From positions 8,346,329 through 8,410,328 of the forward strand of contig SJPJ01000001.1 of NCBI GenBank assembly GCA_007859835.1: 64,000 nucleotides of DNA. The letters run 5' to 3'. Within the stretch, counting starts at the first letter, position 1; each line of letters begins with the position of its first letter. Both the position numbers and the translations under genes were made by a program. The notes under the pieces are model-generated. The model was not told the DNA's origin. It ran no database searches and saw only the letters and a list, made by a program, of their open reading frames with translations. Source of the DNA: Novipirellula herctigrandis. Its GTDB lineage: Bacteria; Planctomycetota; Planctomycetia; Pirellulales; Pirellulaceae. Positions 1 through 64,000 of this stretch are shown piece by piece.

Positions 1-551
1 TTCGGGTGAATACGCACCCGGGAGATGTTGCGTGTGTCCTTCAGTCCGATGTGTTTCCAGGTTTTGCCACCGTCCGTCGACTTGTAGACGCCATCCCCCC
101 AGGACACGCAGTCTCGCAACTGGGGCTCACCGGTCCCGATGTAGATCGTCTCAGGACGGCTGCGGGCCACCGCGATGGCGCCTACCGAGCCAACGTTGAT
201 CTGGCCGTCCGTGATGGGGATCCAGTACTGGCCGGCGTCTTCCGTCTTCCACACTCCGCCGGAGGAATGGGCATGGTAGAAGACATTGCGATCGGTCGGG
301 TGCATCTCTACTCCGCACCCGCGAACTCCAACAAAGGGTCCAACGCATCTCCATTCGAGCGAGCGCATCCGGCGATCGATCTCAGGATCAACTCGCTCCG
401 CGAAAGGCACATCCTGGTTCGATACTGGTTTTGTAGCTTCATGCGGCCACACTTCAGCCTTGGCTTGCGATTGGCCGAGTGAAAACGCTCCCAACGCGAA
501 GACGCCGACGAGGTAACAAATGGATCGATTTCTAATGGTTTGTTTGGACAT
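1..551 (-). CDS. BNR/sortilin-type repeat exported protein, 5' part only
   Basis: The gene starts at an ATG (complement of 549-551) and runs out of the window at position 1, so only about 183 N-terminal residues are visible. The first 30 residues form a signal peptide (basic start, hydrophobic VGVFALGAFSLG core, cut near SQAKA). The rest reads like the start of a beta-propeller of the VPS10/sortilin N-terminal or BNR type. It has phrases such as SSGGVWKTEDAG, WIPITDGQINVGSVGAIAVA, IYIGTGE and GVYKSTDGGKTW, the last being a textbook Asp-box. Proteins of this kind in planctomycetes are long secreted propellers, often annotated as glycosyl hydrolase BNR repeat. The catalytic role, if any, cannot be judged from this part. 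The family call is firm; the function is open. Confidence 0.85.
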   Translation of the reverse strand, partial: MSKQTIRNRSICYLVGVFALGAFSLGQSQAKAEVWPHEATKPVSNQDVPFAERVDPEIDRRMRSLEWRCVGPFVGVRGCGVEMHPTDRNVFYHAHSSGGVWKTEDAGQYWIPITDGQINVGSVGAIAVARSRPETIYIGTGEPQLRDCVSWGDGVYKSTDGGKTWKHIGLKDTRNISRVRIHP

Positions 552-688
552 AGTATTCGTGACCTGCAAATGACTTTCCCTCATGTTCTTCCCCCGGGGT
601 GATGAAACAGTTCGTGCATTCAGATTGATGCTGAACCGCGGTTCGCTGTTTTGCGAATGTGATGTTGACAGTGTTGTCACATTTACTT

Positions 689-1240
689 CTACGTGTTCTT
701 GTAAATCACTCGGCCCTTCATGATCAGGTCATGCTTCAAGGCCCGGTTGAGCATTTGGGCGGCTCCCGAATTCACCATCATGGCTTTCGACTTCTGCTCG
801 GGCGAGAAGAATGTAATTTTCTCGGCCTGCAAATCACGGATTTGTTGAACGCGCTTTCGCTGCACCATCAGCCAGCCAATGTCGACTCCCTGTTCCTTTA
901 GTTGGCTCGCCAGCGTCGCGGCCTCTTTCGCGTCGTGGCCGTCTGCCTCAATCTTGTCGTCAACGATCATTCGCCGTCCTCGAACGACATAACCCAGGTC
1001 CGCGATCTGGACACTTGATAACTTTGCGAAAGGATCAATGAACCGTTTACCGCCCTCTGGCGCGAGATCGCTCCACTGTATCGCCTTTGACACTGTATCG
1101 GTGTTCGTTTCGATTACGGTCGGTGCGGTCGACACCGGAGCGTTGGCATCGTCCGCATAGAGATTATTGAACGAAAGCAACATGATTAGCAACAAGATTG
1201 CCAGGGTTGAAAACCTGGGGCTATCGTGATGCACCTTCAT
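689..1240 (-). CDS. Small exported protein, weakly DUF3299-like
   Basis: This encodes 183 residues from an ATG at 1240. An upstream in-frame start at 1345 would translate a 16-base tandem repeat and place a second hydrophobic stretch in front of the signal peptide, so the start at MKVHHDSPRF is preferred. Residues 8-30 are a hydrophobic export signal ending near LYADDA. The mature part carries IQWSDLAPEGGKRFIDPF, then an alpha-helical, charged stretch (EAATLASQLKEQGVDIGWLMVQRKRVQQ). This resembles, from memory only, the N-terminal region of DUF3299 periplasmic proteins, but the usual RIPGYLVPL-type core is absent. It may be a truncated or diverged relative. No function is assigned. It probably acts outside the cytoplasm. 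Confidence 0.6.
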   Translation of the reverse strand: MKVHHDSPRFSTLAILLLIMLLSFNNLYADDANAPVSTAPTVIETNTDTVSKAIQWSDLAPEGGKRFIDPFAKLSSVQIADLGYVVRGRRMIVDDKIEADGHDAKEAATLASQLKEQGVDIGWLMVQRKRVQQIRDLQAEKITFFSPEQKSKAMMVNSGAAQMLNRALKHDLIMKGRVIYKNT

Positions 1241-1248
1241 TGATAGAC

Positions 1249-1312
1249 GCCCAGAGAAAAAGAGGCCCAGAGAAAAAGAGGCCCAGAGAAAAAGAGGCGT
1301 TGAGAAAAAGAG
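1249..1312 (+). repeat. 16-bp tandem repeat, four copies
   Basis: The unit gcccagagaaaaagag occurs three times perfectly (1249-1264, 1265-1280, 1281-1296) and once with changes (1297-1312). It lies just upstream of the ATG at 1240 of the minus-strand gene, so its transcript leader would carry a C/U-rich repeat. A length change here could alter translation or spacing to the promoter. Copy-number variation is likely but cannot be seen in one sequence. Confidence 0.9.
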
Positions 1313-1345
1313 ACACTGACGAATAGGAATCGTTGTAAAAAGCAT

Positions 1346-1890
1346 CGATGTACAAAACGTGGTGACAAGCCTTCAAATTGTGACTGCGATTTTGACAGTG
1401 ACTTGACGGCCATTGTAACGGTTAGTCAAGAGTGTTGTGGTCTCATTCCATTATTATTGCTTTGCGTGGGGTTTGAATCTGATCGATCCAACAACTTTCC
1501 GACGGGTGAGATTTCGACACCAAACTCGGGACAGCAGAATAGATCGTTCATTTATTTGTGTCCCTGAGTCGTGGCTCGCAGAAATTTTACGTTGTTTCGG
1601 TTAGCAAATGTCAGGCGAATTTTCATATTAGTGCCGCGTCATCTTTATCACTGACCTGTTTTGCCACACCCACTGTCTGTTTTGGTTCTTGACATGCGAA
1701 TCGACGTCGGGTAGCACATCGAACAAGCTTGCAAGCCGGAAAGATCAGGAAGTGGTAGCTTTTTGAGACGCTGGATTTTGGATCAATGTCGTTAAATCAA
1801 AGGTAAGCAGGCCAGGACCTGCCTTGTGTTGCGCTTGCGAGCATTTGAGTCAGGACTGGCCTGGCCTATAAAAAATTGGGAAACCGAATC
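1346..1890. other. Divergent intergenic region
   Basis: About 540 bases separate the small minus-strand exported protein from the DUF1080 gene. No convincing coding frame or RNA gene was found. Near 1807-1865 there are complementary stretches around aggccag and ctggcct that could pair over a distance, but no loop or T-run suggests a terminator. Promoters for both flanking genes presumably lie here. Confidence 0.5.
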
Positions 1891-2700
1891 ATGAGATTGG
1901 CGGTTGTTGGGATAGGAATCTTGGTCCTTTCGTGCGTTGTCAGTGGCGAAGAAGGGTTTCATAAGCTTCAATGCGAGGGAGACTATGACACACCTTTGAT
2001 TTCGGGAACGGAATTTAAGGTGCATCAGTTGGATCGTCCGCAACCGCCTCGCGTGGTGCCGGGCCGCATCGATCAGCAAGACACTGCCTTGCCGCCGTCC
2101 GACGCAATCGTTCTGTTTGACGGAAAGTCGCTTGATCAGTTCAAGCCAACCGAGTGGGAACTTCGCGACGGAGTGATTGTTGCAGGGACAGGGACTCTGT
2201 TCACGAAGGAGGCGTTTGGCGACTGCCAGCTACACGTCGAGTGGAAAGCCCCCAACCCGCCATCCGGTAATCCCATGAGTTCGGGGAACAGTGGCATCTT
2301 TTTGATGCAGCGGTATGAACTGCAAGTTTTCGATTCCTACACTTGCAGAATCTATGCAGATGGATCGGCCGGTGCAATTTATGGTCAAACGCCTCCGCTT
2401 TTCAATGTTTGTCGCCCACCTGGACAGTGGCAGAGCTATGATGTGTTTTTCACGGCACCTAAATTTGATGGAGAAAAGGTAGCCGAGCCCGCCCGGATTA
2501 CCGTGTTGCACAATGGTGTGTTTATTCAAGTTGGCACTGAGATTTTAGGACCGACGCGACACAAGTTAACACTCCCCTATACACCGCATCCCGCTCGGAT
2601 GCCTATCATGCTTCAAGGGCATAATAGCCCCGTTGAGTTCCGCAATATTTGGATACGAGATCTCGCAGTCGCGGGGAATAACCCAAAGGAGAATCTTTAA
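1891..2700 (+). CDS. DUF1080 / 3-keto-disaccharide hydrolase domain protein
   Basis: This encodes 269 residues from the ATG at 1891; a TTG 15 bases upstream is less likely because the signal peptide starts cleanly at MRLAVVGIGILVLS. The DUF1080 fold (PF06439, a concanavalin-like jelly roll) spans roughly residues 65-260. Its hallmarks are IVLFDGKSLDQFKP, WELRDGVIVAGTGTLFTKEAFGDCQLHVEW, SGNSGIFLMQRYELQVFDSY, GAIYGQ and the closing GHNSPVEFRNIWIRDL. Family members act on 3-keto-glycosides or bind carbohydrate. The stop is two bases before the next ATG, so this gene and the following MocA oxidoreductase are probably translated from one message. That pairing fits oxidation of a sugar at C3 followed by cleavage. 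Location is outside the cytoplasm by signal peptide; a lipoprotein form is possible but the lipobox is poor. Confidence 0.88.
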   Translation: MRLAVVGIGILVLSCVVSGEEGFHKLQCEGDYDTPLISGTEFKVHQLDRPQPPRVVPGRIDQQDTALPPSDAIVLFDGKSLDQFKPTEWELRDGVIVAGTGTLFTKEAFGDCQLHVEWKAPNPPSGNPMSSGNSGIFLMQRYELQVFDSYTCRIYADGSAGAIYGQTPPLFNVCRPPGQWQSYDVFFTAPKFDGEKVAEPARITVLHNGVFIQVGTEILGPTRHKLTLPYTPHPARMPIMLQGHNSPVEFRNIWIRDLAVAGNNPKENL

Positions 2701-2702
2701 TC

Positions 2703-3986
2703 ATGACCAAACGCAATAGGCGAGAATTTCTCAAACGTACCGGACTTGCCGTAACGGCATCAGCGGCTGCTCCTATGATTGTTCCCGCCAGTGTACTGGG
2801 GGCTGACGCTCCGTCGAACAAGACCACAATGGGATTCATCGGAGTAGGAAGCCAGGGACACAATCTCAATTTGAAAATGTTTCTTGAGCAGGGAGATTGC
2901 CGGGCCATCGCGGTCTGTGACGTGAAGCCCGATGCCCGTGAAAGAGCTCGAAATACGGTCAACCAGACGTACGGTAATCAGGACTGCGACGTCACGGATG
3001 ATTTTCGCGAGATACTGGATCGCAAAGACATTGATGCCGTTTGCATTTCCACACCGGATCACTGGCATGCCCCGATGTCGATCATGGCATTGGAAGCTGG
3101 GAAAGATGTCATCAGTGAAAAGCCAACTGTGACGATTCAGGAAGGGCGTGCGTTGGTTGATACGGTGAAAAAAACCGGACGCGTTTTTACTGTTGGCCTG
3201 GAAGACCGTTCGCTGCCGCGGTATCACAAGCTTGCCGAAGTGGTCCGAAATGGAGGAATTGGAAAACTGCACACGATCCATGTTGGGCTGCCGTACAAAG
3301 GAAAGGTCTGGGAGAAACTGCCGGAGTCTCCGGTGCCCGAAGGCATGAATTATCCGCTGTGGCTTGGGCCGGCACCTTACGCGCCGTATTGCACTAACCG
3401 CACGCAAACGCAGTGCTGGAGACAAATTGAGGATTATGCGGCTGGCGTACTGACCGATTGGGGAATGCATCTTTGCGACACGGCACAGGTTGCCAACTTT
3501 TCGGAAAACTCCAGCCCAGTGAAAGTGGAGGGCACTGGTATCATTCCCGAGAATGCGATGAACAGTGTGCCGAATAAGTTTGAGTTGACTTATACCTTTG
3601 CCAATGGCGTCGTGATGCATGTGAAATCGACCAACCCTAGCATTAAGTTCGAAGGGTCCGACGGCTGGTGTGGCAACAATGCTTGGAACAGTGCTCTAAT
3701 GGCCTCGGATAAATCGCTCTTCAACGCGCAGTACGAAGACAACAAGTTGTGGGAGTGCCCGCCAAGGGAGCAAAGGAATTTCCTGGATTGCGTTCGTTCG
3801 GGAGCAAAGCCCAACTACGATGCCGAGGCACTTCACCGTCTCAGCACCACCCTGCTTACCGGAACCATCGCGATGAAGCTGGGTCGACCGCTGCAGTGGG
3901 ATCCAGAAAAAGAAGAATTCGTCAACGATGCCAAGGCTAATGCACTTCGCAGCCGTCCGGTATCAACTGAGTGGATGAATGCCTAG
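2703..3986 (+). CDS. Tat-exported Gfo/Idh/MocA family oxidoreductase
   Basis: This encodes 427 residues. The N-terminus carries a twin-arginine signal (NRREFLKRTGLAV, then an Ala-rich stretch to about residue 34). The Rossmann fold follows at MGFIGVGSQGHN, with DVTDDFREIL and DAVCISTPDHWHAPMSIMALEAGKDVISEKP, the EKP being the family motif near the nicotinamide site. The C-terminal substrate domain includes LTDWGMHLCDTAQ. Length and order are typical of the large planctomycete set of exported MocA proteins. These bind NAD(P) and oxidise sugars or polyols. Export through Tat fits folding with cofactor in the cytoplasm. It follows the DUF1080 gene with a two-base gap, so joint action on a glycoside is likely. 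The exact substrate is unknown. Confidence 0.9.
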   Translation: MTKRNRREFLKRTGLAVTASAAAPMIVPASVLGADAPSNKTTMGFIGVGSQGHNLNLKMFLEQGDCRAIAVCDVKPDARERARNTVNQTYGNQDCDVTDDFREILDRKDIDAVCISTPDHWHAPMSIMALEAGKDVISEKPTVTIQEGRALVDTVKKTGRVFTVGLEDRSLPRYHKLAEVVRNGGIGKLHTIHVGLPYKGKVWEKLPESPVPEGMNYPLWLGPAPYAPYCTNRTQTQCWRQIEDYAAGVLTDWGMHLCDTAQVANFSENSSPVKVEGTGIIPENAMNSVPNKFELTYTFANGVVMHVKSTNPSIKFEGSDGWCGNNAWNSALMASDKSLFNAQYEDNKLWECPPREQRNFLDCVRSGAKPNYDAEALHRLSTTLLTGTIAMKLGRPLQWDPEKEEFVNDAKANALRSRPVSTEWMNA

Positions 3987-4084
3987 TTAAGGAATGCCTT
4001 GGCAACAACGGACGTCGTGGGATTAGACAGAGAACCCAGAAACATGTTGGAATTCTGGCGAATCCGACTACGAAGTTCGCCAGC

Positions 4085-4327
4085 TTATTGATTGTTTGTT
4101 GTTAACGGACTCCAGCCGTTGGTTTCAATCCGATAGCAGATCGCGATCTCGTTCGGTGCTCGAAGTGGGGTTGTGATTACGAGGCCGTGCTCCGTCCGCT
4201 TCCACTTAATCTCGTCCGCTGAGTCAACAATCGAAACTCCGCTGATCATTACGTCATCGTGTCCTACACTGGCAAAGGACTTGTTTTGTGAATTTGTTGA
4301 AAACCGCTTGTGCTGGCGACTTGCCAA
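4085..4327 (-). pseudogene. C-terminal fragment of a GH29-like alpha-L-fucosidase
   Basis: A minus-strand frame of about 80 codons reads like the end of a family 29 fucosidase: VMISGVSIVDSADEIKWKRTEHG, then LVITTP and APNEIAICYRIE, ending at a stop. The catalytic (beta/alpha)8 domain is missing and nothing upstream on the minus strand (4330-4690) continues the homology. I read this as the tail of a lost gene. It sits beside a GH51 arabinofuranosidase, so the ancestral locus may have had a wider set of plant or algal glycan enzymes. The match is by recognised pattern, not by a search. Confidence 0.55.
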
Positions 4328-4456
4328 TAGCAGCGGCAGTGGAACGGATGGCGACTCGTGCCGTGACGACCGAGAAGCAGATGGCGGCCTATTGAATGGT
4401 CTTTTTGATCGATTCGGACCAACACCTGCACATGGCGCTGAGCATCGACGTTACAG

Positions 4457-4486
4457 CTACACCTCGCTGAACTACACCTCGCTGAA
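4457..4486 (+). repeat. 15-bp perfect tandem duplication
   Basis: The unit ctacacctcgctgaa is present twice in a row in non-coding sequence ahead of the GH51 gene. It is one of several short tandem duplications in the gaps of this window. Confidence 0.85.
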
Positions 4487-4691
4487 CGACAACAACTCGA
4501 TTATCGACGGGAAAAAGTCGCCGTGTCACTCCGGCGCCACATGATTGATTTCGGTACGGCAATCGTCTAGGGTTTTGTAAGATGCTTTAAGACTGCATTT
4601 CAAGAACTTGGGAAGGGGGCCTATCGGCGTCCATTTCATAACCGTTTTGAACTACTCTCTACTCAATTCGATCCTTCCAAGTGAGCTTGTT

Positions 4692-7187
4692 ATGAAGTCC
4701 TTCATGTTGCGTTGGTTGTTCGCATTATCAATGTTGGTGGGCATGGCGGTATCGATTGCTGATGCGGCCGATGCGACGGTGCGTGTCGACTGCCGAGACG
4801 GCGGGCATTCAATTAGCGACCGGCTGGTTGGCGCGTTCTTTGAAGATATCAACTTTGGTGCCGATGGCGGCTTTAGTGCTGAGCAGGTAATCAATCGCTC
4901 ACTTGAAATCTCGAGGCCGCTAGTCGGTTGGATGAAAATTGGTGCAGACGTCAGCATGACGGCCGAGAACGAATCGCCGATCAAGGCAGCCAATCCAACT
5001 TTTTTGAGGCTAGCGACCGAGAGCGAATCGCCTACCGGCGGTGTCGAGAATCGCGGTTTCCGTGGCATGGGGGTCCGCGACGGAGAGACCTACCGTTTCA
5101 CCGCCCAAGGACGCTCGACTGCGGGGGCGAAGATGAAGCTGGCAGTGCGGCTGGTGGCCGAGAACGACGAAGTGCTGGCCGAACAGTTCGTTACCCTTGG
5201 CGGCTCGGCATGGCATACCACCGAAGTCGACTTGGTGCCCAAACGGACCGAGTCCAAGGCGCGGCTGCAATTGTTGTTGCGATCCAAGGGCATTGTGGAC
5301 CTCGACCTCATCTCGTTGTGCACCACCGACACGTGGATGGGCCGTCCGCATGGGTTGCGTAAAGACCTAGTGCAATTGCTCGCCGACATGAAGCCGGCGT
5401 TCTTTCGTTTCCCCGGCGGTTGCATCGTGGAAGGAAGCCAATTGAAGTACCGCTACCAATGGAAGACGACCATTGGGCCGCGCGACGAACGTCGGCTAAT
5501 TGTCAACCGCTGGAACAACGAGTTCGCCCACCGTCCCACGCCCGACTACTATCAGTCGTTTGAGATCGGCTTCTTTGAGTACTTCCAGCTCGCCGAAGAC
5601 CTTGGCGCCGAGCCGATGCCGATCATCAATTGCGGAATGGCTTGTCAATTCAACTCGGGTGAGCTAGTGCCGCTTGAGGAGCTCGAACCGTATATCCAAG
5701 ACGCGCTCGACCTGATTGAATTCGCCAACGGGCCAATCGAAAGCGAATGGGGCAGTCGTCGCGCGGCGATGGGCCACCCCGAGCCGTTTGGTATGCGACT
5801 TTTGGGCGTCGGCAATGAGCAATGGGGGCCTGAGTACTTTGAACGCTATCGCCGCTTCGCTGAGGTATTGCAGTCCCGGTACCCTGATGTGGAACTGATC
5901 TCCACTTCGGGCCCCTTTCCGGCAGGCGAACGATTCGACTTCGCTTGGCCTCTGCTGCGGAACTTGAAGGTGCCGATTGTAGACGAGCACTGCTATGCCA
6001 CGCCCGATTGGTTCATGCGTGAAGCGACGCGGTACGATCATTACGATCGAAAGGGACCTCGAATATTCATGGGCGAGTACGCCTCGCAATCCGTTCAGTT
6101 GGTTTGTCCTCAGAACCGAAATACACTTCGTTGCGCGCTAGCCGAGGCAGCATTTCTGACGGGTATCGAACGCAATGGCGACATTGTGGACATGAGTGCC
6201 TACGCCCCGCTGATGGCGCACGAAGAGGCGTGGCAGTGGCGGCCCAACCTGCTTTGGTTTGACAACCTCACGTCGTACGGATCACCCAGTTATTACACTC
6301 AGTTGTTGTTCAGCCATCATCACGGCGACCAGACGCGGCCCACCACGGTGACCGACACACGGCCCAGTCGCCAGCCGCGTGGGCGCATTGGTGTCGGCAG
6401 CACCGATGCGAGCGTCGAGTACAAAGGCATCAAATTCGAAAGTGGTGGTGACGTGCTATTCGATCAACGGGACATCAAAGACGACGATGTGTTGAAAGTA
6501 GGGATCGGCAGTCGCTGGAACGTCACTCCCGAAGTTACCCGTCAAACCAGCCGCGGTGGATATACTCGTGCGATGATGGGCGATTACCGTTGGAGTGATG
6601 GCACGTTGACGCTCCAGGCACGCAAAGTAGCTGGCCGCGGCGGACTCATGGTTTTGTTCCGCAATACCGATGGTGGATCACGTATTGAGTGGAACATCGG
6701 TGCCGGTGGCAAGCACCAACTTCTAAGCCGCCAAGCGACGCACTGGGACGTGCCTGTTGTGGCCGACGAAACGCCGGGCACCATCGAAGACGGCAAATGG
6801 TACGACGTCCGTGTCGAACTTGATGGCACGCGGGTGAAGTGCTACCTGAATGACAACTTGGTGCACGACGTGGATATGCCCGATCCCCACATTGCGCAGC
6901 TCTTCGCCATCGGCAGCGTCGATAACGACTCAGGCGAGACGATCGTCAAAATCGTGAACCCTACGGCAAAATCGGTCGAGGTGGACGTCGATCTTGCCGG
7001 TGCCGAGTTAGCATCCGACACCTGCCAAGTCATCACTTTGGCGGCCGATAACCCCGAGGCAGAGAACTCCATTGCCGAGCCCAAGCATGTTGCACCGCAA
7101 ACATCAACCGAAACGGTCAGTGGGGCCAGGTTCACAAGAGAGTTCCCCGCGTGGTCGTTTACGGTCATGCGGTTGAAAACGCAGTAG
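4692..7187 (+). CDS. Exported alpha-L-arabinofuranosidase, GH51 type
   Basis: This encodes 831 residues from the ATG at 4692, which begins a clear signal peptide (MKSFMLRWLFALSMLVGMAV, cut near ADA). An upstream in-frame start at 4608 would add an unlikely leader. The order matches GH51: an N-terminal beta part (DRLVGAFFEDINFGADGG), a carbohydrate-binding-like insert around residues 85-205, then the catalytic barrel. FRFPGGCIVEG is a family signature. The acid/base Glu is in GVGNEQWG at about residue 376 and the nucleophile Glu in FMGEYASQ at about 462. A further jelly-roll-like region near residues 590-740 (WYDVRVELDGTRVKCYLND) interrupts the C-terminal beta domain. The enzyme removes terminal arabinofuranose from arabinans, arabinoxylans or arabinogalactan. 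A GH30 galactanase-like gene 6 kb downstream favours arabinogalactan. No obvious operon partner is adjacent. Confidence 0.92.
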   Translation: MKSFMLRWLFALSMLVGMAVSIADAADATVRVDCRDGGHSISDRLVGAFFEDINFGADGGFSAEQVINRSLEISRPLVGWMKIGADVSMTAENESPIKAANPTFLRLATESESPTGGVENRGFRGMGVRDGETYRFTAQGRSTAGAKMKLAVRLVAENDEVLAEQFVTLGGSAWHTTEVDLVPKRTESKARLQLLLRSKGIVDLDLISLCTTDTWMGRPHGLRKDLVQLLADMKPAFFRFPGGCIVEGSQLKYRYQWKTTIGPRDERRLIVNRWNNEFAHRPTPDYYQSFEIGFFEYFQLAEDLGAEPMPIINCGMACQFNSGELVPLEELEPYIQDALDLIEFANGPIESEWGSRRAAMGHPEPFGMRLLGVGNEQWGPEYFERYRRFAEVLQSRYPDVELISTSGPFPAGERFDFAWPLLRNLKVPIVDEHCYATPDWFMREATRYDHYDRKGPRIFMGEYASQSVQLVCPQNRNTLRCALAEAAFLTGIERNGDIVDMSAYAPLMAHEEAWQWRPNLLWFDNLTSYGSPSYYTQLLFSHHHGDQTRPTTVTDTRPSRQPRGRIGVGSTDASVEYKGIKFESGGDVLFDQRDIKDDDVLKVGIGSRWNVTPEVTRQTSRGGYTRAMMGDYRWSDGTLTLQARKVAGRGGLMVLFRNTDGGSRIEWNIGAGGKHQLLSRQATHWDVPVVADETPGTIEDGKWYDVRVELDGTRVKCYLNDNLVHDVDMPDPHIAQLFAIGSVDNDSGETIVKIVNPTAKSVEVDVDLAGAELASDTCQVITLAADNPEAENSIAEPKHVAPQTSTETVSGARFTREFPAWSFTVMRLKTQ

Positions 7188-7818
7188 ATCGTGCCGATTC
7201 GTTCGCGGTTTCGACGCCGGTCGTGCGTCAGTGATTCATCCTGGAAAATCATGGGTGAATCATGTGACAACCATCATGTGGCAACGTTATTAAACTGCGA
7301 GATCTCATCCACCAGCCTCGATTTCTCGGTCGCCGACGTCTTACGGAAGCGATCGCGACCACGATACCTAGTGTGACAGCTAATGTTGTGATCGCTAACG
7401 TGAAGCCAAAGCAGCTGGAATCGTCACGAAAGTAGGATCCTCCTCTCTTCAAGCATTGGTGGTGTCGGAGCAGGCAAAGGTCCCGTTTCTGGGAAGGTTT
7501 TAGTATTTTTTTGAAAATCTCGAAAAAATGCGTTAAGGAACTCTCCAGACCCGCCATTACTTCTCCAAGGGTACGTCCTAGCCCGCACTGTCAGTGGTTT
7601 TTCTGGCGTGAATGGGTGATGCAACTGGCACTGGGCCAAATTGGCAAGAATCGCCGATTGGCAGTGCTGCCGCGGAGGATGGGCATTCAAAGGATGGGCA
7701 TTACATCGTCAAGGTGTTTGTCTATCGAAGGTTATGAATTGTGCTCGGGATCAGGCCACGGCAACTGACAACTTTTGAGATTATTTTTTCTGTGACTTTA
7801 ACAAAGGCGAGCAGGAGT
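7188..7818. other. Intergenic region ahead of the PEP-CTERM block
   Basis: About 630 bases have no gene I can support. Minus-strand frames between 7249 and 7690 include a hydrophobic run followed by an Arg-rich stretch, but they overlap each other and lack a convincing start. A 15-base unit ggatgggcattcaaa at 7677-7691 is followed by a partial second copy to 7703. The promoter for the first PEP-CTERM gene presumably lies in the A/T-rich stretch before 7810. Confidence 0.45.
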
Positions 7819-10077
7819 ATGGAAATTGTGGGATTTTTAAAAATAGAAGGGAAAGCACCGGTGAGAAAGAGATTTTCCGCGTTAGCATTGTTTGTCCCCC
7901 TGACCCTGGGCGTTGTCCTGCTACCGGTTGGCCTTCACGCACAAACGACCGTCACATGGGATGGTGCCGGTGATGGCACGACCTATGAAGACGGCGGTAA
8001 CTGGGGCGGAAGTGCTCCCGCGGATGATCTCACCACCAATATCGCCGAATTCACCGGCCCGACCGTCGATCTGTCGTCCACTCGCCAAGTGAATGGCCTT
8101 AATTTTAGCAGTGGTTCCACCTTGTCAGGATCCGGTAACATCGAAGTCGGGTCGAGTGGCATCGTCGCCGGCGGCGACAGCACGATTGGCACCGGAGTCA
8201 CTTTCAATCAGTCTAATTCCGATATCAATCTTTCCGGTGGGACTCTCGATATCACTGGCCAAGTCTTCGGCAGCGGGGATATCACGATCAACGACACGGG
8301 CGCTAGCGACCCGACGGTTCATTTACATTTCAACACGAACGACGCTAGTTTCACCGGCGACTACACCGTGATAGGGGATGGCGTGCTTCGATCAGAAAGG
8401 CACTCTCTTAGGCTATCCGCCGGGGGCGGCACCATCACGCTGGACGGTGGCACGGTATCTGCCGATGGCGACCATCTCGATTTGAGCGGTCGTGACGTTG
8501 TCCTGACTTCAAACGGGGGCACGCTCCAGCATGCCCACGCCAGAAACGTGTTTGGTGGTTACGCGGTTTCAGGTGCTGGGGAATTGACGATCAGTGGGGA
8601 ATTATCTACATCCACCGCTGGGCGAATGCAACTGCAAGGTACCAACACTTACACCGGGGGCACTCGCATTGTGAATGGTGGCCAAGCATGGGCCTATTCT
8701 GATGCGTCGTTCGGTGCTGCAGGCACCTCGATTACGATGGATAGCGGCGGGACGTATTATGCTGCGAACAATGTGGATATCGGTACACGCGCGATCATCG
8801 TGGAGAGTGGTGGCGGCAGATTCAATACAAACAATAAGACCACGACTGTGGGAGGCGTGATTTCAGGTTCCGGCGCCTTGGATGTGGTTGGTAGCGGAAC
8901 GCTTCTGCTTACGGCGGACAGCACCGCCACCTACACGGGCGACATCTCGATTGATGGAAACGCAGTCGTGAAAGCGGCAAGAAACAGTATCGCCTTGGAC
9001 AGCGGCTCCGCCAACATCAATCTCTCAAACGGAGGTGAACTGTCTGCAAATGCCGACCACTTTGATTTGACCGGCCGCAATATTGTCTTGGGTGAAGCCG
9101 GTGGCGTCCTTCGCCATGCCCACGCCAGGAACATCTATGGCATGGGCGGTACCGTCATCTCAGGTGCTGGTGAATTGACGCTTGCTGGTAGCAGTTCGGA
9201 TGCCGGGCGGATCCAACTGCAGGGGACTAACACCTACACCGGGGGCACTCGCATTATCGACGGTGCTCAGGCATGGGCCTATTCCGAGGCGTCCTTGGGT
9301 GATGTGAATTCTTCGGTTACCATCGATGGCGGCGATTATTTTGCTAATAGTAACGTGATTCACAGCGCTCGCGACTTCATTATTGAAAGTGGTGGGGCTG
9401 AATTCAAGAATAACGATAAGACCACCACTATCGATGGTGTGTTTTCAGGAACAGGCACCCTGACAATCGCCGACAATAGCGGACAGCTCCGTTTGCGAAA
9501 TGCGGGCAATCTGTTCTCGGGCGATATCGAATTCGCAGGAGCTGACTCCAAGCTAGTCGTGAAGTCACTCGGTGGTGGTTCCTACGGTGGTAGCATTAGC
9601 GGTATTGACCCTGGTTCAATTTTTGACATCACCGGAACGGTTCTGCTCGAAGGTGACAGCACCTTCCTTGGCCAAACTAGGCTGTTCGGCGACGGTGCAA
9701 TCGGCGGTAACGGCTCGATTGATGGAAGCCTCCTGCTTAACGCAGGCACAAAGTTTGTCTTCTCCGAAACTAGCACTCTTGATGTCGCAGGCACGGTCAC
9801 CTTGGACAACACCTTCGGTGTTGATGATCTGGTTGGCATTTCTTCGGGTACGGCGGATGGTACCTATACGCTGATCGGTGAAACCGCCTCCGTGTTTGAC
9901 AACATCGAGAACTTTGGGGTCGCCAATGCGTTCGATCTGGGCAGTGGCAAGAGCGCCTACTTCCAAAACGGCAGTCTACAGCTCGTCGTCTCGGCCGTGG
10001 CTGTTCCGGAACCTGGTTCGCTTGCGATGCTAGGCCTGGGATGTGTTGCCCTCGTGGTCCGCCGACGTCGGTTCTAG
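7819..10077 (+). CDS. PEP-CTERM protein with autotransporter-type beta-strand repeats
   Basis: This encodes 752 residues from ATG 7819; a GTG at 7861, just ahead of the basic residues of the signal peptide (RKRFSALALFVPLTLGVVLL), is an equally good start. The mature protein is Gly/Ser/Thr/Asn-rich with repeated strands such as SGSGNIEVGS, GTNTYTGGTRI and GAGELTI, typical of autotransporter-associated beta-strand repeats that form a right-handed beta-helix. Two copies of a 194-residue module follow each other. The C-terminus is a full PEP-CTERM sorting signal: VPEPGS, a hydrophobic helix, then RRRRF. Such proteins are processed by an exosortase and delivered to the surface or matrix. No catalytic domain is visible. 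It heads a run of three same-strand PEP-CTERM genes, so a structural or substrate-binding role is likely. Confidence 0.88.
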   Translation: MEIVGFLKIEGKAPVRKRFSALALFVPLTLGVVLLPVGLHAQTTVTWDGAGDGTTYEDGGNWGGSAPADDLTTNIAEFTGPTVDLSSTRQVNGLNFSSGSTLSGSGNIEVGSSGIVAGGDSTIGTGVTFNQSNSDINLSGGTLDITGQVFGSGDITINDTGASDPTVHLHFNTNDASFTGDYTVIGDGVLRSERHSLRLSAGGGTITLDGGTVSADGDHLDLSGRDVVLTSNGGTLQHAHARNVFGGYAVSGAGELTISGELSTSTAGRMQLQGTNTYTGGTRIVNGGQAWAYSDASFGAAGTSITMDSGGTYYAANNVDIGTRAIIVESGGGRFNTNNKTTTVGGVISGSGALDVVGSGTLLLTADSTATYTGDISIDGNAVVKAARNSIALDSGSANINLSNGGELSANADHFDLTGRNIVLGEAGGVLRHAHARNIYGMGGTVISGAGELTLAGSSSDAGRIQLQGTNTYTGGTRIIDGAQAWAYSEASLGDVNSSVTIDGGDYFANSNVIHSARDFIIESGGAEFKNNDKTTTIDGVFSGTGTLTIADNSGQLRLRNAGNLFSGDIEFAGADSKLVVKSLGGGSYGGSISGIDPGSIFDITGTVLLEGDSTFLGQTRLFGDGAIGGNGSIDGSLLLNAGTKFVFSETSTLDVAGTVTLDNTFGVDDLVGISSGTADGTYTLIGETASVFDNIENFGVANAFDLGSGKSAYFQNGSLQLVVSAVAVPEPGSLAMLGLGCVALVVRRRRF
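8341..9504 (+). repeat. Internal duplication: two 582-base modules
   Basis: Codons 8341-8922 and 8923-9504 encode two 194-residue modules aligned with a constant 582-base offset. Matching landmarks include FTGDYTV / YTGDISI, DHLDLSGRDVVL / DHFDLTGRNIVL, LQHAHARN / LRHAHARN, LQGTNTYTGGTRI (identical), QAWAYSDAS / QAWAYSEAS and NNKTTTVGGV / NDKTTTIDGV. Many short blocks are identical also at the DNA level. The pattern shows whole-module duplication inside the PEP-CTERM gene. Confidence 0.9.
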
Positions 10078-10096
10078 GGACGTGATTTTTATTGCG

Positions 10097-10128
10097 AGTC
10101 GGCCCGCTCCTTAGGCAGCAGGCCGACT
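10097..10128 (+). terminator. Stem-loop downstream of the first PEP-CTERM gene
   Basis: The arms agtcggcc and ggccgact pair perfectly over 8 bp with a 16-base loop, starting 20 bases after the stop codon. There is no T-run after the right arm, so it is at best a weak or Rho-assisted transcript end or an mRNA-stabilising hairpin. Confidence 0.35.
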
Positions 10129-10337
10129 ACTCTCAAGCTAACGATTTGAACCCTTCCCCCCGCCGATCTAGACGCAGTCGCTCGTAGACGAGGTGTTTTT
10201 GAGTGAGTCGGCGTTTGGGTTCAAACCCAAGTCAATTACAAAAAGTGTCTAAGGCACCCTTCCTTTAAGCGAACGCCATGAAAAGTTGCTGCGACAAGTC
10301 GGCGAACTCAGTTTGTATTCCGAGCAATGGCTCAATC

Positions 10338-13232
10338 ATGAATCTAGAACGAAATAGCGCGAGACCAATCTTTGGCGTACTGCTGCTTGCTGTGGTACTT
10401 TGCCAAACGGCGTCGGGACAATATACAGCCAATAGCTTGGCGGAATTGCGTAGCTTCGCATCGGCCCACAACAATGCGACGATCACCCTGGCGGCCGGTG
10501 ACTACTGGATCGACGGTGACCATATCGCCAATCCGACCAGTTCCGAGCCAACATTTCTGGAACTGACGGGTACCGGCAACACCTATAATCTTACGGGTGC
10601 CAACATCAAGCTCGATACACGCAAGCTTGATGGATTCGGTCGAGCGCTCGGCCATGACAGCGGCATCGAAGTGGTCAAGATCAGTGGTTCCAATAACACC
10701 GTCAACGGACTTAGTCTGACTGGGTATGACGTGGACGTGAGCACTCCAGCCCAACGCCATGCTGACTGGGCCGCCGTCTATGTTCAGATGACCGGAACCA
10801 GCAACACCGTCAATGGAGCTCACGTCTTGACCCGCGGTTCGTCCCCCTACGGACTAGGGGATGTGTTCGGTAAGGGGGCGCGGGTAAGCCCGCAGGGATG
10901 GGATCCCGGACCGGCACTCGATGAGAATGGCGACCCGGTTGGCGATGGGGTGGGGCTGCCTTGGCACGGCCATAACAAGACATCCGCGTTCCAGGTCATC
11001 GACACCGTCGACGCAGTGATCAACGACATGCACCTGGACGTCAAAACCTACGGGCACGGCTTTTTTGTCCAGGGGACGGCAACCAACACCACGCTCACCA
11101 ACAGCACCGTCACCGGCGAGCTATTCTCTAGCAACGACGTGATCGCAACCGATCTGTACCAGGAATACGGCTTCACCTCTCACGGCAATGAACTTCCCGC
11201 CGACATGATGATCTCGGGTGCCGAAGACGGAGTGCGGATGTACAACGGCCCCAGTGGGCTGACGGTCGACAACGTGGTCGTCACCAACATGCGGACCGGC
11301 TTCTCGACCGCGCTGGGTAAAGGCGACATCAACCTCAACAACGTCGAGGCTTACGGCACAGAGAACGCATTCAACTTCAAGTCTAGCACCACCATCACGA
11401 ACGCCAAGGGCGACATCACGCACGGTCCGCTGCTGCACACTCCCTACGACAGCGCAAGCAACACGTCGATCGATATTGAGCTGGTTGGTGGCGTCCCCGA
11501 AGGGGTGGACTGGGCGGTGGCTTACGTCGCCGGCAACAACCTCGACATCACGATCAATAGAGACCTTGCTGCGGGGGCTCTGCCGGCGGATTCATTGGTT
11601 CGGTTTGGCCAGGTGTTCTTTGATAATTGGCGCGATTCGAAACACCCCACTGGCCCAGAGGATCACGGCGACAACAACTTCGACTATATCAATTCCGAGT
11701 TCCACAACAATACGAACCAGATGCTGGTGCTCGGCAATGAAGTCACAGGCAACACCGGCAGTTCTCAAGCTGGCGTGATTAGTAACGGCAAAGACAACCA
11801 GTATGACGGGGTCACGATGGTCTTTGACGGTACCCGTCTCACGGCCCAACACGTCAACGGTTTGGGCAACGGTGGCACTGACGCCGACGGGACGCTTGAC
11901 TCCAACGGCTCGATCGTTTTCGATGGCTCGACTCTGGAAATCCAGGCCGGAATCCGCATCACCAACGAAAAACTTGTGATCACCGGCGACGGGGTCGATG
12001 GCAAGGGCGCCCTCTACAGCGAAGGGTCGACCACATCCGGCGATACCCGTTTCGGTAGTTCCAACAACAGCGATGAGAGCACGGTTTTCCTCGACGGCGA
12101 TGCTTCCATCGGCGTGGGCGGCGCGGGCAAAGGGATGTTGGTCGGTCGGATCCAGGGCACCGGCGACCTGACCAAACGCGGAGCGGGCGAGTTGGTCATG
12201 AGCAAATCCAGCAACTACGACGGCGACCTGATTGTTGCCGAGGGCCACGTCACGGCCCGATCGAACGTGGTTCGCCAAGGACTGAGCGTTGCGGCGGATG
12301 CCTCCATTTCAGCGATTGGCAACAACGCGTTCAATACCACCGGCGATGTCGATCTGGACGGCACCTTGGATCTCAATAGCCGTGGCGGCAACTTCATTAG
12401 CGTCCTCAGCGGCACAATCGGTCGTTTGAACGGCAGCGGTCGAATCACATCCTCGAACACCGGGAACGCGAGTTCCGGCGGAACGCTGAACTTCGCTGGC
12501 AACGGCGCCGATGGGCTCTTCAGCGGTGCGATCGACGGCGCCGTCAGCCTCGTCAAGTCCGGCGCCAACACGCAGACCCTCGCCGGCACGATGACCCATA
12601 CGGGCACGACGATCGTCACCGCAGGTCACTTGTTTGTCAACGGAACTCACACCGGTGGCGACGATTACACCATCACAGCCGATGGCTTTCTCGGTGGCAA
12701 CGGGGCGATTGATTCGGCGGTGTTGGTGGAAACAGGTGGCCATTTGGCACCAGGTGCGAGTGCCGGATCACTGTTCGTCAGCGATTTGATGTTGTCATCG
12801 GGGTCGTTCTTCGATGTCGAAGTTGGAGGAACGACGGCGGGATCCGAATATGACCAATTGACGACTGACACGGCGATGCTCGATGGGATTTTGAGTATTT
12901 CGCTGCTTGAAGCGGACGAATCAGCCTACCTTCCTTTGCTGAGCGACAGCTTCACCGTTCTATTGTCCAACAACGCATTGTCGGGCGTGTTTGAGAATGT
13001 CGTCAGTGGTGAACGACTCGCAACCGTCGCGGGCGAAGGGACATTCGTGGTGACGTACGGCGGTGGGACCAATTCGGTGGTCCTTTCGAACTTCCTCGTC
13101 TCAGCAGTACCTGAGCCGAGTTCAGCCGCGATGTTGGGGATGCTTGGCATCTCGGTATTGATAGTGCGGCGGCGAAAGCGGAGCCACGCCATCGGACGTG
13201 TGTTCCCAAGAACCGAATCCCAGCAACACTGA
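10338..13232 (+). CDS. PEP-CTERM right-handed beta-helix protein
   Basis: This encodes 964 residues from ATG 10338, which starts a standard signal peptide (MNLERNSARPIFGVLLLAVV, cut after ASGQ). An ATG at 10278 is possible but adds 20 polar residues. Residues 30-400 look like a parallel beta-helix of the pectate-lyase/polysaccharide-lyase type: ITLAAGDYWIDGDHI, then repeated N-rich turns (GTGNTYNLTGANI, SGSNNTVNGLSLTGY, TGTSNTVNGAHVLTRG, DGVRMYNGPSGLTVDNVVVTN). Residues 560-850 are autotransporter-type repeats (LVKSGANTQTLAGTMTHTG). The end is a PEP-CTERM signal, VPEPSS plus hydrophobic helix plus RRRKR, with an unusual 15-residue extension after the basic cluster. Lyase activity is possible but no catalytic triad could be assigned. 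It lies 68 bases before the GH30 gene and is probably cotranscribed with it. Confidence 0.85.
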   Translation: MNLERNSARPIFGVLLLAVVLCQTASGQYTANSLAELRSFASAHNNATITLAAGDYWIDGDHIANPTSSEPTFLELTGTGNTYNLTGANIKLDTRKLDGFGRALGHDSGIEVVKISGSNNTVNGLSLTGYDVDVSTPAQRHADWAAVYVQMTGTSNTVNGAHVLTRGSSPYGLGDVFGKGARVSPQGWDPGPALDENGDPVGDGVGLPWHGHNKTSAFQVIDTVDAVINDMHLDVKTYGHGFFVQGTATNTTLTNSTVTGELFSSNDVIATDLYQEYGFTSHGNELPADMMISGAEDGVRMYNGPSGLTVDNVVVTNMRTGFSTALGKGDINLNNVEAYGTENAFNFKSSTTITNAKGDITHGPLLHTPYDSASNTSIDIELVGGVPEGVDWAVAYVAGNNLDITINRDLAAGALPADSLVRFGQVFFDNWRDSKHPTGPEDHGDNNFDYINSEFHNNTNQMLVLGNEVTGNTGSSQAGVISNGKDNQYDGVTMVFDGTRLTAQHVNGLGNGGTDADGTLDSNGSIVFDGSTLEIQAGIRITNEKLVITGDGVDGKGALYSEGSTTSGDTRFGSSNNSDESTVFLDGDASIGVGGAGKGMLVGRIQGTGDLTKRGAGELVMSKSSNYDGDLIVAEGHVTARSNVVRQGLSVAADASISAIGNNAFNTTGDVDLDGTLDLNSRGGNFISVLSGTIGRLNGSGRITSSNTGNASSGGTLNFAGNGADGLFSGAIDGAVSLVKSGANTQTLAGTMTHTGTTIVTAGHLFVNGTHTGGDDYTITADGFLGGNGAIDSAVLVETGGHLAPGASAGSLFVSDLMLSSGSFFDVEVGGTTAGSEYDQLTTDTAMLDGILSISLLEADESAYLPLLSDSFTVLLSNNALSGVFENVVSGERLATVAGEGTFVVTYGGGTNSVVLSNFLVSAVPEPSSAAMLGMLGISVLIVRRRKRSHAIGRVFPRTESQQH

Positions 13233-13299
13233 CTCATTGATCCGATAACAACTTGCCTACTTGTCTCGGACGCGTGTTAGACAGATTTTAGAGAACGTC

Positions 13300-16098
13300 A
13301 TGAAAGACTTTCGCATTGTACTGCTGTTCATATTGAGTGCTTTGCTTCTCATTAAATCACCTGAGGCCGCGGCGCAGGCTATCGATGTCAACACGAGTGA
13401 TCGCAACCACCGGTTCGAGGCCTGGGGCACATCGTTGGCCTGGATGGGCAATGAGATCGGCGGCCAGTCCAACGCCCAGGGACGCGAAGACATGATGGAC
13501 CTCCTGTTCGACCAGACCAACGGGCTGGGGCTGAACTTCGCGTGATACAACATCGGGGCCGGGTCGAATCCCGATACTTCGGTACAAAACATCACCCGGC
13601 CCGGTGCCAAAATGGAAGGCTGGGTACCCACGGCACCCACGACGGTTTCTGACACCAGCACATGGACTTGGGATTGGAACGCCGACGCGACCCAGCGGTT
13701 GGTCTTGGACATGGCCATCGATCGCGGCGTCACTCGGGTCGAGGCTTTCGCCAACTCCGCACCGTGGTGGATGACAAACTCGCTTAGTTCGTCGGGCTCA
13801 TCAACAAGCAGCAATAATCTTTCGACCGCCCGACAGAATGAGTTTGCCCATTACATGCTTGAGGTGGCCGATCACTTTGAATCGAATCTCGGCATTCAGT
13901 TCAACACGATCACCCCCGTGAACGAACCGGGATCAGGTTTTTGGACTGGCGGCAGTGGCCAGGAGGGGATGATCATTACCCCAATCAGGCAGCGGAGCCT
14001 AATCACGACGTTCGGCCAGGAAATGGACAACCGTGGCTCACGAATGGGCCTAGTCGGCCCGGAGGAAACCTCAACCGATCAGAGCGCCGACACCTGGGGT
14101 GTTTACAGCACCACAACCAAGTCGCACATCGATCAAGTCAATACGCACACGTATCCCTTCAACGGCGGCAGCGGCCAATCCGATTCCGAACGTTTGTTCA
14201 ACGCGGTCAGTTCCGATGGCAAGAAGATTTATGCGACGGAGTATGGTACCGGCCAGGGCGCCATCCGGATGGCCGAGCAGATCAACTCGGACATCCGCTA
14301 CCTCGACGCGGCCGGTTGGACCTACTGGCAGGCGGTCGAAGACAACAACGGCAGCGGCTGGGGCCTGGCGATCCAACACTTCAACGGAACGAATCCCCGG
14401 TTCGATGTCCAAGACCAATACTTTGGGTTGAAACAGTTTTCGGCGCACATCCGTCCCGGCTCCGAAATCATCGAACTCGATGGCCAAGAAAATATCACCG
14501 CAGCCTACGACCCGCGGACCGGCACCACGGCGGTGGTGGTCACCAACGACGGAGCTGATTCAGCTTCGGATAATTACAGCTTCAACCTGGACCAACAGGT
14601 GATGTCCACCCGACTAATCCGAACCACCGACGAAAACAACAGCCTGCGGACCAATGCCTACGAGTCGCTCGGGGCGGCGACGGTGGCTGGTAACAATGTG
14701 AGCTTTGACTCGGTGGGAAATTCCATCACCACGGCGGTCATCCACCATCGGCCCAACCTAGTGCGGAACGGTAACTTTGATGATCACGGGGCGGCTACCG
14801 GGGCGGCTATCTCCGATTGGCAGTTCGCGGGCGATGCCGAGTTTGATACCGGCAGCGACCACACGTTCGACGTCCCCGGGACCGGCACGGGCGTGCTGAA
14901 AACCCAGGGCGATGCGACCGAGGGCCGCATGTTCCAGACGGGCATCGGTGATGCCGATACGGACTTGACCGGGGTCGCGTTCCAGTTGTCGGCCGACGTG
15001 CGGTTCCTGAACGCTGGCAGCCGCAACTACGACGCGGACGCCTACCTCGCGCTCGAGTTCTACGGTGCTGACGACCAAACTCTCGCGTCAACGTCGCTCA
15101 ATGAATACCAGACGCACATCGAGCCCGCACCCAGCGTGAAAGGCGACGGGAACGAGAGCAGCGTCGTGGGTAGCGATCCCAACGACAACCAATACCGCAC
15201 CTACGTCAGCGAGCGTTTCGTGGCCCCTGAAGGCACACGCTACGTGCGTCCGGTGATCCGGTTTGACAATCTCGGAGATGATGACAACAGTTCCTTGACG
15301 TTTGTTGACAATGTTCGGCTGCAGGAAGTCCACCCCGAAGCTGTGGCGCGTGAGTGGAATGCCGAGAGCGGTGGGGACTGGACCAATGACCGTAGTTGGC
15401 TGAATCACTCGCTGGTCGAAACGAACAAGCACGCCTACTTTGGCAACGCAATCACCGAAGACAGCAACATTGCCATCGATAGTACTCAAGCCGTGACCGG
15501 ATTGACGTTCTTCAGCGAGCATCAATACAACCTTCAAGGCACGGGCAAGCTTGAAATTGGGGAAGCCGCTTCTCCCCTAAACTTGATCGATGTGCGTGTC
15601 GGCAGCCACCTAGTGAACGTACAAACCGAACTGATGGACAATCTTGATATCCAAATTCTTCCCGGTGCGACGATAAGCTTCGATTCGGGGTTCGACCTCG
15701 CTGGACATGAGCTCGCGAAGCTTGGGGCTGGCGAAGTCGAATTCAACATCGGGTTCATGATGAATGGCGGTACCCTGTCAGCCTATGCTGCTCCCGATGC
15801 CAGCATCTTCTTTGGCTCCGATGCCCTGCTGAATGGTGATTTTGAGTTGCTGATCTCGGCAGGCCAAGTTTTGCAGTTGGGCGATACCTTCGAGTTGGCG
15901 GCCTTTACGACGCTTAGTGACTCGTTTGACGAAATTATCCTGCCCACGCTTTCGGACGGACTCGTTTGGGACGTGAATTACGAAACCAATCGACTTTCCG
16001 CAGGCGTCGTCAGCGCAGTCCCCGAGCCAGCATCGGCGACCTTCATCTTGGTTGCTGTCCTTGCCTTGAACATTCGTCGGCGCAGGCAAACAGTTTAA
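13300..16098 (+). pseudogene. GH30 endo-beta-1,6-galactanase-like PEP-CTERM protein split by an in-frame UGA
   Basis: The frame from ATG 13300 to TAA 16098 has 932 codons with one internal stop, TGA at 13543-13545 (codon 82). On both sides it reads as one GH30 enzyme: signal peptide (FRIVLLFILSALLLI), FEAWGTSLAWMGNEIGGQ, GLGLNFA, stop, YNIGAGSNPDTS, then FANSAPWWMTNS. The catalytic Glu pair is intact: NEPGSGFW (Glu about 209) and YATEYGTGQGA (Glu about 314). In the family the codon after NFA is usually Arg (NFARYNIG), so a CGA to TGA transition explains the stop. Downstream are a galactose-binding-like beta domain (LVRNGNFDDHG, about residues 486-685) and a PEP-CTERM signal (VPEPAS, hydrophobic helix, RRRRQ). 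With the GH51 arabinofuranosidase it suggests type II arabinogalactan breakdown. It may be a very young pseudogene, a sequencing error, or a readthrough gene. Confidence 0.85.
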
Positions 16099-16523
16099 GT
16101 GGACGCACCGCAGGTGTAACGACAGGGACTCCGGCCCGTCGAGGCAAAAATCTCAGTCGACCATTCAACACGGAAATTCAAGTTCTGTGAGCAATGAAAC
16201 TCCGCTGGATTGACATGCTTGATCGTGTCCATAAAGTTCCCGCAAGCGTTCCCATTGGAATAGAAACAAACTTCAATCGACCACAGGCTTGCCCACGCAG
16301 GTTTACTTTTGCTCCCAAACCAATGATCGTCTTGGTTGTACTTCAACCGAGAGCTCGATGAAACTTATTCTGCAGCCGTGGTGGTTGGGGCAATCGACAT
16401 CTACACGCAAAAGTTGCGTTGAAATATCACTTTCGATATTCAGCTAGGATGAAATTCCAGAATGAACGGAACACCGAAATTGGTCAATTGCTGGTTTCGC
16501 TGTTGAGATCCATTTTTGGATAG
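16099..16523. other. Intergenic region after the GH30 gene
   Basis: About 425 bases without a gene I can support. A minus-strand frame between 16095 and 16346 is open but has no recognisable domain and overlaps the end of the GH30 gene by only a few bases. Confidence 0.4.
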
Positions 16524-16760
16524 ATGGGCTGCGATGTGCATTTGGATCATCGACGACTCGACTCGATCGTCAACCGGTTGGTGTTAGGATTGATCACGTC
16601 GGCGTTGTTCGTCGGCTCCGCGTTGCTAATGGGCAATCAAGTCAGGCCAAATGTATTTGAAACATCGATGCCTGGCGCCGCCGGATGCCTTTTCGCGGTC
16701 TATCTTGGCTTGAGAGGCTCTACGCAATCAAGGAATCAGGAAATTTGTCACGGATTCGAT
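16524..16760 (+). pseudogene. C-terminal fragment of a UbiB/ABC1-family kinase
   Basis: Two short frames join into the end of a UbiB/ABC1-type protein. LDHRRLDSIVNRLVLGLITS is followed by ALFVGSALLMGNQVRP and PGAAGCLFAVYLGL, then, after a one-base frame slip near 16713, RLYAIKESGNL. The paired C-terminal hydrophobic helices and the closing R-x-I-x-x-S-G-x-L are typical for the family. The kinase-like domain is absent upstream. This is a leftover of a gene lost by deletion, not an expressed protein. Confidence 0.65.
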
Positions 16761-16860
16761 CGCCAGATTACCTCGTCGACTCGTTCGTGAATCAACGACT
16801 TGTGGAATTCTGTACAACGAAAGGCCTGATCTTACCCTGCCGGCACGGAGTCGTCGGCGA

Positions 16861-16933
16861 TTCGATCCTGGCTTGTCATTTTGCTATACTCTCGCGTCTG
16901 AATTCCGTCACTGCGTCTGAGATCCGTCACTCA
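16861..16933 (+). promoter_or_regulatory. Putative promoter and 19-bp direct repeat ahead of the AraC-type gene
   Basis: TATACT at 16885-16890 (within tgctatact) is a good -10 element, and ttcgat at 16861 is a weak -35 with 18-base spacing. Immediately after the -10 lie two copies of a 19-base unit: gtctgaattccgtcactgc at 16896 and gtctgagatccgtcactca at 16915. AraC-type proteins often bind direct repeats about two helix turns apart, so this may be an autoregulatory operator over the transcription start. This is inference from position and repeat only. Confidence 0.4.
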
Positions 16934-16947
16934 CGAGAAGTTCACCC

Positions 16948-17931
16948 GTGCAAACCGACTCCGATTCCTATCTGTTCGCGCGATCGTTTAACGACGTGGA
17001 TGATCTTGCGGTTCAAGCACGACAGTGGCAACTCGATTTTCGGCAGTTGAAAAAAGGCGGTTTTCGCGGTGAAATTCAGCAGATTTGCAGTAGCGGTGTG
17101 CAGCTCGGCGAGGCCCGTTTCCGCTGTTCTCTTCAACAGAAAGGGATTCCTCCCGTCGGCATGAGGACGATTGCGATTCCGGCGGGTTCGAGAATCCATT
17201 TGAAGTGGCGGGGACGGGAAATCGACGCAAACAGCATAATGGTCTTTCCGAAGGGCGCGGAATTGGCCAGCGTCAGTGGTCCCGATTTCCACGTTTATAC
17301 GTGCTCTTTTCCCGAGGTACTTCTGGCGGCTACCTGTGAGACGCTCGGTGTCGGTTCGCTCGACCAGCTATGCGGTGGTGCTGAGGCAGTCCGAATTAGT
17401 TCGATGGCCGCGACTACACTCCGCCAAGAGCTCTCTGGAATTTTTGCACTGGTTAACCAGGACGCTGCCAATCTGCACAGTCAGGTTGTCATCAACATTC
17501 TGACTGGCCGAATCCCCGCTCAAGTCATCTCATCGCTGTCGACCGCCGAGGGGCAATGCCAAACAACAACGACAGACCGGCGTCGGACTGCTTTGCAACG
17601 TGCCGAGACTTTCATTGAGCAACACGCTAGCGAGGAGATTCGCGTTCGTGATCTTGTTCGGGTTTCGTGCGTCAGCGAAAGAACATTGGAGTACGCATTC
17701 ATGGATCAATTCGGCATTGGCCCCAAGCAGTTTTTGAATGCATACCGGCTATGCATGGCACGGCGTCAATTGCAGACTTCTGATCTGAAGACAACACGCG
17801 TCGCTAACATTGCCAACGCTTGGGGCTTTTGGCACATGGGCCAATTTGCGGCAGACTATCGTGAGCGTTACGAGGAATCGCCTTCGGATACGCTGCGGCG
17901 TTCCAATCACTCACACGCTGTATTGAGCTAG
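16948..17931 (+). CDS. AraC-family transcriptional regulator
   Basis: This encodes 327 residues from a GTG at 16948. Residues 1-200 form a ligand-binding or dimerisation domain of the cupin-like AraC N-terminal kind without close recognisable motif. Residues 220-320 are the double helix-turn-helix: RAETFIEQHASEEIRVRDLVRVSCVSERTLEYAFMDQFGIGPKQFLNAYRL contains the first HTH, and VANIANAWGFWHMGQFAADYRERYEESPSDTL is the second, with the family G-F-x-x-x-x-x-F-x-x-x-Y pattern. It is a cytoplasmic DNA-binding activator or repressor. It lies between the PEP-CTERM glycosidase block and a DUF2490 barrel, either of which could be a target. A direct repeat sits at its own promoter. Confidence 0.88.
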   Translation: MQTDSDSYLFARSFNDVDDLAVQARQWQLDFRQLKKGGFRGEIQQICSSGVQLGEARFRCSLQQKGIPPVGMRTIAIPAGSRIHLKWRGREIDANSIMVFPKGAELASVSGPDFHVYTCSFPEVLLAATCETLGVGSLDQLCGGAEAVRISSMAATTLRQELSGIFALVNQDAANLHSQVVINILTGRIPAQVISSLSTAEGQCQTTTTDRRRTALQRAETFIEQHASEEIRVRDLVRVSCVSERTLEYAFMDQFGIGPKQFLNAYRLCMARRQLQTSDLKTTRVANIANAWGFWHMGQFAADYRERYEESPSDTLRRSNHSHAVLS

Positions 17932-18045
17932 TCGTCAAAATCATTTAAGCGGGTTTTTGATGAGATCCAGCTAAGGAACGGCGATTCGAGTCTCAGTTCG
18001 TTCGCTGGCAGAGGAAAGCAACACGCCCTTGGGAAATCGTACCGA

Positions 18046-18747
18046 TTAGAAAAAGAAGTTGATCGCGAGGATGTGGTTCATTTCATCCGTTCCGCCTTGG
18101 CGATTGATGAATTGATTCAGGTATCCCACTTCCGTTCGAACTGCCGAATGCGGACACCGCTTGTAGCCATAGCCGACGAAGGCTCGGTTCTGATCCAGGC
18201 CGGTGTTCGCGCCCCAATCGGTATCGTTGAGATGAAAGAAGACCTCGTCCCAGAGTACAAGCGACCATTCAGGGCAATGGGACAAGATTCGCTGCCCGCG
18301 AGCGAGCTGTCGCCATCGAAGACCAACGTCGTCACCGGTTTCCAGCCAACGCTGTTCAAACCGACTGCGGTGTTGGAACCGCCAGTCACCGATGGAGGGT
18401 GTGGCTGTCCATTGTTGCCAAAAGCGATGCTCGTCGAAGTCGTCACCAGTCACCGGAGATGTGTGAATCCAAGCGTAGCCGGCCCACAGCGTCTGGTCCT
18501 CGGCAAGTGCCCATCCAAGTCCAGGACGGATGATGCTCTGGTTGAATCCGTTGGTGTCGTTACGCACGCGGTAATGCGTATCCAACCACCAGCGAAGAGG
18601 CGAGTGATCATCAAGTGACTCGAACTGGCCGTTGCCCATCGCGGCTAACCAAAGAGCGGTGTCATCCACCGTTTGCGCAGCAACGGTACGCGTTGTCCCA
18701 ACGGCTAGTGTCATGCATAAGAGTACACAGGAAATTGCTCGTGCCAT
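18046..18747 (-). CDS. DUF2490-like outer-membrane beta-barrel protein
   Basis: This encodes 233 residues from ATG 18747, giving a compact signal peptide (MARAISCVLLCMTLAVG, cut near VAAQT); starts 9 to 30 bases upstream are possible. The body is a run of amphipathic strands with family landmarks: LWAGYAWIH, DEHRFWQQWTATPSIGDWRFQHRSRFEQRW and VGLRWRQLARGQRI, typical of DUF2490. The protein ends in INFFF, the aromatic C-terminus expected of a barrel strand recognised by the BAM machinery. The function of DUF2490 proteins is unknown. It is convergent with the AraC-type gene and stands alone. Confidence 0.8.
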   Translation of the reverse strand: MARAISCVLLCMTLAVGTTRTVAAQTVDDTALWLAAMGNGQFESLDDHSPLRWWLDTHYRVRNDTNGFNQSIIRPGLGWALAEDQTLWAGYAWIHTSPVTGDDFDEHRFWQQWTATPSIGDWRFQHRSRFEQRWLETGDDVGLRWRQLARGQRILSHCPEWSLVLWDEVFFHLNDTDWGANTGLDQNRAFVGYGYKRCPHSAVRTEVGYLNQFINRQGGTDEMNHILAINFFF

Positions 18748-18957
18748 ATCAACCATCCGTAGAAATCGTACTGACAACGCCCCTTGCCCAAAGGGACCAC
18801 CTCCGATTTCTCATCGGGATAAGAACTGAGACTCGTTGACTAGAAGTGGCTTTTTGCACGACGAAAGCATCATGAGTCGCGCTGGCTGTAGCGCCAATGA
18901 CGGTTGCCCCATCGTAGAAAACCGCTACACCCCCATCGAATTGCGGATGTTCGCTTG

Positions 18958-19737
18958 AAAACGCAGCCTGTTTTAGGCACGGACGAGAACGTGGGCCGAT
19001 TGACCGTACGATTGAAAGCGATTGACGAATATCAGAATACGCTAGTGTTGGTCCTGTCCGATAATGGTCTTAGTAGGACGACCATGACCGACCACATCCA
19101 ACTGGACGGCGGTGGCGCGGAGTTGATCAAGCAGTTTGATAACACGTTTGAACATCGAGGATTGCCCCGGTCGTCGGTCGACCTTGGCCCCGGTTGGGCT
19201 TACGGATTGGCCGCTCCCTTTCGACTGATGAAAGGTTATCAGTCGTAAGGTGTCATTTTGAGCCCATTAATCATCAAGTCACCCGCTGATTTTCGCGCAG
19301 CGACACCGAGCATCGACGCTCCGGTGCATGCCATGGATATCATGCCGACATTGCTCGACTTTGCTTCGCTGGATCATCCGGCCAAGCGGCTCGCAGCCGA
19401 ACTGCTAGCGATGCAGGATTCCTCACTAAGACTACTCCTGCCGGGCGAAGGAGGCGTCGCCTTCAATGAACGAGGTCTTGGCGGAGAATTGTTTGGAATC
19501 CGTGCCTATCGACGCGGCGATTGGAAGATCTTGAAGCTTCCGCCGCCGTATGGCAGGGGCAAGTCGCAGCTTTACGATCTGTCGAAGGACCTCGGCGAGA
19601 CAAGTGATGTTTCCGCTGAATCCCCCAACCTACGAGCCGACCTGGTCAATCGTTAGAAACAGTACGCGAGCGAAAATGGCGTGGTCGAGCCAAACAAGCC
19701 GATCGCCTATGCCGTTCCGGCCCTCCTGAATTTGTCA
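18958..19737 (+). pseudogene. Decayed AtsA-type arylsulfatase, C-terminal half
   Basis: One frame reads through the second half of an AtsA-like arylsulfatase with two in-frame stops. It has DENVGRLTVRLKAIDEYQNT, LVLVLSDNG, FDNTFEHRG, DLGPGWAYGLAAPFRLMKGYQS, then TAA at 19246 where the sister copy at 22115 has GAA, then APVHAMDIMPTLLDFASLDHP, AYRRGDWKILKLPPPYG, LYDLSKDLGE, and TAG at 19654 where Trp is expected. The N-terminal half with the formylglycine site is gone. The gene is dead. A second, shorter copy lies at 21880-22198, on the other side of an intact but different sulfatase. Confidence 0.85.
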
Positions 19738-19740
19738 CTC

Positions 19741-19872
19741 TTCCAATCCAAGCGTGGACTACTCGAACATCTGCTCGAACGGGGCCTTGCGCTTTGCCAG
19801 CCCCAGGTGATACACATAACGAATCGCCGTTTCGTAGGAGGAAGCACTCGCTTGCAGTCCATTCGGGTACGA
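19741..19872 (-). pseudogene. C-terminal fragment of a decarboxylase-like binding protein, duplicate of 23262-23393
   Basis: On the minus strand this 132-base stretch encodes a close match to the end of the substrate-binding protein at 23247-24410: NGLQASASSYETAIRYVY, then KRKAPFEQMFEQS in place of KRKASLEEMFEQS. The DNA aligns with 23262-23393 without gaps at clearly more than half of positions. The rest of that gene is absent here. It sits tail to tail with the decayed arylsulfatase to its left. Confidence 0.75.
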
Positions 19873-20170
19873 CGGACGTTCTGAGGACGTTTCGGCGTTG
19901 GCTACATCGACAAGCTAGAACGCGCAATTGACGACGCGAGAATCAACGCCCGGAAGGCCAAGAGATCGTCCGTTACTCGAAGAGCTATCATCGACACCGA
20001 TAGGACTCTGTTTGAAGCAACCCGACAGACCCGCGCGCGAATGGTCAATTCGAAAAGACCATCTAGATGGATCCTCCGCGTCATATTACTATGGCAATTC
20101 CTGAGATCGTTGAATTGTGCTACCCAGTAGACGCCGGAGAAGTCAAAGTTTTTTTCCGTAGGAGGAAGCA
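19873..20170. other. Gap with possible further gene remains
   Basis: About 300 bases before the intact sulfatase. Short open frames exist on both strands but none is recognisable. The last bases, aggaggaagca ahead of position 20171, are a strong ribosome binding site for the sulfatase. Confidence 0.4.
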
Positions 20171-21709
20171 ATGTCATGTTGGTTTGATCGCGTTGTGCGG
20201 GATGTTATCGCCTTGGTGCTGTTGACGGTCGGAGCGGCGTCGGCGGCGGATCATATGGAGCCGCGTCTCTTCCATCCCGGACAAGATGAGGCTGCCCAAG
20301 AGAAGCTGACGTCATTCGTCGAGGCCAACGGCCGGCCCAACATCGTGATCCTGCTAGTGGACGATCTTGGTTACGGTGACCCCGGGGTTTACGGTGGAGG
20401 TGAGGCCGTGGGAGCGGCCACACCTAACATTGATCGGCTTGCTCATGAAGGGCTTCGGCTCACCTCGGCATACTCGCAGCCAACGTGCACACCGACTCGG
20501 GCTACCCTTCTCACCGGCAGGCTGCCGGTTCGCCACGGTCTGCTAAGACCACCGCAGATCGGCGAGACCGGGGGACTGATGGGCGAGACCACGCTGGCAG
20601 AGCTGTTGAGCAAGACGGGTTACCATACCGCAGCAGTGGGCAAGTGGCACCTCGGCGAAGGGCCAAATTATCAGCCCCAGCGTAACGGGTTTGATGAATA
20701 CTACGGTTTCTTGGGTAGCGTTAAGAATTACACGGAGTGGCGAGACGAGCGTATCAATCCTGCGTTCGCAAACGATCCCGAGGTTGTACGCAACATCGAG
20801 AACGACCCCAACTTCATTCGCAGCCTCATCCGAGCAAAGAGGGACCAGCCTCACGAAGAGCTGTACGAACTCGACATTCCGGCGGTTGCAAATGTGGATG
20901 TCGACTGCATGAGGTATTCGGTCGATTTCATTGAGCGTATGGCAAAAGAGGACAAGCCGTGGTTTCTCTACCACTCGTTCGGCAAAGTGCACTACGACAA
21001 CTATGCCGCAGATGGATTTCGCGGTTCGTCCTCGGCCAAGACCCCTTACAAGGATGCCGTGGTCGAGGTCGATACCCTCGTTGGCCGAGTGCTCGATGCC
21101 CTCGAAAAGTCCGGGCAGACGGGCGAGACGCTGGTTTTCTTTACCTCGGATAACGGCCCTGAAGAAGACACTTGGCCAGATGCCGGGCACACTCCGTTTC
21201 GGGGCGCAAAGAGCACGACATGGGAGGGTGGTGTCCGGGTTCCTGGGATCGCAACTTGGCCCGGCGTCATCCAGCCGGGGCGTGTATCGGACGGTCTGTT
21301 CGATTTGGCGGATCTCTTCACGACGTGCGCCGCTCTCGGCGGCGCAGTAATTCCCGACCAGCGGTATATCGACGGGATCGACCAAACCTCGTTCCTGCTC
21401 TCGGATGATGGTCTCTCCAACAGGGAGGCGGTCTACTACTACATGGGGAATACGTTTTCGGCGATGAGGGTCGGTCCGTTCAAGTTCCATCGGTACATCG
21501 CTGAAGCCTCGAGCCGTGACGGAATCCCGGGTTTTCTAAACGGCGCGACACTCCAGAAGACATTCGGAGTCTATGCCTTCAACCTGTACCTCGACCCGAA
21601 AGAACGTCGGCCCAATGGCATTCGAACGGCCATTCAACTCAAGCGTTTTGTCTCGCTTGAAACAAGGCACTTGAAGACGTTCAAGGAGGAAATATCGAGT
21701 GCGGAGTGA
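20171..21709 (+). CDS. Exported type I sulfatase (CTPTR)
   Basis: This encodes 512 residues; the ATG at 20171 is preceded by a strong AGGAGG site. A signal peptide (ALVLLTVGAASAA) is followed by NIVILLVDDLGYGDPGVYGG, the metal-binding Asp pair. QPTCTPTRATLLTG holds the Cys (about 106) that a formylglycine-generating enzyme converts to the catalytic residue. VGKWHLGEGP, WFLYHSFGKVHYDN and FFTSDNGPEEDTWPDAGHTPFRGAKSTTWEGGVRVP are the remaining active-site segments in order. The enzyme hydrolyses a sulfate ester outside the cytoplasm, most likely from a sulfated sugar. It is flanked by two dead copies of a different arylsulfatase, so it lies in a region of rapid gene turnover. The natural substrate cannot be told from the sequence. 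Confidence 0.93.
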   Translation: MSCWFDRVVRDVIALVLLTVGAASAADHMEPRLFHPGQDEAAQEKLTSFVEANGRPNIVILLVDDLGYGDPGVYGGGEAVGAATPNIDRLAHEGLRLTSAYSQPTCTPTRATLLTGRLPVRHGLLRPPQIGETGGLMGETTLAELLSKTGYHTAAVGKWHLGEGPNYQPQRNGFDEYYGFLGSVKNYTEWRDERINPAFANDPEVVRNIENDPNFIRSLIRAKRDQPHEELYELDIPAVANVDVDCMRYSVDFIERMAKEDKPWFLYHSFGKVHYDNYAADGFRGSSSAKTPYKDAVVEVDTLVGRVLDALEKSGQTGETLVFFTSDNGPEEDTWPDAGHTPFRGAKSTTWEGGVRVPGIATWPGVIQPGRVSDGLFDLADLFTTCAALGGAVIPDQRYIDGIDQTSFLLSDDGLSNREAVYYYMGNTFSAMRVGPFKFHRYIAEASSRDGIPGFLNGATLQKTFGVYAFNLYLDPKERRPNGIRTAIQLKRFVSLETRHLKTFKEEISSAE

Positions 21710-21879
21710 GTTCCAGAAAGGAGTGTCGCATCGGCATTCGAGGCATTCTTGGAATCCATTTGCCAACCTCCTGTATCACCCTTGCAGTCGAATATCCCCC
21801 TGACCTCAGGGTTCCCAGATTTTGGGAGCGTGATTAGTGCTTTTCAGCCCCCCACAATCCGCTGCACGCGCCGAAACAA

Positions 21880-22198
21880 ACGATCGACTGAAAGCGATGG
21901 AGGCCTATGAAAACACGCTGATCATGATCATGTCCGACAACGTCCCAGTACGACGATGACGGCCGACTACATCCAACTGGATGGTGCTGGCGTAGGGTTC
22001 CTCGAGCAGTTTGATAACACGTTTGACAATCGAGGCTTTCTCGGTTCGTCGGTCGACCTTGGTCCCGGTTGGGCTTACGGATTGGCCGCTCCTTTTCGAC
22101 TAATGAAGGGATATCAATCGGAAGGTGGAATCTTGAGCCCATTGATCATCAAGCCATCCGCTGGTTTTCGCGCAGCGACACCGACGCGAGCTGCATGA
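21880..22198 (+). pseudogene. Second decayed AtsA-type arylsulfatase fragment
   Basis: Reads KAMEAYENTLIMIMSDN, then a frame slip near 21943, then DYIQLDGAGVGFLEQFDNTF, GSSVDLGPGWAYGLAAPFRL, MKGYQSEGGILSPLIIKPSA and GFRAATP before homology stops at about 22185. It is a direct repeat of 19010-19312 with high DNA identity (long exact runs such as the one at 22070-22094). The match ends abruptly after cagcgacaccga, which marks a deletion or recombination edge next to the carbonic anhydrase gene. Confidence 0.85.
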
Positions 22199-22229
22199 AT
22201 TCTCTTCGCTCACACTTCGTACTTAGGAA

Positions 22230-22946
22230 CTACCTGACAGGTACTTCTGGCGATGGGTCAAGGAAGCGGACTCGGCCAGATTGAAGCTCGTAGACAGCTC
22301 CAACAATGGAAAAGTCTGCAGCACGATTCCGTTCCTTTTGTAATCGAACCATATTTTTTACCGACCAGAGGACGTTCGCCTCGACTCCTTTAGCAATCGC
22401 ATCGTGTTCATTTGGGTTCAGATGCGCGATGGCAGGTTCGATTAGCTTCAACACGGTTTGAAGTTCTGGCGGTTCAGTTCTCCGTTCTTTGCGATTTTTG
22501 AATGCGGCCGTCACCGCACCGCAGCCCTCATGGCCCATCACAACTACCAACTTGGTATGGAGGTGCTTTACCGCGTATTCGATGCTACCAGCGACATCGT
22601 CCATCACGACGTTGCCGGCGTTTCGGATAACAAAAAGATCTCCAAACCCCTGATCAAAGACCAGTTCGATGGGGACTCGCGAGTCGGCACACCCCAGGAC
22701 GACGGCAAACGGATTTTGCCCTTCAACTAAATGATCCCGCCATCGTTTTGCAGACCGAAAGTGCCTCGGTTCTCCATTCACAAAACGTTCATTGCCTAAT
22801 TTTAGCCGAGCGATGGCAGCCTTAATCGATAATGCACTCCCGAGATCACTAGCATGGCTCGGGTTCAGTGCACCGGGGACGCCAGTGAACCCAAGTCCGC
22901 CTGCAGCGACCATCAATTCTCGTCGAGTCATTTGTTGTCTGGTCAT
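22230..22946 (-). CDS. Tat-exported beta-carbonic anhydrase
   Basis: This encodes 238 residues from ATG 22946, which opens a twin-arginine signal (MTRRELMVAAGGLGFTG). A longer frame from 23060 would bury the signal. The beta-class zinc site is complete: Cys86 and Asp88 in CADSR, His139 and Cys142 in GHEGCGA, with Arg90 completing the Asp-Arg dyad. FVIRNAGNVV and SIEYAVKHLHTKLVVVMGH are typical core stretches. It interconverts CO2 and bicarbonate; export to the periplasm is unusual for beta-class enzymes but known. It lies downstream of a decarboxylase-like binding protein on the same strand with 300 bases between, partly filled by a sulfatase fragment, so cotranscription is possible but not certain. 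Confidence 0.9.
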   Translation of the reverse strand: MTRQQMTRRELMVAAGGLGFTGVPGALNPSHASDLGSALSIKAAIARLKLGNERFVNGEPRHFRSAKRWRDHLVEGQNPFAVVLGCADSRVPIELVFDQGFGDLFVIRNAGNVVMDDVAGSIEYAVKHLHTKLVVVMGHEGCGAVTAAFKNRKERRTEPPELQTVLKLIEPAIAHLNPNEHDAIAKGVEANVLWSVKNMVRLQKERNRAADFSIVGAVYELQSGRVRFLDPSPEVPVR

Positions 22947-22989
22947 AGGGATCTTTTTAACAGGTGATTGAATCGAAGCCCCCCGGAGC

Positions 22990-23150
22990 TCACTTGCCGA
23001 CGGCCATGGTCTTGCGAACCGCCTCTTGGTACTTCTTGCTCTCGGGTCGAAGGTTCTCAATGCTTTCGAAGGGCAATCCGTGACGCGTTGGCGTGAAGGG
23101 ATACTTTGTGTTCATCGCGTCATTCCGTTTCTTCATCATGACGAACGGAC
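22990..23150 (-). pseudogene. C-terminal fragment of a sulfatase
   Basis: A minus-strand frame ending at a stop (complement of 22990-22992) reads PFVMMKKRNDAMNTKYPFTP, then TRHGLPFESIENLRPES. This parallels the C-terminal region of the intact sulfatase at 24717-26459, PFNRMRLRHDLWKKKYPDLP followed by ERHGIPWQGIQNASPEI. No catalytic part is present. It could alternatively be a very short expressed peptide, but no ribosome binding site supports that. Confidence 0.55.
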
Positions 23151-23246
23151 CCCAAGTCCAAAGAAACTGTATTATCATTCCATGCATCTCACGCGAGTCT
23201 TGGCTTTTCTGCGGATGAAGTCGAGGGGCCCTCCCGCCGTCGAATT

Positions 23247-24410
23247 TCAGCCGATCGTCTCTTCGAGATCAATCGTGGACTGCTCGAACATTTCTTCGAG
23301 CGAAGCTTTGCGTTTCGAAAGCCCTTGATCATACACATAGCGAATGGCAGTCTCGTAAGACGACGCGCTCGCCTGAAGTCCATAGGGATAGAAGTTCTCT
23401 CCCATCAGTTCACGTGTCTCTTCAAATTCTTGGCCGTACCAGGGCAGCGAATCCATCACCCAACCAAGACTCTGCGAGTACTCATAGTCCAGTTGCTTTG
23501 CTTTGGAGTAGGCTTCAAATACCGCTTTTGCAAGCCACGGGTTCTGCTCCGCCACTTCTCGCTTGATGGCAACGGAATGCATGATGGGAAACATTCCAGT
23601 TCGTTTGTAGAACGCTTTCTCGACGCTGCGATGGTCGGTAAACAGCCTTGCCACGATCGGGTTCCGGTCCTGGAACACTTTGGGTTCTGCCGGGTGCAGG
23701 ATCGCATCGACCTTGCCCTTGATCAGCAAGGTGGATTCGTCTTCCTCGGGATCGGCATCGACGATCGGTAATCCATCAGGGCGAATCTTTTCATATTTCG
23801 ACACACCTCCCGACAAGTTTTTGGCGGAGTCCTTTTGGGTGGAAACCCAGTGAATGTCTTTCGGGCTGACCCCATATTCCTCCTGCAAAATTCCTCGGAC
23901 GTGGGTCAGGCCAGACGACGAATAGCCAACCGTTGCGACGGTCTTGCCCCGCAGATCCGCCGGTGTTTTGATCCCGCGATCGGTACGAACAAAAATGCTC
24001 TGGTGTCGAAACAGACGGAGCGCGGGAATGGGCAGAAGGAGGTAATCCCGGAAATTATCATTCGCGTACGCCAGGATGTACGGAATCAATCCGAGCTCGG
24101 TCACCGCGCGGGTTTGAGGACCAAAGAATGCGTGGGTGTTCATCGGCCCGATGCCAGACACCTCAAACTGATGGGCACAACCTTTGATCTTGACGGATCC
24201 TTCGATGATGGCGCGAACGCGATTGTACGCGTATCCTGCCATCGTGATCGGCAAGCCTTCGCCGAACGGTCCGGTTCGTTTCTTGACGCCGGGATCATCC
24301 GCAGTGTTTGCGGATGGCTTCCCATCCTCCGCACCTGCGACGGTGCCGCTGGCAGCGACCGCTCCAATCGACGCTGCCTTACAAAAGTCTCGACGGTTGA
24401 ATGTGGCCAT
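23247..24410 (-). CDS. Tat-exported substrate-binding protein, 4,5-dihydroxyphthalate decarboxylase-like
   Basis: This encodes 387 residues from ATG 24410 with a twin-arginine signal (FNRRDFCKAASIGAVAA). The fold is that of a type II periplasmic binding protein. The segments ITMAGYAYNRVRAIIEGSVK, LLPIPALRLFRHQSIFVRTD, GIKTPADLRGKTVATVGYSS and LQEEYGVSPKDIHWVSTQ match the family that includes 4,5-dihydroxyphthalate decarboxylase and NMT1/TAXI-like binding proteins. It may bind or decarboxylate an aromatic or carboxylated ligand; no permease or ATPase gene is near. Export makes a binding role more likely than cytoplasmic catalysis. Part of its C-terminus is duplicated, decayed, at 19741-19872. 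The upstream sulfatase has its own terminator, so this gene probably has a separate promoter in 24411-24650. Confidence 0.82.
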   Translation of the reverse strand: MATFNRRDFCKAASIGAVAASGTVAGAEDGKPSANTADDPGVKKRTGPFGEGLPITMAGYAYNRVRAIIEGSVKIKGCAHQFEVSGIGPMNTHAFFGPQTRAVTELGLIPYILAYANDNFRDYLLLPIPALRLFRHQSIFVRTDRGIKTPADLRGKTVATVGYSSSGLTHVRGILQEEYGVSPKDIHWVSTQKDSAKNLSGGVSKYEKIRPDGLPIVDADPEEDESTLLIKGKVDAILHPAEPKVFQDRNPIVARLFTDHRSVEKAFYKRTGMFPIMHSVAIKREVAEQNPWLAKAVFEAYSKAKQLDYEYSQSLGWVMDSLPWYGQEFEETRELMGENFYPYGLQASASSYETAIRYVYDQGLSKRKASLEEMFEQSTIDLEETIG

Positions 24411-24651
24411 GTTGTGATAATCCTGAATTCAGGTGGTTGGCGACGACGAACCTAGCGTTGGTCCGTCAAGCTGTCGTGATGTTATTTCCATGTGTGCCGA
24501 GCGGCGTAGGACTCCGCCCTCGGCGATTTGCGACGTGATGCCAGGGGTGAAGCGCTCGCCAGACGTGGAGGGGAAGCCGAACGCCGAGTGTTCGATCACT
24601 CTGCTGATGCCTCGACTCGTACGAGCCGCCATTGCTTAGTTTGCCCGTCCT
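24411..24651. promoter_or_regulatory. Upstream region of the binding-protein gene
   Basis: About 240 bases between the sulfatase terminator and the start of the binding-protein gene on the minus strand. No gene is supported. A promoter for 23247-24410 must lie here if the terminator works, but no clear -35/-10 pair was picked out. Confidence 0.35.
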
Positions 24652-24695
24652 CAAAAAGAGAATCCCACCGCAGCCGTCCGGTGCGGTGGGAATCT
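24651..24695 (-). terminator. Rho-independent terminator of the sulfatase gene
   Basis: On the minus strand, starting 21 bases after the stop at 24717, agattcccaccgca pairs with tgcggtgggattct (14 bp, one mismatch) around a 9-base loop and is followed at once by ctttttg. This is a classic intrinsic terminator and the clearest one in the window. Confidence 0.85.
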
Positions 24696-24716
24696 CACGA
24701 AAAGCGGAAGCCGAAC

Positions 24717-26459
24717 CTATTCGCCCAAGTCGAAATCCAGGCTTGGGTCGAAGGGAAGCTCATCGAGGTGCTCGATGTACTCCAACGGATCAAACGGCAG
24801 CTTAGAGACGTCAACTGATGGCTTCGCCAAAGCTTGAATCTCAGGGGAGGCGTTCTGAATCCCTTGCCACGGAATCCCATGGCGCTCAGGCAAATCGGGA
24901 TACTTTTTCTTCCACAGATCGTGCCGCAGACGCATCCGATTGAATGGGCTCTTTAGATGGATCAGATTGACGAGCATCGGCGTCTTTTCCCGAGTATCCG
25001 AAGGCAGGAAATAGAAGCCCGCGGGGATTCCACTGGCTTCGCCGATGGGATCTGGCGAGATCCAATGTCGCTTGTAATTTCCCTTCACGGTTGCCCCAAG
25101 ATTCGGTCCGGCGTAAATGAAGACATAGTCTCGACGGCTATGTGCATCGCCATTGAGCAACAAAGAAGTCTGATTCACACCATCGATGACGCGGTCATCC
25201 GGAACGTCATCCAAGGCACCTGCAAGACTTGCAAAGGTGGTGAACAGATCAACCTCGTGAATGATATCTCCGACGACTTGCCCTTTGTCGATTGTGCCTG
25301 GCCACCAAGCTTGTGCGGGCACGCGCACACCGCCCTCCAGGAAATCGCCTTTCCCGCCTCGGAAGATCGTTTCAGTGAATCCACAGCCCGGAGGAGGATT
25401 GTGCGCCATTGGACCGTTGTCGGCGTTGCAGACCAATAGAGTGTTCTCAGCGATCCCAAGCTCTTTGAGTTTCGCCATCACGCGTCCAACAAACGGGTCA
25501 ACGTTCCCCTGCAAGCCGTCCTGCAAAAGGCTTCGTCCTTGTGAAACCTTGTCGAGCGTGGGCATGAAGGATGCCATGTTGGGCCAATTCGCAACATAGA
25601 ACGGCTTACCGGCCTTTGCGTTGCGCTCGATGAATTCGAGAGTCCGTTTCTGAGCCTCGGCATCCATTTTCATGTAGGTCTCGTAACTATTGTCTTCCCA
25701 CTCTCGTGGTGCCTCACCTTTTTTACCCTCCAAAGCAAGGATCCAAGCTTTGGTCACGAACGTGTCATCCAGCTTGTATGGGTCGGACGGAAGCATGTCC
25801 TCGTACAGGCCGATGGTGGCATTCGCTTGCTCACCCTGACGCGTCCAAAGAGAGAGAATCTGGTTGTAGCCAGTGAAGAAAGCCTCATCGAAACCCTGAT
25901 TGTTTGCGTAGCTTTCCTCGATGTCACCGAGGTGCCATTTTCCATGAAATGCAGTTGAATATCCAACGTCAGATAGAACCTCGGCGATGGTAACTTCGGT
26001 GCTTCTCAACCCGTGTGATTCTCGGAGCATGCCGATGTTGTACATGCTGTTTCGCACCGGGTGCCGCCCTGTCATGCAGGCTGCGCGACTGGGGGTACAG
26101 CCGACCTCGGTGTAAAACCGGGTGAACATGATTCCTTCCCGCGCCATCTGATTCAAACTCGGGGTCTCGAACCCACGAACCTTCTGAATTGCCGGAATTC
26201 CAATGTCGCCAAACGCAGTGTCGTCCCACATGATGTGCACGATATTGGGAGGCGTCTTGAACTTCTCACGCAGCTCCGCCAAACGCTGTTGCAGGCCTTC
26301 GTCTTCGGCGTTCCAGCGTTCGCCGTTTTGAGCTTCTAAAACGTAGTATTCGGCGTCATGGACGATTTGGCCACCTCCCGAATCAGCGAACGCGAAGCTG
26401 GAGAAAACGCCCAGCAGCGTCATCAGAGACAAGCGAATTGTGCGATCAAATACAGACAT
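24717..26459 (-). CDS. Exported type I sulfatase (CTPSR)
   Basis: This encodes 580 residues from ATG 26459, the start of a signal peptide (RLSLMTLLGVFSSFAFA). An upstream start at 26513 is less likely. The active-site series is complete: NIVHIMWDDTAFGDIG, EVGCTPSRAACMTGRHPVR with formylglycine Cys at about 121, FHGKWHLGD, and CNADNGPMAHNPPPGCGFTETIFRGGKGDFLEGGVRVP. The spacing before the first block is long, with a charged helical segment of about 40 residues. The C-terminus carries two related acidic stretches, LPFDPLEYIEHLDE and LPFDPSLDFDLGE. It hydrolyses sulfate esters outside the cytoplasm; the substrate is unknown. It is upstream of the binding protein and carbonic anhydrase on the same strand but separated from them by a strong terminator. 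Confidence 0.93.
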   Translation of the reverse strand: MSVFDRTIRLSLMTLLGVFSSFAFADSGGGQIVHDAEYYVLEAQNGERWNAEDEGLQQRLAELREKFKTPPNIVHIMWDDTAFGDIGIPAIQKVRGFETPSLNQMAREGIMFTRFYTEVGCTPSRAACMTGRHPVRNSMYNIGMLRESHGLRSTEVTIAEVLSDVGYSTAFHGKWHLGDIEESYANNQGFDEAFFTGYNQILSLWTRQGEQANATIGLYEDMLPSDPYKLDDTFVTKAWILALEGKKGEAPREWEDNSYETYMKMDAEAQKRTLEFIERNAKAGKPFYVANWPNMASFMPTLDKVSQGRSLLQDGLQGNVDPFVGRVMAKLKELGIAENTLLVCNADNGPMAHNPPPGCGFTETIFRGGKGDFLEGGVRVPAQAWWPGTIDKGQVVGDIIHEVDLFTTFASLAGALDDVPDDRVIDGVNQTSLLLNGDAHSRRDYVFIYAGPNLGATVKGNYKRHWISPDPIGEASGIPAGFYFLPSDTREKTPMLVNLIHLKSPFNRMRLRHDLWKKKYPDLPERHGIPWQGIQNASPEIQALAKPSVDVSKLPFDPLEYIEHLDELPFDPSLDFDLGE

Positions 26460-26908
26460 CTGGAGATTCCTTGTTGCGAGTGAGGTTGTTGTGAGATTAG
26501 TTCGGCGTGGCACAGGACAACAACAGGATCAAATCGACATGATGAGAATCCAGCTTACGCGTCACAAAACTCACGCGAGGCACCTATGAGATTAGGCCCG
26601 TGATTGTAGCGCCCTCCGCAGACCAAAACATCAAAAAACCGCAAAACATCTAACTTGAATCAAAGGAAAGTGAGAAGTCTGAAACGCTGCGAGACCCAGC
26701 AACCTGTAAAGATCATCCGTTGCTGATTCGCGGAACGTTGGCGTCGCGAAGTTGGCGTCGCGAATATCGAGCAATGATGATTCATTCACCACTGGTGTTT
26801 TTACCTGTAGGGGCAAAGGTGTTAACTTGACTAATTGCCAGCACACGTTTTAATGACGATTGATCTGCACGACGCCAGTCCCTCTTCAAAACCAACGGAG
26901 CTTCAACA
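26460..26908. other. Divergent intergenic region with a 14-bp duplication
   Basis: About 450 bases between the divergent sulfatase and phosphatase genes. No gene is supported. The unit gttggcgtcgcgaa is duplicated in tandem at 26737-26764. Promoters for both genes should be here. Confidence 0.5.
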
Positions 26909-27814
26909 ATGAAGGCTTTTTGCGAACAACTTTCTGGCCTCTTGACGACGTTCGGCGTTCTATTGGTTTTCGTGGGCTTCATCGCTCTGATCTCTCTCGG
27001 CGAGAATGCGTCGGCTCAATCTCGACACTGCCCACTAGAAGGTCAATCCAACTTTCGTGACCTAGGTGGCTACGAGACGAAGGATGGACGTTCGGTAAAA
27101 TGGAAGCAGATCTTCCGCAGCGGTGAGCTACCCAAGCTGACCGACAAAGATGTTCAGCGGCTGGCGGACCTGAAACTGAAGACGGTTGTCAACTTCCTGA
27201 CAGCGAAAGAGATCGAATTTCACGGCGAAGATCGTCTACCTTCGGGTGTTCAACCGGTAAGTAACCCGATTGAAAGCGACTTCGGAGATCTCGCAATAAC
27301 GATCGTTGAGGCGCGAAAGCACGCGGATTTCTCCAAAGTGCCACCGGAACTGAATGCGGAGATTCACCGTTTACTTGTCAGTGAAGAGACCTCTCGAAGG
27401 CAATACGCGGATTTTTTGCGTCGCGCAGCGGATCCCGAGAATCGTCCTTTAGTTTTCCACTGTTCGCACGGTGTTCATCGCACTGGGACCGCCGCCGCAA
27501 TTCTGCTGGCAACACTTGGTGTGCCTTGGGACACGATTCGCGATGATTACTTGCTTTCCAATGTGTACCGCGAAGAGGAGGTCAAGTTGCGGCTGGAGCA
27601 GTTTCGCAAGCAAGCCGCTGAGAATCGAGGTATCGCCCCCGACGAAGTCGACATGACTAATTTCAAAGCGTTCTACGAGCTCCGCGGTTCCTATCTTGAT
27701 GCAGCACGGGACGAGGTGATGGAGAACTATGAATCCGTCGAGGATTTTGTGATCAATGGATTGGGACTTACGCAGGCGGATATCGACCGACTGCGGGAGA
27801 CTCTGCTTGAGTGA
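26909..27814 (+). CDS. Exported tyrosine/dual-specificity phosphatase
   Basis: This encodes 301 residues. Residues 10-36 form a signal peptide or membrane anchor (LLTTFGVLLVFVGFIALISL) ending near ASAQ. The body matches the MptpB-like Tyr-phosphatase family (PF13350): NFRDLGGYETKDGRSVKWKQ, IFRSGELPKLTDKD, then the P-loop HCSHGVHRTGTAA with nucleophile Cys185 and Arg191. NFRDLGG near the N-terminus is a strong family signature. Members remove phosphate from tyrosine, serine/threonine or phosphoinositides. The export signal suggests action on extracellular or periplasmic phosphoesters. It is followed by a dead transposase and has no evident operon partner. Confidence 0.88.
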   Translation: MKAFCEQLSGLLTTFGVLLVFVGFIALISLGENASAQSRHCPLEGQSNFRDLGGYETKDGRSVKWKQIFRSGELPKLTDKDVQRLADLKLKTVVNFLTAKEIEFHGEDRLPSGVQPVSNPIESDFGDLAITIVEARKHADFSKVPPELNAEIHRLLVSEETSRRQYADFLRRAADPENRPLVFHCSHGVHRTGTAAAILLATLGVPWDTIRDDYLLSNVYREEEVKLRLEQFRKQAAENRGIAPDEVDMTNFKAFYELRGSYLDAARDEVMENYESVEDFVINGLGLTQADIDRLRETLLE

Positions 27815-27857
27815 ACGTCGGTCGCCAATGAACGCCCGCGCTGGTCTTGCCGAAGAG

Positions 27858-28920
27858 CGATGCTGGCGGCGACCATTTGTGGACTCCTCACTGGAACAAC
27901 CGGCTGTGAAGCCAGGCTCAGTGGATTCGCAATCAAGAATCAAGCTTCTGGCACGTGGTCGGTTTCGGTCGTACGCCTCCCACAGCGAACTGCTATCGAA
28001 ATTTGTTGGTTCAGTTACCAGCAAAGACCTTCGGGAAAGCGATTCGGCAGTGAACCAAGTATCTTTTGGACTAGTCAGACGAAGAGCTTAGCGATGTGGC
28101 CATCGATCGGAAAACACTTTGCAAGACGCTCCAGGGGCACGCGCAGAGTATTCATTTACTCAGTGCGTTTGAGCATGCCACTGGCGGAGTGCTTGCTCAA
28201 CTAAAAATGTCACCCAAAACCTATGAACATAAAACGACAATGCTGCTGACGAATTCATTGCTACTCAAAGGGACGGTGATCACCGGCGATGCGATGTTCT
28301 GCCCACGCAGCCTTTGCCAGCCAGTGATTGACTCTGGTGGCGACTATCCGGTCACTGTGAAAGACAACCAGCGGGAGTTGAATAAGATGATCGCGTCGGA
28401 ATTTAACACCGGCCCTTCCCACCCACAGCGAACGCCTTCGCCAACAGCAGCTTGACGAAGAGCGGGAAGTCGATAACGGGCACGGGCGAATAGAGAGATC
28501 TGGCATCTTCAAGTCAGCTCTCGTCTGGCTGGCTATCTCCAGTGGCCTGGATTTGCTCAGGCGATTCGAAATAAACGAACGCGAGTCATTGGCAGAAAAA
28601 AGAACAACGGATGTGTCACATGCCATCACAAGCATTGGCTTAGAGCGGCCCAATGCGAAGGCCCTTTTGGATCTGGGGCGTGGTCATTGGAGTACCGAAA
28701 ACCAGTTGCACTGGAGTTGAACTGGGTCCGCGATGTAACGATCGGTGAAGACAACTGTCGCACTTGCAAAGGTCATGAGCCGGAAAATTAGGCTACCCTT
28801 CGTAATGCAAGTTTAACTCTGCTTCGCCGATCGGGTTATAATGCAATCGCATCTGCCCTTAGAAACTTCGCGACCCGCCCGAAGAAAGTGCTCGAAATCT
28901 TGTGTAGATTGAACAACTGA
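27858..28920 (+). pseudogene. Decayed ISAs1-family transposase
   Basis: Almost the full length of an ISAs1-type DDE transposase can be followed through several frames. In order: MLAATICGLLTGTTGCEA, WIRNQ, FWHVVGF, RTPPTANCYRNLLVQLPAKT, VAIDRKTL, IHLLSAFEHATGGVLAQLKM, EHKTTMLLTNSLLLKGTVIT, GDAMFCPRSLCQPVIDSGGD, YPVTVKDNQ, NGHGRIER, AITSIGLERPNAKALLDLGR, GHWSTENQLHW, and finally NASLTLLRRSGYNAIASALR ending at TGA 28920. At least four frameshifts and a stop make it inactive. Terminal inverted repeats were not identified, so the element ends are approximate. Confidence 0.88.
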
Positions 28921-29264
28921 ATTGCCCTGACCACACACATCAGATCGACGTAGGAACGCGAATTATCGCGTGATTGCGAATGACTCTGTTTAGAAAATGC
29001 CTTCCACTGGGCACGGGCATCAAAAATTTGACCGGCCGGTGATTTACGATTACATTTACGGACCTCAAATGGCGGTGCAACAGCCCTTCCTGGTATGCTT
29101 CATCCGTCGCCGGTGTGGTCCCAATGGTCGAATTGAGTTAACGGTTTTGTGTTGACGCAGGCGAGCATCGGAAAATGCCCCGAGCGACGTGAAAGCAAGG
29201 TGTTCGGGACGCGAAGTCATAAGAATTTGTCGTCATCTCTATCTTCTCTTGTTCTGGGATTTTC
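28921..29264. other. Upstream region of the giant surface-protein gene
   Basis: About 340 bases without a gene I can support. It must hold the promoter of the 18 kb gene. No strong consensus promoter or binding-site repeat stands out. Confidence 0.4.
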
Positions 29265-32200
29265 ATGGGACGCAACACCTTTCGCTTCCAAACCGATTCT
29301 GTGCGAAAAAAGCGACGGCGACTGACTTGCGAATTGCTTGAAAGCAGACGCGTTCTGGCAGGCGCCGGTCCCGAAGTGCTGTCCATTGTGCGAGCAGATG
29401 CAAACCCGACCAATGACGCGCAAGTTGCATTCGAGATTACGTTCGATGAGGCAGTCACCGGCGTTGATGCGAACGATTTTGCGTTTGCGGTTTCCGGAGT
29501 CACAAGCCCAAGTGTCGCGAACGTTACCGGTAGTGGCACCGTTTATCGGGCGGTTGTTAATACGGGTACCGGCGATGGCACGCTTCGTTTGGATCTGATT
29601 GACAATGATTCAATCTTAGATAATCAAAACAAACCGCTGGGCGGTAGCGGAACGACTGGCAACAAAGATGGATCATTCTTTGGCGCGCAGTCGTATACGA
29701 TCGACAAGACGGCGCCCATCACGACGGGGGCAACATTGGTGGGAACGCCCGCCGCAATTGACGCGACGATTGATTTCAACTTGACGTTTAGTGAACCGGT
29801 CTCGACAATCGTTGCATCCATGTTCCAGCTTTCTGGATCCGCATCACCCACCGCTACGATCTCGAGCGTTAGCGGTTCAGGGTCGTCCTATGTGATCAAC
29901 GTCGATACCGGTGGCGGGCAAGGCGACCTGCAATTGGACTTCGTCGATGACGATACCATCACCGATGCGGTGGGCAACCCGGTCAATGGAATCGGCAGCC
30001 AAACGATTGTTGGCCAGTCACACACCGTCGATCATGTTGCGCCTACGGTTGTCTCGATTGTGGCGGACCAGCCCAGCCCGACCAATGCGGAACTGATCTC
30101 ACTTGAGGTGACCTTTGACGAACCAGTCGTCAATGTTGGCTTGAACGACTTTCAATTGACTGCGACAGATGTCACGAACGCGATGATCACCAATGTTGTC
30201 GGTTCCAGTAATGTCTACACCGTGACGATCAGCACTGGAACGGGCGATGGATCCGTTCAGCTTTCGATGAGTCCCACTGCGATGATTAGCGACGTCGCTG
30301 GAAACGTGCTGCCGGTTTCATCGACCGTGTCGAGTCTGCTTGAAATTGACAAGACGCTGGCGATCTCAATGAGCGTCGCGGTCGTGGGAAGCGGTTTTAG
30401 CGATGCATCGAGCGTGCAATATGACGTAACGTTTCCCGAGCCGATGCTAGGAATCTCCCCAGGCGTCTTTGAAGTGTACACGTCTGGGACTTCCACGTTG
30501 ACAGGCATGTCCGTCAGTTCGGTGACGGGCAGTGGCACGGATTATACGGTGACGATTGATACCGGCAGCGGCGATGGTTCGCTGTTTCTGCGATTGAATA
30601 ATCTGCCGGGAACCGCTCGTGATTTGGCGGGCAACGTCGCTAACGTCATTTATGCAAGCGGTTCGGTTTGGACGATTGACCGAACGGCACCGACGATCGA
30701 TAGCATCAATCTGGTTTCTTCGGCATCAAGCAATCAGGCATCGGTGGCATTCGATGTTTCACTGAGTGAATCGATGTACGGATTGTCCGCGAGCGATTTC
30801 TTCCTCGTGACAACGGGGGTTTCAGGAGCGTCGATTTCCTCGGTTTCACAAAACGGCAGCAGTTTGTTGTACCGTGTGTTCGTCAACACTGGCTCGGGAA
30901 ATGGCACCGTGTCGATCGCTAACACGACGACGGGTCTTGGATCGGACTCAGCTGGCAACCCGTTTGCCAGCGTGCAAAGCGGATTTCCAAGTTACATTAT
31001 GGATCGCACGGCTCCATTGATCACGTCGCTTGTTCGGCAAGACACCAACCCGACGGCCGCAGGATCGGTTCAGTTTGGTTTACAGTTCTCTGAGCCCGTT
31101 GAAAATTTTGGCATCGACGATCTCCTGGTTCTAACCAACGGCACGCTCTCGGGTGCCTCCGTTACTTCAGTCAATGGCGACGGGACTAGTTTTGTTGTTT
31201 CGGTTGATACCGGATCGGGTGATGGAGATTTGGAACTGGGAACGGTTGCCAGCCCAACCGCCACGGACGCTGCCGGGAATACAATCCCGTCTAGCTACTC
31301 GGGTGGCGAAGTCTATACGCTCGATCGAACCACGCCGACCATTTTAATGGTCGACCGAGTCTCGCCCACCGTCACGACTGGTAATAGCATTCAGTATGTA
31401 GTCAGTTACAGCGAGCCGGTTCTGAACGTGCAGACCAGTGATTTCTTGGTGGTTACCTCGCCCGAGGCTACGCCTCAGCCAGCGATTAGTGCGGTCGGTG
31501 TCGAGGGGGCGACCGCCACTGTGACCGTCGACGTTAGCAGTTATGAGGGCGCGGTCTATCTGTACGCCAAAGGCGGTGAAATCACGGACGCGGTCGGCAA
31601 CCCAATCGGGAACCAAGTGGTGGCGTCACAGCAATTCTACGTCGATCGCACGCCACCGATGGTAACCAGCGTGGTGTTGGAACAGTCGACGCCTACGACG
31701 CTCAGTGACCTTTCGTTTTTGGTGACGCTCAGCGAGTTGATTAACGGCTTTAGTTCGGCGGACGTCGCGATTGATCAGACCGGTTTACCCAATGCGGCGG
31801 TGTCGTCGATTGAGTATGTTGCGAGCGATCAGCGGCGGGTGCATGTCAGCGTAGGGCAGGGACAAGGTTCTTTGTCGATTGACATTCTTGGTGACCAGAC
31901 CATTCGAGACCTAGCCAATCAGAAAATCGTTGGCGATTCGACGGATCACCCCGCTTACGTGGTGGACAACCTCGCTCCCACGGTACAGTCGATTTCGCTA
32001 GTCGGCCCCAATCCGATCACCACATCGACGTTCACTTTCCAAGTGGCGTTCAGTGAACCCGTGACCGGAGTTTCATCAAGTTCGTTTTCTGTGGCGGCGA
32101 CCGGCGCTGTTTCCGCAACCATCGACTCGGTAACCGGCAGCGGTGATACGTACGAAGTGACGGTGACTAATTCAGGCGACACGGGCACGATTGCTCTAAC

Positions 32201-35200
32201 GGTCAACGATGATGATTCTATTGCTGATGCGTTGCTGAATCCACTTGGTGGAGTTGGTGACAACAACGGGGATTTCGCATCGGCGACTTTCGGCGTCGGT
32301 ACGACAGGACGGATCGCAGGCCGCGTCGTTGATGACATGGATGGCGATGGCTATGCCGACCTAGCAGAGGTGGGCATTGTTGGTGTCACGGTTTACGTTG
32401 ACCAGAACGGCAACGCGCAGTATGACACTGGCGAACCTTACGCGGAAACGCTCGGGGATGATGGAACGACAACCGAAGTTAACGAAGCGGGGACCTACCT
32501 GATTTCCGGAGTCATGCCGGGCGAACAGACCGTGCGGATGGTCTCGCCCGTCGGTTGGCTACAAACCAATCCTGCGATGCGTGCGTCTGGAAGCGGGCAA
32601 CTCACATTGGTTCAGTTGCTGCAAGACAACGTCGGCGGCAACAATGCGTTGGAGGAAGTGGCAGGGGTTACAGAAAGTCCTGATGGGAACTTTGTCTACG
32701 TGGCCGCGTATACGGACAATGCCGTGACCGTCTATTCTCGCAACCCAAGCACTGGCGGTCTAACGCGGGTGCAAACGGTTGTGAACGGCAGTGACGGTGT
32801 TGCTGGTTTGGTTGGTGCTCAATCAATCGCAATCACGCAGGACGGACAACATTTGTATGTCGCATCGGCCATTGATGATGCATTGGTGATGTTCTCACGC
32901 GACGAGTCAACGGGTTTGCTGACCTATTTGGGGCACCTGAAACAAGGCGTCGGTGGCGTCGATGGATTGAATGAAGCCACCGCGATTCGTGAAAGCGCCG
33001 ATGGCAAGAATCTCTACGTCGCCTCGGTAACCAGTAGTTCGCTAGCCGTGTTCGATCGAGACCCTGCATCTGGTTTGGTCACCTTCTCTCAAAAGTTGAC
33101 TGGCGCAACAGGCAATTCGTTCTCTGTCGATCTCAGCCCGGACCAGCGGCATGTCTACCTGTCGTCCGGAACGTCCAACGCCGTCAACGTCTATGACCGT
33201 GATTTGTCGACGGGGCAACTGACGCTGACTCAAACGGTAACGAAGGCATCTGCTGGATTTTCGACGCTGAATGAACCTTGGGGCATTTCGGTCGCGCCCG
33301 ATGGCAAGCATGTCTATGTGGCGACGCGATTGAGCCAAGGGGTCGTCGTGCTAAATCGTGATGTAGTCACCGGGCATGTCTCGTTCAACCAGTTTGTGCC
33401 GGATCCATTTTCTTTTGCGAATCCAGATCCGGTCGCGGTGTTGGTTAGCCCCGATGGTCATCATGTTGCCGTGACATTTCAGACCGGTGGCGGTTTGGCG
33501 ATCTACAGCCGCGACCAAGCGTCCGGCCAATTGACGTTAGTTGAATTTTACCGAGACGGCGTTGATGGCTTCAACCTCCTAAGAGGTGCTTGGGATGTTG
33601 AGTTTTCAAATGATGGCAAGTCGTTGTATTTGGTGACGGCTTACGAAGATGCAATCTACGCGTTTGATCGTGAAGTCGGCGATTATGTACCTTCGTCCGT
33701 TTCTGCGTCCGTTAGCGTTGGTGAAACGATCACCCTGGACGCGTTCGGCACAACAAATTTGGTTCCCAGGGTCGAGTCGATTACGTATAGCGGTGCCAAC
33801 CCCGCCACTGACGCAGCAGTGGACTTTTTGGTCGAATTTACCGAGCCCGTTTCCGGCGTTGATGTGAGTGACTTTACCTTTGTCGGTTCGTTTGCAGGAG
33901 CCACTGCGATTGCCGTTGTTGGCAGCGACGCCAGTTATACGCTGAGCGTTAGTCTTGCTGACGGTTTGCAAGGAACGTTGTCACCGCGTGTCAGTTTCGC
34001 TGGCGGGGTCGTTGACAACGAAGGACAACCGCTTGGCGGGGACGGCAGTGCCGTTTTCGACTCGATCGATGTGGATCGCCAAGCACCCACTTTGCTGTCG
34101 TCAAGCAAATTGGATTCGGAGCCGACGAACCAAACGAACTTGCGGTATCAACTAACCTTTTCAGAGCCTGTCACGGGTTTGGACTTGAGCGACTTGTCGG
34201 TTACCGCGTCGGGGGTGACCGGTGGTGCGGTCGATTCCGTCACTGGTAGCGGCGATACGTACGTTGTCAGGATTTCCTATTCGGGTGGCGAGGGGACGAT
34301 TGGCCTTGTCTTTGCCGACGATGATTCGATTGTCGATGGTGTCGGCTATTCCCTGGGCGGACCCGGTACGTCGTCGATTCCGCTGGCGTCTTACAATGTG
34401 CTGCTCGGCACGATCGAAGGAACTATTTTTAGCGACCTCGATTCCAACGGCCTGTTTGATGCGGGCGAGTCGGGTGTCGGGGCGATGACGTTGTTCATTG
34501 ATGTTAATAATGACGGCGACCTTGACGGGGGCGAGCCAACCACGACGTCGGATCCGTCGACCGGAACCTATTCGTTCGGCGGTTTAATCGACGGTAACTA
34601 TACCGTGCGTTGGCAACCACAATCGCCATATCTGCAAACCTTCCCATCTGGGAATGCGTCGCAGTCCGTTTCCGTTGCAGTGGCGTCTGGCGATTCCACT
34701 GCCGACTTTGGTGTTCATTTTGTGTTGCCAGGCACCATTGAGGGCGTCTTTTGGGATGACTTGGATGAAAACGGGCTGCTTGACATCGGCGAAGTCGGGG
34801 TCGCTGGATTGACGGTCTATGTCGACCTGAATGAGAATGGCGCCTTTGATGCGGGGACGGAACCCAGTTACGTCACCGACGTGGACGACGCGGAAACATC
34901 CGACTTGGACGAGACCGGCCAGTACACATTCACTGGACTGCAACCGGGGGCGTATACGATTCGAGTCGTGTCCAGCCAGTGGCAGTTCTTGGATGCATCG
35001 CCCTGGGACAATTCGATACCTTCGACTTACACCGACGCAACGAACTTTTCGGCCGATAACAAGACGGTTCGGATCAGCCCTGACGGTAACTTTGCTTACG
35101 TGTTCGATCACCTGAGCAACAAAATTGTCGTGCTGCAGATGCCGTCAACGCCCGGCGGTACGCTGACTCAAGTTCAATTGCTGACAGGCGAGTTCGCTGG

Positions 35201-38200
35201 CACGACCAACGCGATTGGTGATATTGCCTTCACGCCGGACGGGTCCACGATGTACGTCGTCGAGAACCAGTCGAATCAGTTGGCAGTTTACTCGCGAAAT
35301 ACCAGCGATGGAACGTTGGCACGCTGGCAAACGGTGTTCCCACCAGGCGTCTTCCCCTATTCGCTAGAAGTCGCACCCGACGGAAACCATTTGTACGTGG
35401 GCGGCGGTTACCTTGCGCCGTATTCAATCGATCCCACGGATGGCTCACTCACCACGCTAGTCTCCACAGCGACGCCGGCCCGGGTGCAAGACATTGTCTT
35501 CAATAGTGAAGGGACGCGGTTGTACGCTGCGGATTACGGCAATGGTCTGATCCGCGTTTATTCACGCGATACCACAACCGGTGCAATCACACAGTTACAG
35601 GCGATCGATTCACAGATCACGACGGATCTGTACAGCCTGTGGTCAATGGAGATTTCGGATGACGACCAAGATATCTACCTTGCCGCTCCGTTGACGGACC
35701 TGATTTGGCACTTCAAGGCCCAACCCGACGGGACGCTGGTGTATTCCCAGCATTACGATTTGGATACGGACAATATTCGTGACATCCCAATGGATTTGGA
35801 GCTTTCCGCCGACGGGAAAACACTGCTAGTGGCGCTGGGACTTGATAACGCGATCCAGGTGCTTCATCGAGATACGACCGATGGCAGTTTGTCGGTTGGC
35901 AGCGTGCTGGGGACAAGCGATCCGACAATTGCCAATATCTATCAAAACTCCTCATCGTTAATGGGCCTTTCAGCTGACGGTGGACTGTTAGTGCGTGCCA
36001 ACAACCGCGCCCAATCGCTTGAACTCTATCAAGTCTCTGATGGTGTCAGCAGTACCGCGACTTTTGAGGTCATGGAAGCTCAAACCTCGTCCATCAACTT
36101 TGGTGTGACCCTCCAATCGCCGAAAGTCGTCTCAGTCGCGTCTTCGACGCTTGGTCCCACCAATGCGACTTCGATCGATGTCGTAGTGACGTTCGATGAA
36201 CCTGTTACGGGAGTTGATATAGGTGACTTTGCGATCGACGCTTCGGGTGTCAGTGGTGTGTCGATTCAATCGGTTAGCGGTGCGGCGACGCAGTACACCG
36301 TGACGCTTGACGCGAGTGCAGCAACAGGTGAAGGCACCGTGGTGCTTCGAGTCATTGATAACGATACGATCGTCGACGCTGACTTGCACCCGCTTGATGG
36401 CGTTGGAACAAGTTCCAATGCGGGACAGTCTGCGGCAGTAATGGTTGACCATCAATCGCCGACCGTCATTTCGATCGTGGCGTTGAATTCCCCGATCGTC
36501 GATTCGTCCGATGTTCAGTTCACAGTGACGTTCTCGGAATCCGTTAGCGGTGTCGATTCAGGCGATTTTGCGGTTACTATGTCGGGCAGTGTATCGGCTG
36601 CGTCACTGCTGACTGTCACACCAGGTGCGCAAGCCAATACGTTTGATGTGGTCGTCAGTTCAGGGACGGGCGACGGAACGATTTCATTGAACTTAAGTGA
36701 CAACGACACGATTGTTGACGTCGTGGGACACGCCCTGGGAGGTGTTGGGCTTAGCAACGGTGACTTTGTTGGGGATTTCGCAATTATCGAGCGTAATCCG
36801 CTGCGGACGATCAATGGCACGGTGTTCAACGATATCAACAATGATGGTGTTCGTGACGCAGGTGAAGACGGTGCAGATGGCTCGCAAATCTTCATTGACC
36901 TCAATGGTAATGGCGACTTGGACAGTGGTTCGGAACCGTTCGATTGGTACGTTACGGATGGCATTTTCAGCTTTCCTAATCTGCCGCTGGGAACCTATAC
37001 GCTACGGGTGACTGATCGACTGCATTACGTCGAGTCAGCATTTTCAACGACGACGGTCGATCTTGGTTTTGACGATGATCCGTTGGTGGTCGATGTGCCA
37101 GCGACGCAAAACCAGTCAGCCTTTGTTGGAGTGGTGTTCGACGACTTGAATCAGAACGGTGTTCGTGATGCCGGTGAGCCCGGGATCTCAGGCCAACGGG
37201 TTTACTGGGATGACGATTTCGATGGCCAGTACGAAGACTTTGACACGTTCGTCGTAACGACTGACGACGATCTTGGAACGGTCGGGGACGAAACGGGAAC
37301 GTATGAATTGTCTCCGCTATGGTACCGGCTGTATCAAATTCGAGTCGATCGCGGACCTGAATGGTTGCCGACGTCGTCCGAATCCGCAGACGCAACGATT
37401 AGTTCGTCGACTCAGGTGGTCAATGCAGACTTTGGGCTAACGCCAAATTTGACTTCCATTTCCGGCGTCGTATTTGATGACGTTGACGGCGACGGCGTGC
37501 AACAAGCCGGCGAGAATTCTGCGGCCGGTTGGACGGTCTTCTTGGACGCAGACGACAATGGGCTCTTGGATGCTGGCGAATCGTCCCAGACGACCGATGC
37601 GACCGGGGGGTATTCGTTTGATCATCTTGCTCTTGGCAATCATCGTGTTCGCATGATGCCGCAATCCGGGTATGTAATCACGAGTACCGACTCAGCGTTC
37701 GTTCCGATTGCCACGAGCACGGACACCGCGAACGTCGATTTCGCTACGCATGCAAACTTGACCACGATTTCTGGTCACTTGTTCGACGATGTCAACGCCG
37801 ACGGTGTCGTGGATGCGGGGGAAGGGCCTATTGATGGCGTGGCGGTTTATTTGGACTCAAATGATAACGCTCGATTCGATGTGGGCGAACCTTCGACGAT
37901 AACGGGCGCATCAGGCAACTACACGTTTATCGACGTGCAACCCGGCGAGGTCGTTGTACGAATCGTGCCGCCGACCGGTTACGATCAATCGACGCCGTCA
38001 GTCCCCGTCGATCGGTTGTTTGTTTGGCACGGAAGCGACACGCTTCGCGAAGTCGATCCGACCGACGGTTCGACGATTGCGGATTATTGGCAGTTGACCT
38101 ATCCGACCACCTCGATCACGGCGGAAGGTTTGGCCTTTGATGGCGAATCATTGTGGGCACTAGATCGCAACCAGAAAAAAATATTCGAGATCGATCCGGA

Positions 38201-41200
38201 TGCAGTGACGATCGAAAGCCAGATTGATATCTCGTCGCTCGGACCGCCGACTTATGGGGTTGCTTGGAACGGGCTGGCGATCATCGATTCGACAATTTAT
38301 GTATCGGGTGCGGGCGGCGAAATGGGATCCGTCGACGCGTCCACGGGAACGTTGCTCGGCTTTGACTCTGTGTTTGATTCCAATTTTGCCTCGCCATTCC
38401 TATCCGGTGTGAATCAGCTTTTAGGAGTGGGCGTTTCCTCGGACGGTCAGTCACTGGTCGTCTCTACCGATGCAGATACAATTCTGACGCTGGATCCCAC
38501 GACGCTTGCGATCAGTGGATCCAACGCGGCGATCACCAGTTTCGAGCTTTCTGGTGTCGGTTCCGTTGGCGGATCGACGTATGTTTCGCAAATCAGCAGT
38601 TCGTCATTACTGGTTTTCGATAGTGTGGGGAATCAGACCGGAACGCTTCTAATTGGGTGCCAGGCGGTAGCCGTAGCCGGTGGCGTTTATCAAGATCACG
38701 CCGCGCGATTGACGGTTGCTTTGGATCAACAAGTCACCGGTGTTGAATTCGGTGCGTCGCAATTCTCAGGCAGCATTTCGGGTGTTCAGTTCTTTGACGA
38801 TAACGGCAATGGCGTTTTGGATGGCGGTGAACAGCCTGCTGTCGGCGTGACAGTGTTTGCCGATTTGAACAACAATGGTAGCCGTGATTTTGATGAACCT
38901 TTTGCGGTCAGTGCCGGTGATGGTTCTTACACGATCGAGGGTGTTTCGCCGGGAAGCCTAATCGTTCGAGCAACATCCGTAAGTCATCGTCCGAGTGACG
39001 CCTACTCGTCTCAAGACCGATTGTTTGGACTCAGGAATCTTTCGGGTTTCGTCCGGATTGACGAGATTGATACGACGACCGGTTCGATCGCTAACAGCCT
39101 GTTTACGTCTGTGCCTTACAACATCGCGGTTGCGATGGCGTTCGATGGCCAACGGCTAATCATTGTCGATAGCTCCGACGACATGCTATATCAAGTCGGG
39201 CTGGATGGCGCGATCATTCGTAGTCGTCATTTGGGCGAACCCTTCATCAACCAAACCAATGGCCAAACCGAGTACACGGCCGTGACCGATTTTGGGCCAA
39301 TCGTCGTTGGCGGCACGATCTATACGATTCGATCCGAGTTTGGCGGTTTGACGTTGTACTCGTACGACGCAGCGGCTGACGAGTTCACGAAAGAGCGCCC
39401 GATCAGTTTGGAATGGGGCCTCGAGTCGATGCCGGTTTCGTACAATCCGACCTTTCCTGTGGCGAATTTTGGTTCCGGCGTCAGTGCGGATGGGAAAAGC
39501 ATCGTATTGGCGACTGACGACGATCGCCTGATCGAAATCGACCTGGCAAGCGGCATCGCCACGTTCAGCCCTGAGCAGGTCTCCTCTAACGGCTTCGACT
39601 ATGCGATCGATTCCGTTGGTGGCGAAACCTTCATTGCCTATTCGGGTCGTATCGAAGTCGTCGACAATGATGGGAATCTACTTCGCACTCTGACCGCGAT
39701 TCCAACCTACTTGGGATTGGCCGGTGGCACCTATCGAGACAACGGGCAAGTCGTTGATGTGATCGTGGGACAGACAGCGACAGTTGATCATGGGCACGTC
39801 AGCACTGGCGGTATCATCTCCGGAACGATCGTCACGGACGCGAACGAGAATGGTGTCATCGATGCTGGCGAATCAGTCGTCGCGGGTGCCACCGTCTTTT
39901 TGGATCTCGACCGAAACGGACTTCTGGACGCAGGTGAGCCCATAGCGACGAGCGACGCGTCAGGAACCTATTCGTTCACGGGGGTTGCGCCGGGCGAGTA
40001 TTCGGTTCGACAAGTGGCCAGTACGGGCACGATTGCTAGAGCGTTTGCGCCGGACCAAACTCGATTGTTCCAAGCGATCCGCGGCACCGACAATCTGGTT
40101 GTGATTCAAGAACTCGATCCGATCACGAGCGAAGTGTTGAACCAATTCGATTCACCGCTTCCCGCCGTGACGAGCATCGGATTGGCGGCAAGAGAGAATC
40201 GTGTTTACTACTCGCGTAGCGGTGCCATTGACGTTCTGAATGCGAATGATGGCACGCTTTTAGATTCGATTCCTATTTCGACAGGAACGAAAGATGGTCT
40301 CGCGATCATCGGTGAGCGAGCCTACGTGCAAGATTACAACCAGAATACGATCCAGGTTGTCGATTTGGTCACGCGGCGCATTGTGGACAACTTGGACATT
40401 GGATTGGCCAACGGCGGAGGTCCCGGTTCGTTCAACCTTGCCTTTTCTTTGGCCGAAGCACCCGACGGAGTCAACTTGGCCGTTGTGCCGTACAGTGGCG
40501 GCGATGTTTCAATCGTTGATCCAAGTACTGGCGTGATTATCGACTCACTGAGTGGCATCTATGCAGGGACCGGTAGCGCGAGCGCCGGTGGGGAATATTA
40601 TGAACGTGGCATCTTTTCCAATGGAGTTCAAATCACGATTTTCGTTCACGATCATCTAGGACTGCAACGCCGCGTCCTTCCGCTGACGTATGAAGGATAT
40701 GTGTACGGTTTAGGAGCGACTTCGATTCCGGCGACCGAGCACCGAGTCACCCTGTTTCCAGAACAGTCACTTTCAGGTGTGGATTTCGGAGAAGTTTCCG
40801 AATCGGCGACGATCAGCGGCATCCAATTTGGTGACGTTAATGCAAACGGTATCCAAGATGCGGGCGAGTTTGGACTCTCGGGGGTCACCGTGTTTGCGGA
40901 CTTGAACGCGAATGGATTCATTGACGCTGGTGAACCATCGACTGTCAGTATCGGTGACGGCAGTTACACACTGACCGACGTCCCGCGAGGTTCGCAGTGG
41001 ATACGTACGGCGGCAACGGGTTATAACGCGACGTCGAGTTTGGGGTCGAGCAATCGTATGTTCGGGACGACGCGAGTCCCGGACGCATCAAGCCCGACAC
41101 AGTACGTCTTGCAAATTCGCGAATTGGATCCGGCGACGGGAATTCCTATCGCCTACACCGCGACAAGCATCCCCGTGCTAACGGCGTACACCAGCGCGTT

Positions 41201-44200
41201 CGTGAATGATCGGTTGATCATTGTGGACAACGGCCAAGACAAGATCATGCAAGTCGCCTTGGACGGTACGTTGATCGGCGAATCTCCGCTACCGAACTCT
41301 GGCAGTTCGTTTGCGTACGCTTATGGACCCGCCGTGATCGACGGCACGGTTTACGTGACGATGATTGGCGGAGGCAAACCACTGCGACTGGAACGGTACG
41401 ATCTGGAAACAAATCAGTTCTACGGAGCAATGTTTATCTCGGAAGATGTATCACAGAATCCCTCGCTTGACCCAATGCCGCAGATTTCCGAATCCGTGGC
41501 CGAGTCGCCGGATGGTAAGTCGATTGTGCTTTTTTCCTACGTCGACGATCGTGCGTTTATCGTTGATCCGCTGACCGCTCGCGTTACCACGGTCGTGAAT
41601 TTGCCCGAAACGGGCAATCGCGTTTATTTCGCAGCAACATTGGCCGGAGAACTTTACGCTCGTGGTTCAAGTTCGAGTGCCAACTTGAACGTTTACGATG
41701 CAAACTACGCGTTTGTACGTACGTTGGGGAATCCGCAAACAGGCGGGTTGGCCGCTGGCATAGATTTGGCACTGGGAGTCCTTGTTGATGCGAACTCAGC
41801 GGCAATTGCCAATGTCGATATCGGCCAACGTGAAATTCACACCGATGTGACCGGGATCGTCTCGTATGACACGAACGTCAATGGCATCGTCGATCCTGGC
41901 GAAGAAACGGCTGGCGCGACAGTCTACTTGGACGCTAACCGCAACGGTGTATTGGATATTGGTGAGGTAACGACAACGACGTTCGTCGACGGTAGCTACT
42001 CGTTTACTCAGCTCTCAGCGGGTGACTACTCCGTTGCGGTTGATCACCCTACGAGCGAACGGGTCGTCACCACTGCGATTGAAACGGCATTGTTCGCGTT
42101 GGAAGTTTCCGGCGGAGTATCAACCATTCGGAAGCACGACGCGATCACCGGGCAAGTGCTACGCGAGTTCTCGGCCCCTGGCGTGTCGTTGGATGTTGCC
42201 GGTTTAGCTGTCGACGATTACGCGCTCTATTATGCATCGCCCGATGGTGTCTGGGTACTGGATCACGACACTGGTGCCGTGATGGACTTCTTCGATTTTG
42301 CGAATGCTCAGTACGACGGCCTCGCCGCGCTTGGGGGACGCATCTTCGTTCTCAACTCGACGACTGAGTCAATTCTTAGCATCGATCCGAGAACCGGTAT
42401 CATCCTCGACACGTTGGCGATCAACGCGATCAACAATACGTCTTACTCGTTCAGCGGCAACTTGGGCGAGTCAACCGACGGCGAGAACCTAATCATGAGA
42501 ATGCCTTCGGGTGGCGGGCTTTTAATTGATCCGGACACCGGTCTGATCGAACAATGGTATGCGTACAACTATGGTGCCTGGGCGATCGCCGGTGCCGATG
42601 GTGAGCTATATCGTTCCAATGGCGGTACAGCGATTCGTGTCGAGTCGGAACTTGAGCAACAAATTCGCTTGGTGCCCGTTGGTTACGAACCGCGTTCCAT
42701 CGCTGCTGCGGTGATCCCGGCATCCGCGTACGACTTGCGTGCTGCCGAAGCAATCAATTTCACGGCACTTGATTTCCAACTCGCACCGGCCGACCAATTT
42801 CCAACGACCATTATCAGCGGCGTCGTTTGGAGTGACCTTGACCACGATGGGATGCGTGATGCGGGTGAGGCTGGATTACCCAGCGTGACAGTTTACATCG
42901 ATGTCAATCATAACCATATGTTTGATGCTGGTGACATTAGCCAAACGACTCTGCCAGACGATCCTGAGACAACCGCTGTGGATGAATCGGGTAGCTACTC
43001 CTTTGCTGGCTTACCGCCGGGAATCTACGATGTACGGCAAGTTGTTCAGACATCTTTCGTTGGCACGTCGCCGGTCGATCACGTTTTGGAGTATGACCAG
43101 CGGTACGATACTGACTTTGTGATGCCATCGCAGTTCGAGGATCATCCGCTCGATGATTTGCGTCTGAGCGAAACGGGCCGATATTTAGTCTACGCAAGCA
43201 CGCGTCAAGTTCTTTCCGAGGACACGAATACCGTCCGTGATGTTTACTTGTTGGATCGAACCACGAACGAACAAGAGCTGGTGTCCATCACCACGGCGGG
43301 TCTCTCGGCGAATAACAACAGTTTTGAACCGGACGTTTCGAGCGACGGACGCTACGTCATCTTCCGATCCTGGGCCAACAACTTGGATCCGGCCGATACC
43401 GACAACTTCTTGGATGTCTATATTCGCGATCGATTGCTTGGAACAACCACGCTGTTGACCGCCGGTATCAACGGTGGACCCGGAAATGGCAATTCGCGAG
43501 ACGCGATCATCACGCCTGATGGCCATTTCGTCGTGCTTACGTCCTGGGGCGATCAGTTGGTCACCGGGGACACAAACGCTCTTGCTGATACATTCGTATT
43601 CGACTTGCAATCCAACACAGTTCAGCGAGTCAGTGTTACGCATACCCACGCACTCACCGACGGTAGCAGTTGGGGCGGCGACATCACCCCCGATGGTCGA
43701 TACGTGTTGTTCACGTCGAGTTCATCACAACTAGTTCCAGGCGACACGAATGCCCAGAACGATATTTTCCGCAAAGATTTGATCACCGGCCAAGTCGAGC
43801 TTGCATCGGCTTCGGATACTGGCACGCCAGGAGACAACAAAAGTCAAAAACGTTCGATCAGTGACGATGGTCGCTGGGTTGTGTTCGATTCGTTGGCATC
43901 CAATCTGACGAGCGACGCACATCCAGGATCAGGCGAAGCGTATTACGTCTATTTGAAAGACATGCAAACGGGCGACATCAAACGTATCAGCAACACAACG
44001 GTGTTGGGTGCATACGAGGGCAACAGCCAACGCCCAGAGATTAGCGGTGATGGCCGGTTTGTGGTGTTTGAAACCGACGGCCAACTCGTTCCGGCCGATA
44101 CAAACCAACGAATCGACGTCTACATGTACGACCGACTGACAGAGGAATTGATCTTAGTAAGCCACGGTGACAATGGTCAGCTTAGTCGTGATTCCAGCAA

Positions 44201-47200
44201 CAACGCGGTCATTAGCGCGGACGGGTCAACGATTGCTTTCACAACAAATTCGTCAAATATTTTGGGCCTGAAGACGATTGGCGGAATCGTCACTGTCGAT
44301 ATCGAGAAATTGCTGGCCGCACATCGCGTCCAACTGTCGACCGGTGGCCAGTCGTCCGGAAACGACTTTGGCCAAGTCTTCGTCACCAGTTCGATCACGG
44401 GAACACTATGGAATGACGAAAATGGCGACGGGGTATTGGACGATACCGAACCACGACTCGGCGGGCGCACATTGTTCTTGGATACCAACAATAATGGTGC
44501 TTTCGATATCGGCGAACCGACGCGAGTGACACTTGCCGACGATCCTGTCTCACCGACGATCAACGAGGCTGGTTCGTACGAGTTTGCTGGACTTAGCGCC
44601 GGGAACTACGCGGTTCGTCAGATTCTGCCGACCGGTTGGACACAAACCGCGCCGATCGAAGTCGCCGGAATACAGCTTCTAACCGAAACTGACTATGCCC
44701 ACGGCGTCAACACCACCACGCATCCGATTTACGATTCAGCTGCCAGCGATGATGGACGATTCATTGCGTTTTCGACAAACAAGTCGATGTTGCCAATCGA
44801 TACCAACACCGGTTCGGACCTTTACCTGATGGATCGCAGCACCGGTGACATCGAGCTAGTATCGCAATCCACTTCGGGGACGCTGGCAAACGGAGTTAGC
44901 CGAAACGTCTCAATCAGTGGCGACGGTCGATATGTAGTCTTTCGATCCTTCGCGAGCAATCTGTCAGCGATGGATTCAAACGGTACGTGGAATATTTACG
45001 TTCGCGACAGACAGCTGGAAACAACAACGTTGGTCAGTTCCGCCCCAGCGAGTCAAACTAGCGGCGAACAGGTCGGTAATAGCTACAGCTACAACCCGAA
45101 GATTAGCCGTGACGGCAGCGTCGTCACATTCTGGTCCAATTCGAGCAACCTGATCGATGGCGACACGAACGGCCAATTTGATGTGTTCTTGAAGAACATG
45201 CAAACGGGCACTATCGAGCGAATTAACGTTGATTCAGACGAGAATCAAGCAAGCGGTGGACAGAGTCATGAGAATTTGCCCAACGCCAATGGTCAGTTGG
45301 TCGGATTTTGGAGCAACGCAACCAATCTTGTCCCAGGTGACAACAATGCATCCAATGACGTGTTCATTCGCGATCGACAGACGGGGCTAACCGAGCGTGT
45401 CAGCGTGTCAGCAACCGGTGAGCAAGGAAATGCATCCAGTGATCATTTCTCGATGTCCGATGATGGTCGGTTTTTTGCTTTTCAGTCAAACGCAACCAAC
45501 TTGACCAGCGACGTCGGCTTGACCGGCAGCAAGCAAGTCTTCTTGAAAGATCGACAAACGGGCACCGTGACACTCGTTTCAAAAGGTGACGCGGCGTTAC
45601 CCGATGGAACGGCTTTGTATCCCGCAATCAGTAGCGACGGACGTTGGCTCACGTATCAATCGACTTCTAGCAACATTGTCCCCGACGACACGAACGGCAG
45701 TGTCGATGTCTTTTTGTACGACACCGTCAATGCCACGACCGCAATACTAAGTCGAAACACCGCGGGTGGTGCATCGGATGGTCCCAGTGACTGGCCAAGG
45801 ATGTCGCGAGACGGTTCAACGATTATGTTCAATTCAGCCGCAACCAATCTGGTCGACCAATCCCCCGTAAGCGGCGCGCTGTACATCTATCGAACCCAAA
45901 GCGATGACCCGTTCGTGATGAAGGTCGCGTTAGGGCTCGACCAGACGCTTGCCGGCAATAATTTCGGCAGCCAGGAAATGGTAGACCGAGGTGATGCACC
46001 CCAGAGCTATGGTTCTGCAACTCACCGATTCGATCCCGAAATCCGACTTGGAGCTGAAGTTAGCTTCGACATTCAAACGGGACTAGCTGATCCCGATGAC
46101 GACGGCGTGTTGGTAACCAGCCGATTGTCGGCTGGCTTCAGTGGACAATTCGAAGTCACTACTTCCACCGTTGGTACGCTTGCCGCATGGATCGACTTCA
46201 ACGCCGATGGCGATTTCGATCCAGAAGAACGCAGTGAATTTACGGTCGGGATTGCAGAGTCGACCACCACGGAGTCGATCGTGATTTCGATTCCCGCGGA
46301 TGCGACACTCGGGGAAACGTACGCGCGTTTCCGATTCAGTACCGATGCCACATCGGTTCAATTGCCAACCGGTCAGGCTCTTAATGGAGAAGTCGAGGAC
46401 TACCCTGTCACACTCGAAACACCAGTCGCCGCTACCGACATTGCACTTTCCAACACGTCCATCAACGAAAATCTAGATACTTCGGCTGCGGATCTGCTGT
46501 TCGCAAGCCTTGCTGGCGTTGATGAAGACCACAACGATTCACACACCTTTGAACTCGTCCCCGGAACCGGCGACACCGACAACACCAAATTTGTCATCTC
46601 AGGCGATCAAATACTACTAAAACAAGGTGAGATTCTGGACTACGAAACGCAGTCATCCTATACGGTGCGGATTCAGGTCAGCGATGCCGCAGGATTAACT
46701 TTTGAGAAATCGGTGGAGCTTGGCGTCAATAACCTTGTCGAACTCACAAAGCAACACATCACCGTCGGTGACGGAGCGGCACAACGTTCACGGATTGACA
46801 CAGTCACCATTGAGTTTGACGCGGAAATAGCCATCGAACCGAACGCCTTTGTTGTCACCAAGCGGGGTGATGGCGGTGGCCAAGTCATCGTCGATTTCAC
46901 AACGCGAGTGGACTCCAATGGCCACACCATCGCTGACCTGACTTTCAGCGGTTTGTTCGTTAATTTTGGCTCCCTGGTCGACGGGAACTATGAATTGCGA
47001 GTTGATGCGGCTAAAATCGTCTCTGTAGGTGGATTCGGTTTAGACGCCAACCAAGACGGCGTGACCGGAGACGACTTCCGATTTGGCGACGACGCAGCGG
47101 ATAAGTTCTTCCGACTGTTTGGTGATGTTCGAGGGCTTCGTGCCGTTGGCGCATTTGAGTTCAACCAGTTCCGCCAATCGTTTGGAAAAGTAGCGGTTCA

Positions 47201-47306
47201 GTTCGGATACAACCAAGCGTTCGACTACCGCGGCCTAGGAGTTGTCGGATCTTTTGAGTTCAATGAGTTCAGAAAACGATACGGTTCGATCCTTGGCTGG
47301 GAATAG
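29265..47306 (+). CDS. Giant 6013-residue mosaic surface protein (LEPR-XLL-like, Ig-like, SdrD-B, beta-propellers, GEVED, cadherin, dockerin-like)
   Basis: One uninterrupted frame of 18 kb. Residues 12-33 (KKRRRL, then CELLESRRVLAG) form the planctomycete LEPR-XLL-type N-terminus instead of a standard signal peptide. Residues 36-1012 hold nine Ig-like repeats of about 105 residues (pattern TFSEPVTGV, SVTGSG, TGSGDG, DxxGNPLGG). Then come SdrD-B-type repeats, about 13 in all (pattern DxNxNGxxDxGE), interleaved with lactonase-type beta-propellers (from about 1114 and 1929), four more Ig-like repeats, further propeller segments (about 2916-4506) and two TolB/PD40-like propellers (about 4620-5010 and 5157-5539; DGRYVVFRS, DVFLYD). 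Near the end are a GEVED domain (about 5582-5719, AAWIDFNADGDFDP, GEVEDYPV), a cadherin-like domain (about 5726-5824) and a duplicated, Ca-ligand-poor dockerin-like pair (5951-6013). A huge extracellular adhesin or matrix protein is likely. Domain bounds are by eye. Confidence 0.9.
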   Translation: MGRNTFRFQTDSVRKKRRRLTCELLESRRVLAGAGPEVLSIVRADANPTNDAQVAFEITFDEAVTGVDANDFAFAVSGVTSPSVANVTGSGTVYRAVVNTGTGDGTLRLDLIDNDSILDNQNKPLGGSGTTGNKDGSFFGAQSYTIDKTAPITTGATLVGTPAAIDATIDFNLTFSEPVSTIVASMFQLSGSASPTATISSVSGSGSSYVINVDTGGGQGDLQLDFVDDDTITDAVGNPVNGIGSQTIVGQSHTVDHVAPTVVSIVADQPSPTNAELISLEVTFDEPVVNVGLNDFQLTATDVTNAMITNVVGSSNVYTVTISTGTGDGSVQLSMSPTAMISDVAGNVLPVSSTVSSLLEIDKTLAISMSVAVVGSGFSDASSVQYDVTFPEPMLGISPGVFEVYTSGTSTLTGMSVSSVTGSGTDYTVTIDTGSGDGSLFLRLNNLPGTARDLAGNVANVIYASGSVWTIDRTAPTIDSINLVSSASSNQASVAFDVSLSESMYGLSASDFFLVTTGVSGASISSVSQNGSSLLYRVFVNTGSGNGTVSIANTTTGLGSDSAGNPFASVQSGFPSYIMDRTAPLITSLVRQDTNPTAAGSVQFGLQFSEPVENFGIDDLLVLTNGTLSGASVTSVNGDGTSFVVSVDTGSGDGDLELGTVASPTATDAAGNTIPSSYSGGEVYTLDRTTPTILMVDRVSPTVTTGNSIQYVVSYSEPVLNVQTSDFLVVTSPEATPQPAISAVGVEGATATVTVDVSSYEGAVYLYAKGGEITDAVGNPIGNQVVASQQFYVDRTPPMVTSVVLEQSTPTTLSDLSFLVTLSELINGFSSADVAIDQTGLPNAAVSSIEYVASDQRRVHVSVGQGQGSLSIDILGDQTIRDLANQKIVGDSTDHPAYVVDNLAPTVQSISLVGPNPITTSTFTFQVAFSEPVTGVSSSSFSVAATGAVSATIDSVTGSGDTYEVTVTNSGDTGTIALTVNDDDSIADALLNPLGGVGDNNGDFASATFGVGTTGRIAGRVVDDMDGDGYADLAEVGIVGVTVYVDQNGNAQYDTGEPYAETLGDDGTTTEVNEAGTYLISGVMPGEQTVRMVSPVGWLQTNPAMRASGSGQLTLVQLLQDNVGGNNALEEVAGVTESPDGNFVYVAAYTDNAVTVYSRNPSTGGLTRVQTVVNGSDGVAGLVGAQSIAITQDGQHLYVASAIDDALVMFSRDESTGLLTYLGHLKQGVGGVDGLNEATAIRESADGKNLYVASVTSSSLAVFDRDPASGLVTFSQKLTGATGNSFSVDLSPDQRHVYLSSGTSNAVNVYDRDLSTGQLTLTQTVTKASAGFSTLNEPWGISVAPDGKHVYVATRLSQGVVVLNRDVVTGHVSFNQFVPDPFSFANPDPVAVLVSPDGHHVAVTFQTGGGLAIYSRDQASGQLTLVEFYRDGVDGFNLLRGAWDVEFSNDGKSLYLVTAYEDAIYAFDREVGDYVPSSVSASVSVGETITLDAFGTTNLVPRVESITYSGANPATDAAVDFLVEFTEPVSGVDVSDFTFVGSFAGATAIAVVGSDASYTLSVSLADGLQGTLSPRVSFAGGVVDNEGQPLGGDGSAVFDSIDVDRQAPTLLSSSKLDSEPTNQTNLRYQLTFSEPVTGLDLSDLSVTASGVTGGAVDSVTGSGDTYVVRISYSGGEGTIGLVFADDDSIVDGVGYSLGGPGTSSIPLASYNVLLGTIEGTIFSDLDSNGLFDAGESGVGAMTLFIDVNNDGDLDGGEPTTTSDPSTGTYSFGGLIDGNYTVRWQPQSPYLQTFPSGNASQSVSVAVASGDSTADFGVHFVLPGTIEGVFWDDLDENGLLDIGEVGVAGLTVYVDLNENGAFDAGTEPSYVTDVDDAETSDLDETGQYTFTGLQPGAYTIRVVSSQWQFLDASPWDNSIPSTYTDATNFSADNKTVRISPDGNFAYVFDHLSNKIVVLQMPSTPGGTLTQVQLLTGEFAGTTNAIGDIAFTPDGSTMYVVENQSNQLAVYSRNTSDGTLARWQTVFPPGVFPYSLEVAPDGNHLYVGGGYLAPYSIDPTDGSLTTLVSTATPARVQDIVFNSEGTRLYAADYGNGLIRVYSRDTTTGAITQLQAIDSQITTDLYSLWSMEISDDDQDIYLAAPLTDLIWHFKAQPDGTLVYSQHYDLDTDNIRDIPMDLELSADGKTLLVALGLDNAIQVLHRDTTDGSLSVGSVLGTSDPTIANIYQNSSSLMGLSADGGLLVRANNRAQSLELYQVSDGVSSTATFEVMEAQTSSINFGVTLQSPKVVSVASSTLGPTNATSIDVVVTFDEPVTGVDIGDFAIDASGVSGVSIQSVSGAATQYTVTLDASAATGEGTVVLRVIDNDTIVDADLHPLDGVGTSSNAGQSAAVMVDHQSPTVISIVALNSPIVDSSDVQFTVTFSESVSGVDSGDFAVTMSGSVSAASLLTVTPGAQANTFDVVVSSGTGDGTISLNLSDNDTIVDVVGHALGGVGLSNGDFVGDFAIIERNPLRTINGTVFNDINNDGVRDAGEDGADGSQIFIDLNGNGDLDSGSEPFDWYVTDGIFSFPNLPLGTYTLRVTDRLHYVESAFSTTTVDLGFDDDPLVVDVPATQNQSAFVGVVFDDLNQNGVRDAGEPGISGQRVYWDDDFDGQYEDFDTFVVTTDDDLGTVGDETGTYELSPLWYRLYQIRVDRGPEWLPTSSESADATISSSTQVVNADFGLTPNLTSISGVVFDDVDGDGVQQAGENSAAGWTVFLDADDNGLLDAGESSQTTDATGGYSFDHLALGNHRVRMMPQSGYVITSTDSAFVPIATSTDTANVDFATHANLTTISGHLFDDVNADGVVDAGEGPIDGVAVYLDSNDNARFDVGEPSTITGASGNYTFIDVQPGEVVVRIVPPTGYDQSTPSVPVDRLFVWHGSDTLREVDPTDGSTIADYWQLTYPTTSITAEGLAFDGESLWALDRNQKKIFEIDPDAVTIESQIDISSLGPPTYGVAWNGLAIIDSTIYVSGAGGEMGSVDASTGTLLGFDSVFDSNFASPFLSGVNQLLGVGVSSDGQSLVVSTDADTILTLDPTTLAISGSNAAITSFELSGVGSVGGSTYVSQISSSSLLVFDSVGNQTGTLLIGCQAVAVAGGVYQDHAARLTVALDQQVTGVEFGASQFSGSISGVQFFDDNGNGVLDGGEQPAVGVTVFADLNNNGSRDFDEPFAVSAGDGSYTIEGVSPGSLIVRATSVSHRPSDAYSSQDRLFGLRNLSGFVRIDEIDTTTGSIANSLFTSVPYNIAVAMAFDGQRLIIVDSSDDMLYQVGLDGAIIRSRHLGEPFINQTNGQTEYTAVTDFGPIVVGGTIYTIRSEFGGLTLYSYDAAADEFTKERPISLEWGLESMPVSYNPTFPVANFGSGVSADGKSIVLATDDDRLIEIDLASGIATFSPEQVSSNGFDYAIDSVGGETFIAYSGRIEVVDNDGNLLRTLTAIPTYLGLAGGTYRDNGQVVDVIVGQTATVDHGHVSTGGIISGTIVTDANENGVIDAGESVVAGATVFLDLDRNGLLDAGEPIATSDASGTYSFTGVAPGEYSVRQVASTGTIARAFAPDQTRLFQAIRGTDNLVVIQELDPITSEVLNQFDSPLPAVTSIGLAARENRVYYSRSGAIDVLNANDGTLLDSIPISTGTKDGLAIIGERAYVQDYNQNTIQVVDLVTRRIVDNLDIGLANGGGPGSFNLAFSLAEAPDGVNLAVVPYSGGDVSIVDPSTGVIIDSLSGIYAGTGSASAGGEYYERGIFSNGVQITIFVHDHLGLQRRVLPLTYEGYVYGLGATSIPATEHRVTLFPEQSLSGVDFGEVSESATISGIQFGDVNANGIQDAGEFGLSGVTVFADLNANGFIDAGEPSTVSIGDGSYTLTDVPRGSQWIRTAATGYNATSSLGSSNRMFGTTRVPDASSPTQYVLQIRELDPATGIPIAYTATSIPVLTAYTSAFVNDRLIIVDNGQDKIMQVALDGTLIGESPLPNSGSSFAYAYGPAVIDGTVYVTMIGGGKPLRLERYDLETNQFYGAMFISEDVSQNPSLDPMPQISESVAESPDGKSIVLFSYVDDRAFIVDPLTARVTTVVNLPETGNRVYFAATLAGELYARGSSSSANLNVYDANYAFVRTLGNPQTGGLAAGIDLALGVLVDANSAAIANVDIGQREIHTDVTGIVSYDTNVNGIVDPGEETAGATVYLDANRNGVLDIGEVTTTTFVDGSYSFTQLSAGDYSVAVDHPTSERVVTTAIETALFALEVSGGVSTIRKHDAITGQVLREFSAPGVSLDVAGLAVDDYALYYASPDGVWVLDHDTGAVMDFFDFANAQYDGLAALGGRIFVLNSTTESILSIDPRTGIILDTLAINAINNTSYSFSGNLGESTDGENLIMRMPSGGGLLIDPDTGLIEQWYAYNYGAWAIAGADGELYRSNGGTAIRVESELEQQIRLVPVGYEPRSIAAAVIPASAYDLRAAEAINFTALDFQLAPADQFPTTIISGVVWSDLDHDGMRDAGEAGLPSVTVYIDVNHNHMFDAGDISQTTLPDDPETTAVDESGSYSFAGLPPGIYDVRQVVQTSFVGTSPVDHVLEYDQRYDTDFVMPSQFEDHPLDDLRLSETGRYLVYASTRQVLSEDTNTVRDVYLLDRTTNEQELVSITTAGLSANNNSFEPDVSSDGRYVIFRSWANNLDPADTDNFLDVYIRDRLLGTTTLLTAGINGGPGNGNSRDAIITPDGHFVVLTSWGDQLVTGDTNALADTFVFDLQSNTVQRVSVTHTHALTDGSSWGGDITPDGRYVLFTSSSSQLVPGDTNAQNDIFRKDLITGQVELASASDTGTPGDNKSQKRSISDDGRWVVFDSLASNLTSDAHPGSGEAYYVYLKDMQTGDIKRISNTTVLGAYEGNSQRPEISGDGRFVVFETDGQLVPADTNQRIDVYMYDRLTEELILVSHGDNGQLSRDSSNNAVISADGSTIAFTTNSSNILGLKTIGGIVTVDIEKLLAAHRVQLSTGGQSSGNDFGQVFVTSSITGTLWNDENGDGVLDDTEPRLGGRTLFLDTNNNGAFDIGEPTRVTLADDPVSPTINEAGSYEFAGLSAGNYAVRQILPTGWTQTAPIEVAGIQLLTETDYAHGVNTTTHPIYDSAASDDGRFIAFSTNKSMLPIDTNTGSDLYLMDRSTGDIELVSQSTSGTLANGVSRNVSISGDGRYVVFRSFASNLSAMDSNGTWNIYVRDRQLETTTLVSSAPASQTSGEQVGNSYSYNPKISRDGSVVTFWSNSSNLIDGDTNGQFDVFLKNMQTGTIERINVDSDENQASGGQSHENLPNANGQLVGFWSNATNLVPGDNNASNDVFIRDRQTGLTERVSVSATGEQGNASSDHFSMSDDGRFFAFQSNATNLTSDVGLTGSKQVFLKDRQTGTVTLVSKGDAALPDGTALYPAISSDGRWLTYQSTSSNIVPDDTNGSVDVFLYDTVNATTAILSRNTAGGASDGPSDWPRMSRDGSTIMFNSAATNLVDQSPVSGALYIYRTQSDDPFVMKVALGLDQTLAGNNFGSQEMVDRGDAPQSYGSATHRFDPEIRLGAEVSFDIQTGLADPDDDGVLVTSRLSAGFSGQFEVTTSTVGTLAAWIDFNADGDFDPEERSEFTVGIAESTTTESIVISIPADATLGETYARFRFSTDATSVQLPTGQALNGEVEDYPVTLETPVAATDIALSNTSINENLDTSAADLLFASLAGVDEDHNDSHTFELVPGTGDTDNTKFVISGDQILLKQGEILDYETQSSYTVRIQVSDAAGLTFEKSVELGVNNLVELTKQHITVGDGAAQRSRIDTVTIEFDAEIAIEPNAFVVTKRGDGGGQVIVDFTTRVDSNGHTIADLTFSGLFVNFGSLVDGNYELRVDAAKIVSVGGFGLDANQDGVTGDDFRFGDDAADKFFRLFGDVRGLRAVGAFEFNQFRQSFGKVAVQFGYNQAFDYRGLGVVGSFEFNEFRKRYGSILGWE

Positions 47307-47348
47307 TCTTACTTCATTAGTAGAGTACGTAAAAAAGAAACATTATCT

Positions 47349-47996
47349 ATGAATCGACGTTTTCGAAGCTTGTTATCTACCGTGCTCGTGATGTGGCTGA
47401 TGAGTAATCTACAAGCAGATGCTGCAATTTCATATCGCATCGAACTCTCCGAAGGCACCGGCATATTACAGGACGTTCGTCCCTCGGTTTCCGGTGAGTC
47501 CCTAACAGCGAATGTCATACTTGAGCTTGACGGAGATACGACACTTGCCAATTACAGCGTCTCACTTGGCTTTGACCCGACTGAATTGTCTTACGTTACG
47601 GGAAGTGAAACGCCACCCTCACCCCTTTCAAGCTTGAATGCGTTGTCGCTAAACATAACGGTACCGAGCCAACCCGAAGTGGATGGAATCGAGGCAGGAA
47701 CATTGGGGCCAACTGGTGCTTCAGTAGGAATATATACAATCGCTTCTTTAACATTCAACATCTTGACGCCACTCGGCGACGCCACTGATGTCGACTTGAT
47801 CCTGTTCGACGATGAACTCCTGGATGGTTCTTTCGATCAGGAGTTTAATCTGTTAGTTCCCGTTTATGGAGGCGCCAGCATTACCGCCGTTGCCGTTCCT
47901 GAACCTTCCACTTTTTCGTTAGGCGTCGCCTGTGTCGTTGGCACGCTTACAAAGCGTCGTCGCCGACGGCAATCGGTGCGTTTTAGAGTTGCATGA
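47349..47996 (+). CDS. Small PEP-CTERM protein with a cohesin-like domain
   Basis: This encodes 215 residues and starts 42 bases after the stop of the giant gene, so cotranscription is likely. A signal peptide (FRSLLSTVLVMWLMSNL, cut near ADA) is followed by one beta-sandwich of about 140 residues: ESLTANVILELDGDTTLANY, SVSLGFDPTELSYVTGS, and GIYTIASLTFNIL. This strand pattern, with a y-D-p-x-x-L segment and a late tltF strand, is like cohesin and cohesin-like PEP-CTERM domains. The C-terminus is a sorting signal (VPEPSTFSLGVACVVGTLTK, then RRRRRQ). It should be exported and processed by an exosortase. Because the giant protein ends in a dockerin-like pair, it could be a surface anchor for it; this pairing is a hypothesis. 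Confidence 0.78.
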   Translation: MNRRFRSLLSTVLVMWLMSNLQADAAISYRIELSEGTGILQDVRPSVSGESLTANVILELDGDTTLANYSVSLGFDPTELSYVTGSETPPSPLSSLNALSLNITVPSQPEVDGIEAGTLGPTGASVGIYTIASLTFNILTPLGDATDVDLILFDDELLDGSFDQEFNLLVPVYGGASITAVAVPEPSTFSLGVACVVGTLTKRRRRRQSVRFRVA

Positions 47997-48179
47997 AAGT
48001 GGCATCAGGACCCGGCAAAGCATGAGTGAGCGAATTGGAGTCTTTACGATTCCAACTTGGTGAAAATGGGTGCCTCGCTGTTCGGTAACGCATTGCTGAA
48101 GGCTCGAAGTTCAAAGGATACAATCGGGTAGACAAATCAATTCGGTTTACTGAACTTGGCAAATGAGAAGGACCCCGTC

Positions 48180-48734
48180 ATGAAGAACCTACTTTTCACA
48201 GCCGTTATTTCGACCTTTGTGTGCTTGTCGGTTTCGTATGCACAGCAGCCCAACGTTCCTGGCCCACAAAATGAACATCGGTGGCTCAAACAGTTCACAG
48301 GGCAGTGGACGTCAAAGTCAAAGACGGTTGCTTCGGACGAAGTGCCCTCGACCCAATGTGCCGGATCGATGAACTCGCACATGCTGGGCCAGTTCTTTGT
48401 CATCAACGATTTGGAAGGGGAAATGGATGGCGTGCGAATCCAAGCAATTCAAACGATTGGCTACGACACCAGCAAGAAAAAGTACGTCGGCACATGGGTA
48501 GACTCGGCAATGAACTACCTATGGCATTACGAAGGCGAGGTCGATGCGTCGGGCAAAAAGCTGGTTCTGATTGCTGAAGGTCCGAACTTCATGGCCAAAG
48601 GTCAAATGGCCAAGTTTCGCGACAGTTACGAATTCCAATCCCCTGATACGATCGTTGCCACGTCCGAAATGATGGATAATGACGGAACATGGGTTACATT
48701 CATGACTGGTGAGTTAACCCGATCAAAGCCATAG
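48180..48734 (+). CDS. Exported DUF1579 family protein
   Basis: This encodes 184 residues from ATG 48180, preceded by gagaagga at a good distance; a start 24 bases upstream is TTG and less likely. A signal peptide (LLFTAVISTFVCLSVSYAQ) precedes the DUF1579 core: EHRWLKQFTGQWTSKSKT, GQFFVINDLEGEMDGV, IQTIGYDTSKKKYVGTWVDS, YEGEVDASGKKLVLIAEGP, MDNDGTWVTFMTGELTR. DUF1579 proteins are small lipocalin-like beta barrels of unknown function, common in planctomycetes. It stands alone between the giant-gene pair and a sulfatase. Confidence 0.87.
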   Translation: MKNLLFTAVISTFVCLSVSYAQQPNVPGPQNEHRWLKQFTGQWTSKSKTVASDEVPSTQCAGSMNSHMLGQFFVINDLEGEMDGVRIQAIQTIGYDTSKKKYVGTWVDSAMNYLWHYEGEVDASGKKLVLIAEGPNFMAKGQMAKFRDSYEFQSPDTIVATSEMMDNDGTWVTFMTGELTRSKP

Positions 48735-48921
48735 AGCGTTGACCGATACCGGGTGATCGTCACTCGCGAATGCCGCTGAACGAACCGATTGAAACACGGG
48801 GCTTCGCGATCGAGTATAATTCGATGCTTCGGCTACAGATATCGCTTTGCCAATGTAGCTGTTTACCCCCATCGATTTCCCACCCCAAATATGCTTCGTC
48901 TCCGGAATTTGCCCATGTTAT

Positions 48922-48960
48922 GGCCTGCTTGAAAGGGCCTGCTTGAAAGGGCCTGTTGCG
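48922..48960 (+). repeat. 14-bp tandem repeat
   Basis: The unit ggcctgcttgaaag occurs twice (48922-48935, 48936-48949) followed by a partial third copy, 27 bases before the next start codon. It lies in the probable leader of the following sulfatase. Confidence 0.85.
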
Positions 48961-48986
48961 AACCATCTAACCCACCATCATTAAAA

Positions 48987-50408
48987 ATGAAAAGACCACT
49001 GATTGCCGCGGCAGCGATTCTTCTGTGCATGCCTCTTGTGATTGCAGAGCAACCCGTCAAAAACGTGCTGTTCATCGGCATTGATGATTTGCGAGTCGAA
49101 TTGGGTTGTTACGGCGCTTCGCATATGAAGACGCCAAATATCGACCAGCTCGCCAAAAGTGGTTTGCAATTCGATCGAGCCTATTGCCAACAAGCCATCT
49201 GCGCAGCATCACGCATCAGTCTGTTAACCGGCATGCGGCCGGATACAACGGGTGTCTATGACCTGGATCATCCACTGAATTCAACGATCCCCGACGCCAT
49301 GTCAATGCCACGGTTCTTCAAAGAGAACGGCTACAAAACCGTTTCACTCGGAAAAATCTATCACCACACCAAGGACGACCAAGCGTACTGGGACGTACTC
49401 GATCGGTGTAGCCAACCGACGTATGCGAATCCCAAAACCGCAAAGCGAATTGCCGAGAAGACGAAAGCCGCGAGGGCTAAGAAATTGAAAGCCAAGGCAT
49501 TACGTCTTGCGACGAAGGGACCCGCTTACGAAAGTGGCGATGTTCCCGATAACCAGTACTCCGATGGCGCCATCGCGGACGCCGCCATCGAACAATTGCG
49601 TCAATCGGATGGCAAGCCGTTCTTTTTGGCTGTCGGATTCAAGAAGCCGCACCTGCCGTTTGTGGCTCCGACGAAATACTGGAACATGTACGATCCTGCC
49701 AAAATCGCAATTCCCTCGCGAGAAAAACCGGTCGATGTCGCCGATCAAGCCCTGACTAGCTGGGGAGAGCTGCGAGCCTATGACCGGATGCCAGACCAGG
49801 GCGACGCCAACGATGAACAAACGCGATCCCTGATTCATGGCTACCGAGCCTGTGTTTCGTACGTCGATGCACAAATCGGACGTGTGCTCGCTGAACTCGA
49901 CAAGCAGGGACTTCGTGACACAACATTGATCGTATTGTGGGGCGATCACGGTTGGAAACTCGGGGACTACGGTTGCTGGTGCAAGCATACGAACTTTGAA
50001 TTAGACACTCATGTCCCATTAATTTTCAGTGGCCCGAGTGTTCCGATCCAAACCCGCTCCGATGCGTTGGTCGAATACATCGATATCTACCCGACACTGG
50101 CCCAGTGGTGTGGACTGCATGTCCCGGGTCATTGCGAAGGCAGCAGTTTGACTGCCTTGTTCACGAATCCATTGCAAAAGTGGAAACCGGCGGCCCTAAG
50201 CCAGTATCCGCGTGCGGGAGGCATGGGCTACTCATTGCGAAGCGGCGATTTTCGTTACACCGAATGGCGCCGCAAAGACGGAAAGATTATCGCAACGGAG
50301 TTATACGACCATAGCAAATCAGACATTGCGACTGTTAACCTTGCCGCGAATCCAGAGCACGCCCAAACGGTCAAGACCCTGCACAAGCTCTTGGAACAAA
50401 CAAAGTAG
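48987..50408 (+). CDS. Exported iduronate-2-sulfatase-like sulfatase (CAASR)
   Basis: This encodes 473 residues with a signal peptide (LIAAAAILLCMPLVIAE). The order matches the iduronate-2-sulfatase group: NVLFIGIDDLRVELGCYG, then AYCQQAICAASRISLLTGMR with the modified Cys at 72, RFFKENGYKTVSLGKIYHH, FFLAVGFKKPHLPFVAP, LIVLWGDHGWKLGDYGCWCKHTNFE. The maturation motif is C-A-A-S-R, with Ala replacing the usual Pro at the third position, a variant accepted by some maturases. A Lys/Ala-rich helix near residues 150-175 (EKTKAARAKKLKAKALRLA) is an insertion. The enzyme should cleave sulfate from sulfated polysaccharides outside the cytoplasm. No operon partner is adjacent. Confidence 0.9.
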   Translation: MKRPLIAAAAILLCMPLVIAEQPVKNVLFIGIDDLRVELGCYGASHMKTPNIDQLAKSGLQFDRAYCQQAICAASRISLLTGMRPDTTGVYDLDHPLNSTIPDAMSMPRFFKENGYKTVSLGKIYHHTKDDQAYWDVLDRCSQPTYANPKTAKRIAEKTKAARAKKLKAKALRLATKGPAYESGDVPDNQYSDGAIADAAIEQLRQSDGKPFFLAVGFKKPHLPFVAPTKYWNMYDPAKIAIPSREKPVDVADQALTSWGELRAYDRMPDQGDANDEQTRSLIHGYRACVSYVDAQIGRVLAELDKQGLRDTTLIVLWGDHGWKLGDYGCWCKHTNFELDTHVPLIFSGPSVPIQTRSDALVEYIDIYPTLAQWCGLHVPGHCEGSSLTALFTNPLQKWKPAALSQYPRAGGMGYSLRSGDFRYTEWRRKDGKIIATELYDHSKSDIATVNLAANPEHAQTVKTLHKLLEQTK

Positions 50409-50911
50409 TGGCAACCACACAAACATTGATCTTCACGGCTGGCCGTAGGCGTTTGAAAAGTTAAAAAGTGCATTTTGAGATTTGCACTTGGCACCGAGCA
50501 GGACAAGTGAAACTAGCCACAACGTTGCAACCGAGTTTGGCTGCGGAGTTGAATCAACAAAATCCTCGAGGCCTGCGGGGCGTTACGGCGTGTCGATTTT
50601 GTGAGCCGCGACGCGTAAGCGACCGGGGCTACCGCATTGCCCGGTGCCTTGCGCGGCCGCACCTTACAGTTGACGTTTTCATGAAATCAACAAGTTGGTT
50701 AGCCGCGGGTTTTACGGCAAACCAGTGGCATGCAAATTCCACCTGCGGCTCTAACGTTTTGCCGATCCCATTTGTCGCATTAAAATTCACCGCACCTTTT
50801 GTAATTTCGGAAACGACTCTAATGGTTGACAGCCACTGAACAGGTTGGCCAACGGATCCCGGTCCATCATCCCACCCCTCGCTCCTCCCTCAGATCAAAT
50901 TGGAAAATTTC
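50409..50911. other. Intergenic region with a G/C-rich element
   Basis: About 500 bases with no supported gene. The stretch at about 50570-50665 is G/C-rich with motifs such as gagccgcgacgcgtaagcga, which resembles, from memory, repeated intergenic sequence in Rhodopirellula-type genomes. No second copy was noticed in this window, so a repeat call needs the whole genome. Confidence 0.35.
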
Positions 50912-52150
50912 ATGCAAGAGTCCAAATGCACTCGCCGCACCTTTATGAACCGCACGACGGCGATTTCCGCAGGGATCGCTGCCGGCGCCGCTACGATCGT
51001 CGCCCCCCAACGAGTTCGGGGTTCTCAGGCGAACAGCAGAGTCCGAGTTGCGTGCGTGGGATTGGGTGGGCGCGGCTCGATGATTGCCAACATGATCCAT
51101 CAGCATCCTGGGCTAGAAGTAGCTGCTGTTGTGGACTACTTCCCCGAGGTCGCCGCGGCTGCCGCCGAGAGGTTTGGTCTAACCAAGGATCGAGCGTTCA
51201 GCGGATTAAAAGGTTACCAACGAGCGCTCGACGCGGGCGTCGACGCGATGGTGCTCAAGACGATTCCCTACTTCTTTCCCGAGCAGGCCAACGCGGCGGT
51301 CGACGCCGGTTGTCACGTCTACATGGCCAAGCCGGTCGCCGTGGATGTCCCCGGCTGTTTGACGATCCGAAAACAAGCCGAAAAAGCCACGAACAATGAA
51401 AAGGTTTTTCACGTGGATTTCCAGTGGCGTTACTTGCCGCCACTAGTGGAATGTATGAAACATATTCGCGAGGGAAAGTTGGACAACATCCGCTTCGTCC
51501 GCGCGTTTTACAACGACGAGGGGCGACAAGACGTCGCGGTCAAAAAATGCGTCTCGGAAATTTTCCAGGGCTTACGGTGGGCCATGTCGCGCGAGTTGGG
51601 AGGCGACCGTATCGTGTCGGGTGGAATCCATGCTGTGGATACGGCGATGATGATCCTCGGTGCCCACCCCACGCAGGCCTGTGGTGTTGCACAACGAAGT
51701 CGCAAAAACCCAATAAACTCGGGGTGCGATACATTTTCGCTCACCTACACGTTCCCCGAGGGCGCCGTAATGAACTACTCGGGTGATCAGTTCCGCAATT
51801 ATCACCACGAAATCGATACTTTTGCCGGCGTGAAGGTATACGCTGATCACAGCTATCTACAAACGTTCTATCAAGATGAAGTCACTCAAATGCGAAACGC
51901 CGATTGGCGTTATGAAGGCGAAAAATTTGACGGGCTTTATTCGTGGGGCGCCCGACATAACATCGATCTTTTCCACAAAGCAATTGTGGAAGGCGACTAC
52001 GCCAACAGCACCGTACCGGGCGCGGTTGACTCGAACTTAGCGTGTTTGCTCGGCGCCGAAGCAGGCCGTTCAAGAACGATCGTCACTTGGAAAGAGATGC
52101 TCGCCAACACTGATCGCGTCGAAATTGACCCTACCGGTTTAGTCGATTGA
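50912..52150 (+). CDS. Tat-exported Gfo/Idh/MocA family oxidoreductase
   Basis: This encodes 412 residues from ATG 50912. The twin-arginine signal is CTRRTFMNRTTAISAGI. The Rossmann motif VACVGLGGRGSM follows, then GVDAMVLKTIPYFFPEQANA, and MAKPVAVDVPG, where the family EKP reads AKP. HVDFQWRYLPPLVECMKHI and GGDRIVSGGIHAVDTAMMIL are in the substrate domain. It should bind NAD(P) and oxidise a sugar or cyclitol. The first exported MocA protein at 2703 is a distant paralogue with a different EKP region. It is convergent with the sulfatase at 52366-53979 and has no evident operon partner. Confidence 0.9.
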   Translation: MQESKCTRRTFMNRTTAISAGIAAGAATIVAPQRVRGSQANSRVRVACVGLGGRGSMIANMIHQHPGLEVAAVVDYFPEVAAAAAERFGLTKDRAFSGLKGYQRALDAGVDAMVLKTIPYFFPEQANAAVDAGCHVYMAKPVAVDVPGCLTIRKQAEKATNNEKVFHVDFQWRYLPPLVECMKHIREGKLDNIRFVRAFYNDEGRQDVAVKKCVSEIFQGLRWAMSRELGGDRIVSGGIHAVDTAMMILGAHPTQACGVAQRSRKNPINSGCDTFSLTYTFPEGAVMNYSGDQFRNYHHEIDTFAGVKVYADHSYLQTFYQDEVTQMRNADWRYEGEKFDGLYSWGARHNIDLFHKAIVEGDYANSTVPGAVDSNLACLLGAEAGRSRTIVTWKEMLANTDRVEIDPTGLVD

Positions 52151-52365
52151 GCCACCGCTTCCGCAAGTTCGACAATCGAAGGATTGCCGGTGCCGAAACC
52201 GATTTTCTCGGCAATCAAACGTCATTCGGGTCGTCTGTTAAAATCAACCGTTCGATTGAACGCTCCTCTGGACACGACGCGATCGATCGACCGGCTGACT
52301 CGATCGAACCGTAGGGTATCGATCGTATTGCCAGGCCGCGACGACGACTAGATTGTTAAAAGAAA

Positions 52366-53979
52366 TCAATTTGCTCGCGCTGCTCTACTAGTGCTTTCCG
52401 CAATCTCATCTTCGACTTGACGCTCCAAATCCGCTCGTAGTTTGCTTGCCAATTCAGGGGAACTCTTCACCAAGTTGTATCGTTGAGCGGGATCGCCAAT
52501 CATATCGTATAGTTCGGTTGCCCCATCGCGGTAGCGAGAAAACCGGTGAGTTGGCGTCCGGATGGAATGGTTGCCTTGTTGATAGGTCATCAGAACCGTT
52601 TGATTGACCTCGGAAGCTGCCGAATCCTTAAGAAGCGGAACCAAGCTTGTCCCCGCGACCTTGGATGGAACATCAAGTTCGGCAAGCGTGCAAATCGTTG
52701 GGTACAAATCACGCAGGCTGACAATTTGTCGACGCGGCTGACCGTCGCATGACGAGGCGTTGCGTGGATCGCGAATCATCAACACCGTACGATTTGCTTC
52801 TTCCCACAACGCTTGTTTGGCAAGGTGGTATTTGGCACCGAGATGATAACCGTGATCACTCCACAACACTAAAATAGTATTGTCACGATACGGCGAAGCA
52901 TCGAGCCCTTCGACGATTCGTCCCACACAATCGTCCGCGAACGAAACGCAAGCCAAGTATGATTGGACAATTTCTCGCCATGCCGCCACTTTCGATTCAT
53001 CGTTGTCACCACTGACGCGCACTGCATTCTCGATCAACACCTTCATCTTGCCGTTATTGATGTCCGAGAATCGCCGTGCGTCACCCGTCACATCATCAAG
53101 GTCCGTAATAATCGCTTGCAACGTGTCCGCATTGAGTCCCGACATTTCGTTGACGGGGAATTTTTTGAAGTAGGCTTTCGGTGCAAAGAAAGGTAGGTGC
53201 GGGCGAAACAGACCACAACCTAGAAAAAAAGGCCGATCCGTGGGCAGTGACACTGATTGTGCGTGTTCCTTGCGATTCGAATTGATGCCAATCGTTTCCG
53301 CAGTTCCGTTTTCCAATAAGCGAGCTGCGAAATCGGCCGCCAACCAATCGCCGGATTGTTCGAGCCTGGTGCGTGATGGACCAAACCGCAACAACCCACC
53401 TAGGGGCGGCGAATATTTTGAAGGCTGACCACCATTGCATCCCGTCGGATGATTGACCCAACGATTCCAAGAGTATCTTGCGTCTGCCCAATCATTTTCG
53501 AGCGGTCCGTCAACGGTTCCGCGTGACGTATGAAAAAGTTTGCCAAGGCCCGTGCTGAAGTAGCCGTTTTGCTTCAAGTACTGAGGCAAGGTGACGACGT
53601 CTTTGAGAGTGTCGTAGGTCCGAAAATGTCGATCATGCAAATAGTAGCCCGTTCGATGTGGCATCGTTCCCGTCATCAACGAAGTACGCGAAGGGCCGCA
53701 TAAAGCAGACGGACAATAGGATCGCAAAAATGGTGCGCTGCGAGATGCCAATTCGTCTAGGTTCGGAGTCAACCGAGATGCGACCTGACGACGCTGGTCC
53801 GCGTTTGGGTAGATCACTTGCAGGAAATTGCCCGGCTCTTCCGATGCGTACCCAGCAAAGTCATTCAAGTCATCGATCGCAACAAACAAGAAATTTGGAC
53901 GCGCCGCATACGCCGTGCTGCAAAACAAGAATGCGAAAACTGCGAGACGGGGCAACGTATGTAATCGTGGTTGGTTCAT
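52366..53979 (-). CDS. Exported iduronate-2-sulfatase-like sulfatase (CGPSR)
   Basis: This encodes 537 residues from ATG 53979; several in-frame ATGs further upstream are possible, but this one gives a compact signal peptide (LAVFAFLFCSTAYAA). The active site is complete: PNFLFVAIDDLNDFAGY, then YCPSALCGPSRTSLMTGTMP with the modified Cys at 94, STGLGKLFH, FFLGCGLFRPHLPFFAP, and LWSDHGYHLGAKYHLAKQALWEEANR. It groups with the iduronate-2-sulfatase-like enzymes rather than AtsA types. It removes sulfate from extracellular glycans; the substrate is not determined. The gene stands alone, convergent with the MocA oxidoreductase. Confidence 0.92.
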   Translation of the reverse strand: MNQPRLHTLPRLAVFAFLFCSTAYAARPNFLFVAIDDLNDFAGYASEEPGNFLQVIYPNADQRRQVASRLTPNLDELASRSAPFLRSYCPSALCGPSRTSLMTGTMPHRTGYYLHDRHFRTYDTLKDVVTLPQYLKQNGYFSTGLGKLFHTSRGTVDGPLENDWADARYSWNRWVNHPTGCNGGQPSKYSPPLGGLLRFGPSRTRLEQSGDWLAADFAARLLENGTAETIGINSNRKEHAQSVSLPTDRPFFLGCGLFRPHLPFFAPKAYFKKFPVNEMSGLNADTLQAIITDLDDVTGDARRFSDINNGKMKVLIENAVRVSGDNDESKVAAWREIVQSYLACVSFADDCVGRIVEGLDASPYRDNTILVLWSDHGYHLGAKYHLAKQALWEEANRTVLMIRDPRNASSCDGQPRRQIVSLRDLYPTICTLAELDVPSKVAGTSLVPLLKDSAASEVNQTVLMTYQQGNHSIRTPTHRFSRYRDGATELYDMIGDPAQRYNLVKSSPELASKLRADLERQVEDEIAESTSRAARAN

Positions 53980-54213
53980 CGTATATGTCATGCGGAATGT
54001 CATGTTTGGAATGTCGATCGACGCCGTCATCTAAAAGCCGTTAGGAGGCGATTGCCCTAGCGGCGGATAATTCTTGACAGGCGGACTACAAAACGGCAGT
54101 ACATGAAATCGTCCGGTAAAAGGGTCGCCTAAAGCCGGGTCAGTAAAAGATGCTGGAACATGGCACCATTCAATTGTCCGGAAACATTAGTCGAGACAAC
54201 CGAAATGTAGCAT

Positions 54214-56088
54214 TCAGTCCCCTTTTTTACTCGGCAAAAATGCGTCGCGTAGCAGCGGCTCACCACCAACAATAGGCAGTGTGATCGATGTTTTGTCGAG
54301 ATCCACTGTCAGCAACGTACCCGGGGTGGGATGCAATGTGAAATCGCGATCACTGGAAAAAATCATCAGACCGATCTGCTGGCCTTTCGGAATAACTTGG
54401 TCATCGGGTTGCAGGTTAAACGTCATCTCGTAGAAACGGCCCGGTTCCAACGGCTCACTTTCGCGGATTGACTGATAGTTTTGTGGATCGGCCCAGCCGC
54501 GAGTGATGATATTGTCAGTGATCCGTGCCTTCTTTGCCTCGGTCCAAGGCAGCGACACCAACCAAACCGACAAATTTGCCGCAGGTTTGCTGCTGGATAA
54601 TCGGATGGAAATGCTTGGCGTGCCGGATAGATGGACTGGCTTTTGAAGTGTTTCCGAGAGGTAGATTAAACGATGTTTTGTCCATTCGGCCCGAGCCAAT
54701 GCCTCACCGCTGAATGAAAAATTGTCAACCAATGTTTCGGTTCCCTGATTCGGGTTTGGCGTTGTCGCCATGGTTCCCTGCTCGGGCGCGCCGGCTCGCA
54801 GATAGAACGTCACGGGCGAAGCGGACGGGTTCGGATAGTCGCTGTACGGAGTCGGTTTGTCTCGTGCGTCGGACTCACGAACGATCCAAGCACGCGGGTC
54901 ATTCTCGACATCATTTTCGACGCCGTGCAAGTAGCGTGTAAACCAACGATTCATCATCTTCATCGGAGGCGGTCCACCATGACCACCTTGATGGAAGAAC
55001 GCTTGAGTCGGAACGCCCTTGGCCTTGAGCGCTTCCAGTATCCGAACGCTGTGTTCCGGAACGACGTTCCAGTCGTTGAACGCATGTGCCATCAGTACGG
55101 CCGCTTTGAGTGGTTCCAAGTCGTTCAAGTAATCGCGACCCGCCCAAAAATCATTGTAGTCTCCCGTCACGCGATCGAAGCCGTCGGCCATCTCCTTGTC
55201 TCGCACCTCGCAGTCACAGTGATCGCGTTGGGCTTCGTTACCGCTATGGATATAGTCGTACAGATAATCAATATCTTCGCCCAGATAACCGAACGGATGT
55301 CGGATCAGGCCGTTGGATCGGTAGTAATGGTAGTAGGAGGTGTTGGGAGCGATTGGAATGATCGCTTCAAGACCATCGACTCCGGTCGTTGCGGCAGCCA
55401 ACGGAATCGTTCCGTTGTAAGAGGTGCCTGTCATGCCGACTTTTCCCGTGCACCAATCAGCCACCACATTTTGGTTGCCGGTGGGTGTCGTGAAACCTTT
55501 CGCTCGACCACAAAGCCAATCAATGACAGCCTTCGGAGCAAGCGATTCGTTGTCGCCGCCCACCGTTGGACAGCCTTGCGAAAGCCCCGTTCCTGGCGAA
55601 GAGGAGTGGACGACGATATATCCGCGTGAGACCCATTCCTTGAGATGCGACTTTGAGATGATCGGGCGCGTTCCCTTCCTCTCCACGGCGGGAAAATGCT
55701 CTCGCTTCGGAGGTGATTCCCCAAGCTCATGCCTCGGATCCCAGAAAAACTCTTTTCCTTGAGCACCCGTTCCCGCAAAATAGGGACTTGAAACATACAC
55801 CACGGGTAGTTTCAGGCCCTCGCTTTCTGTTTGCCGCGGCCGCGTGACGCTCACATGCATTCGATCCAACTTGTCATCACCATCCGAATCGAACTCGGTT
55901 TCAACCCACAAATCATTACGGATCCAGTAGTCGGGGTCCTCAAACGCTTTCACGATCTGGGCTTCCCCGTGTTTGAAAACGGGCACTGCTGGCTCCGCCC
56001 CGACGGCTGCTTCGAAATTGCCGAAGGCACTTGCGACAATCACAATCAATGCCAATGGTGAACAATAGGAGCGAAGGCAAAACATCAT
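54214..56088 (-). CDS. Exported CocE/NonD-type alpha/beta hydrolase (PepX-like)
   Basis: This encodes 624 residues from ATG 56088, just before a signal peptide (SYCSPLALIVIVASAFGNF, cut near VGAEP). A longer frame from 56241 adds an unlikely basic leader. The N-terminal hydrolase domain has the S15/CocE nucleophile elbow GTSYNG (Ser about 223), the acid in HAFNDWNV, and a His in FFHQGGHGG. The C-terminal beta-sandwich (about 450-620; FSGEALARAEWT, LIYLSETLQKPVHLSGTPSI, WLVSLPW) is the X-Pro dipeptidyl-peptidase C-terminal jelly roll. The family includes Xaa-Pro peptidases and acyl esterases. The large insert around SSPYFAGTGAQGKEFFWD is seen in exported PepX-like proteins. Substrate is uncertain. 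Confidence 0.88.
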   Translation of the reverse strand: MMFCLRSYCSPLALIVIVASAFGNFEAAVGAEPAVPVFKHGEAQIVKAFEDPDYWIRNDLWVETEFDSDGDDKLDRMHVSVTRPRQTESEGLKLPVVYVSSPYFAGTGAQGKEFFWDPRHELGESPPKREHFPAVERKGTRPIISKSHLKEWVSRGYIVVHSSSPGTGLSQGCPTVGGDNESLAPKAVIDWLCGRAKGFTTPTGNQNVVADWCTGKVGMTGTSYNGTIPLAAATTGVDGLEAIIPIAPNTSYYHYYRSNGLIRHPFGYLGEDIDYLYDYIHSGNEAQRDHCDCEVRDKEMADGFDRVTGDYNDFWAGRDYLNDLEPLKAAVLMAHAFNDWNVVPEHSVRILEALKAKGVPTQAFFHQGGHGGPPPMKMMNRWFTRYLHGVENDVENDPRAWIVRESDARDKPTPYSDYPNPSASPVTFYLRAGAPEQGTMATTPNPNQGTETLVDNFSFSGEALARAEWTKHRLIYLSETLQKPVHLSGTPSISIRLSSSKPAANLSVWLVSLPWTEAKKARITDNIITRGWADPQNYQSIRESEPLEPGRFYEMTFNLQPDDQVIPKGQQIGLMIFSSDRDFTLHPTPGTLLTVDLDKTSITLPIVGGEPLLRDAFLPSKKGD

Positions 56089-56517
56089 TTGACTCTTAAT
56101 GAAGGCAGGAAAGACGCCGTCAATCAATGGCGTCAATGTGGTTGGGAGGGACCGGCGACGTATCGCGTATTGGTCCATTTTCAAACCACGAACAGGATAT
56201 CCTTTCCGCGGCGTCGTCCGATTGTAGTCAAGACTGGCCAATAGAATAAGAGTAAGGTTGGAACCCAGGCGGACGCCACATCGAAATCGATGCTCCGAAC
56301 CACGGGAAGATCGACGTAGTCATCCCGACATTAGAGATTCCATTTGGCGTTAAGAGAAGCGATGATCCCCAAAAGGAACCTGAGTTGAAGAACAACCATT
56401 CGGAGGCCGACAAAGGGTATGATAGGGCTGAAGCGTCCGTCCAACCGGCGCGATGGTTGCCGCAGATCTTCACGATTTCAAACAATCACGATTCCTTTTC
56501 CGCAAAGAAGTGATGGC
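56089..56517. other. Divergent region between hydrolase and serine dehydratase genes
   Basis: About 430 bases. A plus-strand frame from about 56262 to 56514 is open for roughly 84 codons but has no ATG or GTG, so it is not called as a gene. Promoters for the two divergent genes should lie here. Confidence 0.4.
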
Positions 56518-58107
56518 ATGATCATTAGCATATTTAACGACGTTATTGGGCCGGTGATGCGTGGACCGTCAAGTTCACATTGCGCCGCAGCACTTCGCAT
56601 TGGAAGACTGGCTCGCGATCTAATGAATGGTGATATCGATGAGGTTCACGTCCAATTCGACCGAGGAGGCGCTCTCGCCACCACGCACGACACTCAGGGG
56701 TCGGACATGGGATTGTTCGGAGGACTTCTGGGGTGGGACGCAGCCGATGCGAGATTGCCTGATTCCGCACAATCCATTCGCGATGCCAAAATCGTGGTTA
56801 ACATTGAATTGATTGATTGCGGCGACCCGCACCCCAGCACGTACCGGCTTCGTCTCCGAAATGCCCATCAGTCGCATACTTTGCGGGCGATTTCGACCGG
56901 CGGTGGAATGGTAAAGGTCATTGATATCGACGGATTCGCTGTTTCGATCGACGGTGACTACTTCGAGACCTTGGTGCATTGCCAGGGCGACGCCCAGACG
57001 TTCGCTCAGGAAGTCCTTCAAACCAGTCACGCCGTCCAAGTTCACGTGCTACCGTCGGCCGACGGCGACCTGGTCCAGATCAAATCGCAAGAACGGATCG
57101 ATGACGCGACGTTTTCCAGATGGCATGGCAAGGCAAGCGTCCAGAGCGTTCAACGCCTTGCACCTGTGTTGCCAGTGAAATCGCGAAAGGATTGTGTCGT
57201 ACCGTTCACCTGCGGTGACGAGATGCTGCGGTATTACGACGGACAATTGCCACCACTGTGGAAGGCGGCGGTCGATTATGAATGCGCTCGAGGCGGGCTG
57301 TCCGAACGCGACGTTCTGTCCCGGATGGAAGAGCTGGTCCAAATACTGCGGACTTCGATTCAGCAGGGGATCGAAGGTACACAGTATCAAGATCGCATTC
57401 TGGGTCACCAATGTGGACAATTTAAGTCGCAAATGGAGGCAGGCCGTCTGCTGCCGGGAGGGGGGTTGAACCGAATCGTGCTGTATGTTTCGGCATTGAT
57501 GGAAGTGAAGAGTTCGATGGGTGTCATCATTGCGGCGCCGACGGCCGGAGCCTGCGCCGCACTGCCGGGTGCTTGTGTCGCGATGGCAGACGAAATGGAT
57601 TTATCTGACCAGGTCATCGCCAAGGGGCTATTGGCCGCTGGTCTGATCGGCGCATTCATTGCCACCCGTTCGACGTTCGCAGCGGAGGTGGCTGGTTGCC
57701 AGGCGGAATGCGGCGCCGCAGCCTGTATGGCGGCTGCCGGGTTAGTTACCATGGCCGACGGCCTCCCCAAACATGCAGTGGCTGCTGCGTCGATGGCGCT
57801 TCAAAGTTCGCTGGGCTTGATATGCGACCCGGTTGGAAACCGCGTCGAAGTCCCCTGTCTGGGCAAGAACGTTTTGGCCGCGACCAATGCGCTATCGTGC
57901 GCGAACATGGCCATGTCCGACTACGACCCAGTCATCACACTGGATGAAGTCATCGAAACAGCCGATCGAGTTGGTCGCAGTCTTCCCCGAGAACTGCGAT
58001 GCACGGCGCTGGGCGGATTAGCGGCAACAAAGACGTCCCGAGAGATCGAAAAGAAATTAGCGACGCTCAAAGCCGGTTCTTGTGGCAGTTCATGTGGCTG
58101 TGGCTAG
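56518..58107 (+). CDS. sdaA: L-serine ammonia-lyase (iron-sulfur L-serine dehydratase)
   Basis: This encodes 529 residues from ATG 56518, with gaagtgatggc just upstream. The single chain has the beta domain first (SIFNDVIGPVMRGPSSSHCA, about residues 1-150) and the alpha domain second (about 260-520). The substrate loop is AAPTAGACAALPGACVAMAD. Cys residues for a [4Fe-4S] cluster lie in AGCQAECGAAACMA and DPVGNRVEVPCLGKN. It turns L-serine into pyruvate and ammonia in the cytoplasm. An unusual Cys-rich tail (CGSSCGCG) ends the protein and could bind metal or protect the cluster. The next gene follows after about 200 bases, so it is probably a separate unit. Confidence 0.9.
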   Translation: MIISIFNDVIGPVMRGPSSSHCAAALRIGRLARDLMNGDIDEVHVQFDRGGALATTHDTQGSDMGLFGGLLGWDAADARLPDSAQSIRDAKIVVNIELIDCGDPHPSTYRLRLRNAHQSHTLRAISTGGGMVKVIDIDGFAVSIDGDYFETLVHCQGDAQTFAQEVLQTSHAVQVHVLPSADGDLVQIKSQERIDDATFSRWHGKASVQSVQRLAPVLPVKSRKDCVVPFTCGDEMLRYYDGQLPPLWKAAVDYECARGGLSERDVLSRMEELVQILRTSIQQGIEGTQYQDRILGHQCGQFKSQMEAGRLLPGGGLNRIVLYVSALMEVKSSMGVIIAAPTAGACAALPGACVAMADEMDLSDQVIAKGLLAAGLIGAFIATRSTFAAEVAGCQAECGAAACMAAAGLVTMADGLPKHAVAAASMALQSSLGLICDPVGNRVEVPCLGKNVLAATNALSCANMAMSDYDPVITLDEVIETADRVGRSLPRELRCTALGGLAATKTSREIEKKLATLKAGSCGSSCGCG

Positions 58108-58303
58108 AGCGTTTTGCGTGTTGATGTCGGCAGCTCGTAGCCAAAGTAACAACCAACCTCGAACCGCCGCCCGTTTCACCTGGACTACGTACAATGGAAT
58201 TTCCCTATCGTTCGGGTTAAGATTGCTTCGTGAACGAATCTGCCGTAGCTACAAACCTGTTTACCAATTTGATTGACTAAAAAACCAAACGAAGAGTGAC
58301 GAG

Positions 58304-59281
58304 ATGACGCGTTTATTATTTGCACTGATGCTATTTCCTGCCGTGCTTTTGACGGCACAGAGCTACCATAACGCGCCGCCAGAAGGAAAGATTGCAGGCA
58401 TTCCGCCCAAGGCATGGGTCGAGAAGATTGACCGGCTTGCTCCTGCCCAAGCAACGGCCAAGCCAGCCAAGAATCGTACCGTGCTGATGTTTTCACTGAC
58501 CACCGGTTATCAGCATTCCGTCAGCCCCTATGCATCGGAAGTCATCAAGGTGCTAGCCAAAAAGACCGGAGCATTTACGGTGGTAGAAAGTTCAGACATT
58601 GAATGCTTCTCACCGGAAAATTTGTCAAAATTTGATGCGGTCGTCCTCAACAACAACTGTCCTCAAAGTCCCGACCGTGACATTTTCCTCGACGTGCTAA
58701 ACAACAAGGCGACTGGGGACAAGACCATCGGATCGAAATACGAGGATCTGACGCCACAGCAGCGCAAACAGAAAGCGGCGGAACTAGAACAAAACCTGCT
58801 CGACTTTGTTTCCAGTGGAAAGGGCTTGGTGTCTTTGCATGGATCGATTGCGATGCAAAACAACTCTGCCGAGTTCAGCAAGATGATGGGCGGCAGCTTC
58901 GACTTCCATCCGCCACGGCAAGAGCTTACGCTCGAATTGGTTGATCCGGACCATCCCTTGGTAACGGCGTTCAACGGCCAAGGATTTATCCACAGCGACG
59001 AACTGTACCTCTTCAAAAACGAATATGCCAAGACAAATTTCCGACCTCTCTTGGAAGCAATGTTTGATAAGTTGGATGAAAAAAGTCGCAATAACAAAAG
59101 GATATCTCAAAAGGGACGACTCTACGTATCGTGGATCAAGCGATACGGGAATGGTCGTGTGTTCTTTGTCAGCCCCTCACACCAGCCCGAGAGCTACGAA
59201 ACGCAGTGCATGCTCCGCTTCTACCTGGACGGAATCCAGTACGCCTTGGGTGACCTGAGCTGCGAAGACTCCCCGCTCTAA
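58304..59281 (+). CDS. Exported ThuA-like domain protein
   Basis: This encodes 325 residues; the ATG at 58304 begins a signal peptide (RLLFALMLFPAVLLTAQS). The ThuA-like fold (PF06283, a glutamine-amidotransferase-like fold) spans about residues 55-310: VLMFSLTTGYQHSVSPYASE, FDAVVLNNNCPQS, FVSSGKGLVSLHGSI, the mid-region HPLVTAFNGQGFIHSDELYL and the closing GNGRVFFVSPSHQPES. ThuA proteins take part in catabolism of trehalose and related sugars through 3-keto intermediates with MocA-type dehydrogenases. The two exported MocA proteins and the DUF1080 protein of this window could belong to the same chemistry. No operon partner is adjacent. Confidence 0.88.
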   Translation: MTRLLFALMLFPAVLLTAQSYHNAPPEGKIAGIPPKAWVEKIDRLAPAQATAKPAKNRTVLMFSLTTGYQHSVSPYASEVIKVLAKKTGAFTVVESSDIECFSPENLSKFDAVVLNNNCPQSPDRDIFLDVLNNKATGDKTIGSKYEDLTPQQRKQKAAELEQNLLDFVSSGKGLVSLHGSIAMQNNSAEFSKMMGGSFDFHPPRQELTLELVDPDHPLVTAFNGQGFIHSDELYLFKNEYAKTNFRPLLEAMFDKLDEKSRNNKRISQKGRLYVSWIKRYGNGRVFFVSPSHQPESYETQCMLRFYLDGIQYALGDLSCEDSPL

Positions 59282-59764
59282 TATCATTGAACCCTTCTGG
59301 CCTGCGCCGTAGTCTCCCTTTTCAACGAAAGCTGAACCAAACTGTTGGTTCGCTTGTGTCGCGGTTCGCTTGTGCGGCGGTTCAGAGTCGTGGATGGGGC
59401 GGCGTGATGAACGTCTAGATCGATCGTCCCGAAGCACAAACGGAGCGATCGAAGAAATCGTCATGACACGATCGGCAACATCGTTTCGAGCGTTGCTGCG
59501 CGGATACGGGTGAACCCAAGACTCCGCCGGGAGTTTTGCCGTTCGTAGTCACTGGCAAGTTCCATTGCATTGCGCTTGGGCGTGCGGGGCCGCACATGCC
59601 GAGCTTCGCTTAAGACAGGCAAATGCGCTGACCATTTGTTGTATGCGTGAATTTATGCTCGCGATCCAATAAAAAACACTTTGGAATGGCGTTTGCATCG
59701 AGGGGCTACCTCAGCGTTACGCGTTTTCGTTTGCCTAACAGCGTGCGAGTTGAGGAGATAGAGT
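59282..59764. other. Intergenic region with a 16-bp tandem duplication
   Basis: About 480 bases. Units ggttcgcttgtgtcgc and ggttcgcttgtgcggc lie in tandem at 59347-59378 with a partial third copy. A minus-strand frame at 59415-59597 contains a CRSCH motif but no domain context, so it is not called. The last bases, gaggagataga before 59765, are a good ribosome binding site for the next gene. Confidence 0.5.
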
Positions 59765-61825
59765 ATGTTCACGCGAGTTCCGTGTGCTTGGTATTTTTGT
59801 TGCATCTTGCTGGTGTCCCCTTTTGTAGCGAGGTATAACATTCTGTGTGCGGAAACAGCACCAACACGGTCACAGACGAAAGACGCTGAGGCGGCAAAGC
59901 ATGGCTTCGAGGCGGCGCAGTATTCGATTGTCGACACTTACCCGTTCGCGGGTTTTAGGGTCGTACAATTCGATCTGCCAGTGCTTTCTCACTATTCGTA
60001 TATGGTCATCAGCCACGACGAATGCGTTGTCGTTGATCCCGGTCGAGACGTCGATGTCTATGTTGACCATGCAGCAAAAGAAGGTGCCACGATTAAAGGC
60101 GTTTTCTTGACTCATTCGCACGCTGACTTTGTTGCCGGGCATATGGAATTGGCGAAGCGTGAGAAAATGCCAATCTATATCAGTGCAAAATCCGCTGCTA
60201 AGTTCAAGCATATACCGACCTCCGACGAGACCACAATCGAGGTTGGCCAGGCGGTCCTAACGATACTCGAGACGCCGGGACATACGCCTGATGGTACAGT
60301 CGCACTGATTTCGAGCAAGCAGAACATCGACTCACCGTTGGTTCTTCTTAGCGGCGACACCTTGTTCGTGGGAGGCGTGGGACGTCCGGACTTGCTGGGC
60401 GAAGGGATGGCCGCGTCGACGTTGGCTTCAATGCTTTTCGATACTTGGTACGGCAAACTGGCAAAGCTCCCCGACAGCGTTGTGGTTATGCCAGCTCACG
60501 GCGCAGGCTCGCTATGCGGTGCCCACCTGAGCGATGCGCCGACATCGACGATCGGTGCAGAACGAAATACGAACCCGTACTTTGTGTATAAAGATCGTGG
60601 TGAGTTCATTGCTAACGTATTGGAGGGACTCAGCGAAGCGCCGCAATATTTCAAGCACAACGCAGCAATGAATCACGATGGTCCGGAGTTGGTCGAATGG
60701 GAGCCGAAGGAGTTGCCTTGGGTTGATCCCAGCGACTCGCTTACTGACATTTCTGAGTACTACGTCGCAGATATTCGCGATGCGACAGCGTATTCGATTG
60801 GTCACGTTCCTAACTCCGTCAACATCGGTATCCGCGGAAGGTTCGAGACGTGGGTTGGCATCATGGTTCCGTGGAATGCGAACCTCGTCGTTTGCGGTGA
60901 AAACGAGGATCAGCTAAAGGAGGCCGTGCATCGCCTGCACCGCGTCGGTTACCAACCCCAATGCCTATTGTACGAACAATGGAGCGCAGCCAATCAGACG
61001 ATTGCCAAGAACCCAATGGCTGACCCCCAAGCTCTCTATGCCCAAATGCAGACGACGGAATCACCGATCATCGTCGACGTGCGACTGCCCACCGAATGGA
61101 TGGGTTTGCGAATCGGATCAACATTGAACATTCCTCTGAACGAACTCGCGACAAAATCGGGCAAACTGCACCATTCGCAAAAGATTGTCACGGTGTGCAA
61201 CAGTGCTTATCGATCAAGCATGGCAGTCGGTGTCCTTGAACGCCAGGGATTCACACAGGTCAGCAATATGAATGGCGGGGGCGAGGCGTGGATCAACGCC
61301 GGATTGCCCGTGTTTCAGACGCACAAGGCGGGTGTTGCCTCAGCTGCTCCGAAACGCGAAATCCGATTGGCCGAACGTATCTCGTCCGCCGACTTGAAAC
61401 GGATGCAAATGGATTTGCCGGGAACCTTCGACTTGATTGACATTCGACCGGCGGAACACTTTGCGGACTACAACATACCTGGTTCCGTCAATGCCGAGTT
61501 GGCAGATGTGATGAACAACCCTGCATATTTAACCGGCGTAGGACCTCTGGTTATCGTTGATCGAGACGGCTCGCTCGGCATGATGGTCGCAGGTGCATTG
61601 TCTCAAAAGAGCGATCGAAATATCAAGGCACTTCACGGCGGCATGCAAAGTTATTGGTCGGAATCGGACTACGGTGCGTACGCTCAACCGATCACCGCAC
61701 CAAGTGGTGTGCCGATGCATCTTCCGCCACAACGCCCGCCTATTGCGGCTCCACATGGAACCGACGTTTCACCTCCGGTATCGAAGCCGCCACCGGTGTC
61801 AGCCAAGAAGAGTGCGGGTTGTTAA
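59765..61825 (+). CDS. Exported persulfide dioxygenase with three rhodanese-like domains
   Basis: This encodes 686 residues with a strong GAGGAG site before ATG 59765. An N-terminal hydrophobic stretch (CAWYFCCILLVSPFVAR) suggests export or membrane anchoring. Residues 50-300 are an ETHE1/CstB-type metallo-beta-lactamase fold: VVVDPGRDVDVYVDHA, THSHADFVAGH (His117, His119, Asp121), TPGHTPDGTVAL, LLSGDTLFVGGVGRPDL and VVVMPAHGAGSLCG. Three rhodanese-like domains follow: the first (VADIRDATAYSIGHVPNSVN) has no standard active-site loop, the second has Cys478 in VTVCNSAYRSS, and the third has Asp599 where Cys is expected (VIVDRDGSLG). It should oxidise persulfides to sulfite and shuttle sulfur, as in CstB. 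The C-terminus is Pro-rich. It leads the sulfur block with a transporter pair. Confidence 0.9.
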   Translation: MFTRVPCAWYFCCILLVSPFVARYNILCAETAPTRSQTKDAEAAKHGFEAAQYSIVDTYPFAGFRVVQFDLPVLSHYSYMVISHDECVVVDPGRDVDVYVDHAAKEGATIKGVFLTHSHADFVAGHMELAKREKMPIYISAKSAAKFKHIPTSDETTIEVGQAVLTILETPGHTPDGTVALISSKQNIDSPLVLLSGDTLFVGGVGRPDLLGEGMAASTLASMLFDTWYGKLAKLPDSVVVMPAHGAGSLCGAHLSDAPTSTIGAERNTNPYFVYKDRGEFIANVLEGLSEAPQYFKHNAAMNHDGPELVEWEPKELPWVDPSDSLTDISEYYVADIRDATAYSIGHVPNSVNIGIRGRFETWVGIMVPWNANLVVCGENEDQLKEAVHRLHRVGYQPQCLLYEQWSAANQTIAKNPMADPQALYAQMQTTESPIIVDVRLPTEWMGLRIGSTLNIPLNELATKSGKLHHSQKIVTVCNSAYRSSMAVGVLERQGFTQVSNMNGGGEAWINAGLPVFQTHKAGVASAAPKREIRLAERISSADLKRMQMDLPGTFDLIDIRPAEHFADYNIPGSVNAELADVMNNPAYLTGVGPLVIVDRDGSLGMMVAGALSQKSDRNIKALHGGMQSYWSESDYGAYAQPITAPSGVPMHLPPQRPPIAAPHGTDVSPPVSKPPPVSAKKSAGC

Positions 61826-61925
61826 AGGATAAGGTCGTAGCCGAGCTCACCCGATTTTTGAAGATTTCGTTTCAAAGATTGGCGACATCGGTTACTCCTC
61901 ACATTTTGAACAAGAGGTAATCATC

Positions 61926-62474
61926 GTGAGTTCCAACGAAACGAACCGTGATATCGGCCACTCGCCAAGTACCACAAATTATTGGAATCCGTATCTTTGC
62001 GGTGTTTTGATCGGCTTGGTGCTGATAGCATCCTATACCGTTCTTGGCACCGGCGTTGGTGCTTCGGCTGGCCCCGCCAGACTCGGTGCACAGATTGAAC
62101 GGTGGATCGCTCCGACGCACACCGCAGCAACCGAATACTTCGCTGGCTGGGGTGAACACCCGCTGGCTTACTACCTTGTTTTTATGCTAGTCGGCACCTT
62201 TGTCGGTGGACTCGTCTCGGCACTGTTGGCCGGACGTGTTGAATGTGGCGTTGTCGAACGCGGCAAAGCATTCGGGGCAGTGCCAAGATTGATGTTCGCG
62301 GGCGGCGGCGGTCTGATCGTAGGGTTCGCAAGCCGATTAGCTCGTGGCTGCACATCCGGGCAAGCCCTTAGCGGGGGTGCGTTATTGTTGACCGGCAGTC
62401 TGATTTTTGTCGCCTGCCTGTTTGCCGGCGGATACGCCTCGGCCTTTCTGTTTAGGAGACAATGGAATGATTGA
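61926..62474 (+). CDS. YeeE/YedE-type sulfur transporter, first half
   Basis: This encodes 182 residues from GTG 61926, preceded by agaggtaatc. About five hydrophobic helices are visible (CGVLIGLVLIASYTVLG; LAYYLVFMLVGTFVGGLVSA; FAGGGGLIVGFASRL; SGGALLLTGSLIFVACLFAGG). The family signature is SRLARGCTSGQALSGGALL, with the conserved Cys used in thiosulfate transport by TsuA-like proteins, and a second Cys in GRVECGVVERGK. It is half the usual length; its partner follows with an 8-base overlap, so the two are translationally coupled and form one channel. The likely role is import of thiosulfate or a related sulfur anion. Confidence 0.88.
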   Translation: MSSNETNRDIGHSPSTTNYWNPYLCGVLIGLVLIASYTVLGTGVGASAGPARLGAQIERWIAPTHTAATEYFAGWGEHPLAYYLVFMLVGTFVGGLVSALLAGRVECGVVERGKAFGAVPRLMFAGGGGLIVGFASRLARGCTSGQALSGGALLLTGSLIFVACLFAGGYASAFLFRRQWND

Positions 62475-63681
62475 GACCTTCTACGGACGAAACGCACTCG
62501 ACACTCCGGTAGCTTTCTTTGCAGCGTTGCTAATGGGTGCTGCATTCGGGTTTGCATTGGAACGAGCTGGTTTCGGTAGTTCGCGACGGTTGGCGGGAGT
62601 GTTCTATTTCAAGGACATGTCGGTTGTAAAAGTAATGTTCTCGGCAATGTTGACCGCGATCCTTGGTTTGGCGTTATTGACAGCGATGGGCTGGATTCCA
62701 GCAGGCAATCTTAATCTTATGGAAACAGTCTATGGCGCACACGCGGTCGGCGGTTTACTGTTCGGACTGGGTTTTGTGATGAGCGGATGGTGTCCTGGGA
62801 CCGCTGCGGTTGGATTGGCTAGTGGAAAATGGGATGCACTCGTATTCTTGGTCGCGACGATGTTGGGTGCAATTGCCTTCAACGAACTATATGAATGGAT
62901 CAAACCACTTTACAACTGGGGATTGCAATCCGAACCTCAGTTTGCCTTCGGCATACCGACGCATCTGTTTGCTTTCGGTTTCGCACTCGTAGGCGTTGTC
63001 GCATTTTACTTTTCCGAATGGATTGAAAAGCAAGTCGGTGGCGAGGGGCCTTATCTGCAAAGTGGATTCCTTAAAGCCTACAGTGTGGCGGTGGTCGCTA
63101 TTGCCGCAACTCTCTTCGTATTTCCGGGCGATTCCGATACATCCTATACGGTTGCTCGACCCGTTTTGTCAGACGCTCGATTTTCTAGCGATACTGTGTT
63201 ATCCGCCGTTGCATCCGGTGCCGATCATATCGAACCGGAGGTATTGGCTGATCAGTTGGTCAAAGGTGACTCCGACGTCGTTTTGGTGGACATCCGGAAT
63301 GAGTTAGAGTTCAAGCGGTTTCACATCCGTGGTGCGATTCATGTGCCGCTTGTTGATGTCATTGCTCGCTTAGAGTCGTATCGCGATGCGCGTGAGATTG
63401 TGTTGTACTCTAACGGGATGACGCATCCCGCGCAAGCTCGAGATCAGTTAGCGATGCGAGGATTCACGAACGTCTATATGCTGACCGATGGACTACAAGG
63501 CTTTCTTGATCGCTGCTTGCGTCCGGTTTCCTTGTTCAATGAGCCTCTGGCACCCGAACGCGTCCATCAGATCGCGACATGGCGAAGTTATTTCTTGAGT
63601 GATACGAATCGCCCTCCGGATGCCGTTGGCCCTCCGGATGCCGTTGGCCCTCCGGATGCCGTTGGCCCTTCGTCTCGATGA
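62467..63681 (+). CDS. YeeE/YedE-type sulfur transporter, second half, fused to a Cys-less rhodanese
   Basis: This encodes 404 residues from ATG 62467, overlapping the previous stop by 8 bases. Residues 15-215 carry five to six helices with the family motifs FGFALERAGFGSSRRLAGVF and GFVMSGWCPGTAAVGLASGK. A transmembrane helix near 225-240 leads to a rhodanese-like domain at about 270-375: VVLVDIRNELEFKRFHIRGA, IHVPLVDV and VLYSNGMTHPAQARDQL. The catalytic Cys is replaced by Ser315, so sulfur transfer by the usual route is unlikely. The C-terminus has three copies of PPDAVG. It is the partner of the preceding half-transporter, with the persulfide dioxygenase upstream. Confidence 0.88.
   Translation: MIETFYGRNALDTPVAFFAALLMGAAFGFALERAGFGSSRRLAGVFYFKDMSVVKVMFSAMLTAILGLALLTAMGWIPAGNLNLMETVYGAHAVGGLLFGLGFVMSGWCPGTAAVGLASGKWDALVFLVATMLGAIAFNELYEWIKPLYNWGLQSEPQFAFGIPTHLFAFGFALVGVVAFYFSEWIEKQVGGEGPYLQSGFLKAYSVAVVAIAATLFVFPGDSDTSYTVARPVLSDARFSSDTVLSAVASGADHIEPEVLADQLVKGDSDVVLVDIRNELEFKRFHIRGAIHVPLVDVIARLESYRDAREIVLYSNGMTHPAQARDQLAMRGFTNVYMLTDGLQGFLDRCLRPVSLFNEPLAPERVHQIATWRSYFLSDTNRPPDAVGPPDAVGPPDAVGPSSR
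63612..63665 (+). repeat. 18-bp in-frame tandem repeat, three copies
   Basis: ccctccggatgccgttgg is repeated three times without change and encodes the PPDAVG repeats at the end of the transporter-rhodanese fusion. The unit length is a multiple of three, so copy-number change would keep the frame. Confidence 0.95.
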
Positions 63682-63761
63682 TGCTGTGTTTCGCTGATGC
63701 TGAATCTCGATGATGCTGTGTTTCGCTGATGCTGAATCTCGCTGATGCTACGTCTCGATGA
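63673..63761 (+). repeat. 16-bp tandem repeat, five and a half copies
   Basis: Units start at 63673, 63689, 63705, 63721 and 63737, with a partial one at 63753. They alternate between tctcgatgatgctgtg and tttcgctgatgctgaa, so the array also looks like a 32-base repeat. The first unit overlaps the stop codon of the transporter gene, so the array forms the 3' end of its message. Confidence 0.95.
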
Positions 63762-64000
63762 CAAGGTTCCGCCAATCATCACGCTGGGCGGTAACGTTCA
63801 TTCCAATCCTTCGTATCGCGGTCCCTTTCGATTTTGGGTGGGGGGAACTCAACTGAAATCTGACGCGTGGCCCTATCAGCGACGCTCCCTTTTAGGGGTT
63901 GGGGCTATGCCGTTGAAACGGGACCACGTTGAGAAACACCGAACCCGCCATATACTGATGGGTATCCTGAAAATGCCAATACACTCACCATTTCGACTTT
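63762..64000. other. Terminal stretch without a supported gene
   Basis: The last 240 bases hold no frame I can support. A gene may begin or end beyond the window. Confidence 0.4.

Follow-up and report, generated by a model that had tools for sequence, protein, structure and literature searches.

Cohesins are the known partners of dockerins. In clostridial cellulosomes, a dockerin can bind in two ways because it is internally symmetric, according to the cited portion of one account (PMC5429695), which gives 8-3-5-6 as the cohesin sheet on which dockerins sit. The cellulosomal type I and type II systems (C. thermocellum; B. cellulosolvens, 2y3n) share both folds and this internal symmetry with the locus described here. 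Unlike a cellulosome, the locus has a single cohesin in place of a multi-cohesin scaffoldin, its dockerin copy has largely lost the calcium ligands, and carbohydrase clients are missing, with no glycoside hydrolase family among the Pfam matches of the putative client protein at E ≤ 0.01. The nearest planctomycete precedent that we found is the planctosome proposed for freshwater Nemodlikiaceae, which, in the cited part of that paper, likewise combines cohesin and dockerin in planctomycetes with no role in cellulose degradation (PMC6461901). In the planctosome model, the clients are peptidases, and the anchoring protein is 2210 aa long and has a lamin-tail domain (PMC6461901, same part), whereas here a protein of 215 aa carries a single predicted cohesin and a PEP-CTERM signal, and its likely client is the giant protein encoded next door.

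With PEP-CTERM/exosortase sorting, the locus shares a VPEPS motif, a hydrophobic stretch, an Arg-rich end and exosortase genes in the genome; it differs from the usual case in that the sorted protein is a predicted cohesin that would anchor another protein. Our literature search returned no paper joining PEP-CTERM with dockerin and none joining PEP-CTERM with cohesin, while for dockerin and exosortase it returned one report, on ANME archaea whose genomes are rich in cohesins, dockerins and sorting signals (PMC5244752). In the cited part of this report such domains are counted in the same genomes, as here, but are not described as adjacent gene pairs or as parts of one protein. Non-cellulosomal cohesin–dockerin systems are already known, planctomycetes included; what looks new here is the variation, with a cohesin anchor that carries a PEP-CTERM signal and a dockerin poor in ligands.

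The window, i.e. the whole stretch of 64,000 nucleotides that was analysed, comes from the 9.5 Mb genome of Novipirellula herctigrandis. We consider it likely that two of its genes encode a dedicated dockerin–cohesin pair, in which the giant protein would dock on an anchor of its own, a single cohesin sorted by exosortase. The relevant features are as follows:

29265..47306, + strand: gene of the giant protein, 6013 aa (open reading frame and translation; Pfam domains)
46749..47090, + strand: Ig-like module preceding the dockerin and conserved along with it (pattern; alignment of 18 members)
47091..47303, + strand: C-terminal dockerin-like domain of the giant protein (AlphaFold, AF2; Foldseek match 2y3n_B; 18-member profile against the PDB)
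47124..47159, + strand: F-hand loop 1, DVRGLRAVGAFE, with Arg at position 3 and Leu at position 5 (sequence)
47223..47258, + strand: F-hand loop 2, DYRGLGVVGSFE, with Arg at position 3 and Leu at position 5 (sequence)
47307..47348, + strand: intergenic gap of 42 bases between the giant and the small gene (ends of the open reading frames)
47349..47996, + strand: gene of the small PEP-CTERM protein, 215 aa, a predicted cohesin anchor (sequence, Pfam, AF2, Foldseek)
47424..47894, + strand: predicted cohesin-like beta-sandwich domain, its start set by eye after the signal-like N-terminus (AF2, Foldseek, type-A profile)
47895..47993, + strand: PEP-CTERM sorting signal with VPEPS, hydrophobic stretch and Arg-rich end (sequence; Pfam PF07589 below cut-off)

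The initial annotation had described a giant protein ending in two symmetric EF-hand-like segments, with Asp at position 1, Arg at 3, Leu at 5, a hydrophobic residue at 8 and Glu at 12, and a PEP-CTERM protein encoded 42 bases further on. All of this is borne out by the sequence: both segments are present, each a loop of 12 residues with a helix after it, the residue at position 8 is Val, and the small open reading frame begins 42 bases past the stop of the giant gene on the same strand. A consensus scan of the 42-base gap gave no promoter-like or terminator-like site inside it. The remainder of the giant protein matches the Pfam families SdrD_B (7+5 stretches), Big_12, Lactonase (lactonase-like stretches) and GEVED, and its N-terminus gives a Planc_extracel match of 18.7 bits, under the cut-off of 25.5.

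Neither protein of the window passes a Pfam cut-off for Dockerin, Cohesin or PEP-CTERM. The tail of the giant has no match to Pfam Dockerin (PF00404), and its single-sequence search against Pfam and NCBIfam returned unrelated sub-threshold matches only; for the small protein the same two collections gave PEP-CTERM matches only, all below cut-off, and phmmer against the PDB gave no cohesin. Since single-sequence searches named neither protein, profiles built from relatives were needed. Relatives of the last 187 residues of the giant occur in 90 of the 241 family genomes (E ≤ 0.001), arranged as an Ig-like module followed by the double loop FFRLFGDxDGDRxV...FDxDGDGxV. Among 18 aligned members, 14 match Pfam Dockerin_1 (PF00404) at E ≤ 1, and the Ig-like module of three, the window copy not among them, matches Pfam Big_5. 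When the 18-member tail profile was compared with the PDB, the best match was the type II dockerin 2y3n_B (E = 4.3e-9), with calmodulins and calmodulin-based sensors ranking behind it among the best 60 of 243 matches; the EF-hand is common to calmodulins and dockerins.

Structure prediction points the same way. The AF2 model of the tail consists of two loop-helix units, with block pLDDT values of 87–95 over model residues 21–70 and of 54 and 68 in the first two blocks. In Foldseek, this model aligned with 2y3n_B, the dockerin match among those listed, at rank 6 (E = 0.013, prob 1.00, TM-score by target 0.73, rmsd 2.4 over 61 columns). The window tail is thus dockerin-like by predicted fold (AF2, Foldseek) and by homology to its relatives, and not by its own score against the PF00404 profile. 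A chance likeness to an EF-hand was rejected as an explanation, because the tail belongs to a widespread module, found in those 90 of 241 genomes, whose members match Dockerin_1 in 14 of 18 cases.

In the small protein, a signal-like N-terminus is followed by a predicted beta-sandwich and then by a PEP-CTERM end, in which the PEP motif, a transmembrane stretch and a basic C-terminus are all present by sequence; the Pfam PF07589 match (E = 0.0025, 18.3 bits) lies under the cut-off of 20.7. Exosortase is encoded in the same genome, with 5 match rows and a best E of 1.9e-54. The AF2 model, built on an alignment of 41 sequences, reached a pLDDT of 80 and a pTM of 0.77, and the best 50 of its 1727 Foldseek matches (E ≤ 10) were all cohesin modules or cohesin-containing chains (best E = 2.5e-6; TM-score by target 0.66–0.72 for the first five). 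These included 2o4e, which we take to be a cohesin and whose title says only protein-protein interaction module. The Archaeoglobus fulgidus cohesin 2xdh, from a non-cellulosomal system with no role in cellulose degradation, is among the Foldseek matches in both this search and the one that gave 2y3n_B. The models therefore agree with the proposal that the tail is a dockerin relative and its neighbour a cohesin-type jelly-roll beta-sandwich (PF00963).

Homology of the small protein to known cohesins was also found at the sequence level, through its closest group of relatives (type A, see below): a profile of 7 type-A sequences gave five matches in the PDB, all cohesins, the best being 4ums (E = 3.9e-5) and the other four having E values of 0.1–0.57; two of the five are titled Endoglucanase in the profile search and cohesin in the Foldseek listing. 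The Pfam Cohesin family (PF00963) itself is not reached at its cut-off. It gave 2 matches in the window's own genome, neither over the cut-off and neither being the window gene, and matched one of 27 partner proteins (E = 0.029).

We then turned to gene order in relatives, where the initial annotation had proposed a search for co-occurrence of the two proteins. From the family-genome search we fetched 104 tails, a part of the matches listed there, which were themselves fewer than all matches, and 99 were counted after leaving out 5 with <700 nt of downstream sequence. A PEP-CTERM open reading frame, called by a purpose-made sequence pattern, directly follows the tail gene in 34 of the 99 (29 of 45 genomes, 10 of 11 genera), starting –32 to +234 nt from the stop of the tail gene on the same strand, so that the expectation of a conserved neighbourhood held. 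One locus (G049:C2) had been fetched because its partner was already found, and without it the count is 33/98. The order is reversed in the eleventh genus (g35), where the PEP-CTERM gene comes first and the dockerin gene second. Among other dockerin genes of the window's own genome, 2 of 33 rows have a PEP-CTERM open reading frame downstream (35 of 48 rows taken, some of them the same gene, 2 without a stop left out), and among other open reading frames the count is 13 of 256, a control that includes loci chosen for partner matches as well as spurious open reading frames. Fisher's test gave p = 7.5e-4 against the former and p = 8.8e-12 against the latter, both with relatedness not removed.

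The neighbours are also largely of one kind. With signal peptides removed, 28 of the 34 form one cohesin-like group at E < 1e-4; four of the remaining six belong to another PEP-CTERM family without cohesin signal, and two (L162 and L209) are singletons. At E < 1e-5, the main group splits into type A (8 members, the window protein among them) and the larger type B. A type-B profile alone found no match in the PDB, so that homology to known cohesins holds directly for type A; compared with type A, the type-B profile aligned over 152 columns (E = 9.2e-7, probability 91%). Starting from the partner, the 241 genomes gave 18 type-A cohesin matches, of which 13 lie beside a dockerin-like gene; with the 7 model rows left out the count is 6 of 11, and of these six, one (G097) was judged by eye and another is a tandem second copy. 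For the other five matches (G185, G207, G147, G171 and a paralogue in the window's own genome), no dockerin gene was present in the stretches fetched.

If both halves of the dockerin can bind, they should resemble each other where contact is made, and we take positions 10, 11, 17, 18 and 22 to be the classical dockerin recognition positions. In 56 non-redundant tails (with relatedness reduced only by thinning at 60% identity), the two loops of a protein agreed at 65% over 8 variable positions versus 22% expected (0 of 5000 shuffles). Agreement was above all 1000 shuffles at positions 3, 5, 7, 9, 10, 11, 13, 14, 17, 18, 20 and 21, reaching 70% versus 12% at position 10, and showed no clear excess at positions 2, 4, 6, 8 and 19. 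In the window copy, the pairs at positions 11 (F/F), 13 (F/F), 14 (N/N) and 17 (R/R) are identical, and those at 10 (A/S) and 18 (Q/K) are similar. The family-wide test thus finds two-fold symmetric recognition residues of the dual-mode type, a pattern that fits two faces selected for one socket. Recent duplication as the sole source of the symmetry was dropped as an explanation, since positions 2, 4, 6 and 8 show no clear excess.

The calcium ligands set the window copy apart from its family. Residues that could bind calcium (D, N, S, T or E) occupy positions 3 and 5 in each of the two loops in 91 of the 104 related tails. The window copy is the one tail without any of these four; it keeps positions 1 and 12 in both loops but departs from the full dockerin ligand set (1, 3, 5, (9), 12 in two loops). 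Two further tails, G015:C75 and G093:C448, combine a canonical loop 2 with a loop 1 in which position 3 is Arg. Every loop without a ligand at both 3 and 5 carries Arg at 3 (n = 3: both loops of the window copy and one of G093), and loop 1 of G015 has Arg at 3 with Thr at 5. Among 29 readable of 30 loci fetched, Arg 3 was confined to these three tails; a profile built from them scored its own members at 137–146 bits, as it must by construction, and the next tail in the 241 genomes at 72. Given that all ligand-less loops carry Arg 3 and that it occurs in three tails only, the Arg-3 loop type looks rare, and the arginine seems to have taken the place of the ligands instead of arising by random decay. 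In a genome of the same genus (G147), the tail is canonical and a PEP-CTERM open reading frame adjoins its gene; the tails of the G109 and G150 pairs retain positions 3 and 5 in both loops. As the ligands of the family are mostly canonical, the term 'calcium-independent', which the initial annotation had proposed, would fit the window copy, and possibly loop 1 in two of its relatives, and not the tail family.

The following mechanism accounts best for these observations. Judging by their N-termini, both proteins would be exported, the giant with the dockerin at its end and the small protein folding as a single cohesin. An exosortase would then sort the small protein by its PEP-CTERM tail to the outer surface, as the motif and the exosortase genes suggest. 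Docking of the tail on its neighbour, for which the two matched folds, the conserved pairing and the symmetry argue, would, in a presumed orientation, hold the giant at the surface; and since both halves show nearly the same recognition residues, either half of the dockerin can probably bind (dual mode). Some findings speak against it: the fused-chain AF2 run that gave the tail model had a pTM of 0.45, its Foldseek search was without match at E ≤ 0.001, six of the 34 neighbours lie outside the main group, and the larger part of that group, type B, has no PDB match of its own.

Could adjacency reflect nothing beyond co-regulation of surface genes, with a PEP-CTERM protein that does not bind the tail? 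PEP-CTERM proteins are common in these genomes (11–77 matches to PF07589 per genome at E ≤ 10, in 13 genomes), and 4 of the 34 neighbours fall in the family without cohesin signal. In addition, similarity among tails correlated weakly with similarity among partners in the 27 of 34 pairs used (Mantel rho 0.19, 33/2000, and 0.18, 60/2000), hardly better at the recognition positions than elsewhere, and we do not count this unspecific signal as support for docking. Co-regulation alone, however, does not predict that 28 of 34 neighbours would be cohesin-like, and we regard it as very improbable. A related doubt concerns the window copy itself, which might be a decaying dockerin in a pair inherited from docking ancestors, its loops having lost calcium binding and no longer working. 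That would account for a copy standing alone among 104 in its loss of ligands at 3 and 5 of both loops, next to a canonical tail in the same genus, and a close orthologue for a selection test was not found. Yet positions 11, 13, 14 and 17 are still symmetric in this copy, two genomes of other genera combine an Arg-3 loop 1 with type-A cohesin neighbours of their own, and the adjoining cohesin gene is an intact open reading frame, all of which makes decay quite improbable.

Under the preferred reading of a working, dedicated pair, the window copy has lost most of its calcium cage, and in each loop Arg 3 may occupy the vacant site through contacts with Asp 1 and Glu 12; the domain may then fold and dock with little calcium or none. 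An ordinary mechanism, in which Asp 1, Glu 12 and main-chain oxygens would still hold calcium in the dockerin, appears rather unlikely. In its favour, both loops retain the residues at 1 and 12, and an atypical dockerin site using n, n+6 and n+12 plus water has been described in the cited part of one source (PMC5429695); against it, each loop carries the positively charged Arg 3 in its site and has lost a second ligand to Leu 5. The most specific version of our proposal, to which we give somewhat less than an even chance, is a cation-swap dockerin: Arg 3 of each loop would take the place of the two calcium ions at the centre of the loops, and by this calcium-independent dockerin the giant would dock on its own PEP-CTERM cohesin, the two genes being one of a family-wide set of plug-and-socket pairs.

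The pairing suggests, in a form open to experiment, how giant proteins may be kept on the cells of these bacteria: a small sorted cohesin anchor, encoded next door, would take the dockerin of the giant. For one class of PEP-CTERM proteins it proposes a function that can be tested. It also provides about thirty candidate plug-and-socket pairs for direct specificity tests, and the possible calcium-free version of the dockerin–cohesin interaction is of interest for protein engineering.

A wide spread of the pairing beyond the family is unsupported: in a phylum sample (27 of 29 non-window loci taken, 25 counted after omitting 2 without a stop), 3 of 25 tails have a PEP-CTERM open reading frame downstream, and one of these three is outside the family. 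Within the family, a PEP-CTERM gene directly downstream is missing for 65 of the 99 tails, which fits the proposed pairing poorly. In genus g60, 3 of 40 tails have an adjacent PEP-CTERM partner, and many share DGQDYGRFG; these few adjacent partners, together with the motif common to many tails, suggest that the g60 tails may use shared cohesins encoded elsewhere.

Some 30 further proteins of the Novipirellula herctigrandis genome, encoded outside the window (for example at loci L014-L036), bear a dockerin of a different type, with the pattern DVNxDGxxTALDALLVINxL, and many of them are very long. None of the genes of this type that were checked in this genome was directly followed by a PEP-CTERM ORF. 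At two loci, L047 (G000:C1:5143292) and L027 (G000:C1:5928895), the dockerin of this type lies right behind an N-terminal LExRxLLA-like motif and not near the C-terminus. Proteins with yet other dockerin-like loops are encoded at L040 and L038 of the same genome, both with a PEP-CTERM gene directly downstream. In one relative (locus L098, G170:C1:1256957), a gene ending near a DALxVIN-type dockerin is followed by a PEP-CTERM gene, and the DALxVIN type may therefore pair with such a gene too.

In four genomes of genus g50 (loci L113, L114, L115, and L118), giants of similar length carry differing dockerin motifs, and their partners are of three kinds; it looks as if tail and socket had been exchanged jointly. 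At L115 and L118, as well as at L184 and L195, a second PEP-CTERM family occupies the position of the cohesin behind some dockerin genes; a cohesin signal was looked for in this family and was not found. Across the genomes of genus g60 (G206-G213), many tails have the motif DGQDYGRFG in common, and an adjacent PEP-CTERM gene was found for 3 of the 40 tails; a shared cohesin would be expected in this genus.

Within the stretches read, no dockerin gene adjoins the cohesin-like PEP-CTERM paralogues at L221/L251 (G000:C1:824476) and at L213 in G147, a genome of the same genus. The window itself holds a further ORF with this sorting signal:

Window 7741-10077, 778-residue ORF ending in a PEP-CTERM signal (G000:C1:8356328-8356399).

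Upstream of the L221/L251 paralogue lies a gene that, judged by eye, is glycosyltransferase-like.
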